Positions 1-44,964 of a stretch of 44,964 nucleotides of DNA are shown here, piece after piece. The translations under genes were made by a program, and so were the position numbers. The stretch is from Bacteroidota bacterium (GTDB taxonomy: Bacteria > Bacteroidota > Ignavibacteria > Ignavibacteriales > Melioribacteraceae), in NCBI GenBank assembly GCA_023381535.1, contig JAMCSN010000364.1, positions 1 through 44,964 on the forward strand, written 5' to 3'. The first letter of the stretch is position 1, and each line of letters opens with the position of its first letter. The notes under the pieces are model-generated. The model searched no databases. It was not told the origin of the DNA and was given only the letters and a program-made list of their open reading frames with translations.

Positions 1-275
1 AGTGACCTTAGATAAGACATTTACCAGTTTAGATTAGCTGTTTTCACTTTCCCATGGTAAGATTTACTTTTGAGGCAATGACTATTTTTTCTATCATCTA
101 CGGTTAGTTTTTTTTTGAGGCAATCCGTTAGCTGTTTCGACAAGAATGAAATTGAAGTAAACAATTTTAAATATTAAATTGCACCACAATTTGAATGCGC
201 TCTTCTCACCGTCATTCGCATCAAATCCATCGATAATCATTCAGAACATGAAACATATACTTTGGGAGTATAAAT
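1..275. other. Non-coding stretch before the SPFH gene
   Basis: No convincing gene is seen. A 12-bp direct repeat (TTTTGAGGCAAT) occurs at 68-79 and 113-124, and TTAGCTGTTT occurs at 34 and again at 128. The stretch ends with GGGAG a few bases before the ATG at 276, a good ribosome binding site. No clear terminator or promoter could be assigned. Confidence 0.5.
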
Positions 276-1238
276 ATGTGGTTCGTTATAGGTATAATAA
301 TAGTCGCGGTAGTTGCAGTATTCTATGAATACCGATTAAGAAAGCCGGATCAATTGATTCTTTCAGAGTCAAACGGAAAGATCTTTGAACGAAAGAGTCG
401 ATTTTATCCGCGGCATTTCAGTCTCGCGCTACCAAATACAACGCAATCTTCTCAACTGAACATTGAATCTTCCGCGAAAGGTAATCTTGATATAAAAATA
501 AAACTTTCGGTAACGGTTGCTGCTTCAATGCAAAATATTTCGTCGCTGATTAAAGTCGGCGGCTGGAATACAAATGCCGTTACTAAATCTGCGAAAGAAT
601 TCGAAACGGTAATTCATAGTCTCATAAAAGAATTCACCGAAAAATATGAGATTGAAGAACTGTCATCCGAGAAAATCTATAATTATCTGCATGAAAAAGT
701 TAACGTAAGCAAGGAAATGTTTGGACTGGAAATCATTTCGCTCACTGTTCAATCGTTCGAAGCTGTCGATTCAAAAATTTCCGAAGCATTACGCCAGCAG
801 GAATCTGCAAGAATTCTTGAACAGACTGAAGCGCTTAATCAGAAAGCAAGGATTACGGCATCACGTGCAAAGTTGAAAGCCGATGAACAAATCGCGCTGA
901 TGGAAAACGAACTTGATCTTAAGAAACTTCAGCTGAAGAAAAGTGAACTTGAACAGGAATCGGCATTGGCGCAAAAACGTGTTGAAGATGAACTGAATCG
1001 AAAAAAAATGCAGCTTGAGTTCGACAAAAAAGAATTGGAACTGCTGAAAAACAATCCGGAATTATTGATGCTTACGCCGCAAGCCGCACGATTGGCGGAA
1101 GCAAGTCAGTCTCTTAAAAATGCAAGAACGATTGTTTCGCTGTCTCCCAACGATCTGCAGCAAGGATCGGATTTAGTTGAGATGTTCAAAAACTTTTTGA
1201 AGAATACGGTCAAAGGTCAATCCAAGAAGAACGATTAA
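276..1238 (+). CDS. Flotillin-like SPFH/band 7 membrane protein
   Basis: A 320-residue protein with one hydrophobic N-terminal segment (residues 2-16, WFVIGIIIVAVVAVF) that should anchor it in the membrane. A region at about 20-175 fits the SPFH/band 7 fold, including LEIISLTVQSFEAVD at about 150-165. A long charged coiled coil (about 175-265, rich in Lys, Glu, Leu and Gln) and a short tail follow. This order is that of flotillin/stomatin-type scaffolds, which oligomerise on membranes; no enzymatic role is expected. The start is supported by GGGAG upstream. The gene lies 35 bp before the giant fusion gene on the same strand, so the two are probably co-transcribed. A link in function is only inference. 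SPFH membership is judged from architecture rather than a sharp motif, so it is moderately sure. Confidence 0.7.
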   Translation: MWFVIGIIIVAVVAVFYEYRLRKPDQLILSESNGKIFERKSRFYPRHFSLALPNTTQSSQLNIESSAKGNLDIKIKLSVTVAASMQNISSLIKVGGWNTNAVTKSAKEFETVIHSLIKEFTEKYEIEELSSEKIYNYLHEKVNVSKEMFGLEIISLTVQSFEAVDSKISEALRQQESARILEQTEALNQKARITASRAKLKADEQIALMENELDLKKLQLKKSELEQESALAQKRVEDELNRKKMQLEFDKKELELLKNNPELLMLTPQAARLAEASQSLKNARTIVSLSPNDLQQGSDLVEMFKNFLKNTVKGQSKKND

Positions 1239-1273
1239 CCGCCAGTTGTATTCTCTAAAAGTTTAGAAAGATT

Positions 1274-4200
1274 ATGAAAAACGATCCCCTAAAATATTTT
1301 AGGCTCAATCCTATAAAAGCTGCTCGTGTTTCCGAAGTTAGCGAAGCAACGGCTTCTTCGGATATTCCTCCGGAGGAACGAGTTAACTTTCATATCGGCA
1401 ATCCGGTGCAGGATAAAGAACTGTACTCGGCTTATCTGCGTATTGCTCTCGGCATCGATATAAGAAAAGAAAATCTAACCGAAGACGATCTCGATTCTTT
1501 TATTGAAGAACTTGGCTGGGTGAACGAAGACAAAAAGAAAGTCGAGCTGATTCTTTCGCTGATAAAAAAGAGCGCACCGTACATGCCGCGCGGAGGATTC
1601 AACAAAAAAGATCCGAACTACCTCGCAAAATATTTTAGTGAATGGTTAACAAAGCAGCAGCAGGAACCGTTATCGTATGATCTAGGAGAGATTACCGGCA
1701 ATCGCGAGGTGATACTTGCTTCCGGAGGAGTGATTGAAGCGCTGCGGATTTTGCTCCATGCGCTTTCGAGTTTTCTGACTTACCGTCCCGCAAAAATTTT
1801 TTTGTATGATTTTTCTTTACCGGAACATCTTCAGACTTTTGAATCGCTGAAATTTAGAACTCTCCCTTCCGAAGAAAAAAATTTTCTTCGTGAACTGGAA
1901 TATGAGTTAAAACAAAGCTCATCTTTGCCAACGTTTTTAGTCCTTGGAGGTATTACCAAAGAGGAGACAAGAAGAAATCTCCGGCAGTTGAGTTTGGAAT
2001 ATCCTCTCTTTTTTATTGAAGTCAACGAAGCGCCGAATCATCTTTCGCTTGCACGCGAAGCAAAAATGATGAATCGTGTGTTGAGAGTTCTTACACCAGG
2101 AATATTTTCGCATGAGCTGAAAAATCTTTCAACGGTTTTTATTGCCGGCAGTTCCGATATGCTGAAAGTTGTCGAGACAATTCAATTCCAGCTAAAAGGT
2201 ACCCCGTCCGCCTCAGAAGTTGAATTGCTTTCATTCCTACTGAAGGAAAATATTTTTGGAAAAGAAAACAAAGAACCGGAAAATGAAATTGTTGTTGAAC
2301 CGGCATATGAGCATTCTCAGCTTCCCATAATCGGCAATAATCCACTCAAGATTTATGCGAAGCAGTTTGAAGATAAGCTCAGTTCAATCATCGAACAAAA
2401 AGCAAAAGTTGTTGAAGATATAGTCGCGAATCTGTCTCCAGGCGAAAACTATTTTTCATCCAGGACCGAACAGTTGTTAGCGTACTTTCTAAATGATAAA
2501 TTTTCCGGCAAGGATACGAGAGAATGTTGTGATGAATTTGTTGGTAACATTCACTCCGACGTTTCAAATTCCGAAGTTGTTAAAAGTTTTCTTTCAGCTT
2601 TCTTGAGTCATCATCCCGAGTACAACGCCAAGAACACTCTTGTTGTAAGCGGCTCTTCTCGTACTGCATTGGGACTGCTCGGGTTTCATTGCGGCATCAG
2701 AGAAGTTGTTATTCCGGATTTAAGCTGGACGTACGAACATTGTTTCCCATCAGTTTCAGTGATTCCATTGACCGATGATTACGAGCTTGATGTTGATGGG
2801 ATTATTGATGAAGTCAAAAATAAATTAGCGGTCGATCCGAACTGGAAAAGTTATGGCGCCGTTGCGTTGAATAATCCTCATAATGCAACCGGACAGGAAT
2901 TTAATCCCGACGACGTGAAGCGTTTAGTTAAATGGTTGCTTGAAAGAAATATTTTTGTGATCGACGACCTTTCTTATCAAAATGTGGCGCCGATCGACGG
3001 ACTGAAAGAAATCAAAACAATCCGGCAGTTAACAGATGAACTTCACGGCAACGGTTACATAAGCGATGAGCACGCAAAACATTTGATCACGGTTCATTCG
3101 CTTTCCAAAACCGATTCATTTGCCGGCGCGCGATTGTCTGTTATTGAAATTCATCACGATGAACTTTACCAAAGATTTAAAAAGATTAACGACACAATCA
3201 AACCAAACATTGCGGCGATCTTTACGGCGTATCTTTTTTATCGAAGCAAAACAGAAACTGCAAATGCTTACTGGCGGTTGAGAAATAAAATTTTCAAAGA
3301 GCGGATGGATTCGCTCGAGCAAGCTGTTGACATTCTTCCGAAGACTCGAAACAGATTCGATATAAAAATCAAAGCGCCGAAAGGCAGTATGTATCCGCAG
3401 ATGATAATCTATAAACTTCCATCCGGGTTGTCGCTCGATTGGCTCTCGTCGGGATTGGCGCGGCAGGGAATTGGACTTGTGCCGCTTTCCACATTTGCCC
3501 GCACAGAAAAAGGTTTTGAAATCGGCCGCAAAACTTTTCGTTTAACTTTGGGCGGAACGGACAACGCTGAAATTCTTTTGAAGAAAACAAGAAGAGTATT
3601 GATCGATCTGAACCGGATGATCGCGGAAGAAGCCGCGCATTACAATCGTAAAAAATTTGAAGAGAAATCGCTTTCGATAAAAAAATCATCATCGCCGAAA
3701 GATTACGTTTCTGTTTGGACTTCCATCGAAAAACAAATTCTAGATGAGTGCCATAATGTTTCTCTGAATCGGCTGATTCAGAATAACGAAGAATGGCGTG
3801 ATAAAGAATACCGAAAAAGATTTTCGGAAGAATTTTTATCGGAAAGACTTTCGCTGTTTAGACGGAGATTCAATGATCGGGTGATGATTGCCGATGATTT
3901 GATTGAAACTGTCCGTGCCGATAAAGGAAAATCTCTCGTCGCGAGACTTGAGGAAGAATTCTACAAAGATAATCTTGAACGGCGTGAAAAAGTTTTTCGC
4001 GAAAGATTGTACGACCGTACGGTTCATCCGACACAAATGTACTCGCTGAGATCGGAATTAAATTTTGAAGAGTTAATCGAACGTATAATTAAGAACAGAG
4101 GTATTCCGGCTACTCTCATTCAAAAGACCGCGCAAGAATTGATAAGGGAATATTTTGGATTAAACGTTGCAATTTCTTCCAGCGAAGAACCATCTGAGTT

Positions 4201-6886
4201 GATTCTCGATCTTAAATCAATGATTGCCGCAGAAAATTATTTTCTGCTTTATTCCGAAGAACCGCATCAAACATTTTTGTCTTTCTGGGGAGATTGGGAC
4301 GGCAGCAACAGACCGTCGGGACAAGGTCACAGCTTGGTTGCGGCGGTTTTAATTCGAAACGTTGCGCAGCAATCACGACTGCTACAAGCACTTTTGAGGG
4401 CGGATAAAACTGTTAAGATCGAAACAAGCCTGCTGAATGAAATTGAAAAACTGCCCGAAGCGAATAAACGTTTTTCAAAATTGCTGAACGAAATTACTCA
4501 GCTCACACATCAGCTTGAGAAAAGATACCGCGGCGTTCTTCCGTTTAATTTGAAGCCGGGCAAGATCAGACAGCTCGGAATGAAGATGCGCATCGCTCAA
4601 GATCCGTTGACTTCACTGTGGCATCACAACGATAGACTTGAAAGAAAAATGCTCGAGCTCAGAACGCAGAGAAGAAATGCGCTCGAATATTATTTCTCTC
4701 TCAATAAGCAAATCAGAAAAACTTTGCACGAGCTGATAAACTTCATCCCCAAGAATCTTGACAATGCTGAATTGCTGCAAGAGGCTTCATCGTACAAAGA
4801 TTTGTTGAAACGTTTTGTAATTACACCGCGCATTCATCAAAAGATGATTACTGCGCAGGATCAGTTTGCAATCGATACGACCGTTCACAACATAAACGAG
4901 ATAAATGAAATTGCTGCCAAATACGGAAATCCGGGAATGGTAATGGCGCTGCAGGTTAGTATGTCAACTACACCTGAGGCGCTGATATCGCTCGATAGAA
5001 AAATGCGTGCGCGACGTGAACAATCGTTACGCGACAATCACGATCTCGAAATTCCGTCGGTCCGTCTCGTTCCGCTTTTTGAGGACATCGATGCATCGAA
5101 GAATTTGAAAAACTATTTGAACAAGATTTGGGAATATTCTCTTCAGAGCAGAAGACTGAATCAAACTACCGGTGAAAGATTTAACGAAATAATCAGCGAA
5201 GTATTTATTGCCGGTTCGGATTTGAGTCAGCAAGTTGGGCAAGCCGCCGGAATGAATTTGTTTAAAGAAGCAAAGTATGAATTGATTTCTTGGCTTTCGG
5301 AAAAAGAATTGGTTGGCAAAGTAAGAATGAAAATGGGAAGCGGCGAACCGATGCAGAGGCAAGGCGGTTATTACGAACCGAACGCCGGTCGTTCTGTTTT
5401 CATAAAATCCGGTGATAACGAAAAAAGATTTTCGGAACATCTCAGCAAATCGACAAAGCAAAGTACAGTGTACGCCCGGACTCCGCTGCTTGGAGTTTTT
5501 TCTGAGGGCGATTTGCGCACATTCCAAAGCAACATTTCGGAGAAGTTGAGATACCTTCCGGTTAGTGAACTTTCACAATTGCTTTTTCATGTGAAGGAAT
5601 CGCAAAAGTTTTATGAAACCGAAATTGTTCGCGCGGGCGAACCATTGGTAGAAACACGTCTGCAATTCAAAACGCGCGGACTGAAAGAATTGGAACGTCT
5701 CACCATCGGGTTCAAAGATAAAATGTTTGATGAATTTCTGAATCACTTCACCGAAAACTTTAGACAAATTCTTTACGGAAGGGAAGAGGACGTTGTCGGC
5801 ATTCATATCATATCGTATTTCATAGCAAGAACAACGCCGTCGTTAAGAGACAGACCAACCGTGCGACCCGGAAAAGGTGATTCCGGAAACGACAGTCAGA
5901 AAATTCTTAGAAAAATTTCGGAGATGATTCCGTTTTCTCGTTACGGAAGTCTGTTGCGCGCGATCGCGCATAATCAGTCACAAACCGCGGTTCTGGGAAT
6001 AAACCAATTAACCACCGGACTTTTCCGTGCGCTGGATAGTTTTGCGCAGAAAGAATTTGCTTCGGGCGAAGCATCATCATTCATCGAAGACAGAATTCTT
6101 CCGCATCTTCCAGTTTATGAAATTTTGCATACACTCAGAATTTATCAAGACGAAAAGTTGCAGTACCTTGGCAAATTGGAAAATGCTTTCCCAGCCGGCA
6201 ACTCTGCGTTCCTGGCTTTGCGTGAAGACATGGACTCGTTAAATAAATATTTAATTCTGTTTCAACGCGAACTGCTGCGGCGACACGGATTAAACGTTAA
6301 TGATTTCTTCGAAGCCGATAAATTTATTCCCGATCTTCTGCCGACACTGCGACCCGACATTGCGGTTTTGCTTCAGCAAAATTTATTTAACACCGATCCG
6401 GAAACATTTTTATCGGACATTCACGGAAACGTTGATCCGGCTTGGGTTGAATCGGTAAAGAAATTACTCGGAGTTCCGGAAGAAGTTAAATCATGGCGGA
6501 AGAAAATTTGGGATTTGCTCGAACAGCCGGTGTTTCAGCGTGTTGCAAGTTTTGTCGAGCTTGCGATTGCACTGCATTCATTGGCATCGAAAAACGGTTC
6601 TGCGGAACTTTCACTCGGTTCAAGAAAAATAAAACTGCCGACAAATCTTTCGCACGTTATCAAAGTTTCTAACGATGATAACATGCATCAGTTCCTCGCT
6701 GCGGCGTTTGAATATTTGTCAATCGTTTCCGAAGGAATGGTTGAAGTGCCGATCAATATTATACGCGCAGTTAAGGAAGTGGAACGGATTATAAAAATTG
6801 AAGAGCAGGCGCTTTCTCCAAAACAGCAGGACCTATTGAGATTTTATCTTCTGCAAATTGCGCGTCTTACAGGAGAAAACGGATAA
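1274..6886 (+). CDS. Giant fusion: two aminotransferase-fold regions plus a PEP carboxylase-like C-terminus
   Basis: An 1870-residue protein. Residues about 35-330 resemble a class I/II aminotransferase (ASGG at 149-152) but show no clear PLP lysine. Residues about 400-780 form a second, intact-looking domain: N533-G540 (NNPHNATG), IDDLSYQN, the Schiff-base lysine K612 in HSLSKTDSFAGARLS, and FRLTLGG for the substrate arginine. From about 800 to the end, phosphoenolpyruvate carboxylase landmarks appear in order: TVHPTQ (H918), GDWDGSN (W1008 where the enzyme has Arg), VPLFEDID (E1270, a metal ligand), AGSDLSQQVG (D1316 ligand kept, catalytic Lys replaced by Q1319), MGSGEPMQRQGG (R1362), LLRAIAHNQSQ (about 1560) and a terminal TGENG resembling the carboxylase RNTG end. 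The fold is therefore probably carboxylase-like, but activity is doubtful. PEP carboxylase makes oxaloacetate, which aspartate aminotransferases use, so coupling or sensing of that step is possible but unproven. Confidence 0.7.
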   Translation: MKNDPLKYFRLNPIKAARVSEVSEATASSDIPPEERVNFHIGNPVQDKELYSAYLRIALGIDIRKENLTEDDLDSFIEELGWVNEDKKKVELILSLIKKSAPYMPRGGFNKKDPNYLAKYFSEWLTKQQQEPLSYDLGEITGNREVILASGGVIEALRILLHALSSFLTYRPAKIFLYDFSLPEHLQTFESLKFRTLPSEEKNFLRELEYELKQSSSLPTFLVLGGITKEETRRNLRQLSLEYPLFFIEVNEAPNHLSLAREAKMMNRVLRVLTPGIFSHELKNLSTVFIAGSSDMLKVVETIQFQLKGTPSASEVELLSFLLKENIFGKENKEPENEIVVEPAYEHSQLPIIGNNPLKIYAKQFEDKLSSIIEQKAKVVEDIVANLSPGENYFSSRTEQLLAYFLNDKFSGKDTRECCDEFVGNIHSDVSNSEVVKSFLSAFLSHHPEYNAKNTLVVSGSSRTALGLLGFHCGIREVVIPDLSWTYEHCFPSVSVIPLTDDYELDVDGIIDEVKNKLAVDPNWKSYGAVALNNPHNATGQEFNPDDVKRLVKWLLERNIFVIDDLSYQNVAPIDGLKEIKTIRQLTDELHGNGYISDEHAKHLITVHSLSKTDSFAGARLSVIEIHHDELYQRFKKINDTIKPNIAAIFTAYLFYRSKTETANAYWRLRNKIFKERMDSLEQAVDILPKTRNRFDIKIKAPKGSMYPQMIIYKLPSGLSLDWLSSGLARQGIGLVPLSTFARTEKGFEIGRKTFRLTLGGTDNAEILLKKTRRVLIDLNRMIAEEAAHYNRKKFEEKSLSIKKSSSPKDYVSVWTSIEKQILDECHNVSLNRLIQNNEEWRDKEYRKRFSEEFLSERLSLFRRRFNDRVMIADDLIETVRADKGKSLVARLEEEFYKDNLERREKVFRERLYDRTVHPTQMYSLRSELNFEELIERIIKNRGIPATLIQKTAQELIREYFGLNVAISSSEEPSELILDLKSMIAAENYFLLYSEEPHQTFLSFWGDWDGSNRPSGQGHSLVAAVLIRNVAQQSRLLQALLRADKTVKIETSLLNEIEKLPEANKRFSKLLNEITQLTHQLEKRYRGVLPFNLKPGKIRQLGMKMRIAQDPLTSLWHHNDRLERKMLELRTQRRNALEYYFSLNKQIRKTLHELINFIPKNLDNAELLQEASSYKDLLKRFVITPRIHQKMITAQDQFAIDTTVHNINEINEIAAKYGNPGMVMALQVSMSTTPEALISLDRKMRARREQSLRDNHDLEIPSVRLVPLFEDIDASKNLKNYLNKIWEYSLQSRRLNQTTGERFNEIISEVFIAGSDLSQQVGQAAGMNLFKEAKYELISWLSEKELVGKVRMKMGSGEPMQRQGGYYEPNAGRSVFIKSGDNEKRFSEHLSKSTKQSTVYARTPLLGVFSEGDLRTFQSNISEKLRYLPVSELSQLLFHVKESQKFYETEIVRAGEPLVETRLQFKTRGLKELERLTIGFKDKMFDEFLNHFTENFRQILYGREEDVVGIHIISYFIARTTPSLRDRPTVRPGKGDSGNDSQKILRKISEMIPFSRYGSLLRAIAHNQSQTAVLGINQLTTGLFRALDSFAQKEFASGEASSFIEDRILPHLPVYEILHTLRIYQDEKLQYLGKLENAFPAGNSAFLALREDMDSLNKYLILFQRELLRRHGLNVNDFFEADKFIPDLLPTLRPDIAVLLQQNLFNTDPETFLSDIHGNVDPAWVESVKKLLGVPEEVKSWRKKIWDLLEQPVFQRVASFVELAIALHSLASKNGSAELSLGSRKIKLPTNLSHVIKVSNDDNMHQFLAAAFEYLSIVSEGMVEVPINIIRAVKEVERIIKIEEQALSPKQQDLLRFYLLQIARLTGENG

Positions 6887-6933
6887 GTCCGTTCTGTTAT
6901 TGGAAAAATTTTTTCACCTCCTCAATATTACTA

Positions 6934-6964
6934 TTGACATCGCAAGTTTCGAAACATATCTTTG
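6934..6964 (+). promoter_or_regulatory. Candidate trp operon promoter
   Basis: TTGACA at 6934-6939 matches the bacterial -35 consensus exactly. It is followed after 17 bp by TATCTT at 6957-6962, a 4 of 6 match to the -10. The same bases also form TATCTTTG (6957-6964), an exact fit to the Bacteroidota -7 element TAnnTTTG, 20 bp after the TTG. Transcription would start at about 6969-6972, right at the leader peptide ATG. Confidence 0.55.
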
Positions 6965-6970
6965 CATCCA

Positions 6971-7030
6971 ATGAAAATGAACGTCGAAACATATTACAAC
7001 AATTCAAACGCAAGCCGGATGCTTTGGTAG
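6971..7030 (+). CDS. trpL: Candidate trp leader peptide
   Basis: A 19-codon ORF encoding MKMNVETYYNNSNASRMLW, with the only Trp codon (TGG, 7025-7027) immediately before the TAG stop. It lies between the promoter-like sequence and a terminator hairpin upstream of trpE, the standard place for a ribosome-sensed Trp leader. No Shine-Dalgarno sequence precedes the ATG, and the predicted transcription start is nearly at the ATG, so it may be translated from a leaderless transcript. An alternative start is the ATG at 6977. A single Trp codon is fewer than in the enterobacterial leader, which weakens the call. Confidence 0.45.
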   Translation: MKMNVETYYNNSNASRMLW

Positions 7031-7052
7031 TGGCGAATGGATAAATACGAGG

Positions 7053-7117
7053 TTCCGGTGAATTAGAGTAATATGTTATGATATAAATTAACAAACCCTT
7101 CTTGGATTCACCGGGAA
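7053..7117 (+). promoter_or_regulatory. Candidate antiterminator of the trp leader
   Basis: TTCCGGTGAAT at 7053-7063 can pair with ATTCACCGGGAA at 7106-7117 (one bulged G). That would occupy the loop and the GAA at the base of the 3' arm of the terminator at 7093-7128, so the two structures exclude each other. TCCGG at 7054-7058 can instead pair with CCGGA at 7015-7019. That segment lies a few codons before the leader Trp codon and would be covered by a ribosome stalled there. This is the usual 1:2, 2:3, 3:4 logic of an amino acid attenuator. Confidence 0.45.
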
Positions 7118-7128
7118 GGGTTTTTTGT
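7093..7128 (+). terminator. Rho-independent terminator, probably the trp attenuator
   Basis: A nine-base stem AAACCCTTC (7093-7101) with GAAGGGTTT (7115-7123), a 13-base loop, and a T-rich run ending in TTTTTTGTTT. It could end transcription of the upstream fusion gene. However, it lies downstream of the trp promoter and leader ORF, and its loop and 3' arm are complementary to 7053-7063, so attenuation of the trp operon is the preferred reading. Confidence 0.7.
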
Positions 7129-7137
7129 TTTTAAATA

Positions 7138-7228
7138 CTTTGCGGTCTCCGCGTTTTGTTCATTGCGTCTTTGCGAGAAAGATTTTTCACGCCAAGCCGC
7201 TGGGAATACGCAAAGTCCGCGAAGAAAG
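7138..7228. repeat. Imperfect palindromic intergenic repeat
   Basis: The stretch has a left half with CTTTGCGG, TCCGCG and GCGTCTTTGCGAGAAA, and a right half with TTTTTCACGCC, ACGCAAAGTCC and GCGAAG that is roughly its reverse complement. From memory, GCGTCTTTGCG-type palindromes are dispersed between genes in many environmental genomes. It lies between the attenuator terminator and trpE. An in-frame extension of trpE upstream of 7247 would be translated from this repeat, which argues against it. Confidence 0.5.
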
Positions 7229-7246
7229 ACAACAGAGAAAAATATT

Positions 7247-8725
7247 ATGGATTACAAAACGTTTTTAGAATTGTCGAAGACATACAACAAGATTCCGGTT
7301 TATGAAAAGATAACCGCCGATTTGCTGACGCCTGTTCTCGCTTATTTAAAGATAAGAGGGAAAGGTTCAAACAGTTTTCTATTGGAATCCGTCGAAGGAA
7401 TCGGAAGATTGGCGCGTTATTCATTCATCAGTAAGAATCCTTCAAAGATTTTTATGAATGAAGGCGAACAACTCACCATCATCGAATCGGACAAAAGCAC
7501 GACAGTCACAAAAAATATTTTTGATTATCTCTCCGAAGAAATTTCAAAATCCAAAGACCCAAAGATTGAAGAGCTGCCCGATTTCACCGGCGGCATTGTG
7601 GGTTACCTTGGTTACGAAAACGTTGCATTGATAGAAGACGTTATAAAATTCAGCGGTGAAAAACAGATCGACATTCCCGATTCCATGTTCGGTGTTTACG
7701 ATACATTGATTGCGTTCGATCATTACAAACACCAAATAATTTTAATTAGGAATGTGAATATTGATTCGTACATGAATCCAGAAACAGCTTATGCCGGTGC
7801 GAAGGAAGAACTCCGGCAACTACGCGCACAACTTAACGCGCCGTTAGATTTCGCGTTGAAGTTTTCAGCACAACAAAATTTTGCGAACGGCTCAGACAAG
7901 CAGACGTTTTACGATTTCGTTGAGAAATGTAAAGACAATATTGTTGAAGGGGATGTTTTCCAGATCGTTCTATCGAAAAGATTTTCAACGGAGTTCACGG
8001 GCGATCTTCTTAATGTTTACCGAGCGCTTCGGATTATCAATCCATCCCCGTATATGTATTTTATGGAGTTTGCAAACGATCTAACGGTTATCGGAACTTC
8101 GCCTGAAGACTTGTTGAAAGTTAAAAACAAGCGGGCAACAATTTTGCCTATCGCTGGAACAAGACATCGCGGAAATAATCGAGCCGAAGATTTGCAAATC
8201 GAAAAAGAACTTTACGCCGATCCGAAAGAAGTTGCCGAACACGTTATGCTTGTTGACCTCGCGCGCAATGATCTAGGGCGCGTTTGCAAATACGGAAGTG
8301 TTGAGGTTACGGAAAACATGACCGTTCACCGATTCTCACATGTCATGCACATCGTGTCGCGTGTTGAGGGAAATCTTGATGAGGACAAAAATTGTATCGA
8401 TGCTTTAAAGGCAAGTTTCCCCGCGGGAACGGTTTCCGGCGCGCCGAAGATCAGAGCAATCCAGTTGTTGAATGAATACGAAAATTTGCGGCGTGGAATT
8501 TATGCCGGTGCAGTGGGATACATTGATTTCAAAGGCAATCTCGATATGTGCATTGCTATCAGAACATTATTTGCAAAAGGAGAAAAAATTTATTGGCAGG
8601 CAGGCGCCGGATTGGTTGCGGACAGCAAAGCAGAATTTGAGTTGCAAGAAATAAATAATAAATCGGCAGCATTGGTTAACGCGCTAAAATATGCAGAGGT
8701 GATTGATGAAAGTATTGGTAATTGA
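7247..8725 (+). CDS. trpE: Anthranilate synthase component I
   Basis: Converts chorismate to anthranilate using ammonia delivered by TrpG, the first committed step to tryptophan. It is 492 residues from the ATG at 7247 (MDYKTFLELSK); the 28 codons upstream lie in an intergenic repeat and are not protein-like. The N-terminal region carries LLES (in SNSFLLESVEG), the family's Trp feedback site. The C-terminal chorismate-binding domain has GDVFQIVLSKRF, the PIAGTRHRG segment, FPAGTVSGAPKIRA and the GAGLVADS end motif, so it looks active and Trp-inhibited. It is the first gene of the trp operon and its end overlaps trpG by 20 bp, consistent with translational coupling. Length and motifs are normal. 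Confidence 0.95.
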   Translation: MDYKTFLELSKTYNKIPVYEKITADLLTPVLAYLKIRGKGSNSFLLESVEGIGRLARYSFISKNPSKIFMNEGEQLTIIESDKSTTVTKNIFDYLSEEISKSKDPKIEELPDFTGGIVGYLGYENVALIEDVIKFSGEKQIDIPDSMFGVYDTLIAFDHYKHQIILIRNVNIDSYMNPETAYAGAKEELRQLRAQLNAPLDFALKFSAQQNFANGSDKQTFYDFVEKCKDNIVEGDVFQIVLSKRFSTEFTGDLLNVYRALRIINPSPYMYFMEFANDLTVIGTSPEDLLKVKNKRATILPIAGTRHRGNNRAEDLQIEKELYADPKEVAEHVMLVDLARNDLGRVCKYGSVEVTENMTVHRFSHVMHIVSRVEGNLDEDKNCIDALKASFPAGTVSGAPKIRAIQLLNEYENLRRGIYAGAVGYIDFKGNLDMCIAIRTLFAKGEKIYWQAGAGLVADSKAEFELQEINNKSAALVNALKYAEVIDESIGN

Positions 8726-9272
8726 TAATTACGATTCGTTCACGTTCAACCTCGTCCAGCTCATCGGCAAGTTGACCGGTGATGTTATTGTTAGACGGAA
8801 TGACAGAATATCGTTGGACGAAATAAATTTGTTGAAGCCGGATAAAATTGTTGTGTCGCCTGGTCCAGGACGGCCGGAAGATTCAAAAGTTTCGCTAGAT
8901 GTTTTCAAAGAGTGCGGGGAAACGGTTGATGTTCTTGGCGTATGTCTCGGTCATCAAGGAATTGGAATTTCATTCGGCGGAAAAGTTGTGAAAGCGTCAA
9001 CCTTGATGCACGGTAAAGCTTCGCAAATAATTCATGATGGAAAAAATATTTATAAAAATGTTCCGCAGAAGTTTGAAGCGGGAAGATATCACTCGCTTGT
9101 CATCGACCGCGATTCTTTACCGGATGAACTTAGCATAACATCGGAAACCGAAGACGGAATAATCATGGGAGTTCGTCACAAAAAATACCGGGTTGAAGGA
9201 ATTCAGTTTCACCCTGAATCGGTACTAACTCCCGAGGGAGAAAAAATAATTAAAAACTGGTTGGCATTATGA
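8706..9272 (+). CDS. trpG: Anthranilate synthase component II, glutamine amidotransferase
   Basis: A 188-residue class I glutamine amidotransferase that hydrolyses glutamine and passes ammonia to TrpE. It has the VIDNYDSFTFNLVQ start typical of TrpG/PabA, the oxyanion segment VVSPGPGRPED, the nucleophile cysteine in GVCLGHQGIG, and the His-Glu pair in FHPESVLTPEG. The ATG at 8706 is preferred; a TTG codon directly before it could also start. It overlaps trpE by 20 bp and shares ATGA with trpD. As there is no separate pabA here, it might also serve folate synthesis, but nothing in the sequence decides this. Confidence 0.94.
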   Translation: MKVLVIDNYDSFTFNLVQLIGKLTGDVIVRRNDRISLDEINLLKPDKIVVSPGPGRPEDSKVSLDVFKECGETVDVLGVCLGHQGIGISFGGKVVKASTLMHGKASQIIHDGKNIYKNVPQKFEAGRYHSLVIDRDSLPDELSITSETEDGIIMGVRHKKYRVEGIQFHPESVLTPEGEKIIKNWLAL

Positions 9273-10288
9273 AAGAATACTTAGAAAAAATTATCGAAGG
9301 AAATCACCTCTCGTTCGACGAAGCGTACAAGGTAATGTACTCGGTAATGAGCGGCGAGGTGAACAATTCTAGAATTGCATCGCTGCTTACCGCACTGAAG
9401 ATGAAAAAGGAAACGCCGGAAGAAGTTGCCGGATTTGTAAAAGCGATGCGTGAGAAAGTAATCAAATTAAAATGCGACGACGAAAACGTGATAGACGTTT
9501 GCGGAACCGGAGGAGACGGATCCGGTTCGTTCAACATTTCAACCGCGGTTGCATTTGTGGTTGCCGGCGCCGGAGTGAAAGTTGCAAAACACGGTAACCG
9601 TTCAATCTCCAGCAAAAGCGGAAGCTCGGATGTGTTGCATGAACTTGGCGTTGATGTGCAGCTCTCGCCAGAATTATCCGAGAAGGCGCTCAATGAAATC
9701 GGAATAGCATTTCTTTTCGCGCCGCTTTATCACCCCGCAATGAAGCACGTTGCGCCGATTCGAAAGGAACTTGAGTTCAGATCAATCTTCAACATTCTGG
9801 GACCGCTGACAAATCCAGCCGGAACAAAAAGACAGTTGCTCGGAACGTTTAATGATGCGACCGCGAAACTGATGTCGGAAGCGGTAAAATTTCTTGAGAT
9901 GAAAAAAGTCTGCTTCCTCTGCACCAATAATTCATTTGATGAAGTAAGCTTAACTCATCCGACAAATGTGATTGAAGCGACCGGGAATAATTCGCTTCAC
10001 ATTTACGAATTGACACATGAATCATTCGGTTTTCCAAAATTGCAATTAAGTGACATACAAGGTGGAACGGCAAAGGAGAATGCGGAGATAATTCACAAAA
10101 TATTTTCCGGCAAAGAAAAGTCGCCAGGTTATTTTGTTGTGGCTGCCAATGCTGCGTTGGCGCTCAAAGTTGCCGGTGTCTCGAACGATCTGAAAGAGTG
10201 TATCGCGATTGCGGAAGAATCGATTCTATCCGGAAGAACATTGGAGAAACTTCAACAGTTGAAAGATTTCGGTGAGAAAAATAAATGA
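9269..10288 (+). CDS. trpD: Anthranilate phosphoribosyltransferase
   Basis: Transfers phosphoribose from PRPP to anthranilate, the second step of the Trp branch. It is 339 residues, a normal length. The PRPP-binding motif CGTGGDGSGSFNIS (about 74-87) is intact, followed by VAKHGNRSISSKSGSSDVLHELG, and RSIFNILGPLTNP lies in the middle. The start shares an ATGA overlap with the trpG stop and the end shares one with trpC, so it is tightly coupled in the operon. Confidence 0.95.
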   Translation: MKEYLEKIIEGNHLSFDEAYKVMYSVMSGEVNNSRIASLLTALKMKKETPEEVAGFVKAMREKVIKLKCDDENVIDVCGTGGDGSGSFNISTAVAFVVAGAGVKVAKHGNRSISSKSGSSDVLHELGVDVQLSPELSEKALNEIGIAFLFAPLYHPAMKHVAPIRKELEFRSIFNILGPLTNPAGTKRQLLGTFNDATAKLMSEAVKFLEMKKVCFLCTNNSFDEVSLTHPTNVIEATGNNSLHIYELTHESFGFPKLQLSDIQGGTAKENAEIIHKIFSGKEKSPGYFVVAANAALALKVAGVSNDLKECIAIAEESILSGRTLEKLQQLKDFGEKNK

Positions 10289-11079
10289 GTTTTCTTCAAA
10301 AAATATTGGATGTAAAGAAAGAAGAAGTCGCAGAGCTTCACCGGAATTTTACACGTGAGAGTTTTCGAAGTTCTGAAATGTTCGGTGAGAGAAGACTCAG
10401 CTTGGAATCGGCGCTGAGCGATAAAACGAAAATCAACATCATAGCGGAAGTCAAAAAGGCGAGTCCTTCCAAAGGAATTTTGAAAAACGATTTTGATCAT
10501 GCTGCGATCGCGAAAAGTTATATGAAATGCGGAGCCGACGCAATATCAGTTTTGACCGACAAACAATTTTTTCAAGGGAATATTTCATTCTTAAGAGACA
10601 TCGGCAATATTAAAACTGTTCCGCTTCTTAGGAAGGACTTTATAATAGATGAATTTCAGATTTTGGAAGCGAAGGCAACCGGAGCCGATGCGATTTTACT
10701 TATCGCTGAAGCGTTGTCCGCCCAACAAATTAACGAACTAACCATTGTAGCCGAAGAAAACGACTTGGAAGTTCTGCTCGAGCTTCATTCAGAAAAACAG
10801 CTTGACAAAATTGATTTTACGAGAAACAAAATAATCGGCATTAACAATCGCGATTTGGAAACATTTAAGGTGGATATCAGCACGACCGCCAAAATTGCAA
10901 AACAGATTCCGTCTGATACATCTGTCGTTTCGGAAAGCGGTATAAGTTCTAAGCAAGCAATTGAGCAGTTGAAGAAATTGAAAGTCGATGCCGTTCTCGT
11001 CGGTGAACATTTTATGAGGTCAGATGACCTTGATAAGTCGCTTAAAGAATTTGTTGGATGGTGCAAACATGAAAGTTAA
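10285..11079 (+). CDS. trpC: Indole-3-glycerol phosphate synthase
   Basis: Closes the indole ring from 1-(2-carboxyphenylamino)-1-deoxyribulose 5-phosphate, releasing CO2. A TIM barrel of 264 residues with IIAEVKKASPSKG (catalytic Lys and Glu region), DAISVLTD, LLRKDFIIDEFQILEA, GINNRDLETFKVD and VVSESGISS in the expected order. It is monofunctional, with trpF as a separate gene directly after it, unlike the enterobacterial TrpC-TrpF fusion. It overlaps trpD by 4 bp and trpF by 11 bp. Confidence 0.95.
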   Translation: MSFLQKILDVKKEEVAELHRNFTRESFRSSEMFGERRLSLESALSDKTKINIIAEVKKASPSKGILKNDFDHAAIAKSYMKCGADAISVLTDKQFFQGNISFLRDIGNIKTVPLLRKDFIIDEFQILEAKATGADAILLIAEALSAQQINELTIVAEENDLEVLLELHSEKQLDKIDFTRNKIIGINNRDLETFKVDISTTAKIAKQIPSDTSVVSESGISSKQAIEQLKKLKVDAVLVGEHFMRSDDLDKSLKEFVGWCKHES

Positions 11080-11683
11080 GATTTGCGGAATCACCAACCT
11101 CGAAGATGCATTGCTGTGCTGTGGATATGGCGTGGATGCAATTGGGTTCATCTTTTACGAAAAAAGTAAAAGGTACATTTCATTCGAACTCGCCGAATCG
11201 ATTTCGAAACATCTACCGCCTTTTGTTTTCAAAGTCGGCGTATTTGTTAACGAAGAAACAGAAAAAGTTAATCAAGCAGCAAAACGGATTGGATTGAACG
11301 CAGTTCAGCTTCACGGAGATGAATCGCCGGAGTACATTGAAAAAATAAATTATCCGGTTATCAAATCGTTCCGCATCAATGAAGCTTTTGATTGGAAGAC
11401 AATCGACAGATTTGAGAATTGTGATATTCTGCTCGACACATTTTCAACCGATCAAATCGGTGGGACTGGAAAATCGTTCGACTGGAATTTGATACCGGAA
11501 AAGTTAAGAAGCAGAATAATTCTCTCCGGCGGGATTACAATCGATAAACTGGAATTCATTTTCGATAGAATAAAACCGGCAGCAATTGACCTTTCATCAT
11601 CGCTGGAATCATCACCGGGCAAGAAGGACAAACAAAAGGTTACAGAATTTCTAAAACGCTTTAACGAACTTAGGAGTAAATAA
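11069..11683 (+). CDS. trpF: Phosphoribosylanthranilate isomerase
   Basis: Isomerises N-(5-phosphoribosyl)anthranilate to the substrate of TrpC. It has 204 residues from the ATG at 11069, giving the family start MKVKICGIT with the catalytic cysteine. A longer reading from 11024 would only add sequence that overlaps trpC. VQLHGDESPEYI, the aspartate in ILLDTF, and LSGGITIDKL with the phosphate-binding DLSSSLESSPGKKD end are present. It overlaps trpC by 11 bp and its TAA shares one base with the next ATG. Confidence 0.94.
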   Translation: MKVKICGITNLEDALLCCGYGVDAIGFIFYEKSKRYISFELAESISKHLPPFVFKVGVFVNEETEKVNQAAKRIGLNAVQLHGDESPEYIEKINYPVIKSFRINEAFDWKTIDRFENCDILLDTFSTDQIGGTGKSFDWNLIPEKLRSRIILSGGITIDKLEFIFDRIKPAAIDLSSSLESSPGKKDKQKVTEFLKRFNELRSK

Positions 11684-12723
11684 TGTTGATAATTATGGGA
11701 CTCGAGTCGCCTCGAGAAGATATAAATAAAGTAAAAGAAAAAATCATTGAGCTTGGCTGCACACCGCACGAAATTCCCGGCAGTTCAAAACTCGCAATCG
11801 GAATTACAGGTGCAACTCATTTGCTGAAAGAGGAAGATTTCCAGATGATGCATTCGGTTCAAGAAGTTGTGCGCGTTACAAAAAAGTTTAAGCTCGTCAG
11901 CAGGCAAATGAAAAGTAACGACACCATCATTGATTTCGGCGGACCGACAGTGGGCGGCAAAGAACTTTTTGTTATCGCCGGTCCATGTTCCGTAGAGAAC
12001 CGAGAACAGACATTTGAGATTGCCGGTCAGCTTAAAGAGATGGGAATAAATTTCTTTCGCGCCGGCGCTTACAAACCGAGATCGAGCCCGTACACGTTTC
12101 AAGGGTTAAAAGAAAAAGGTTTGGAAATTCTTGACGGGGTAAAACAAAAATTTGGATTGAAGATTGTTACCGAGGTTATGAACTCTCAATCGCTGCAATC
12201 GGTTTGCGAAGTCGCAGATATAATCCAGATCGGCGCACGCAACATGCAGAATTATTCTTTGCTGGAAGAAATCGGCGCAACGCAAAAACCGGTTCTGCTG
12301 AAACGTGGAATGTCCGCCACCGTTGAAGATCTTCTTCTTAGCGCAGAATACATAGCCGCGCAAAGCAACTATAATATTATTTTGTGCGAAAGAGGAATTA
12401 GAACTTTTGAAACCTCAACTCGCAATACGCTGGACTTGAACGCGATTCCGGTGATCAAACAATGGTCGCATTTGCCCGTCATTGTTGACCCATCGCACGG
12501 TGTTGGTATTTGGGATAAGGTTTCGCAGATGTCGTTAGCGGCGATCGCATGCGGTGCAGATGGTTTGATGATTGAAGTTCACAACGATCCGGGAAATGCT
12601 TTGTCGGACGGATATCAATCGTTAACACCGAAAAAATTTAAGGAGTTGTTGAACAAATTGAATGAACTGGCTCCGATTGTTAACAAGGAAATGAAATTAT
12701 ATGAAAACGCGAACAGTTTATAA
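11683..12723 (+). CDS. aroF: 3-deoxy-7-phosphoheptulonate (DAHP) synthase, type I-beta
   Basis: Condenses PEP with erythrose 4-phosphate, the entry step of the shikimate pathway. Of 346 residues, the first 75 or so form a ferredoxin-like regulatory domain ([20 protein letters not shown]), as in the Thermotoga-type enzyme where it binds aromatic amino acids. The barrel carries [62 protein letters not shown] and VDPSHGVG, all hallmarks of the family. It sits inside the trp operon between trpF (1-bp overlap) and trpB (23-bp overlap), so supply of the common pathway is tied to Trp demand. Known feedback ligands of related enzymes are Tyr and Phe; which is used here cannot be seen. Confidence 0.93.
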
Positions 12724-13912
12724 TTTTCCGGACGCAAATGGAAAGTTTGGAATCTACGGCGGCAAGTTTGTACCGGAGACTCTGATCTCAGCGCTTGATG
12801 AGTTGGAAAAACTTTATCGAGAGACGAGACAAGATAAAAAATTTCAAAACGAACTTGATTCGCTGCAGAAGGAATACAACGGACGACCAACGCCGCTCAC
12901 TTTTGCAAAACGTCTTACCGATCATTTCGGAAAAGCAAAAATTTATTTGAAGCGGGAAGATTTGTGTCATACCGGCGCGCATAAACTGAATAACGCACTC
13001 GGGCAAATTCTTCTTGCTAAAAAGCTCGGCAAAACAAGAATCATCGCAGAAACCGGCGCGGGTCAGCACGGAGTTGCAACGGCAACAGTCTGCGCAAAGT
13101 TTGGATTGAAATGCGTTGTGTACATGGGTGAAGTTGATATCGAACGGCAGAAGTTAAATGTCTTCAGAATGAAAATGCTCGGCGCCGATGTCGTTCCCGT
13201 TACTTCCGGCAGCCGAACGTTGAAAGACGCAACCAACGAAGCGATCCGCGATTGGGTTACAAATGTTTCGGATACACATTACATAATCGGTTCTGTCGTT
13301 GGTCCGCATCCGTATCCAATGATTGTTCGCGATTTTCAATCGGTGATTGGCGCCGAGACAAAAGAGCAAATAAAAAATTTTGAGAATCGTTTGCCGGATT
13401 ACATTGTTGCGTGCGTCGGCGGCGGTTCAAATGCGATCGGAATATTTTATCCTTTCATAAATGATGAATCTGTAAAACTAATTGGCGTTGAAGCCGCTGG
13501 ATACGGATTGAATTCCGGAAAACATTGTGCAACATTAACGCTAGGCGAGCCGGGAGTTTTTCAAGGAATGAAAACTTATCTGCTGCAAGATGCTAACGGA
13601 CAAATTTCCGAAGTACATTCAATTTCTGCCGGACTCGATTATCCCGGCGTTGGTCCCGAACACAGTTTGCTTAAAGATATTGAACGCGTGCGGTATGCTT
13701 CCGTAACCGACCAAGAAGCGCTCGATGCTACGCTGCTGCTTTCTAAACTTGAGGGAATTCTTCCGGCGCTTGAAACCGCGCACGCGATTGCATACATGAA
13801 CAAGCTGATGCCGGCTACAAATAAAGATGAGATTGTTGTTGTGAATATCAGCGGCAGGGGAGATAAGGACTTGAATACAATTATCAGTCAAATCGGCGAG
13901 AAAGTTTTATGA
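12701..13912 (+). CDS. trpB: Tryptophan synthase beta chain
   Basis: A PLP enzyme that joins indole and serine to make tryptophan, working with TrpA. It has 403 residues, the normal length for TrpB1. It starts with the typical [13 protein letters not shown], has the Schiff-base lysine K95 in [23 protein letters not shown], the phosphate-binding VGGGSNAIG, and the [12 protein letters not shown] and SGRGDKD ends. The start lies inside aroF (23-bp overlap) and the end overlaps trpA by 4 bp. Confidence 0.96.
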
Positions 13913-14694
13913 AGAAAATTTCAGATCACATTGAACAAATAAATAAGTCGGGCAGAAAAGCTCTTTCGATTTTTTTAACGGCTGGATTTCCGGCAAAAGA
14001 AAATTTTGTTGAACTGGCAGAAATGATTCTTGAAAGCGGCGCGGACATGCTTGAAATCGGAATCCCATTTTCCGATCCGCTCGCTGACGGTACTGTCATT
14101 CAAGCATCATCTCAGACCGCTCTTGAAAACGGAGTTACACTTAAAGATGCTTTTCATTATTGCGAAAAGATTAGTGCCAAGACAAACAAACCGTTGATAC
14201 TGATGGGTTATGCTAATCCAATTTTGAAATACGGTGTCAAAAATTTTTGCAAAGATGCGCAATCTTCCGGCGTTTCCGGATTGATTGTGCCCGACGTGCC
14301 GCTGGAAGAATATGAATCATTCTATGCAGATGAATTTAAGAATTTCGAAAAGATTCTGTTAACAACCCCGACTTCTTCCGATGAACGGATTAAAGAAATT
14401 GATAAGCTAAGCGAAGGATTTGTTTACTGTGTGAGCGTTACCGGAACTACGGGAATCAAAAATAATTTTGATGAAAACGTTTTGAAGAATTTGGAACGGA
14501 CATATTCAATCGTCAAGAAAAATAAAATGCTTATCGGTTTCGGAATTTCAAATGCAGAAAACGTAAAAACTTTCTTGCCTTATTGCGATGGAGTAATCGT
14601 CGGCAGCGCCGTCATCAAAAAAATTAGTGAAGGAAAAACAATTCCCGAAGTAGGGGAGTTTGTAAGATCATTAAGCGCAGCGTGTGAAAAATAG
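13909..14694 (+). CDS. trpA: Tryptophan synthase alpha chain
   Basis: Cleaves indole-3-glycerol phosphate to indole and glyceraldehyde 3-phosphate and channels indole to TrpB. A 261-residue TIM barrel with [12 protein letters not shown], the catalytic Glu in [14 protein letters not shown] with the catalytic Asp after it, [21 protein letters not shown], and the phosphate site [10 protein letters not shown]. It ends the operon. Only 6 bp separate its stop from the stop of the convergent gene on the other strand, and no terminator hairpin is visible in that gap. Confidence 0.95.
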
Positions 14695-14700
14695 AATTCG

Positions 14701-16782
14701 TTATTTCAGCAGAATTAATTTTTTTGTTGTGGTGGAATTTCCCGCTGTCAATTTATAAAAGTAAACGCCGCTCGGTAGATCAGTTCCATCGAACTTGATT
14801 TTGTAATTGCCTGCCGCCTTATACTCGTGTACAAAATTTGCAACTTCTCTTCCAAGCAAATCGTAAACTTTTAATTGAACATTATTCCCAGCTGATAATT
14901 TGTAAGAGATAACCGTGCTTGGGTTAAATGGATTCGGATAATTTTGGTATAGAACAAAATCTGCAGGAACAGTTTGTTCATTGCCAACAAGTGTTGGCGG
15001 AGTATAGCTTGCTGTTGCTAATATAGTTCCATAGTCGCCTGCTGCCCATGCAGTGTTATCATCAACAACATATAGACCGAACAAATCGTGAGAAGTTAAA
15101 GAATATTCCGATGCCCAAGTTGATCCGCCGTCTATGCTGTGCAACAATGTCCCTGCATCGCCAATTGCCCAAATTGAATTTTGAGAAGTCGCACTAACAA
15201 CATAAAGACTTTTTGTTATGCCGGTAGTTAGTGCAGTCCATGAAGCGCCGCCGTCATTTGTTTTTAAAATTACTCCGTTGCTTCCGGCACAAAAACCGTT
15301 GTTGGAATCATAGAAATCAATTCCGAAAAGTGTTGTGGTAACTGTGCTGTTTTGAACAAGCCAGTCCGTTCCGCCGTTTGTTGTATGAAGAATTAAACCG
15401 TTATCGCCGCAAATCCAGCCGTTCTTCGAATCGATAAACTTTACTGCAAAAAGAATGTTTGATGTGCCCGAAGTTTGGGTTGACCAATTTGTTCCACCGT
15501 CTGTTGTGTGCAGAATCAATCCCACGTCGCCGGCGACCCAGCCGCTATTCTGATCGACGAAAAATATGCTCAGTAATGTATTCTGTGTATTAGTGATTTG
15601 CTGATGCCACGTTGTTCCGCCGTCTGATGAATGAATCAAAAAGCCGGAATCACCAACGGACCAGACATTGTCCGCGCCGTTCATAGTAGCGCCGTATAAC
15701 GATGTGCCGAGTAACATATTGAGATTCGCGGACCAGTTTTTTCCGCCATCAACAGTTTTGAAAATATTTCCGTATTGGCCGACTGAAAAACCGTTCATTG
15801 AATTTGAAAAAGTTATCCAGTTAACACACGGATTATTTCCGCTCTGAATAAATTGCCAAGCATTTGTGCTTTGCTTTGAAGCGATTAATCCGAATTCACC
15901 GACTAAAATTTTTGTGCCGTTGAAAGATGAAACTCCGTTGATCGAAGATGAAATGTGAAGCGAGTCAAGAGTCCAGTTGGAACCGCTATCCGTAGATGTT
16001 AAGAATCTGCCGTTGTCGCCGACTATCAGAAAATCATTTGTTCCGTTAAAAAGAATATCGTTCAATCCGTAAGTTGTGTTTGAAGGAATTTTGTCCCAAT
16101 TGCCTCCAGAATTTGTTGTAGAATAAATTGCGCCGCGAGCACCCACTGCAAATCCGGAAGTTGAGCTGTAGAATTTTACTCTTAACAAAGCGCCGCCGGT
16201 TTGAAATTGCAAATTCCAATTCGCTCCGCCGTTTGTTGAATGAAGAATCGAGCCGTCCGAACAAACAGCCCAACCTTCATTAGCATTTATAAAGTATATG
16301 CTGTTAATGCTGATCGTTGTTGACGATCCAGGAATGTTTGCACTTTGCCAATTTGATCCGCCGTTTGTTGTGCGTAAAATTGTAGCGCCGTCGCCGCCGA
16401 CAAATCCTTGAGAATTGTTGAAAAAAAATACAGTGTTCAAACCATTTGTTGTGCCGCTGTTCTGAGCGAGCCATGTACTTCCGCCGTTGGATGTGTGAAT
16501 GATTGTTCCGTTGTCACCGACCGCCCAGACGTTCATTGAGTCGGCGCAACTAAGATCGAGAAGGTTGTCTGTGATGGCTTCCGATTGCACGTCCCATGTA
16601 GCACCTTGATTGCCACTGAACAAGATAGTTCCATAATTGCCAACAGCATATCCGAACCATTGATTATAAAACGAAATTTTCTGAATTGTGTTCCCTTGCG
16701 GAACAGGATGCTGCCATCGCCAATTATTTGCAAATAAAACGTTGGATACAATAACAACAAATATTATAAAATACTTTCTCAT
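14701..16782 (-). CDS. Secreted Ycf48/BNR-like repeat protein with type IX sorting domain
   Basis: A 693-residue exported protein. The start at 16782 (MRKYFIIFVVIVSNVLFA) is preferred over 16800 because AAGGA lies 6 bp upstream and a clean signal peptide follows. About twelve repeats of some 40 residues each end in a GG-x-x-W block (NGGSTW, NGGSNW, DGGTTW and so on) and hold a GW-x-x-G-D-x-G-x-I-L-H core. This is the Ycf48/HCF136-like or BNR beta-propeller pattern, so two stacked propellers are possible. The last 75 residues form a type A type IX secretion domain: YQNYPNPFNPSTVISY, VYDLLGREV, SGVYFYKL, KKLILLK. It should cross the outer membrane and be surface-attached or released. It lies 28 bp after the outer-membrane-like gene of the exopolysaccharide cluster and may be its last gene. 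Confidence 0.88.
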   Translation of the reverse strand: MRKYFIIFVVIVSNVLFANNWRWQHPVPQGNTIQKISFYNQWFGYAVGNYGTILFSGNQGATWDVQSEAITDNLLDLSCADSMNVWAVGDNGTIIHTSNGGSTWLAQNSGTTNGLNTVFFFNNSQGFVGGDGATILRTTNGGSNWQSANIPGSSTTISINSIYFINANEGWAVCSDGSILHSTNGGANWNLQFQTGGALLRVKFYSSTSGFAVGARGAIYSTTNSGGNWDKIPSNTTYGLNDILFNGTNDFLIVGDNGRFLTSTDSGSNWTLDSLHISSSINGVSSFNGTKILVGEFGLIASKQSTNAWQFIQSGNNPCVNWITFSNSMNGFSVGQYGNIFKTVDGGKNWSANLNMLLGTSLYGATMNGADNVWSVGDSGFLIHSSDGGTTWHQQITNTQNTLLSIFFVDQNSGWVAGDVGLILHTTDGGTNWSTQTSGTSNILFAVKFIDSKNGWICGDNGLILHTTNGGTDWLVQNSTVTTTLFGIDFYDSNNGFCAGSNGVILKTNDGGASWTALTTGITKSLYVVSATSQNSIWAIGDAGTLLHSIDGGSTWASEYSLTSHDLFGLYVVDDNTAWAAGDYGTILATASYTPPTLVGNEQTVPADFVLYQNYPNPFNPSTVISYKLSAGNNVQLKVYDLLGREVANFVHEYKAAGNYKIKFDGTDLPSGVYFYKLTAGNSTTTKKLILLK

Positions 16783-16810
16783 TGATTTCCTTAGATGCAA
16801 ATGGTGGTTT

Positions 16811-18118
16811 TTAAAAACTTACGCCCACAGAAACTGCTGCAAAGTAAGAGGAAAAATCATTGTAGTCATCGTTCGATTGATTTCGCAAGAAACCGCCGGT
16901 TAATGTGATGTCAAAACCAAAATCATTTCCTAAGTCAAAATATCTAGAGAGATTTATTTCCACGTAGGAATGCAGATCGTGACGGTCGCCGTCAATTTGT
17001 TCACCGGCAAGATCCAACGCCGGTGCCGTATATTTTTTGTACTGAAGCAATCCATCTATTGTAAGCTTCATTCCAATAGGTAAAGTTTGAGCGAATTTAA
17101 CGGCGGCTTCGGGTCCCTCGTAGGAAAAAAAGTCGTTGTAAATATCTTCGGAAAGAAATGAAGTGTTAACGTACTGTGCGAGATACCGGTTTTGCGAACG
17201 AATGTTATATCGATAAAGAACGTTTGCCTGGAATGAATTATTTGCCCATTCTTTCTTTGCATAAATACCGAAAGCAATTTGATAAGTACCGTTGGATTGA
17301 GGAGTGATCAAGATTTTTTTATTCGAACCGACCTTTGAACCCGGCTTTCCTTTCCCTTGGGATTTGGTGATGAAACTTCTTATTTGCTCGAACTGAGTAG
17401 TATCGTAATAGGTTTGCGTGTAATACTTGAACCCGCCGCTCAAATTAATACCGTAGTTCATTCCGGAGCTCGTTGTTTTTCCAGTTTCAAACGAAAGCAA
17501 GTCGGTTAAATTTGAGAGGTCTTCTATATTAGAATAATTCCGCAGTGAAAGAGAATTTGAAATTGTGAAATTAAAATCCGGATTCGTGACATGATTATAA
17601 ATAAAATTAAACGAGAGACCGTAATTGTCGAAATCTTTGTGCGCTTCTTTATCGAGCCGTGAATTTAGAGTTACACCGAAAAGCATCGTGTTACGAATTT
17701 CATCCGAACTATTTTCTTCTTGCACCGAATCTGTTTCGTTCGAATCCTCTTCGTCGGCAGATGAATTTTTGATTTGAGAGTTAGAAAGTTGTTTATCAAA
17801 ATTAAGCTGGTAATTTGCGCTGAAGGAATGTTCATAAAAATTTCTGTCGGTAAACTCGTTAAACAACATCAATCCGCTCACATAAGAAAAATTCAAAAGC
17901 GATTTCGGAAATTCATTGGTGTATTTCAACTCTAGATAAGTCTGTTTAGTTTGATCGCCGACTGTTTGGTAATTGTTTAACGGATTCTTATTGTACCCGG
18001 CAGTTATGGAACCGTAACCTTCAAACTGAGCGAAAGACAAAGATGCGAATGCCGTCACGAGAATCAGTATCGTTTCAAAAAATATTTTTTTCAATTCTAA
18101 TCCCTTGTTATTAATCAA
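16811..18118 (-). CDS. Probable outer-membrane beta-barrel protein of the exopolysaccharide cluster
   Basis: About 435 residues with a signal peptide (FFETILILVTAFASLSFAQ) followed by alternating-hydrophobicity strands (LNFSYVSGLMLF, YGINLSGGFKYY, FQANVLYRYNIRS). It ends in FAAVSVGVSF with the terminal phenylalanine typical of outer-membrane barrels. An acidic stretch (EEDSNETDSVQEENSSDE, about 123-140) lies in a likely loop. No named family was recognised. The start is uncertain: there is no ATG, TTG at 18118 is the longest, and TTG at 18094 has AAGGGA six bases upstream and may be the true start. It lies 38 bp after the glycosyltransferase gene on the same strand, so a role as export channel or surface anchor for the polymer is a reasonable guess. 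Confidence 0.7.
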   Translation of the reverse strand: MINNKGLELKKIFFETILILVTAFASLSFAQFEGYGSITAGYNKNPLNNYQTVGDQTKQTYLELKYTNEFPKSLLNFSYVSGLMLFNEFTDRNFYEHSFSANYQLNFDKQLSNSQIKNSSADEEDSNETDSVQEENSSDEIRNTMLFGVTLNSRLDKEAHKDFDNYGLSFNFIYNHVTNPDFNFTISNSLSLRNYSNIEDLSNLTDLLSFETGKTTSSGMNYGINLSGGFKYYTQTYYDTTQFEQIRSFITKSQGKGKPGSKVGSNKKILITPQSNGTYQIAFGIYAKKEWANNSFQANVLYRYNIRSQNRYLAQYVNTSFLSEDIYNDFFSYEGPEAAVKFAQTLPIGMKLTIDGLLQYKKYTAPALDLAGEQIDGDRHDLHSYVEINLSRYFDLGNDFGFDITLTGGFLRNQSNDDYNDFSSYFAAVSVGVSF

Positions 18119-18156
18119 TGAGATTCATTCTTTAATCAGTACGCGAAATATATCTT

Positions 18157-19434
18157 TTATGGTTTACTGTTGGTTTGATCCAAGTCAAAGCGAACGGTTT
18201 TTGCCCAAGTCCGTTTTTCTTTTTTGATGTAATCCGAGTAAGCAGCTTTGAGAACAATATAAATCCAAAGTTGGCAGTATGAAAAGTACATGATGATAAT
18301 CAACCATATTTTTGAGGCGCTGTCTTCACGGTCGAATGAAATTGCGAGTGTAATTTCAAAAATGAAAAGGAAGAAAGCAATTATCCAGACAAAGGTGTAC
18401 GGACCCGGCAACGACATGCTAACCAAGTTTAGTGCGCTTATGATGAAGAGAAAATCGGAAATTATTATTGCCGCGAAGAAAAGATAATAGAGTGCAAGAG
18501 TGTAAAGCAGATCGAAAGCCAAGCGGCGGTTTTTGAATTTTGGGATGTCTCTGAAAAATTTTGCGATGACGTAATTGTTGCCGCGTACCCAACGCATACG
18601 TTGCTTTATCCAAACTTTCCAACTTTCCGGCTCCTGCTCGTAAGTGATGGCGTACGGAATGAATTTTATTTTGTGTCCTTCCTCGTAAATCCTAATGCTC
18701 AGTTCGGAATCTTCGGTGAGCGCTTCTTCATCCCAGCCGTTTAATTTCTCGATCAGCCAAGTCCACATGACAAAGTTTGTCCCCGGAAGAGTTGAAATGT
18801 TGTGCATCTGCCATCTTCCCGCTTGAAGCATCGATTGAAAGCTGAGCGTTTCAATGTTAATAAACTTGGTAAGAAAATTTCTGTTTTTGTTTACCGTGCG
18901 GAATTTTCCGATTACTGCGCCCAATTCTTTGTGAAGAAGCAGCTGGGCAACTAAATAACGAAGAGAATTTTCATCCGGCGTGTTATCCGCATCGTATATC
19001 GCGATGACTTCACCTTTTGCGACGCGCCTTCCAATATTTAACGTTCTCGATTTTCCTTTGCCGCCTTCACCTTTCGGAATGTCAAACAATTCAACACGAG
19101 AATCCTGCTGCGAGTAGCTTTGAATAATTTCTTTTGTCTTGTCGGTGGAGCCGTCGTTGATCACCAATATCTGAAGTTTATCTTTCGGATAAACGAATTT
19201 CATCATCGCTTCAATCGTCTTGCCGATAACTTTTTCTTCGTTGTGCGCCGGTATCAGAATCGAGCAAGTCGGGTAATCGAAATTCATTTCATCAACATCT
19301 TTTTTCTCTTTCATGGATTTAATGAAGTTGATATAGCCATACACGGTTAAAGCAAACTGATAGGCAATCATAAACCAAATCACGATTACAGCGACGACGA
19401 AAAGAAAACTAAGATCAATTTCTAGTACAGACAT
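18157..19434 (-). CDS. Membrane glycosyltransferase, family 2 (processive synthase type)
   Basis: A 425-residue integral membrane glycosyltransferase. An N-terminal helix (about 8-30) is followed by a cytoplasmic GT-A domain with the nucleotide-sugar residues NDGSTD (93-98), the D-x-D site D148-A-D150, the catalytic base region TEDSEL (240-245) and QRMRW (278-282). Several C-terminal membrane helices follow (about 308-405). The D, DxD, TED, QxxRW set is that of processive synthases such as PgaC/IcaA, cellulose and hyaluronan synthases, which polymerise a sugar and push it across the inner membrane. It starts 5 bp after the large deacetylase-like gene. With wecB in the same operon, the donor could be UDP-GlcNAc or UDP-ManNAc, but the substrate cannot be read from sequence. 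Confidence 0.88.
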   Translation of the reverse strand: MSVLEIDLSFLFVVAVIVIWFMIAYQFALTVYGYINFIKSMKEKKDVDEMNFDYPTCSILIPAHNEEKVIGKTIEAMMKFVYPKDKLQILVINDGSTDKTKEIIQSYSQQDSRVELFDIPKGEGGKGKSRTLNIGRRVAKGEVIAIYDADNTPDENSLRYLVAQLLLHKELGAVIGKFRTVNKNRNFLTKFINIETLSFQSMLQAGRWQMHNISTLPGTNFVMWTWLIEKLNGWDEEALTEDSELSIRIYEEGHKIKFIPYAITYEQEPESWKVWIKQRMRWVRGNNYVIAKFFRDIPKFKNRRLAFDLLYTLALYYLFFAAIIISDFLFIISALNLVSMSLPGPYTFVWIIAFFLFIFEITLAISFDREDSASKIWLIIIMYFSYCQLWIYIVLKAAYSDYIKKEKRTWAKTVRFDLDQTNSKP

Positions 19435-19439
19435 AGGCG

Positions 19440-22400
19440 CTAAGCAGTTGAATATTTTTTTCTGATTAATTTTAGTGAAAGATACATGGCGAACAATAAT
19501 GCTACAGCCAGCGTTCCGAAAATTGCAATTCCGGTAGATGACCAGAGCGAGGTCAGATTCACTCCGTACGAAAACGCATCGCCGGCAATTAGTTCAACGT
19601 AATGTTTTCCCGGCGGAAGAAAAATGCTGTAGCAATCGTTGCCTTTCATTACAACAAATTTGTATTCGGCATTATCAATCTTAACAGAAGTCGGTTCCTT
19701 ATTTAACGAAACAAGCGTTCGGCAATCCGACTCATAAACGAATTTCAAATCTTTCATGCCGTGTGATACCGAAAGTAAATTAGCCGTGCAGGAAAGTATG
19801 TTGGTCTGAAGTTCATGCGTTGAAAAAGAAGTTATATTCTGCTCGAAGAAAGTAACTATGTGATTGCCTGCCGGAATTAAAAACAAATTTTGACGAAACG
19901 GCGCGACGGGGTAACCGTCTATGTTCAGCACTTTAATTTCTTTTGGGAGTTCTATCGAGAATGCGGTTGGCGAATTAAATTGATAGCCGTTATCCAAATG
20001 CTGATAATTAACATTTACGGATGCAGCGTAAGGGAAGAATGACATGTCTTGCGGATTCACACTCGATTCGGAATAAATTGTGAAACGCGGGGCGCCGATA
20101 GAAGCGGCATTTATAAGATGATAACTTTCTGTTCCGGTTTGAATGAGAGTAGGGAACGGCGTTATAACATTTTCTTTTCGGAAACTTAGAATGTTAAGAT
20201 CGAGCAGCAGCTTGGCGTTGCCGCCGAGTAGCGACGTGTAATACTTCCCGATGTTGATATAGCGCAGCGGATCAGTTGACCAAAGGTGTTCTGGATCTTC
20301 AACCTGTAATGTAAAATTAAATTTCTTTTGTAGCTCGATTATATTCTTCATATCCACGCCGATGTATTCGCGCAATTCCGGCGAGCCGAAACTATCCATT
20401 GCAGTTACGATAACCTCGAAACCGTTTTTCTTATGTGCTATCTGTTGGAAAGTCGAAAGCAAAGTTTCATAAACAGAATTCAATTCGTTCACTCGGTATT
20501 CCGTTATGCTGTTTTGCACAAAGGAATTATTCTTCCAATAAAATGATGAAGCCGGGTCGAATATTTTTCCCAAATCGATTCCGTACTTTTTCATTACTTC
20601 AGCTTTTGCCGATGGATGCATCGGGGTAAAAAGGTTAGGATTCTTGAATCCTTCGGCGGCTTCGAAATAAAGTTCGGCTAAATTCACGCCGTCCCAATCG
20701 TAGCTTTCAAGAAATTTTTTGAATTCATAATTCATTGCAGCAACGCATTTGGGATCGGTAAGCGATACCGGATATCTCCACGAAGGTCTCACGTCCTGAC
20801 CGAGATAATTTTTCTCGCGCCATTCGGGATGTTTGTTCCAAAATTTTTGACTTACTTGCGGAGGTTCCAACCATGCATAAACCAGAATACCGTTTGCATG
20901 GGCCAGATCGATCAAACGTTTGTAGTCGTAAGTGTATTTCGGGTATTCGTGCCAGCCAGCCGCGTGTATAACTCTTATTCCTTCTTTCACCCATTGCTTC
21001 ACCAAGTTCTCAACGCTGAATGTCCGGCGGAAACCGGGATCAAAATAAACTTCCATATTGTCGCGACGGACAAACGGGCGTAAATGGAAATATCTCTTTA
21101 CGTATTCTATTAAATATGGATAAAGACTATATCCTTCCTGGGTGTAAGGATCGAAACGGGAATTGATAAAAATTAATTTCCCTTTGGAAATTTTTCTGCC
21201 GATCAAAATAGGCATGTGAGTGAATTCGTCGTAGCAAAAAGTTTCGTCTTTGTCGTCGGTTTCAATTTTGTTAACAAGTTCAGAATAACGCCACGCGATC
21301 GGTTCTTCCGAATAAAATTTGTCGCGTATTCTATTAACTCTTATTTGCGTTTTTGAAAAGCTTAGGTTAAACAATTTTGCAAGATCGCTTTTGGTGTCGG
21401 TTACAAGATTTCCGCCTTCTTCAACAAATTTATAAATGGCGCCGCAATCTTTGTCCTTAAGCGAATCTATGAAAGCATAAGGAACGATAAGAAGGTTGTG
21501 GTCCTTCAAATCGATTTTTTGCCCGACGAAAATTGTATCAACGTTTATGTTAACGCTCCGGAAAACCGATGCAAGCGAAGCTTGATCGTTGAAAGCGGCG
21601 CCCTTTGCGAAATGATTCCATAAAATAATTGGCCGCGCTTCCTGCCAGTCTTCATCCGAAACAAAAATGTTCTGATAAAATTTTTCCGCCGATGCAGTGA
21701 TCTTTTCGAGAAACGTCAACTCCCGTTCATGAAATTCGGTTGGTTCGGCGCGGTACAACTCTCCCGGTTCAAGCGAAATACTTTTTGTTATTTGTCCGGT
21801 AATTCTTTTTTCAGAAAACGTTTTGCTTTTTATTTCACCGGTTCTGCTGTAGTAACCTTCGGCAAGAAATTGATCGTCCAAAGCAAGAGTGTAACTTTGA
21901 GAACCGGTAAGAATTATTCTGTCTTTTGTTTTTACCCAGTTGGTTTCGTCCTGAAGATCAATGTAAGTATAACCCAGCGCTTTGATGCCGTCAACAAGAG
22001 TGCTTAACAAATCCAAGTCGAGAAATTCGTGAAAGAAACATGCTGCAAAACCGTCGCGGACGTTGAGATTTGTCTTAGCGCCTTTAATAATATTCTGAAC
22101 AGCGGCACGGCTTACACTTTTATCGTCATCAAGCGGAACATATCCCAAATTTTCCGGATAAATTTTTTGTCCGAACAAATCGTTGTTGATGATGTAAGGG
22201 AAGTACTGGCTGTGTTCAAAATCCTCAACTGCAAGACGTTGTTCCATTGCCGAGCTGAAATATTTTGAAACTGTCCGGTAAAGTTTAAACGAGGCAGTAT
22301 AGTGCGGTGTCTCCCATGCAATCGGGTACAAACCGTTCTTCATTAATTCTTGAAGTCCGGTCTCAATCTTACTTGCAATTCCGGCTTCGGTTTCATCTTT

Positions 22401-23411
22401 AATAGGTTTGTTGGTCAGCCCGTCCCAGAATTCAAAATCACTTGCGGTTACTCCTTTATATTGATGAGTAACTCCGTGCATCACCAAACTTCCTCCGTTC
22501 TTCACCATGTATTTCAATGCATCAACTAAATCCGGTTTGTCCGACATGCTGACCCGTGTTTGAGTTGACGGATCGACATAAAACGGAATGACGCTAACTA
22601 AAAACGGAATCCCTCGTTCCGAAAGCAGATCGGCTATGTCGCGAAGTTTATCGGGATTGTCCATCGGGCTGATATCTTCGATTCGAATTAAAGCCGAATG
22701 AGATTCCTCATGCTGCTCACCGAGAATATCGTGAAGCATATCAGCAAAGAAAAGATAGCGATCGTTTTCATCTGCGTAAGAAAAAGGTGAATCGCCTACG
22801 AGCATAAAATTTTTCGATTTGATTATGTATGGCGTCTCCTTCTTTTTCTTTGATGAGTAGGCATACGCAAGAACTTGCACGGATTTTTTATCGGTAATCT
22901 GGATTACGCTTGTATGATTGTCTCCCTTGGTAAAAGTTTTATTACCGGATTTCACCATGTCGTAACCGGAAACTGTGTCGTAGCTGGCAACGGTGAAACC
23001 GTAAAGTTTTTTCAAATCATAACTTTTGGAAAACTCAATTATACCGGTGTTCAGCCAGATTAAAGGTTTGGTTGATGAAACAGCATCGTTCAAAAATAAT
23101 TTTGGAACACTGTTTTTCAGATTGTAACCAATGTAGAAAGTGAAATCATAATTCTGAATTTCGTTTTTAACATATTGGTTAACGCCTTTTATAGTAGTCT
23201 TCGTGTGAAAATGTCCCATCAGTTCGCCAAGCTGCCGCCCGTCTGCCATGGCAAAGGTTTTCAGATCAGTATTTCCTTCAACAAGAATAAGAATGGTTTT
23301 GGTCTTTACTTGGGAGTAAGCTGACTCCGGCAGCACAAACAAAAACGCGGCGGCGACAAATAGAATAACTCCGTTAATAAAAAAGCGTGAGAGGAAATTC
23401 TTGAAACTCAT
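19440..23411 (-). CDS. Membrane-anchored polysaccharide deacetylase/hydrolase-like protein (DUF2334 type)
   Basis: A 1323-residue exported protein, anchored by a C-terminal helix (SLWSSTGIAIFGTLAVALLF) with a short Lys/Arg-rich cytoplasmic tail. The start at 23411 (MSFKNFLSR, TAGG upstream) gives a clean signal peptide; 23438 is possible but overlaps wecB. Residues about 230-520 fit a DUF2334/NodB-type deacetylase: IRIEDISP (E245, D246) and HGVTH (H312, H316) supply the usual metal ligands, and WETPHYTAS follows. A Rossmann-like region (about 580-780) resembles a class I amidotransferase-like fold. Then comes a barrel-like domain (about 790-1060) with HAAGWHEYPKYTYDY, VYAWLEPPQ and DGVNLAELYFEAAEG, reminiscent of the hydrolase half of PgaB. 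Beta-rich C-terminal modules precede the anchor. It probably trims or deacetylates the polymer made by the adjacent glycosyltransferase. Confidence 0.75.
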   Translation of the reverse strand: MSFKNFLSRFFINGVILFVAAAFLFVLPESAYSQVKTKTILILVEGNTDLKTFAMADGRQLGELMGHFHTKTTIKGVNQYVKNEIQNYDFTFYIGYNLKNSVPKLFLNDAVSSTKPLIWLNTGIIEFSKSYDLKKLYGFTVASYDTVSGYDMVKSGNKTFTKGDNHTSVIQITDKKSVQVLAYAYSSKKKKETPYIIKSKNFMLVGDSPFSYADENDRYLFFADMLHDILGEQHEESHSALIRIEDISPMDNPDKLRDIADLLSERGIPFLVSVIPFYVDPSTQTRVSMSDKPDLVDALKYMVKNGGSLVMHGVTHQYKGVTASDFEFWDGLTNKPIKDETEAGIASKIETGLQELMKNGLYPIAWETPHYTASFKLYRTVSKYFSSAMEQRLAVEDFEHSQYFPYIINNDLFGQKIYPENLGYVPLDDDKSVSRAAVQNIIKGAKTNLNVRDGFAACFFHEFLDLDLLSTLVDGIKALGYTYIDLQDETNWVKTKDRIILTGSQSYTLALDDQFLAEGYYSRTGEIKSKTFSEKRITGQITKSISLEPGELYRAEPTEFHERELTFLEKITASAEKFYQNIFVSDEDWQEARPIILWNHFAKGAAFNDQASLASVFRSVNINVDTIFVGQKIDLKDHNLLIVPYAFIDSLKDKDCGAIYKFVEEGGNLVTDTKSDLAKLFNLSFSKTQIRVNRIRDKFYSEEPIAWRYSELVNKIETDDKDETFCYDEFTHMPILIGRKISKGKLIFINSRFDPYTQEGYSLYPYLIEYVKRYFHLRPFVRRDNMEVYFDPGFRRTFSVENLVKQWVKEGIRVIHAAGWHEYPKYTYDYKRLIDLAHANGILVYAWLEPPQVSQKFWNKHPEWREKNYLGQDVRPSWRYPVSLTDPKCVAAMNYEFKKFLESYDWDGVNLAELYFEAAEGFKNPNLFTPMHPSAKAEVMKKYGIDLGKIFDPASSFYWKNNSFVQNSITEYRVNELNSVYETLLSTFQQIAHKKNGFEVIVTAMDSFGSPELREYIGVDMKNIIELQKKFNFTLQVEDPEHLWSTDPLRYINIGKYYTSLLGGNAKLLLDLNILSFRKENVITPFPTLIQTGTESYHLINAASIGAPRFTIYSESSVNPQDMSFFPYAASVNVNYQHLDNGYQFNSPTAFSIELPKEIKVLNIDGYPVAPFRQNLFLIPAGNHIVTFFEQNITSFSTHELQTNILSCTANLLSVSHGMKDLKFVYESDCRTLVSLNKEPTSVKIDNAEYKFVVMKGNDCYSIFLPPGKHYVELIAGDAFSYGVNLTSLWSSTGIAIFGTLAVALLFAMYLSLKLIRKKYSTA

Positions 23412-23415
23412 AGAC

Positions 23416-24588
23416 CTACTTTCTTTTCTTAGGAACAAATTCTTTTACTTCCGCTTTTGAAAAACCGAAATGATTTTTAATTATCTGAACGGTCCGTTTG
23501 GCGGCAAGACCATCGCCGTAAGGATTAACGGCAGAAGCCATTTTATTGTAAGCCGATTTATCACGCAAAAGTTTATCGGCGGTTTGGAAAATTTTCTTTT
23601 CGTTCAGTCCGACAAGTTTAACCGTTCCGTACTTCACCGCTTCCGGGCGTTCGGTAACTTTTCGCAGAACTAAAATCGGTATGCCGAAATATGGTCCTTC
23701 CTCCTGCACGCCGCCGGAATCCGTAATTATAAGATGTGATTTCGACATGAGATTAACAAAATCGAGATAGTCTAGAGGTGCAATTAAAAAAACATTTTCT
23801 ATGTTCTCTAAAGTATTGTGCACAACTTCTTTTACTACCGGATTAAGATGAACCGGGAAGACGAAATTGATTCTAGGATATTTCTCCGCTAATTTTTTAA
23901 CTGCTTTGCATGCGCCGATCATCGGATTGCCCCAATTTTCACGCCGATGCATCGTAAGCAAAACAATCTTTTTCTTTTCGCTTGCAATTTTGTTCAGCAC
24001 AGTAGTGTTGAACTCGTAATTTTTTTGAATCGAAATTTTCAGTGCATCTATAACCGTATTGCCCGTAATAAATATTTTTTCTTTTGGAGTGTTTTCTTTC
24101 AGCAAAGCTTTCTTTGCCGTGTCAGTCGGCGCAAAATGTAAATCTGAAATTGCGCCGGTCAATCTCCGGTTTATTTCTTCCGGGAACGGATTTGCTTTGT
24201 CGTTTGTCCGAAGTCCCGCTTCGACATGCCCAACAGGAATTTGTCTGTAAAACGAAGTTAGACTTCCGACAAAAGTTGTTGTCGTATCGCCCTGTACCAA
24301 AACCAAATCGGGAATTTCTTTTTGAAGCACTTCGTCGAGTTTTTCAACCGCGTTTTTTGTTAGAACCGCAAGTGATTGGTTCGGTTGCATTATATCGAGG
24401 TCGTAATCGACATAAATTTTGAAAACATCCAGCACCTGATCCAGCATTTGCCGGTGCTGTGCGGTTGCAATCGATACAACTTTGAAAAGTTTCTTTTCTT
24501 TTTTCAGTTCTAAAATAATCGGCGCCAGTTTAATTGTATCCGGTCTGGTTCCGAAAATTACAGCGATCTTCTTCACCTGGTTTTTCAT
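23416..24588 (-). CDS. wecB: UDP-N-acetylglucosamine 2-epimerase (non-hydrolysing)
   Basis: Interconverts UDP-GlcNAc and UDP-ManNAc in the cytoplasm. It has 390 residues from the ATG at 24588 (MKNQVKKIAVIFGTRPDTIKL); the 22 codons upstream lack family character. Motifs are complete: GTRPDTIKLAPI, VQGDTTTTFVGS, HVEAGLRT, PFPEEINRRL, TMHRRENWG and DSGGVQEEGPYFGIPILVLR. It is the first gene of a five-gene minus-strand cluster and ends 4 bp before the next start. It suggests that a ManNAc-type or UDP-GlcNAc-derived precursor feeds the polymer. Confidence 0.93.
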   Translation of the reverse strand: MKNQVKKIAVIFGTRPDTIKLAPIILELKKEKKLFKVVSIATAQHRQMLDQVLDVFKIYVDYDLDIMQPNQSLAVLTKNAVEKLDEVLQKEIPDLVLVQGDTTTTFVGSLTSFYRQIPVGHVEAGLRTNDKANPFPEEINRRLTGAISDLHFAPTDTAKKALLKENTPKEKIFITGNTVIDALKISIQKNYEFNTTVLNKIASEKKKIVLLTMHRRENWGNPMIGACKAVKKLAEKYPRINFVFPVHLNPVVKEVVHNTLENIENVFLIAPLDYLDFVNLMSKSHLIITDSGGVQEEGPYFGIPILVLRKVTERPEAVKYGTVKLVGLNEKKIFQTADKLLRDKSAYNKMASAVNPYGDGLAAKRTVQIIKNHFGFSKAEVKEFVPKKRK

Positions 24589-24906
24589 TTGATCTCTTCT
24601 AGCGGTTAAATTAATAACAGAGATATTTTGATGACAAAGATAAGGAAACGGCACTATTTATATTTGCGTCCTTAAGATATATCAATAATAGTAAGGCGAT
24701 TGTGAGCATTCTCACCGTAGCAAAAACCGGCACTGTGCGTCTATTTAAGACTATACCGAACTGTGGTAAACCAGACTTCTCGGATTAAAATCGACTGCAG
24801 TTTGTAACCGAAACTTAACTGATACGAAATGCATTCATATTTTGAAAGATCGTTTGTAAGTTTGAACAATCAAAAATTTGCTACTAAAAAAATTGCATTC
24901 GATACA
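24589..24906. other. Divergent intergenic region between wecB and the TonB receptor
   Basis: This gap must carry the promoters of both the minus-strand exopolysaccharide cluster and the plus-strand receptor. A TATATTTG at 24659-24666 fits the Bacteroidota TAnnTTTG element on the plus strand, but no TTTG lies at the usual distance. GTGAG and CTCAC flank a 4-base gap near 24705, a weak dyad. An alternative, less likely receptor start at 24829 falls here. Confidence 0.35.
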
Positions 24907-27258
24907 ATGCTTCGATTGAAAAACTTTATTCCGGTTTTAATCTTCGCACTGTTGATGGTTCAAATAACAATTGCTCAAAACAACGAAGCAACAATCAACG
25001 GGTTTGTTTACGATGCATTTACCGGCGAAACATTGATCGGCGCTAATGTTCTTCTAAAAAAAATTAACCGCGGCGCTACAACAAATGTTAGCGGTTACTA
25101 CGTGATTCCGCAAATTGAACCGGGCACATACGAAGCTACCGTTAGTTATATCGGATATAAAAATTTTTCTGCAAAGGTTTCTCTGAAAGCGAACGAAAAC
25201 AAACGGCTTGATGTTTTACTGACACCTCAAGACATAGTTGGAAGAGAGATTGTCGTTTCCGCCGACTCAACCCGAACCGGTGATAAACTTTTTAATCAGC
25301 CTGTCTCTAAGATCGAACTGACTCCTGTTGAGTTAAGTAAAGTTCCTCAAGTTATCGAAGCGGATTTGATGCGGACGCTTCAAACATTGCCGGGCATTGT
25401 TCCGGTTTCGGATTTCTCTTCGGCAATTTACGTTCGCGGCGGAACTCCCGATCAAAACCTTTTCATGGTTGACGGAACCGACATTTACAATCCCGAACAT
25501 GCTTTCGGTCTCTTCTCAACTTTCAATACCGATGCAATTAAGAAGGTGGAAATTTACAAAGGCGCGTTCAGCGCGGAGTACGGTGGACGTCTTTCTTCCG
25601 TGATTAACATTACAAACAATGACGGAAATAGAAATCACTTTGAAGGAAAAGCATCGTTGAGTTTACTTTCGCTTAGTACAACGCTTCAAACACCGCTCGG
25701 TTCGTTTGGCTCTCTGTCAGGATCGATCCGCAGAACATACATAGATCAGACTTTGGCTAAATGGATTAAGGATGTGCCGGATTACTATTTTGTTGACGGT
25801 AACATGAAAGCGTTTTTTGATCTCGGTGAATCGAATAAATTGAGCGTAAGTTTCTTCGGCAGCAAAGACTACTTAAATTTTGTTTTGGATAAAAACAGAA
25901 AAGAATCTCTTGGGTTCGATTATTATTGGGGAAACCAAACCGGCAGCGTGAATTGGAAAACCATCTTTGCGCCGAAGTTGTTTGGAAATTTTTGGTTAAC
26001 CGGCAGCTATTATTTTTCTGATTTCAACTTCAGCGACGTTTCTTATGTAGAATCAAACATTATCCGCGATGTAACGCTCAAGGGTGCCGTTGAATATTTC
26101 TACAGCGACAAATTTCATTTCAAATCGGGATTCGAGTTCAAAAATTTAAGCGGAAGCTTGAAGGAAAATTTTCCCGGTGGAAGAGTTGATGCGGCAAGAC
26201 ACCCGCGCCTATTTTCCACTTACATTACAACAAACTGGCAGCCGTCCAATTTATGGATTGTTGAAGCCGGTCTCCGTTATGATTATTTCGAATCGTCAAT
26301 CCCGTTCAGAAATCTTGATCCACGCTTAACTATTAAATACAGACTTGATGAATCATCCAACTTAAAATTTTCAACCGGAATCGTTCATCAATATGCAAAC
26401 AGAATCCCGAGAATGTTTTTTGTGAGCATCTGGACAACCGCCGACGAATATGTGAAAGCTTCTTCGTCGGATCATTTTGTACTTGGCTATCAAAGAGCGC
26501 TCGCGGAAAAAATTGAGCTTGAAATCGAAGCGTATTACAAAGATTACAAAAACATTTATTCGTATAACCAGACATTCTTCACGGAACTTTCGCCAACCGG
26601 TTATGATGAAAACAATTTGCCGATCTTCAGCAACAGCAAAGGTTTATTCAATAGAGGCGACGGCAATTCATACGGCATTGAATTTCTGTTACGAAAAGAA
26701 AGCGGGGCAGTTACCGGCTGGCTGTCGTATTCATACTCAAAAACAATGTACACGGTTGATAATGTTAATCATGAAAATTCTTTTCCGCCGAGACACGACC
26801 GAACTCACGCCGTGAATCTTGTGGTTAACGTGGACCTGAATAATTTGTTCAACGAGCTGCACGGAAGGCAATTTGTTAATCCGGATAAGCGATGGACGCT
26901 GGGGGTAAACTTCACGTATTATTCCGGACAGCCTATAACGCTGCCGAGTTCAATTTATCTTGGCAACAGCGCGCCGGATTGGGACATAAACAAAAACTCG
27001 ATTGCTGTTTATCCTTCGACCATAGATGCTTTTCGGCTGCCGTATTATTCGAGACTCGATTTCAGCTTGACTTATGAAATTCAGTATGACGGCTGGTCGC
27101 TGTCGCCATATGTGCAAGTCTTCAATGTGCTGAACCGGAAAAATGTTTGGTTCATTCAGTACAAAAATGAAATCAAAGACAATATCGTGAAACAGGAAGT
27201 GAGCAACGTAAACATGTTCCCGATTCTTCCCAGCATCGGCATAACGGTAAAGTTCTAA
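24907..27258 (+). CDS. TonB-dependent outer-membrane receptor
   Basis: A 783-residue receptor from the ATG at 24907 (MLRLKNFIPVLIFALLMVQITIAQ, a clean signal peptide); a start at 24829 would put 26 odd residues before it. A carboxypeptidase-regulatory-like domain (INGFVYDAFTGETLIGANVLL, GYYVIPQIEPGTYEATVSYIGY) comes first. The plug follows, with QTLPGIVPVSDFSSAIYVRGGTPDQNLFMVDG and SAEYGGRLSSVINI, then the 22-strand barrel ending in GITVKF with terminal Phe. No classical TonB box was pinned down. It lies 8 bp before a DUF4249 lipoprotein, a pairing common in Bacteroidota. The substrate is unknown; no siderophore or sugar genes lie beside it. Confidence 0.9.
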   Translation: MLRLKNFIPVLIFALLMVQITIAQNNEATINGFVYDAFTGETLIGANVLLKKINRGATTNVSGYYVIPQIEPGTYEATVSYIGYKNFSAKVSLKANENKRLDVLLTPQDIVGREIVVSADSTRTGDKLFNQPVSKIELTPVELSKVPQVIEADLMRTLQTLPGIVPVSDFSSAIYVRGGTPDQNLFMVDGTDIYNPEHAFGLFSTFNTDAIKKVEIYKGAFSAEYGGRLSSVINITNNDGNRNHFEGKASLSLLSLSTTLQTPLGSFGSLSGSIRRTYIDQTLAKWIKDVPDYYFVDGNMKAFFDLGESNKLSVSFFGSKDYLNFVLDKNRKESLGFDYYWGNQTGSVNWKTIFAPKLFGNFWLTGSYYFSDFNFSDVSYVESNIIRDVTLKGAVEYFYSDKFHFKSGFEFKNLSGSLKENFPGGRVDAARHPRLFSTYITTNWQPSNLWIVEAGLRYDYFESSIPFRNLDPRLTIKYRLDESSNLKFSTGIVHQYANRIPRMFFVSIWTTADEYVKASSSDHFVLGYQRALAEKIELEIEAYYKDYKNIYSYNQTFFTELSPTGYDENNLPIFSNSKGLFNRGDGNSYGIEFLLRKESGAVTGWLSYSYSKTMYTVDNVNHENSFPPRHDRTHAVNLVVNVDLNNLFNELHGRQFVNPDKRWTLGVNFTYYSGQPITLPSSIYLGNSAPDWDINKNSIAVYPSTIDAFRLPYYSRLDFSLTYEIQYDGWSLSPYVQVFNVLNRKNVWFIQYKNEIKDNIVKQEVSNVNMFPILPSIGITVKF

Positions 27259-27266
27259 CTTGACGA

Positions 27267-28187
27267 ATGAAAACTCTAATGAAAAATAAATTGAAAATAT
27301 TATTAACTGCCCTGACAATTGGAATCATTTTCAGTTCATGCGGTCAAGGTGTTGTTGAGATTGGGCAGAACACTTACGAACCCAAAATTGTGATTGAGGG
27401 ATATTTGTATCCCGGGCTGCAGGTGCGGAATATTGGAATCACGCGAAACATTCCGTTGAACACTGCAGCCGATCCCACTTCTATTGTTGTAGCTAATGCC
27501 GATGTTAAGCTGACCGATCTGCAAACGAACAAAGATTATCAACTTACTTTCAATGTTCAAAAATTTTCTTACGAGTATTCCGATGGGGATTTGACAATTG
27601 GGTTTGGCAAGAGCTACAAGCTCACCGTAGACGCAGTTATTGACGGAAAAAATTTGTCTGCAAGTTCGATTACAAATGTTCCGAATGCGGGATTCAAAAT
27701 TAACCATGTGCTATCGGAACTTCAGCCGTTATATTACCGCGAGCGCAGTGGAAACGGAAATGTGAAAAATTTCTCGATTACTTTTTCTCCATCAACAGGA
27801 ACAAATTTCTATGCCTTCTCTATCGCTGCTCTCGACGCGAGCGACTCAACTTTCATCTATAATAATGCTTACGTGAATATTTCGCACGATGACGTAACAA
27901 AGAACCTGGATAACTACAGGTATCAATTAATATGGCTGCAAGATATAAATTCATTCGGGAGCGAGATAAAATATAATTTGGATTGGATTCATTTCTGGTT
28001 TTATGGCAAGTATCGTATCATCGTTTATGCCGGCGACGACAATTACAAGAATTTTGTACTGACATACAAAAACGTTCAAGAGTTTGATGGAAACTTTCAT
28101 GAGCCGCAGATGAACATGCAAGGTGACGGCATTGGAATTTTCGGATCTGTGATTGCTGATACGGTTTATGTCTCGGTGAAGAAGTAA
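27267..28187 (+). CDS. DUF4249-type lipoprotein
   Basis: A 306-residue predicted lipoprotein with signal peptide and lipobox (IIFSSCGQG, Cys at about 25). The mature part opens with PKIVIEGYLYPGLQ, VANADVKLTDLQTNKDYQLTF and YKLTVDAVIDGKNLSASS. This is the layout of DUF4249 proteins, which accompany TonB receptors and probably sit at the outer membrane as an accessory or substrate-binding partner. ATGs at 27267 and 27279 are both possible starts. It is convergent with the regulator gene, 18 bp apart. Confidence 0.75.
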   Translation: MKTLMKNKLKILLTALTIGIIFSSCGQGVVEIGQNTYEPKIVIEGYLYPGLQVRNIGITRNIPLNTAADPTSIVVANADVKLTDLQTNKDYQLTFNVQKFSYEYSDGDLTIGFGKSYKLTVDAVIDGKNLSASSITNVPNAGFKINHVLSELQPLYYRERSGNGNVKNFSITFSPSTGTNFYAFSIAALDASDSTFIYNNAYVNISHDDVTKNLDNYRYQLIWLQDINSFGSEIKYNLDWIHFWFYGKYRIIVYAGDDNYKNFVLTYKNVQEFDGNFHEPQMNMQGDGIGIFGSVIADTVYVSVKK

Positions 28188-28205
28188 ATCAAACAACTCC
28201 AACTA

Positions 28206-29711
28206 TTAACTGCCCGATTCTATTAGCTTTCGCAGCGCATTCTTTAATTCTTCATCACGGATTTTTCTCTCATATTCGACCGGTTGGGCAACTCTTTCGG
28301 CGCAATTCTGAATGTTGCATCGCTCGCATGTATCGTTTACCGTAACGGAAGGAATTTCCGGATCATCGCAGAAATTTATTTTTTTGCGAATCTCATTTGT
28401 CAAAAGAATGCTCAGTGTGATGCTGAAATTTGTGTTTTCAAGGAAGGAAGATTTTTTTGCAACGGTTATAGTGAGGAATTCATTTTTTGTATTTACAAAA
28501 GTCGATTTCTGAATTAATGCGACCGTCCCGCCGCTTTGGTTAGTTTCCCGTTGAGTTTTTTCCAGCTTCTTCAATGCTTTAATTGAAATCCATCTTCTGC
28601 AGTAATGTTCATTTGTTTGATATCCGCCGGGATTTTCGTTTGTGTTCAACCGTAACTCTTTCAGTAGAGAATATTTGTCCGAATCAATTTCCGAGTTGAA
28701 CCGCAAGAAGAAGAAACTCGGTATGTTGAAATATTTCGACAGCACATTTGTAATCCTCTGAAAAAACATTTCGATTGAAGTGTTGTACTTGTCCAGCACC
28801 GAAAGAAAAGCATCGGCATTCCATTTCTCAGAGGAAAAGAATCCGGAAAGATCTTCTATGAGCGACTTTTTTCTTATCATCAGTGCAGTTGCGAAATACG
28901 AAGCTTTGAAGTTATTCAGCAATTCATCGAACGAGTTTAGACTTATGTCGGAATAAATATGCGACCGGTCTTTGATATTTAAATAGTTGTAAGCAATTTC
29001 TTTCCCGACGATAAACGATTTCTGGTATGAGGAAAGTTTTTGATTGAGCAGCAATTTTTTTGTTTTAGAATCGGGAATATGTACACCGCGAATTGAGCCG
29101 AACTCAGGAAATTTTCCAAGTGTTGTTTCGTCAATTGTAAAATGAAATTTTTCAACAAGAATTTTTGAAAGTGTTTCTAAATCAATCGTGTGAGCTGACG
29201 CCAAATTAAATTTTGAACTGAACTCATCAACAATCTCTTCCAGTTCCGGAAAAAAATTTCCATTCAGTTCCTTGTAAGTCTGGATGGCAGTTCTGCTGAA
29301 ATTGTTTTGACTAAGCTCGGAGTTCCTTGCCATCTCTATCAATGTTGCAACCAGTGCGCTTAACTGAAGCGGTGCTTGTGATATTTGCAGCAAAACTTTG
29401 TTTACGTCAATTCCGTAATGGTCCAGTGGAAGTTGTTCTAAAATGTTTGACTCAAGCAAATCTCCGATTGGAGCGAAGTGCTTGGTGAGTTTCAACGAAA
29501 CTAAACTATCGTAAGTTACCTGAAGTGTGTGAGCAAGCAGCGCAATCTTATCTGCTTTCGGATATTTCTTGCCGTTCTCAATCTCATTCAAGTAAGAAAC
29601 GGACAACGAACTTTTTTGTGCAAGTTCAGAAAGCGACAATCCTTTTTCTTGTCGAAGTTGTTTTAATTTCAAGCCGAAGATCAGTCTGATCTTCCAATCC
29701 GGCAGTTTCAT
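28206..29711 (-). CDS. XRE-family regulator with IrrE-like and DUF2083 domains (RamB/ScfR type)
   Basis: A 501-residue transcription factor. It has an N-terminal helix-turn-helix (about 12-65: LKQLRQEKGLSLSELAQKSSLSVSYLNEIENG), a middle region aligned with the ImmA/IrrE domain, and a C-terminal region with cysteines in CERCNIQNCAER (about 464-475), the DUF2083 signature. Where zinc proteases have HExxH, this one has GKEIAYNYL, so the protease site is lost. Relatives (RamB, ScfR) control acetate, propionate or short-chain fatty acid metabolism, which suits its divergent position to a beta-oxidation cluster. AAGGA precedes the ATG. Three similar 15-bp boxes in the shared promoter region could be its operators. 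The ligand is probably an acyl-CoA; this is inference. Confidence 0.85.
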   Translation of the reverse strand: MKLPDWKIRLIFGLKLKQLRQEKGLSLSELAQKSSLSVSYLNEIENGKKYPKADKIALLAHTLQVTYDSLVSLKLTKHFAPIGDLLESNILEQLPLDHYGIDVNKVLLQISQAPLQLSALVATLIEMARNSELSQNNFSRTAIQTYKELNGNFFPELEEIVDEFSSKFNLASAHTIDLETLSKILVEKFHFTIDETTLGKFPEFGSIRGVHIPDSKTKKLLLNQKLSSYQKSFIVGKEIAYNYLNIKDRSHIYSDISLNSFDELLNNFKASYFATALMIRKKSLIEDLSGFFSSEKWNADAFLSVLDKYNTSIEMFFQRITNVLSKYFNIPSFFFLRFNSEIDSDKYSLLKELRLNTNENPGGYQTNEHYCRRWISIKALKKLEKTQRETNQSGGTVALIQKSTFVNTKNEFLTITVAKKSSFLENTNFSITLSILLTNEIRKKINFCDDPEIPSVTVNDTCERCNIQNCAERVAQPVEYERKIRDEELKNALRKLIESGS

Positions 29712-29737
29712 AAATTCCTTACTAATGCAGCGTTAAC

Positions 29738-29802
29738 TTAGCAAAAATTAAGATATTTTACCCAAAAGTATGAGCAAAAATTCATTATTAGCGAAAATTC
29801 GC
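29738..29802. promoter_or_regulatory. Three similar 15-bp boxes, candidate operators of the fatty acid regulator
   Basis: TTAGCAAAAATTAAG (29738-29752), TGAGCAAAAATTCAT (29771-29785) and TTAGCGAAAATTCGC (29788-29802) share the core T-x-AGC-R-AAAATT. The third contains a perfect dyad, GCGAA-AA-TTCGC. They lie in the 157-bp gap between the divergent regulator and acyl-CoA ligase genes, where a protein repressing or activating both would bind. Confidence 0.45.
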
Positions 29803-29868
29803 TTGCAACTTTGATCTTGCCTCGTTATTTTAATTTTAGAATCACCAATCACAAACGAGGGAAAGAAT

Positions 29869-31671
29869 TTGCAAAAACCAAAGCTTGATCAGAACAGGTT
29901 GATTGACCTAATACCGCATCAGCTTAAATATTACCCACAAGCCGAGTCGCTATCAGATAAGGTTACCGGCGAATGGAGAAAATTCAGCACCGCAGAAGTT
30001 CAAACAATCGTCGACAAAGTTAGTCTTGGTTTGTTAAAGTTTGGAGTTAATCCAGGTGACAAGGTCGCAATCATTTCAAGGAATAGAGTTGAATGGAATT
30101 TTGTTGACCTCGGCATTCTGCAAATGGGCGGAATTGTAGTTCCTCTTTATCCTAACATTAGCGAAGACGACTACTCATTTATTTTTGATGACGCAGTGAT
30201 CAGGATTGTATTTGTAGAAGATCTGGAATTATACAAGAAGGTTAGAAACGTCAGTAAGAAAATAAAAACGAAAGTCGAAGCCATTTATACTTTTAATCAG
30301 ATTGAAAAAATTCCTCACTGGTCGGAGATAACAAACCTAGCAGATGAATCTCTGAGACCCAAGCTTGAAGAAATTGAAAATGGAATTTCGGAAAAAAATC
30401 TTGCAACCATAATTTATACCTCCGGCACAACAGGCAGGCAAAAGGGTGTAATGCTGACTCATCTGAATATAATGAGCAACGTTAACTCTTTGAATCAGGC
30501 AATGCCTATCCATCTTTTCAAACGAACGATAAGTTTTCTTCCGCTCTGTCACATTTTTGAAAGAACGGCAGTTTACTTTTACATGGGTTTCGGTTCTTCG
30601 GTTCATTATCCGCAAAGTTTGGATACGCTTGGCGAAAACATAAAAGAAGTAAAGCCGAATTTTTTTATAACAGTCCCCCGTCTTCTCGAAAAAGTATTTG
30701 AAAAAATAATGGCTGAAGGATACAAACTTAATATTGTTAAGAAAGCAATCTTCGGTTGGGCGGTTAATCTTGCCAATCATTATGACCACCAAGGGAAAAA
30801 TAATTGGTTTTACAATTTCAGATTATTCTTCGCAAGAAAAATTGTCTTCGTAAAATGGGTTGAGGGACTTGGCGGAGAAATAAAAGGCATCGTGAGCGGT
30901 TCCGCCGCCTTGCAGCCGCGATTAGCAAGAATTTTTACCGGTGCTGGAATTCCGATTGTTGAAGGATACGGACTAACCGAAACATCGCCGGTTTTAACAT
31001 GCAACCGTTTCGAAAAAAACCGTAATTATTTCGGCACGGTAGGTTTGCCGATTCCCGATGTATCAATAAAAATTTCTGAGCAGGGTGAAATTTTGGCAAA
31101 AGGTCCGAATGTAATGTCGAGTTATTATCAGAACGAAGAAGCAACAAAACTTGCGATTGATGAAGAAGGATGGTTTCATACCGGTGATACCGGCGAAATT
31201 GTTGGGGACGGTTTTTTGAAAATCACTGGCAGACTGAAAGAAATTTTCAAGACAAGCGGCGGAAAATTTATTGCGCCATCTCCGATCGAAAATAAAATGA
31301 AGGAATCTTTCTTCATCGAACATATTATGGTTATCGGCGAGAATAGAAAGTTTTCAGCGGCAATAATTCAACCCCACTTCGATTTCATTCGTAAATGGAG
31401 TAAAGGAAAAAAGATGGAGCTTACGCTTCGCGAAGACATAGTGAACTCACCCGAAGTGAAGGACCGAATTTGGAAAGACGTTCAGAAGAAAAACAAACGG
31501 TTTGGACACATTGAACAAATAAAAAGAATTGCAATTGTGCCCGATCTTTGGGGAGTTGAATCCGGAGAACTGACGCCAACACTAAAAGTAAAGCGAAAAG
31601 TTCTGGCTGAAAAATACAAAGACTTGATCGAAAAAATTTACGACGACTCGACTACTAGCAACGTTTTGTAA
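29869..31671 (+). CDS. fadD: Long-chain acyl-CoA synthetase (AMP-forming)
   Basis: Activates fatty acids to acyl-CoA through an acyl-AMP intermediate, feeding the beta-oxidation genes that follow. A 600-residue member of the ANL superfamily with the P-loop-like IIYTSGTTGRQKGVMLTH (about 181-198), LPLCHIFERT, the A5 motif GYGLTETSPV, GWFHTGDTGE and KITGRLKEIFKTSGGKFIAP, and a C-terminal lysine region. It starts with TTG at 29869, supported by AGGGAAAG upstream; no ATG suits. It stands divergent to the ScfR-like regulator and 44 bp before fadN. Substrate chain length is judged from overall similarity to long-chain ligases only. Confidence 0.88.
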   Translation: MQKPKLDQNRLIDLIPHQLKYYPQAESLSDKVTGEWRKFSTAEVQTIVDKVSLGLLKFGVNPGDKVAIISRNRVEWNFVDLGILQMGGIVVPLYPNISEDDYSFIFDDAVIRIVFVEDLELYKKVRNVSKKIKTKVEAIYTFNQIEKIPHWSEITNLADESLRPKLEEIENGISEKNLATIIYTSGTTGRQKGVMLTHLNIMSNVNSLNQAMPIHLFKRTISFLPLCHIFERTAVYFYMGFGSSVHYPQSLDTLGENIKEVKPNFFITVPRLLEKVFEKIMAEGYKLNIVKKAIFGWAVNLANHYDHQGKNNWFYNFRLFFARKIVFVKWVEGLGGEIKGIVSGSAALQPRLARIFTGAGIPIVEGYGLTETSPVLTCNRFEKNRNYFGTVGLPIPDVSIKISEQGEILAKGPNVMSSYYQNEEATKLAIDEEGWFHTGDTGEIVGDGFLKITGRLKEIFKTSGGKFIAPSPIENKMKESFFIEHIMVIGENRKFSAAIIQPHFDFIRKWSKGKKMELTLREDIVNSPEVKDRIWKDVQKKNKRFGHIEQIKRIAIVPDLWGVESGELTPTLKVKRKVLAEKYKDLIEKIYDDSTTSNVL

Positions 31672-31715
31672 AAACAAATACTTCATAACAAATCAAATAA
31701 TATTCGAGACTTAAT

Positions 31716-34121
31716 ATGAACAGAAGAATCAAAAATGTAGCGGTACTCGGATCCGGAGTAATGGGTTCCCGCATTGCATGTCATTTCACAAATATCGGAT
31801 GCTCGGTTTTCCTGCTGGATATTGTTCCGGATAAACTGACCGACGAAGAGAGCAAGAAAGGACTTACGCTTGATAAGCCGGAGGTACGGAACAGAATTGC
31901 AAACATGAATTTGCAAAATGTAATTAAGGCAAGTCCGGAGCCGCTTTATCATGCATCGTTTGCATCGCGCATTAAGTGTGGAAATTTCGATGACAATATG
32001 GAGTGGATCAAAAATTGCGATTGGGTGATTGAAGCAGTCGTTGAAAATCTTGATATCAAAAAGAAAGTGTTTGAAAGAGTTGAAAAATTTCGAACTGCCG
32101 GAACATTGATCACAACCAACACTTCAGGAATTCCGATCAACTCAATGCTCGAAGGACGAAGCGAAGATTTTCAACAGCATTTCTGCGGCGTTCACTTTTT
32201 TAATCCTCCTCGATATTTGCCGTTGATGGAAATTATTCCAACGCCAAAAACCAAAAAGGAAATCATTGAGTTCTTGATGGAGTACGGCGATCTGTATTTG
32301 GGTAAGACTCCGGTACTTTGCAAAGACACACCTGCATTCATTGCAAACCGGATCGGTGTATTCAGCATCATGGCAGTTTTCAAATTGATGAAAGAAATGG
32401 GTCTGAAAATTTCTGAAATCGATACGCTGACCGGACCGATAACCGGCAAACCGAAATCTGCGACTTTCAGAACGGCTGATGTTGTTGGTATCGATACGTT
32501 GGTAAAGGTTGCGAGCAATGTTTACAAAGATTGTCCGAGCGATGAAGAACGAGAAATATTCCAAATCCCGGATTACGTTGACAAGCTTGTGAAAAATAAT
32601 TGGCTTGGCGACAAAACCGGTCAAGGGTTCTACAAGAAAGTTAAAACCGATGAAGGTAAGAAAGAAATTCATGAACTGAATATTGATACGTTTGAATATC
32701 AGCCATCGGCGAAAACAAAATTCGCTTCGGTTACTGCAGCAAAACAAGTTGATAACTTAAAAGAGAGAGTGAAACAATTAACTCTTTCGAAAGACAAGGC
32801 GGGAGAGTTTCTGAAAAAACTTTCTTTTATGATTTTCAAATATTCATCCAACCGCGTTCCGGAAATTGCCGACGAGATTTATAAAATTGATGATGCACTC
32901 CGCGCGGGGTTCGGCTGGGAACTGGGACCATTCGAAACATGGGACGCTCTGGGACTAGAAAAATCCGTTCATGCGATGGAAGAGGCAAATCTTAAGCCGG
33001 CAAAATGGGTTTACGATATGCTTGCAAAAGGATTTACTTCATTTTATAAAATTCAGGACGGTGTTAAACAATATTACGATACCGCTTCAGGCTCTTACAA
33101 AAAGATTCCGGGAAGAGAGGCATTCATTATTCTGGATAACTGTCGTGCTAATCAGCCGGTCTGGCAGAATGTCGGTGCAACGCTTCATGATATCGGCGAC
33201 GGAGTTTTGAATTTAGAATTCCAAACAAAAATGAATTCCATCGGATCGGAAATATTGGAAGCGATAAATAAGTCGATCGAGATTGCAGAGAAAGATTTCA
33301 AAGGATTGGTAATTGGAAACGATGGTGCAAACTTTTCAGCCGGTGCAAATCTTGCAATGATGTTCATGCTGGCAACCGAACAAGAGTACGATGAAATAGA
33401 TTTAGCGGTCAGAGCATTTCAAAACGCAACTATGCATTGCAGGTACTCCAGCATTCCCGTCGTTGCGGCGCCGCACGGAATGACGCTTGGCGGAGGATGC
33501 GAAGTTTGTCTTCACTCCGATAAAGTTGTTGCCGGAGCGGAAACTTACATCGGACTTGTTGAAGTCGGTGTTGGAATCATTCCGGCGGGCGGCGGATCGA
33601 AGGAAATGACGATGCGTGCTGCGGATAAATTAGTTGACGGCGCGCTCGATTTTCCCGAACTCCAAAATAATTTTCTTGCCATTGCTCAGGCAAAAGTTGC
33701 AACAAGCGCATACAAAGCTTTCGAACTTGGAATTTTCAAAAACGGTCGCGACACTTATGTGCTCAATCAGAACCGCGTAATCGCCGAAGCCAAAAAATCC
33801 GTGATCGAGTTATCGAATCATGGTTACACAAAACCAACAATGAGAGAAGATATTCGCGTTCTCGGCAGATCGGGATTATCAACTCTGCTGCTCGGCGCGT
33901 TTTCATTTTTCAACGCAAGATACATCAGCGAACACGATAGAAAAATTGCCGAGAAACTTGCTTACGTTATGTGCGGCGGCGATTTGACTGCGCCAACGCT
34001 CGTATCCGAACAATATCTACTCGATCTCGAACGAGAAGCTTTCTTAAGTCTTATTGGCGAGAAGAAAACTATGGAAAGAATTCAAAGCATTTTAACAACA
34101 GGTAAACCGTTAAGAAATTAA
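31716..34121 (+). CDS. fadN: 3-hydroxyacyl-CoA dehydrogenase / enoyl-CoA hydratase fusion (FadN type)
   Basis: Carries out hydration of enoyl-CoA and NAD-dependent oxidation of 3-hydroxyacyl-CoA. It has 801 residues with the dehydrogenase first, as in Bacillus FadN and opposite to E. coli FadB. NAD site GSGVMGSRIACHFTNIG (about 12-28), catalytic HFFNPPRYLPLMEIIP, and the dehydrogenase C-terminal domains to about 470. The hydratase/crotonase domain (about 500-720) has DGANFSAGANLA, TLGGGCEVCLHSDKVV and YIGLVEVGVGIIPAGGG with both catalytic glutamates. It is followed by fadA and fadE in the same order and with nearly the same sizes as Bacillus fadNAE, from memory of that operon. Confidence 0.93.
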   Translation: MNRRIKNVAVLGSGVMGSRIACHFTNIGCSVFLLDIVPDKLTDEESKKGLTLDKPEVRNRIANMNLQNVIKASPEPLYHASFASRIKCGNFDDNMEWIKNCDWVIEAVVENLDIKKKVFERVEKFRTAGTLITTNTSGIPINSMLEGRSEDFQQHFCGVHFFNPPRYLPLMEIIPTPKTKKEIIEFLMEYGDLYLGKTPVLCKDTPAFIANRIGVFSIMAVFKLMKEMGLKISEIDTLTGPITGKPKSATFRTADVVGIDTLVKVASNVYKDCPSDEEREIFQIPDYVDKLVKNNWLGDKTGQGFYKKVKTDEGKKEIHELNIDTFEYQPSAKTKFASVTAAKQVDNLKERVKQLTLSKDKAGEFLKKLSFMIFKYSSNRVPEIADEIYKIDDALRAGFGWELGPFETWDALGLEKSVHAMEEANLKPAKWVYDMLAKGFTSFYKIQDGVKQYYDTASGSYKKIPGREAFIILDNCRANQPVWQNVGATLHDIGDGVLNLEFQTKMNSIGSEILEAINKSIEIAEKDFKGLVIGNDGANFSAGANLAMMFMLATEQEYDEIDLAVRAFQNATMHCRYSSIPVVAAPHGMTLGGGCEVCLHSDKVVAGAETYIGLVEVGVGIIPAGGGSKEMTMRAADKLVDGALDFPELQNNFLAIAQAKVATSAYKAFELGIFKNGRDTYVLNQNRVIAEAKKSVIELSNHGYTKPTMREDIRVLGRSGLSTLLLGAFSFFNARYISEHDRKIAEKLAYVMCGGDLTAPTLVSEQYLLDLEREAFLSLIGEKKTMERIQSILTTGKPLRN

Positions 34122-34162
34122 TTAATCAATTAGAAAATAATTCAAACAATAAAAGAAAAATT

Positions 34163-35338
34163 ATGAAAGATGCGTACATAGTAGCTGGATTTAGATCCGC
34201 CGTTGGTAAAGCCAAGAGAGGCGGATTCAAAAATTATCGTCCCGATGATTTGGCGGCAGACGTAATTAAATTTTTGGTGAGCAAAGTTCCGCAACTCGAC
34301 CCGATGCGCGTTGACGATGTAATTGTCGGCAACGCAGTGCCGGAAGCCGAGCAGGGGTTGCAGATCGGCAGAATGATTGCGTTGTTGAGTTTGCCAATGC
34401 GCGTTCCCGGAATGACAGTGAACCGTTACTGCGCTTCCGGTGCCGAAGCGATCTCAATTGCGTTTTCGAAAATCAGATCCGGATACGCTGACTGCATAAT
34501 CGCTGGCGGAACAGAATCGATGTCGCTCGTTCCAACAACCGGATGGAAGCTCGCACCGAATTACAACATCGCAAAAAATAATCCCGATTATTATTTGGGA
34601 ATGGGTTTAACCGCAGAAGAAGTCGCACGCGATTATAAAATTTCCCGTCAGGATCAGGATGAGTTTTCTTACAACTCTCATATGAAAGCCATCAACGCAA
34701 TCAAACAAGGATTCTTCAAAGACGAAATTGTACCGGTTGAAGTGGAAGATGTTTTTATTGAAAAGGGTAAAAAGAAATCGAAGAAATTTGTTGTTGATAC
34801 AGATGAAGGTCCCCGTGCAGATACAACTCTTGAAGCTCTTGCAAAATTGAAACCGGCATTTGCAGCGGGTGGAACGGTTACCGCAGGCAACTCATCGCAA
34901 GTATCCGACGGCGCCGCATTCGTTTTAGTAATGTCCGGCGAGATGATGAAAGAATTAAATCTGAAACCGATTGCGGTTCTTAAAGCTTATACACTTGAAG
35001 GTGTTGAGCCGCGAATCATGGGTATCGGTCCAGTTGCGGCAATTCCAAAAGTTCTAAAGCAAGCCGGAATGAATTTGAACGACATCGACCTTATCGAACT
35101 TAACGAAGCCTTTGCGGCGCAGTCGCTGGCTGTAATACGCGAAGCCGGTTTGGATACATCAAAAGTAAATGTGAACGGCGGCGCAATTGCATTGGGGCAT
35201 CCGCTCGGATGTACCGGCGCAAAATTAACCGTTCAGGTGCTGAATGAATTGAGAAGAAGAAAAAAGAAATACGGAATGGTAACAGCGTGCGTCGGCGGCG
35301 GACAAGGTGTTGCTGCAATTTATGAACTGCTTAACTAA
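34163..35338 (+). CDS. fadA: 3-ketoacyl-CoA thiolase (acetyl-CoA acyltransferase)
   Basis: Cleaves 3-ketoacyl-CoA with CoA to release acetyl-CoA, the last beta-oxidation step. It is 391 residues, the usual thiolase length. The acylated cysteine lies in MTVNRYCASGAEAI, the catalytic His in NGGAIALGHPLGCTGAK, and the second Cys in GMVTACVGGGQG. It lies 41 bp after fadN. It probably forms the trifunctional-like complex with FadN; the sequence alone does not show this. Confidence 0.95.
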   Translation: MKDAYIVAGFRSAVGKAKRGGFKNYRPDDLAADVIKFLVSKVPQLDPMRVDDVIVGNAVPEAEQGLQIGRMIALLSLPMRVPGMTVNRYCASGAEAISIAFSKIRSGYADCIIAGGTESMSLVPTTGWKLAPNYNIAKNNPDYYLGMGLTAEEVARDYKISRQDQDEFSYNSHMKAINAIKQGFFKDEIVPVEVEDVFIEKGKKKSKKFVVDTDEGPRADTTLEALAKLKPAFAAGGTVTAGNSSQVSDGAAFVLVMSGEMMKELNLKPIAVLKAYTLEGVEPRIMGIGPVAAIPKVLKQAGMNLNDIDLIELNEAFAAQSLAVIREAGLDTSKVNVNGGAIALGHPLGCTGAKLTVQVLNELRRRKKKYGMVTACVGGGQGVAAIYELLN

Positions 35339-35344
35339 GTAATT

Positions 35345-35484
35345 CATGTTACGCAATATTTACTTGTATAATCGTTCTTGATCTTCATCATGCTCATGAT
35401 CTTGCTCTTCTGAGTATTTTAACGGCAGATCATGATTAAGATCAAGAACATGATCATGAATGATAATAATTTTTGCATAACGTG
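35345..35484. repeat. Long imperfect inverted repeat between fadA and fadE
   Basis: Outer arms CATGTTACGCAA (35345-35356) and TTGCATAACGTG (35473-35484) pair at 10 of 12 positions. Inner arms GTTCTTGATCTTCATCATG (35374-35392) and CATGATTAAGATCAAGAAC (35431-35449) pair at 18 of 19. The sequence between is also rich in GATC, CATG and TCTTG. It fills almost the whole gap. The GATCTTG-rich core recurs at 42612-42692. A REP- or MITE-like element is likely; it could also act as a transcript processing or attenuation structure within the operon. Confidence 0.7.
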
Positions 35485-35524
35485 AGTAATTAATTAATTT
35501 TTTCAAAATAAAAAAGTGAACGAC

Positions 35525-37315
35525 ATGGCAACTGAAATTAAAACAAAAGTTTTGAAGGGCGGTGAGTTCTTGATAAAAGAAACCGACCCCGAAATGGTTT
35601 TCATACCGGAAGAATTATCTGAAGAACAAAAAATGATGACGGATTCCGCCAAAGAATTTGTTGAGAAAGAAATTTTGCCGAACCTCGATGCAATAGACAA
35701 ACAGAAAGAAGGATTAACTGTGAGTCTGCTTGAAAAAGCCGGCGAGATTGGTCTTCTCGGTGCGGCAATTCCGGAAGAATACGGCGGCTTAGGAGAAAAC
35801 TTTAATACTAACACGGCACTCGCAATGGAACTTGGCGCAAGTCATTCGTGGGGCGTTTCGTTTGCCGCACATACCGGAATCGGAACACTTCCCATTCTAT
35901 ATTATGGTACTGAAGAGCAGAAGAAAAAATATTTGCCGAAGCTCGCGAGCGGAGAATTGAAATCGGCTTACTGTTTAACAGAACCGACATCGGGTTCCGA
36001 TGCGCTATCTGCAAAAACAACTGCCGTACTTTCCGCCGATAAAAAATATTATACCCTGAACGGACAGAAAATGTGGATCACCAACGGCGGCTTTGCAGAT
36101 ATTCTAATTACGTTTGCTCAAGTTGACGGCGATAAGTTTACATGTTTCATCATCGATTCCAACTCGGAAGGTTTTAACCGTGGGCAGGAAGAAAACAAAA
36201 TGGGAATAAAAGGTTCATCAACCCGCGCATTGTTTTTGGATAACGTGAAAGTTCCGGTTGAAAATGTTCTCGGCGAAATTGGAAAAGGTCACTACATAGC
36301 ATTCAACATTTTGAACGTTGGCAGATTCAAACTTTGCGCGATGACAACCGGCAGTGCGAAGAAAGTTGCATCGACGGACATCGAGTATGCGAACACGAGA
36401 AAACAGTTTGGAGTGCCGATTTCATCATTCGGCGCTATCAAACATAAAATGGCGGAACAGGCAACCAGAATTTTTGTTTCAGAATCCGCAACGTTTCGCG
36501 TAAGTGATCTTATCAACAAAAAAATAAAAGAACTTACCGAAGGCGGCAAAAAGTATGAAGAAGCCGCGCTGGAAGCTGCGGAAGAATATGCGATCGAATG
36601 CGCGATGCTGAAAGTTTACGGATCGGAAATGTTGGATTATGTTGTTGACGAAGCAGTTCAAATCCACGGCGGTTACGGTTACTCGGAAGAATATCCCGCT
36701 GCAAGAGCTTACCGCGATTCGAGAATCAACAGAATATTTGAAGGCACAAACGAAATCAATCGTCTGTTAACTGTGGACATGTTGGTTAAACGCTCAATGA
36801 AAGGTCGTCTTGATTTGATGGGACCGGCGCTTGCAGTTCAGAAAGAACTGATGTCGGTTCCGGAATTTGGCGGCGCACCGGAAGGTTTGCTTGCTGCTGA
36901 ATATAAGGCGATTCAAAATGCTAAGAAAGCAATTCTAATTATTGCCGGCGCTGCGGTTCAGAAACTGATGATGAAATTGAAGGACGAGCAGGAAATAATT
37001 ATGAACGTTACTGACATGATGATCGAAGTTTTTGCGTGCGAGTCGGCTTATCTAAGAACAATGAAACTTTCCACAATGAAGAGCGAGACAGAACTTCAAC
37101 CTTACGTTGATATGACGAGAGTTTACATCAGCGATGCAATTGAGAGAGTGGGAATTTACGGCAAGCATGCTGTCTCTGCGTTTGCTGAAGGCGATGAATT
37201 GAAAATGCTTTTGCTCGGATTGAAACGATTCGTAAAATACGATCCGGTGAACACTGTAAAACTAAGAAGAAGCATTGCCGATAAGTTGATTGAAGAAAAC
37301 AGATATTGTTTTTGA
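35525..37315 (+). CDS. fadE: Acyl-CoA dehydrogenase (FadE type)
   Basis: FAD enzyme for the first beta-oxidation step, acyl-CoA to trans-2-enoyl-CoA. It has 596 residues from the ATG at 35525 (MATEIKTK); a GTG at 35516 is an alternative. The dehydrogenase core has PEEYGGLG, CLTEPTSGSDALSAKT, QKMWITNGGFAD and GTNEINRLL at about 400. The catalytic Glu is probably in RIFEGTNEI. A further 190-residue C-terminal extension is seen, as in Bacillus FadE and the very-long-chain enzyme. It follows fadA after a palindromic gap. Confidence 0.92.
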   Translation: MATEIKTKVLKGGEFLIKETDPEMVFIPEELSEEQKMMTDSAKEFVEKEILPNLDAIDKQKEGLTVSLLEKAGEIGLLGAAIPEEYGGLGENFNTNTALAMELGASHSWGVSFAAHTGIGTLPILYYGTEEQKKKYLPKLASGELKSAYCLTEPTSGSDALSAKTTAVLSADKKYYTLNGQKMWITNGGFADILITFAQVDGDKFTCFIIDSNSEGFNRGQEENKMGIKGSSTRALFLDNVKVPVENVLGEIGKGHYIAFNILNVGRFKLCAMTTGSAKKVASTDIEYANTRKQFGVPISSFGAIKHKMAEQATRIFVSESATFRVSDLINKKIKELTEGGKKYEEAALEAAEEYAIECAMLKVYGSEMLDYVVDEAVQIHGGYGYSEEYPAARAYRDSRINRIFEGTNEINRLLTVDMLVKRSMKGRLDLMGPALAVQKELMSVPEFGGAPEGLLAAEYKAIQNAKKAILIIAGAAVQKLMMKLKDEQEIIMNVTDMMIEVFACESAYLRTMKLSTMKSETELQPYVDMTRVYISDAIERVGIYGKHAVSAFAEGDELKMLLLGLKRFVKYDPVNTVKLRRSIADKLIEENRYCF

Positions 37316-37382
37316 TTTTATCTGAGTGCATTTAATTCTTAGGAAAGATATCTTAACGCATCAATAAGACGAAAGAAATTTT

Positions 37383-38270
37383 ATGAGCGAACCGACATAC
37401 GTAAAACCTATGCTGAAGGAAGATGCGCTGAAAGATAAAGTGATTGTCGTAACCGGAGGCGGCACCGGTTTAGGAAAATCCATGAGCAAATATTTTCTTG
37501 AGCTCGGTGCCAATCTTGTTATCTCCAGTAGAAAATTAGATGTTCTGAAAAAAACAGCTGATGGATTATCGGCTGAAACAAAAGGAAACGTTCTCGCTGT
37601 TCAGTGCGACGTTTCCGATTACGCGCAAGTTGAAAAGATGCTGAAGGGGTCGATCGAGAGATTCGGCAAAGTTGATGTGCTTGTGAATAATGCCGCCGGA
37701 AATTTTATCAGTCCAACCGAGCGACTTTCAAATCGAGCGTTCGATATAATCATCAACATTGTTTTGAAAGGAACGTACAACTGCACTCTCGCATTCGGCA
37801 AACATTGGATTGAAAAAAAACAATCCGCTTCCGTTTTGAATATTGTTACAACTTATGCATGGACGGGTTCTGCGTACGTTGTTCCATCGGCTTGTGCCAA
37901 GGCGGGAGTTTTATCACTCACACGTTCGCTTGCAGTTGAATGGGCGAAGTATGGAATCAGATTCAACGCAGTCGCACCCGGTCCGTTTCCAACAAAAGGC
38001 GCGTGGGATCGTCTCTTACCGGGTGATATGAAAGACAAATTCGATTTGGCAAAAAAGGTTCCGCTCAAACGCGTCGGCGAACATCAAGAACTTGCAAATC
38101 TTGCCGCGTATTTGGTTTCAGATTTTTCTGCATACATCAACGGTGAAGTTATAACAATTGACGGCGGCGAGTGGCTGCAAGGCGCGGGTCAATTTAATCT
38201 GCTTGAAGCAGTGCCGAAGGAAATGTGGGATCAAATCGAAATGATGGTGAGAAAAGCAAAATCCGAGTAA
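37383..38270 (+). CDS. SDR oxidoreductase, 2,4-dienoyl-CoA reductase (DECR1-like)
   Basis: An NADP(H)-dependent short-chain dehydrogenase of 295 residues. The cofactor motif TGGGTGLGKSMSKYF (about 24-38), CDVSD and NNAAGNF are typical. The active-site block TYAWTGSAYVVPSACAKAGVLSLTRSLAVEW lacks the usual S-YxxxK arrangement. It matches the mitochondrial 2,4-dienoyl-CoA reductase pattern (GF/AYVVPSAxAKAG), as does RFNAVAPGPFPTKGAWDRL. This enzyme lets beta-oxidation handle polyunsaturated acyl chains, fitting its place 67 bp after fadE. It is unrelated to the flavin/iron-sulfur FadH of E. coli. Confidence 0.85.
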   Translation: MSEPTYVKPMLKEDALKDKVIVVTGGGTGLGKSMSKYFLELGANLVISSRKLDVLKKTADGLSAETKGNVLAVQCDVSDYAQVEKMLKGSIERFGKVDVLVNNAAGNFISPTERLSNRAFDIIINIVLKGTYNCTLAFGKHWIEKKQSASVLNIVTTYAWTGSAYVVPSACAKAGVLSLTRSLAVEWAKYGIRFNAVAPGPFPTKGAWDRLLPGDMKDKFDLAKKVPLKRVGEHQELANLAAYLVSDFSAYINGEVITIDGGEWLQGAGQFNLLEAVPKEMWDQIEMMVRKAKSE

Positions 38271-38393
38271 TTTATTCTAGACCGGCTATGAATCAGTAAT
38301 TCTTTCCTTTCTCTGCTCTCTCTTTTTATTTATTTTAACCGCCACATTTGATCACATGCAATTAACAGAATATCAAAAATTGAAAGAGCAATT

Positions 38394-40427
38394 ATGAAAA
38401 CATTTAAACTTCTTTTTATTGTTTTGCTATTATCAATGGCGGGGAATAGCTATTCCCAACAAAAACAAAACGGTGATTTCTTAACTCGCGCAATCGATAA
38501 ATCTGTCGATCCGGGATTTGATTTCTTCAAGTACGCAACCGGAACATGGATGAAGGACAATCCGATTCCCGAAAGTGAAAGAGCATGGGGAATCGGCAAT
38601 CTTGTTCAAGAAGAAACTTATTCCAGAGTAAGAAATATTCTGCAGGAAGCACAAAAATCCAAATCACCGGTTGGAAGCAGCGAACAAAAAATCGGCGACT
38701 TTTATTTTTCCGGTATGGACACGCTTAGTATTGAAAAGCAAGGCATCTCACCCCTCAAACCGGAATTGGAAAAAATAGATCAAATAAAAAACAAAGAAGA
38801 TCTCATAAACGTTATCACACTTCTTAAACGAGAAGGTGTCGGCGCGATGTTCGGTATTGGTGTAGGACAAGATGATAAAAACAGCGAGCAGTATGCATTG
38901 TTTATGTATCAAGGTGGACTCGGGCTTCCTAACAGAGAATATTATTTTAGAAAAGATGCGCGCACAGAGAACATCCGTAATGAATACAAAAAGCACATTG
39001 CCAAGATGTTTCAATTGCTTGGTGAGAATCCCATCAACGCAGAAAAATTCAGCGATGATGTTTATCAAATGGAAGTATTCCTAGCAGACTCTTCCAGGAA
39101 ACTTGAAGACTTAAGAGATCCGTACAAGAATTATAATAAAATGACTCCAGCGCATCTTCAAGAAATCTCGCCGCGGATTAATTGGAAAGAGATAATTAAT
39201 CAAGTCGGCGCAAATAAAACGGATTCTGTTGTAGTAGGGCAGCCGGAATTTTACAAACAGCTTAGCAATGCGATGGATAAATTTTCTTTGAATCAATGGA
39301 AAGAATATCTAAAGTGGCAGTTGATAAACTCACTTGCCGACAGGCTAAGCACACCCTTTGAAAAGGAGAATTTTTATTTCAGAGGTACCGTAATGACCGG
39401 AGTGAAAAAAGAAAGACCCCGGTGGAAAAGAATTCAAGATGCAACCGAACGCGCGATGGGGGAGTTGATCGGTCAAGTTTATGTAAAAAAATATTATTCA
39501 TTGAAGACAAAGAAACGATACGAAAAAGTTGTGGACAATATGATTGCGGCATTCGCTGCAAGAATTAAAAAACTCGATTGGATGAGCGATCAAACCAAAG
39601 AGAAAGCGCTTTACAAATTATTTCATATCACAAAGAAAGTCGGCTATCCGGATAAGTGGAAAGATTTTTCAAAACTTTCTGTTGACCGGAAATCCTACGC
39701 AAGAAATACAATCGATTCAAGAATTTTTTGGTTTGATAGAAGCATAAACAAGTTGGGCAAACCGGTTGACCGTTTGGAATGGGATATGACTCCGCAAACT
39801 TACAACGCTTATTATAACCCGTCGAATAATGAGATTGTACTTCCAGCCGCAATGTTCATCGTTCCCGGTGTTCCGGATTCATCACTTGATGATGCTGTTG
39901 TTTATTCGTACGCAGGCGCTTCAACAATCGGACATGAAATGACTCACGGTTTTGATGACGAGGGAAGACAGTACGATGCAAAAGGAAATTTAAAAGACTG
40001 GTGGACAAAAGCGGATGAAGAAAAATTCAAGGCAAAAACTCAGTTGATGGTGGAACAATTTGATAATTATGTTGTGCTCGATAGTATGCACATAAATGGC
40101 AAAGCAACCTTAGGGGAAAATATAGCCGATCTCGGCGGACTTGTAATCGGTTACGATGCATTCAAAAAAACGGAACAATACAAAAAAGGAAAACCGATTA
40201 ACGGCTTAACTCCGCAGCAGAGATATTGGCTTGGCTACGCGTACTCATGGTTAGGACATACGCGACCGGAAGCATTGGCGCAGCAGGTAATGACTGATGT
40301 TCATTCTCCAAATTTCTTACGAGTTAATGGTCCGTTCAGCGATATTCCCGACTTCTATAAAGCTTTCAATATCAAAGAAGGTCAACCAATGTGGAGACCG
40401 GAAAACAAACGCGTAAAAGTTTGGTAA
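38394..40427 (+). CDS. Exported M13 family zinc metallopeptidase (neprilysin/PepO-like)
   Basis: A 677-residue endopeptidase with a signal peptide (MKTFKLLFIVLLLSMAGNSYSQ) and no lipobox, hence periplasmic or secreted. The N-terminal M13 domain starts with DPGFDFFKYATGTWMKDNPIP. The zinc site is STIGHEMTHGFDDEGRQYDAKG and the third ligand lies in TLGENIADLGGL. Y-N-A-Y-Y-N-P-S-N-N-E-I and the terminal NIKEGQPMWRPENKRVKVW are also family marks. It appears complete and active. It stands 123 bp after the fatty acid cluster and has its own terminator, so it is probably a separate unit. Confidence 0.94.
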   Translation: MKTFKLLFIVLLLSMAGNSYSQQKQNGDFLTRAIDKSVDPGFDFFKYATGTWMKDNPIPESERAWGIGNLVQEETYSRVRNILQEAQKSKSPVGSSEQKIGDFYFSGMDTLSIEKQGISPLKPELEKIDQIKNKEDLINVITLLKREGVGAMFGIGVGQDDKNSEQYALFMYQGGLGLPNREYYFRKDARTENIRNEYKKHIAKMFQLLGENPINAEKFSDDVYQMEVFLADSSRKLEDLRDPYKNYNKMTPAHLQEISPRINWKEIINQVGANKTDSVVVGQPEFYKQLSNAMDKFSLNQWKEYLKWQLINSLADRLSTPFEKENFYFRGTVMTGVKKERPRWKRIQDATERAMGELIGQVYVKKYYSLKTKKRYEKVVDNMIAAFAARIKKLDWMSDQTKEKALYKLFHITKKVGYPDKWKDFSKLSVDRKSYARNTIDSRIFWFDRSINKLGKPVDRLEWDMTPQTYNAYYNPSNNEIVLPAAMFIVPGVPDSSLDDAVVYSYAGASTIGHEMTHGFDDEGRQYDAKGNLKDWWTKADEEKFKAKTQLMVEQFDNYVVLDSMHINGKATLGENIADLGGLVIGYDAFKKTEQYKKGKPINGLTPQQRYWLGYAYSWLGHTRPEALAQQVMTDVHSPNFLRVNGPFSDIPDFYKAFNIKEGQPMWRPENKRVKVW

Positions 40428-40455
40428 AGAAAAATTTTCCAAATTTATTTTGCAT

Positions 40456-40486
40456 AAAGCCAGAGCATAAACGCTGGCTTTTATAT
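40456..40486 (+). terminator. Rho-independent terminator after the M13 peptidase
   Basis: AAAGCCAG (40456-40463) pairs with CTGGCTTT (40474-40481) across a 10-base loop, followed by TATATTT. It starts 28 bp after the peptidase stop. Confidence 0.75.
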
Positions 40487-40849
40487 TTAGCACATAGTTA
40501 CTTCGCGAATTCCGCTTCATGTGAACAAATAAATTTGCCAATTGCAAAACCTTAAACTGAGATATAACAGATTTAGCTGTTGTAGTTGTGCTGAACCGAG
40601 AATCATTCTCTTGGACTTATTAAATGCTTTTTCTTAGTTTACCTGCAGTACATAGGCATAATCTGAAATCAGCCATGTACACTTGAAATAGTTTTTGTGA
40701 GCGCTTGTTTTTATAAGGCGTAGAATAGTACGCTTTATAAAAAGACCTCAGCATATTTATACAAAAATATATAAATCGTCGCTACCTTTTCGGTTAACGC
40801 GTCGGTGTGAAAACACACGGTTTATTATAATAAATATGTTGAGGGTATT
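40487..40849. other. Non-coding AT-rich stretch with a hairpin
   Basis: No gene is seen. A 14-base stem TTTTTATAAGGCGT (40708-40721) pairs with ACGCTTTATAAAAA (40730-40743), with one G-T wobble and an 8-base loop. A smaller dyad GTGTG-AAAA-CACAC lies just before the ATG at 40850. The hairpin could be a terminator or operator; neither can be decided. Confidence 0.5.
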
Positions 40850-41150
40850 ATGAAAAAAGTATTACAACTTTCATTTCTATTATCACTTCTAGTTTGGAAT
40901 ATTACCGCTGCACAAACAATTTCCAGAAAACAGTTTTGTAAGCTTAAAAGTCTATAATCTTCTCGGTAGTGAAATAGCAACATTGGTAAACGATATGAGA
41001 GCTGTTGTTATTTATGAGGTTAAGTTTGATGCAAGTCAACTTACAAGCGGAATTTATATTTATAAAATTCAAGCCGGAGACTTTTTACAGACGAGGAAAA
41101 TGATTTTAATTAATCTTAGAAATCCACCGCCTCAGGCGGTGGTTGTTTAA
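40850..41150 (+). pseudogene. Collapsed type IX sorting-domain gene
   Basis: GAGGG precedes an ATG that opens a perfect signal peptide (MKKVLQLSFLLSLLVWNITAAQ), but the frame stops at 40955 after 35 codons. In another frame, reading through 40911-41150, the sequence gives PENSFVSLKVYNLLGSEIA, then FDASQLTSGIYIYKIQAGDF and TRKMILIN, a typical C-terminal type IX secretion sorting domain. The two ends of a secreted protein are thus joined with the whole middle missing and a frameshift at the junction. The second frame ends after a perfect hairpin (41124-41142). Confidence 0.75.
41124..41142. repeat. Perfect GC-rich palindrome at the pseudogene/kinase junction
   Basis: CCACCGCCT and AGGCGGTGG are exact reverse complements around one central C. 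It lies exactly between the sorting-domain remnant and the first codon of the truncated kinase. It could be a terminator (TTGTTTAAT follows) or a mobile palindromic repeat that marks a recombination point. Confidence 0.7.
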
Positions 41151-42543
41151 TAAATCATTAAGCACCGTACAAAAAAAAGATGATTTTGGATCCATTGCTG
41201 AAAATCTAAACAACATTGGTCACATCTATAAACGCAGAAAAGAAAATAGCAAGGCGTTGATAAATTTTGACAAAGCTTTGAAGTATTACAAGAACCTCAA
41301 AGATTCGTCTGGAATTGCTATCACACTAAACAATATTGGAGAAGTTCAAATTCTAATTCATGAGTATAAAGGAGCAGTTGATAATCTTAAAGCCGCACTT
41401 GTAATTGCATCGAAGATAAACATGAAACCTGCTTTATTGGATATCTATAAAAATTTAATTGAAGCGAACAAATTTGGCGGAAATTATTTTGAAGCGGTGA
41501 GATATTATGATCAATACACTGTGCTTTATAAAGACGTTTATAACGAAGAAACTTCAAAACAAGTTACACAGCTTAATACAAAGTACCAGTCTGAACTTAA
41601 GGAAAAAACGATAAGAAGTTTAGAGGCAGAACAGAAATTATCTATTCTGGAAGTGGAGAAAGAAAAGACTTTAAGAAATTCACTAGTCATAATTGCGATA
41701 ATTCTTTTGATCTTTAGTACGGCGATTTTTTATCAATTTCGATCCAAGGTTAAAACCAATAGATTACTTACCCGAATAAACAATGAAAAAGAAATTCTTA
41801 ATAAAGAAATAAGTCTGCAGAACGAAAGGCTACAAAGGTCTGAAGAAAGTCTTAAAAGCATAAATGCTACTAAAGACAGATTTTTTTCGATCATTGCGCA
41901 CGATCTTAAAAATCCATTTATCACAATCATGGGATTTTCTGATTTGCTTCTTGCCGATTATGCAGAACTTTCCGATGACGAAAGACTATTCTATTTAGAA
42001 GAAATGAAAAAAACTGCTGAGCTGTCTCATAACCTATTACAAAATCTTTTGCAGTGGTCGCGATCTCAAACCGGAAGAATTGAATTCAATCCCCAAAGAT
42101 TAGAACTAATCAATTTAGTAAATAAGAATTTTCTTCTTCTAAAAAATGCGGCGGAGAAAAAACAAATCCGGCTTCAGCAGGAGATTCCATCTGCAATGAC
42201 AGTTAGCGCCGATGAAGAAATGCTCAATACGGTTTTTCGCAATCTTCTTACAAATGCCGTTAAATTCAGCAAAAAAGGGGGAATTATTTCTGTGAGCGCT
42301 AACGCAAGAGACAATTTTTCGGAAGTATGCGTTTCAGATACAGGTGTGGGAATGGATGAAAAAACAATGGATAAACTTTTCAAGTTGGATGTCACTTGCT
42401 CAACACCAGGTACAGCTAATGAAGAGGGAACCGGTTTGGGACTAATACTTTGCAAAGAATTTATTGAAAAGAACCAAGGCAAGATTTGGATTGAAAGTGA
42501 ACTTGGTAAAGGAAGTAAATTCTTTTTTACACTGCCTCTTTAG
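41143..42543 (+). CDS. 5'-truncated TPR sensor histidine kinase
   Basis: A 466-residue reading frame with three tetratricopeptide repeats (about 1-130: IAENLNNIGHIYKRRKENSKAL, ITLNNIGEVQILIHEYKGAV), a coiled coil and one membrane helix (SLVIIAIILLIFSTAIFYQF, about 185-204). A second coiled coil, the HisKA domain with H-box IIAHDLKNPF (about 250), and an HATPase domain (NLLTNAVKFS, VSDTGVGMD, EGTGLGLILCKEFIEKNQG) follow. Complete relatives carry a signal peptide and several more TPRs. Here the frame begins abruptly at TTG 41143 right after a palindrome, with no ribosome site and a stop at 41107. It probably lost its 5' end. The catalytic half is intact, so a soluble-sensor remnant is not excluded. 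No response regulator is nearby. Confidence 0.75.
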   Translation: MFNKSLSTVQKKDDFGSIAENLNNIGHIYKRRKENSKALINFDKALKYYKNLKDSSGIAITLNNIGEVQILIHEYKGAVDNLKAALVIASKINMKPALLDIYKNLIEANKFGGNYFEAVRYYDQYTVLYKDVYNEETSKQVTQLNTKYQSELKEKTIRSLEAEQKLSILEVEKEKTLRNSLVIIAIILLIFSTAIFYQFRSKVKTNRLLTRINNEKEILNKEISLQNERLQRSEESLKSINATKDRFFSIIAHDLKNPFITIMGFSDLLLADYAELSDDERLFYLEEMKKTAELSHNLLQNLLQWSRSQTGRIEFNPQRLELINLVNKNFLLLKNAAEKKQIRLQQEIPSAMTVSADEEMLNTVFRNLLTNAVKFSKKGGIISVSANARDNFSEVCVSDTGVGMDEKTMDKLFKLDVTCSTPGTANEEGTGLGLILCKEFIEKNQGKIWIESELGKGSKFFFTLPL

Positions 42544-42611
42544 AAATACTTGCCTACCGGCTGACAGGAATGAATGGGCGCATGAATGAATGGATGATTG
42601 GAAAATATAAC

Positions 42612-42692
42612 GCTCTTAATCGTGATCTTGTTCTTGAGCTACACATTGGGACCAGAGCAAGAATAAGAGCAAGATCAAGAGCAAGATTGAGC
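42612..42692. repeat. GATCTTG-rich imperfect inverted repeat
   Basis: GCTCTTAATCGTGATCTTG with TTCTTGAGC on the left faces AGAGCAAGATCAAGAGCAAG with ATTGAGC on the right, forming an imperfect stem around 42640-42660. The GATCTTG/CAAGATC core matches the element at 35345-35484. The rest of the 42544-42717 gap holds TGAATGAATGGATGA-type simple sequence and no gene. Confidence 0.6.
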
Positions 42693-42717
42693 TTGTAGTT
42701 GTAAGGAAGGTAAATAC

Positions 42718-42936
42718 ATGATCAAAAGAAGACCGACAAAAGACAAGACAGAATCCCGACCTGCTTCTTCAAAAAAAATTCAGAAGAAGTCGAAACTCAC
42801 GGAGGAAATTAAGAAAACAAAGAGATTAACGAAGCGTCTTCAATCCGAGCTGAATAAGAAGAAGAATGTTAATGAATTAGTAAAGACATTCCGGTATGAG
42901 CGGAATCTTCTTCGCACATTGATTGATAATTTATAA
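42718..42936 (+). CDS. Small lysine-rich coiled-coil protein, function unknown
   Basis: 72 residues with very high Lys/Arg content (MIKRRPTKDKTESRP) and a predicted helix of heptad character (LTKRLQSELNKKKNVNELVKTFRYERNLLRTLIDNL). GGAAGG lies 8 bp before the ATG, and the stop shares a base with the ATG of the glycerate kinase fragment, both arguing for a real gene. No family was recognised; nucleic acid binding is only suggested by charge. Confidence 0.5.
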   Translation: MIKRRPTKDKTESRPASSKKIQKKSKLTEEIKKTKRLTKRLQSELNKKKNVNELVKTFRYERNLLRTLIDNL

Positions 42937-43250
42937 TGAAAATATTAATAGCGCCAAATAGTTTTAAAGAATGTGCCTCATCAGTGGATGTTGCTGATTT
43001 TATTTATCATTTGTTGAAAAAGAATGAGGTGAATCAATTAATCCGTTTTCCGATTTCCGACGGGGGTGACGGATTCCTTTATGTTTGTAAGGAAAACTTT
43101 GGATTAAGAATTTCGCATAAAAGGATTCGTTTATGTTACGATAACAAATTTATTCCAAGAATACCCCGCAGCAAGCTGCTAGGTATTCTTGGAATAAAGC
43201 AAAACCAACTCCAATTATTTCGAGTTAGAAGCAAAGTGTCCGGTGAATGA
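42936..43250 (+). pseudogene. Glycerate 2-kinase fragment (N-terminal part)
   Basis: The first 70 or so residues match the start of the GarK/GlxK-type glycerate kinase family: MKILIAPNSFKECASSVDVADFI and FPISDGGDGFLYVCKENFG. The family is about 370-380 residues long, but this frame ends after 104. Similarity is lost exactly where a long palindrome begins (43149), and the last 34 codons are translated repeat and junk. The gene is therefore broken and cannot make an active kinase. Confidence 0.75.
43149..43198. repeat. Long nested palindrome (REP-like) within the glycerate kinase fragment
   Basis: TTTATTCCAAGAATACC (43149-43165) and GGTATTCTTGGAATAAA (43182-43198) are exact reverse complements over 17 bp. 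Between them GCAGC-AA-GCTGC forms a second perfect stem. The symmetry looks like a mobile REP or insertion-derived element rather than a simple terminator, as it lacks a T-run. Confidence 0.75.
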
Positions 43251-43270
43251 ATAATGAAAGGTGGGGTAGA

Positions 43271-43298
43271 AATAAAAATAGGCTGAAATATCAGCCTA
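43271..43298 (-). terminator. Terminator downstream of the tRNA-Thr 3' end
   Basis: TAGGCTGA (43279-43286) and TCAGCCTA (43291-43298) form an 8-bp stem with a 4-base loop. On the minus strand it is followed by TTTTTATTT. It starts 25 bp after the 3' end of the partial tRNA, where a tRNA terminator is expected, so this end of the tRNA locus is original chromosome. Confidence 0.7.
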
Positions 43299-43323
43299 CT
43301 TTCTGTGTCATTGGTTTGTTTTA

Positions 43324-43367
43324 GAGCTGGCGGGCGGACTTGAACCGTCGACCTGCTGATTACAAGT
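43324..43367 (-). other. 3' half of tRNA-Thr(TGT), candidate attachment site
   Basis: On the minus strand, ACTTGTAATCAGCAGGTC is the Thr anticodon loop (CTTGTAA) with the 3' side of its stem and the variable loop. GACGG-TTCAAGT-CCGCC follows as T-arm, then CGCCAGC as the 3' acceptor strand. Sequence 5' of the anticodon loop does not pair and is not tRNA. The T-stem has one A-C mismatch. Such 3' halves are the leftover of integration into a tRNA gene, and an integrase starts 93 bp away. The functional tRNA should lie at the far end of the element, to the right of this window. Confidence 0.8.
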
Positions 43368-43414
43368 AATAGTGACTGTCTCGATTTCAACCTGAAAACG
43401 AAAGATTTTTCACG

Positions 43415-43434
43415 AGTCCCTATCTAAGTCCCTA
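43415..43434 (+). repeat. Pair of AGTCCCTA direct repeats
   Basis: AGTCCCTA occurs at 43415-43422 and 43427-43434, 12 bp apart, between the attachment site and the integrase. The location suits arm-type sites for the integrase or a directionality factor. Confidence 0.4.
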
Positions 43435-43436
43435 CC

Positions 43437-43465
43437 AAACATAAGGAGGTAAGTTCCTTATGTTT
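43437..43465 (+). promoter_or_regulatory. Hairpin enclosing the integrase ribosome site and start codon
   Basis: AAACATAAGGA (43437-43447) and TCCTTATGTTT (43455-43465) are exact reverse complements around a 7-base loop. The 5' arm holds AAGGA of the strong AAGGAGG ribosome site and the 3' arm holds the ATG at 43460. Folded RNA would hide both, so integrase translation may be held down. The dyad could also be a DNA operator. Confidence 0.55.
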
Positions 43466-44479
43466 ATTTCTAAAACAAAAAAGTCGCCATTCTATCAATT
43501 GACTTATGAAATCGATGGAAAGAAAACAACCGTATCAACAAAAACCAAAAATCTCAATGATGCTCATCTCTTTTTGATCAACTTCCAGAAAAAAAGAGAG
43601 GGAGAATCAAAAGAGCAAATCAAAATTTTACGATTAGCTGAATTCAGAGATGAGTATGTTGATTACATCATTCAAACAAAATCGAAAAGTTATGTTCGTT
43701 CGATAAAACTTTCTTTCAAAATGTTAATTGCATTTGCCGGCGATATCCAACTAAATCGTTTGGATCTTCGTACTGTCGATAAATTTATTACAATTACATT
43801 TTCAAGAACACCGCGAGGCGCTTCACTGTATTACAGAACACTTAAGGCAGCTTTCAGCAAAGCTGTGTTATGGAATTATATTTCGGAAAATCCTTTGAAG
43901 AAAATCAAATCACCTAAAGTTGCTAAAGTTTTTCCGGCATTCATTTCCGAAACTGAACTCCGATCTATTCTCGAAAAAACAAAAGAGGAATACTTAAGAG
44001 ATTTATTCTACACCGCCTTTTATACCGGCATGCGTCAAGGTGAACTTGTAAACATGAAATGGTCATGGATTGATCTGAATGAAAATAAAATTACGGTTCA
44101 CTGTACAGATTCCTTCACCACAAAAAGTAAAAAAGAGAGAATCATTCCTATTAGTCAAAATCTTAGAAACATTTTTGTAAATCGAATTCCAAAAGTATTC
44201 AGCATTACAAATGATGATTATGTTTTTTCCCGGGTAGTAGGAATTAAATTGAACGAAGATTTTGTAAGCAAAAAATTCAAGAAAGTAGTCAGAGCCGCCA
44301 AGCTTGATGACAAAATTCACTTTCATTCTTTACGTCATTCGTTCGCTTCGCTTTTAGTCCAGCGTGGAGTTTCTTTGTATGTTGTAAAAGAATTACTAGG
44401 ACATGAAGCGCTTTCGACAACTCAAATTTATAGTCACCTTCAGCAACAGAATTTGAGAGATGCGGTAAACTTATTATAA
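43460..44479 (+). CDS. Tyrosine recombinase / integrase
   Basis: A 339-residue site-specific recombinase. An N-terminal SAM-like core-binding region (about 60-150, LAEFRDEYVDYIIQTKSKSY, ALYYRTLKAAFSKAV-type helices) precedes the catalytic domain. All active residues are present: R192 in YTGMRQGEL, a Lys in the TTKSKKERIIPI hairpin (about 219), H289 and R292 in HFHSLRHSF, H315 in LLGHEALSTT and nucleophile Y324 in QIYSHL. The start follows AAGGAGG. It stands directly beside a partial tRNA-Thr that is probably its attachment site, so it mobilises the element extending to the right. Confidence 0.93.
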   Translation: MFISKTKKSPFYQLTYEIDGKKTTVSTKTKNLNDAHLFLINFQKKREGESKEQIKILRLAEFRDEYVDYIIQTKSKSYVRSIKLSFKMLIAFAGDIQLNRLDLRTVDKFITITFSRTPRGASLYYRTLKAAFSKAVLWNYISENPLKKIKSPKVAKVFPAFISETELRSILEKTKEEYLRDLFYTAFYTGMRQGELVNMKWSWIDLNENKITVHCTDSFTTKSKKERIIPISQNLRNIFVNRIPKVFSITNDDYVFSRVVGIKLNEDFVSKKFKKVVRAAKLDDKIHFHSLRHSFASLLVQRGVSLYVVKELLGHEALSTTQIYSHLQQQNLRDAVNLL

Positions 44480-44593
44480 CGGTTTAGAAAACATACTCAT
44501 GGCTATTCCGTGAGTATGCTTAATTTTCAATTCTCTTAAAATTTCTTGCGCTTCACCATCCATTACTAAGATAAACTCACTAAACAGATACAT
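44474..44593 (-). CDS. Possible 39-residue protein of the integrated element
   Basis: Starts at an ATG (MYLFSEFILVMDGEAQ) with AAGGTGAG upstream and overlaps the end of the four-cysteine protein by 14 bp, as if coupled. Its last third is translated from a hairpin that looks like a terminator, and it overlaps the integrase stop. It is not recognised and may be spurious. Confidence 0.35.
   Translation of the reverse strand: MYLFSEFILVMDGEAQEILRELKIKHTHGIAMSMFSKPL
44492..44518. terminator. Hairpin, possible bidirectional terminator after the integrase
   Basis: CATACTCATGG (44492-44502) pairs with CCGTGAGTATG (44508-44518) with one wobble and a 5-base loop. TTAATTTT follows on the plus strand and TTTTCT on the minus strand. 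It starts 13 bp after the integrase stop. Confidence 0.6.
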
Positions 44594-44789
44594 AACTCTC
44601 ACCTTTTTCAAAACCCTTCGTTGAAGCGGCATTTTTCGGAATAGTGCATCCTTTCCGATTTGGATTAGAACCAAGCCGATAAGGAAATAAAACACAATCC
44701 TTAATTACACATTCCCGCACTTGTTTTTTTTCATAACCGGAACATTCCAAACAATGTTTCTTTATTGCTTTCAGAGGAGTAAGTTTCAT
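44580..44789 (-). CDS. Small four-cysteine phage-type protein
   Basis: 69 residues: MKLTPLKAIKKHCLECSG, then VRECVIKDCVLFPYRLGSNPNRKG. The C-x-x-C and C-x4-C pairs followed by L-F/Y-P-Y-R are a pattern I recognise from short hypothetical proteins of phages and integrative elements; their function is not known to me. The cysteines may bind zinc. GGAG lies nine bases before the ATG. It is transcribed towards the integrase, from a region rich in GTCCA boxes. Confidence 0.7.
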   Translation of the reverse strand: MKLTPLKAIKKHCLECSGYEKKQVRECVIKDCVLFPYRLGSNPNRKGCTIPKNAASTKGFEKGESYVSV

Positions 44790-44841
44790 TTTCTGTCTCC
44801 GCTAATTTTACTAAAATTTGTCCCTTTCTAAAATTTCAAAT

Positions 44842-44929
44842 TGTCCATTTGGACATTTTCAATACAGTAAAACGTCCAAAAATCATTTTTCTTCACAGTT
44901 TTTATCCAAAACGTCCATCAATCTGTCCA
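44842..44929. promoter_or_regulatory. Cluster of GTCCA boxes, candidate repressor operators
   Basis: TGTCCA-TT-TGGACA (44842-44855) is a perfect dyad. Further copies occur as CGTCCA at 44873 and 44912 and TGTCCA at 44924. They lie upstream of the minus-strand four-cysteine gene, where the promoter and control region of an integrated element would be. An iteron array for replication is less likely given the irregular spacing. No gene could be assigned in 44790-44964. Confidence 0.45.
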
Positions 44930-44964
44930 AGAATACTACGAAAACAAGCTGAATTCACAATTAT

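Follow-up and report, generated by a model that had tools for sequence, protein, structure and literature searches.

What does a protein do that joins an aminotransferase to a domain resembling phosphoenolpyruvate carboxylase (PEPC)? The question is raised by a 44,964-nucleotide stretch of the Bacteroidota contig JAMCSN010000364.1, referred to here as the window. It carries near its start a single uninterrupted open reading frame of 1870 codons. A preliminary description had named motifs of both enzymes in this frame, and all of them sit at the residues given. By its predicted models, the product is two enzyme folds within one chain (Table 1). The layout proposed earlier, an aminotransferase followed by a PEPC-like half, is carried by structure and weakly by sequence.

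The N-terminal half is a fold-type I (class I/II) PLP aminotransferase with a complete PLP site and a predicted transaminase activity. The Aminotran_1_2 domain (PF00155) matches residues 444-763 at 54.4 bits, against a gathering score of 19.7 (E 1.5e-14), and no other Pfam domain reaches E<=1 anywhere in the 1870-residue protein. Conservation was counted in 167 fetched members of 1800-1900 residues, drawn from 236 proteins, with at least 45% identity to the window protein (median 57%). N533, P535, N537, D565, Y568, K612, R620, and R756 are each found in 167/167. We take N533/N537, D565, Y568, K612, R620, and R756 to be the PLP lysine and the pocket residues (Asn, Asp, Tyr, Lys, and two Arg). 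With these standard residues present and PF00155 above its gathering score, the PLP domain is intact, as had been claimed. The 25 NCBIfam models shown for the fusion protein are aminotransferase and PLP-enzyme models, all below cut-off. None of the aminotransferase models comes near its cut-off, the best being GntC (33.8 of 415 bits). Identity of this half to the listed fold-type I structures is 12-21%, and the VIA alignment of LysN with the N-terminal model begins at residue 3 of the model and residue 2 of the chain.

The aminotransferase is interrupted by an insert of ~340 residues (61-400). In the model, the insert has seven strands in the same order as in the aminotransferase core and is possibly a degenerate aminotransferase large domain. 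None of its 79 matches has a Pfam domain other than PF00155. A tandem second aminotransferase may be present in this region, though hhalign against the aminotransferase gives E 0.044, no better than four control pieces from the PEPC-like half (0.043-0.43).

The C-terminal half is supported as a PEPC-type fold, a relation that rests mainly on structure and weakly on sequence. The AF2 model of residues 810-1870 has a pLDDT of 81.6 and a pTM of 0.82. All 47 of the 47 Foldseek hits at E<=0.001 are PEP carboxylases. The alignment of the model with archaeal-type PEPC (3odm) takes in 475 of 526 residues (3.3 A), and families missing from the listed fold matches are not counted as excluded. The preliminary description had proposed looking here for a PEPC match and an alpha/beta-barrel fold, and the predicted model does match PEP carboxylases. 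Whole-length Foldseek TM-scores against the model are just 0.27-0.35, which suggests that the subdomains are placed differently from those of PEPC.

Ordinary sequence searches do not identify this half. Pfam, NCBIfam, and PDB sequence and profile searches with the window protein and profile A1 returned no PEPC other than a weak PF14010 match. PF00311, the bacterial/plant PEPC family, has no Pfam match in the full protein or the C-terminal domain and is absent from the 25 families listed at E<=10 when 39 C-terminal members are scanned. One relative (G360) matches it at E 4.8e-4, below cut-off. PF14010, the archaeal-type family, is matched by 2/39 C-terminal members (best E 0.066), none over cut-off, and its one match over cut-off in the 30 genomes with the fusion (G291:C121) lies inside a canonical PEPC. 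PF25443 (ANG-1-like) is matched by 5/39 (best E 4.4e-4). Profile-profile alignment comes closer. Against eight PEPCs of the same class, hhalign gives E 0.0078 and 0.032 (probability 5.1% and 1.6%), compared with 0.3 for an N-terminal-half control. Against 27 class PEPCs, the E-value is 0.0015 (probability 16.7%), and with profile A1 it is 0.00033 (38%). These 27 come from 28 loci tried; the remaining locus, L112, contains a stop codon and yielded no ORF of 800 residues. PADLOC found no defense-system match, and no viral occurrence of the fusion protein was found.

Table 1. Positions in the window of the fusion protein, its parts, its selected residues, and the adjoining gene (E. coli PEPC residues in parentheses).
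Feature	Position	Strand	Remarks
SPFH/Band-7-like membrane protein, 320 aa	276..1238	+	directly upstream of the fusion, 35-bp gap
Aminotransferase/PEPC-fold fusion protein, 1870 aa	1274..6886	+	single unbroken ORF
Residues 1-60, probably the aminotransferase's N-terminal arm	1274..1453	+	extent inferred, boundaries approximate
Residues 61-400, inserted alpha/beta domain	1454..2473	+	from model secondary structure
Residues 401-793, aminotransferase core	2474..3652	+	PLP-site residues conserved
K612, presumed PLP lysine	3107..3109	+	167/167
Residues 810-1870, predicted PEPC-fold domain, 1061 residues	3701..6883	+	AF2 model and fold searches
H918 in VHPTQ (PEPC TAHPT, His138)	4025..4027	+	167/167
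R1186 on third barrel strand FVITPRIH (candidate Arg396 counterpart)	4829..4831	+	strand order in model; 167/167; not paired with LDIRQ by profile alignments
E1270 in PLFED (Glu506, metal ligand)	5081..5083	+	167/167
D1316 in GSDLSQ (Asp543, metal ligand)	5219..5221	+	167/167
Q1319 (Lys546 position)	5228..5230	+	Gln 167/167
S1356 (Arg581 position)	5339..5341	+	Ser 153/167, Cys 8, Asn 2
R1362 (Arg587)	5357..5359	+	166/167, 1 gap
R1562 in LLRAI (Arg699)	5957..5959	+	167/167; next segment without Arg at the Arg713 position

The residues of the putative barrel can be compared with those of PEPC. Eight candidate barrel strands are present in the model, at 105-107, 193-198, 372-379, 416-420, 455-460, 500-503, 541-545, and 607-609 in the numbering of the domain (residues 810-1870). 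By order, they correspond to the PEPC segments TAHPT, GSWxGGDRDG, LDIRQ, ISM, PLFE, GYSD, FHGRGG, and TEQGE. The hhalign alignment gives the same pairing for all but LDIRQ and TEQGE, which are matched elsewhere. Residue pairing uses these low-probability profile alignments (16.7%, 38%) together with strand order, without superposed coordinates, and His138 and Arg699 fall in a low-confidence extension. The E. coli residue numbers (His138, Arg396, Glu506, Asp543, Lys546, Arg581, Arg587, Arg699, and Arg713) and their roles are taken here as given, with Lys546, Arg581, and Arg713 presumably gripping the PEP phosphate at the substrate site.

The catalytic counterparts proposed earlier for His138, Glu506, Asp543, and Arg587 are borne out, three of them being invariant and the fourth differing by a single gap. 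As just 12.4% of the columns in the C-terminal part reach 99% conservation, the joint invariance of the retained residues is unlikely to be background. The replacements of Lys546 by Gln and Arg581 by Ser had also been claimed and are found throughout or in most of the family. At the Arg713 position there is no Arg, and the extended alignment places Q1570 there (167/167). In the 27 class PEPCs, the same positions are Lys in 27/27, Arg in 26/27, and Arg in 25/27 with Lys in the other 2. The Lys546 position does not appear to be drifting, because a different residue is invariant there. The protein ends in GENG, as compared with RNTG in PEPC.

A third proposed replacement, of Arg396 by Trp, does not survive. 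W1008 sits in the counterpart of GSWxGGDRDG, where hhalign pairs it with PEPC's own Trp, and a tryptophan in place of an active-site arginine was therefore dropped. The candidate for Arg396 is R1186 by strand order versus R1130 by the extended hhalign alignment, and both are found in 167/167. The case for an altered phosphate site, as predicted from these alignments, thus rests on Lys546, Arg581, and Arg713.

The fusion is a family rather than a single case. At E<=1e-3, 770 homologues are found among 7988 scored candidates. The best 120 of the 770 are 1835-1892 residues long with 99-100% query coverage, and all carry PF00155. The pairing of the two domains, which the preliminary description had suggested surveying in related genomes, is thus kept in these 120. 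The relatives seen are the best 120 of 770 and the best 120 of 259. Two contig pieces titled Bacteroidetes bacterium isolate DBS2-4.bin16 come closest, with 93 and 97% identity, and two full-length relatives at 68-70% identity are Ignavibacteria/Ignavibacteriales MAGs. Source names of the homologues include Ignavibacteria, Melioribacter, Stygiobacter, and Bacteroidota. Among the matches listed, Caldithrix abyssi, Acidobacteria, Bryobacteraceae, Anaerolineae, and Methanococcaceae also occur; as many sources are MAGs, such outlying names may stem from binning errors.

Within the class to which the Ignavibacteria MAG G001 belongs, the fusion occurs in 30/245 genomes, in 5 of them in pieces. In a phylum sample, a full or near-full protein is found in 10/198 genomes, and 32 more have weak matches to the aminotransferase part only. 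Stand-alone relatives of the C-terminal half may exist; several C-terminal-only proteins among the matches listed come from short contigs. In some MAGs, as at loci L122 and L124 (G065 and G288), two adjacent ORFs take the place of the single fusion ORF, either through sequencing error or as a real split.

The gene directly upstream of the fusion encodes a 320-residue SPFH/Band-7-like membrane protein. Band_7 (PF01145) is matched by 11/17 orthologues (best E 5.1e-6), the window copy being without a match. The protein has one N-terminal hydrophobic segment, with a hydropathy peak of 3.1 at residues 2-16 and values of at most 1.13 beyond residue 30, followed by an SPFH-like domain. A C-terminal coiled coil is likely, judged by eye from the alignment. 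A profile of the 17 orthologues at E<=1e-20 finds the partner in 31/245 class genomes, namely all 30 with the fusion and G352, where the partner ends ~20 bases from the contig end on its downstream side. The class samples of 245 genomes searched for the fusion, PEPC, and the partner are taken as the same genomes. In 29/30, the partner shares contig and strand with the fusion and lies directly upstream of it; estimated gaps run from -33 to 263 bp, and 28/30 are within 250 bp. In the thirtieth (G367), the fusion is truncated by the start of its contig, and the partner sits on a different one. Clustering alone found the partner in 17/20 loci, and the profile search added the other three. The co-occurrence has a Fisher p of 1e-37, uncorrected for kinship. 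By its genomic linkage, which is near-perfect, the partner is near-obligate.

The reading tentatively favored, at somewhat under an even chance, is a bifunctional enzyme, associated with a membrane scaffold, in which transamination is coupled to metal-enolate chemistry and the usual PEP phosphate site is missing. The PLP domain would take the amino group off an amino acid and so produce a 2-oxo acid; the amino acid is probably dicarboxylic (e.g., aspartate). The 2-oxo acid, oxaloacetate or a relative, would be held in the PEPC-fold barrel on Mg or Mn bound by E1270 and D1316. The metal site would stabilize an enolate for decarboxylation, carboxyl transfer, or C-C bond formation, with His918 and Arg1362 acting at the carbon end. 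The SPFH partner would concentrate the enzyme at the membrane. With the presumed phosphate contacts gone (Lys546 to Gln, Arg581 to Ser, and Arg713 to a residue other than Arg), PEP itself is not expected to be the substrate. A more specific proposal is possible though doubtful: that the SPFH scaffold is dedicated to one giant enzyme, and that the C-terminal half represents a third PEPC-fold family whose reaction is not PEP carboxylation (but, e.g., oxaloacetate decarboxylation or 2-oxo-acid carboligation) and is fed directly by the attached insert-bearing aminotransferase.

The preliminary description had offered two alternatives, a regulatory pseudo-enzyme and an enzyme with altered chemistry. 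The second fits better, because the metal ligands and the His are invariant, the Arg587 counterpart is nearly so, and Gln is fixed at the Lys546 position. A sensing role is possible but unlikely. The barrel would then bind a dicarboxylate or 2-oxo acid and control the aminotransferase or the SPFH scaffold, which is consistent with the three lost phosphate contacts, the near-obligate partner, and plant PEPC entries among the fold matches whose titles name malate, citrate, or aspartate complexes. Such conservation of the metal, His, and Arg587 positions is unusual for a dead site, however, and the PLP site is complete.

The wider gene content bears on whether the protein could be a PEPC after all. 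ATP-dependent PEP carboxykinase (ATP-PEPCK) is present in 28/30 fusion genomes and the GTP-dependent form in 4/30. Three of the 30 (G054, G065, and G367) have, downstream of the fusion and within about 4.3-6.5 kb, an aminotransferase, an ATP-PEPCK, and a second aminotransferase; in G367, two opposite-strand ORFs lie between the fusion and this run. For the four aminotransferases of G054 and G367, the best-matching models are those of aspartate aminotransferase, though below cut-off, and those of G065 are assigned by clustering only. The three loci are perhaps one clade. Together with the two folds, they place the fusion, provisionally, near the PEP/oxaloacetate/aspartate node. A true PEPC would have a rebuilt phosphate site (e.g., K1353, H1566, or other invariant residues) and pass oxaloacetate to the aminotransferase, making aspartate from PEP and bicarbonate. 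This is decidedly unlikely. The retained counterparts of His138, Glu506, Asp543, Arg587, and Arg699, the three PEPCK loci, and the 24/30 fusion genomes without a PF00311 enzyme over cut-off are in its favor, but the counterparts of Lys546, Arg581, and Arg713 are lost and ATP-PEPCK is nearly universal in these genomes. Canonical PEPC is also independent of the fusion (6/30 genomes versus 45/215 others, Fisher p 1.0), and a role as replacement for a missing PEPC was rejected, as the fusion does not go with an absence of PEPC.

That two unrelated enzymes sharing no intermediate were fused simply to be co-localized or assembled on the SPFH scaffold is highly unlikely: no substrate evidence links the domains and the joint layout of the 120 listed homologues is consistent with a structural requirement, but aminotransferase and PEPC chemistry meet at oxaloacetate, as is established biochemistry, and PEPCK and aspartate-type aminotransferases lie beside the gene in 3/30 genomes.

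Other neighbors vary. In the window, the fusion lies upstream of trpE, trpG, trpD, trpC, trpF, a DAHP synthase gene, trpB, and trpA (7163-14694), with the DAHP synthase gene between trpF and trpB. PEP is a substrate of DAHP synthase. A link to tryptophan biosynthesis was rejected, as these neighbors are common to none of the 26 other clustered loci, apart from the PRAI gene, which forms a two-member cluster with an opposite-strand gene in L076. Downstream of the fusion in four loci (L075, L077, L078, and L079) are clade-specific neighbors, namely an OsmC-like protein, a MarR-type regulator, and a 410-441-residue protein (no NCBIfam match in L077). Three of the four have a further gene, which in L077 is the phosphoserine transaminase SerC.

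The remainder of the window contains several other genes. A Ycf48/BNR-repeat protein (14701-16800) carries a secretion sorting domain of type IX character at its C-terminus. A 1332-residue protein (19440-23438) with DUF2334 (PF10096) and a weak beta-galactosidase trimerization match is clustered on the minus strand with genes for a glycosyltransferase and a UDP-GlcNAc 2-epimerase. An outer-membrane receptor-like protein with carboxypeptidase-regulatory and Plug domains is followed by a DUF4249 protein (24829-28187). An HTH_3 regulator (28206-29711) with a weak, sub-cut-off match to IrrE-type M78 peptidases (21.3 of 22 bits) adjoins a run of acyl-CoA synthetase, 3-hydroxyacyl-CoA dehydrogenase, and thiolase genes (29869-35338).

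Each part of the fusion resembles a known system. Bacterial/plant PEPC (PF00311; 1jqn, 8ojy, 8cj8) shares the fold, whereas the fusion has no PF00311 match, a different residue at each of the three phosphate positions, and a different C-terminus. Archaeal-type PEPC (PF14010; 3odm), compared by fold, also shares it; the fusion is about twice as long, is joined to an aminotransferase, and has no member over the family cut-off. Compared with fold-type I aminotransferases such as LysN, GntC, ACC synthase, and aspartate aminotransferase, it has the ~340-residue insert and the PEPC-like domain. SPFH operons with NfeD or FtsH partners likewise link an SPFH-like membrane protein tightly to one gene, here the fusion.

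No description of the fusion, the insert, the altered PEPC site, or the SPFH pairing was found in open-licence PMC papers, which leaves the earlier remark that no protein of this layout has been described uncontradicted there. Neither "aminotransferase" nor "phosphoenolpyruvate" occurs in the main text of a 2009 survey that covers 12 prokaryotic SPFH subfamilies (PMC2636767). Another paper describes PEP carboxylases as bacterial/plant and archaeal types, with one reaction for all (PMC8100219). Each fold is known; it is their combination and its features that were not found in print, and there is a real chance that the chemistry is new.

The findings suggest an undescribed two-gene metabolic machine, made up of the fusion and its membrane-scaffold-like neighbor. 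If the favored reading is true, this is a further widespread PEPC-fold family that has the metal and His/Arg machinery without the usual phosphate site, which would suggest that the fold is capable of other chemistry. The family would then offer a natural way to test what residues a PEP carboxylase requires. With an SPFH-type gene adjoining such an enzyme, the scaffold targets of bacterial SPFH proteins would become directly testable.
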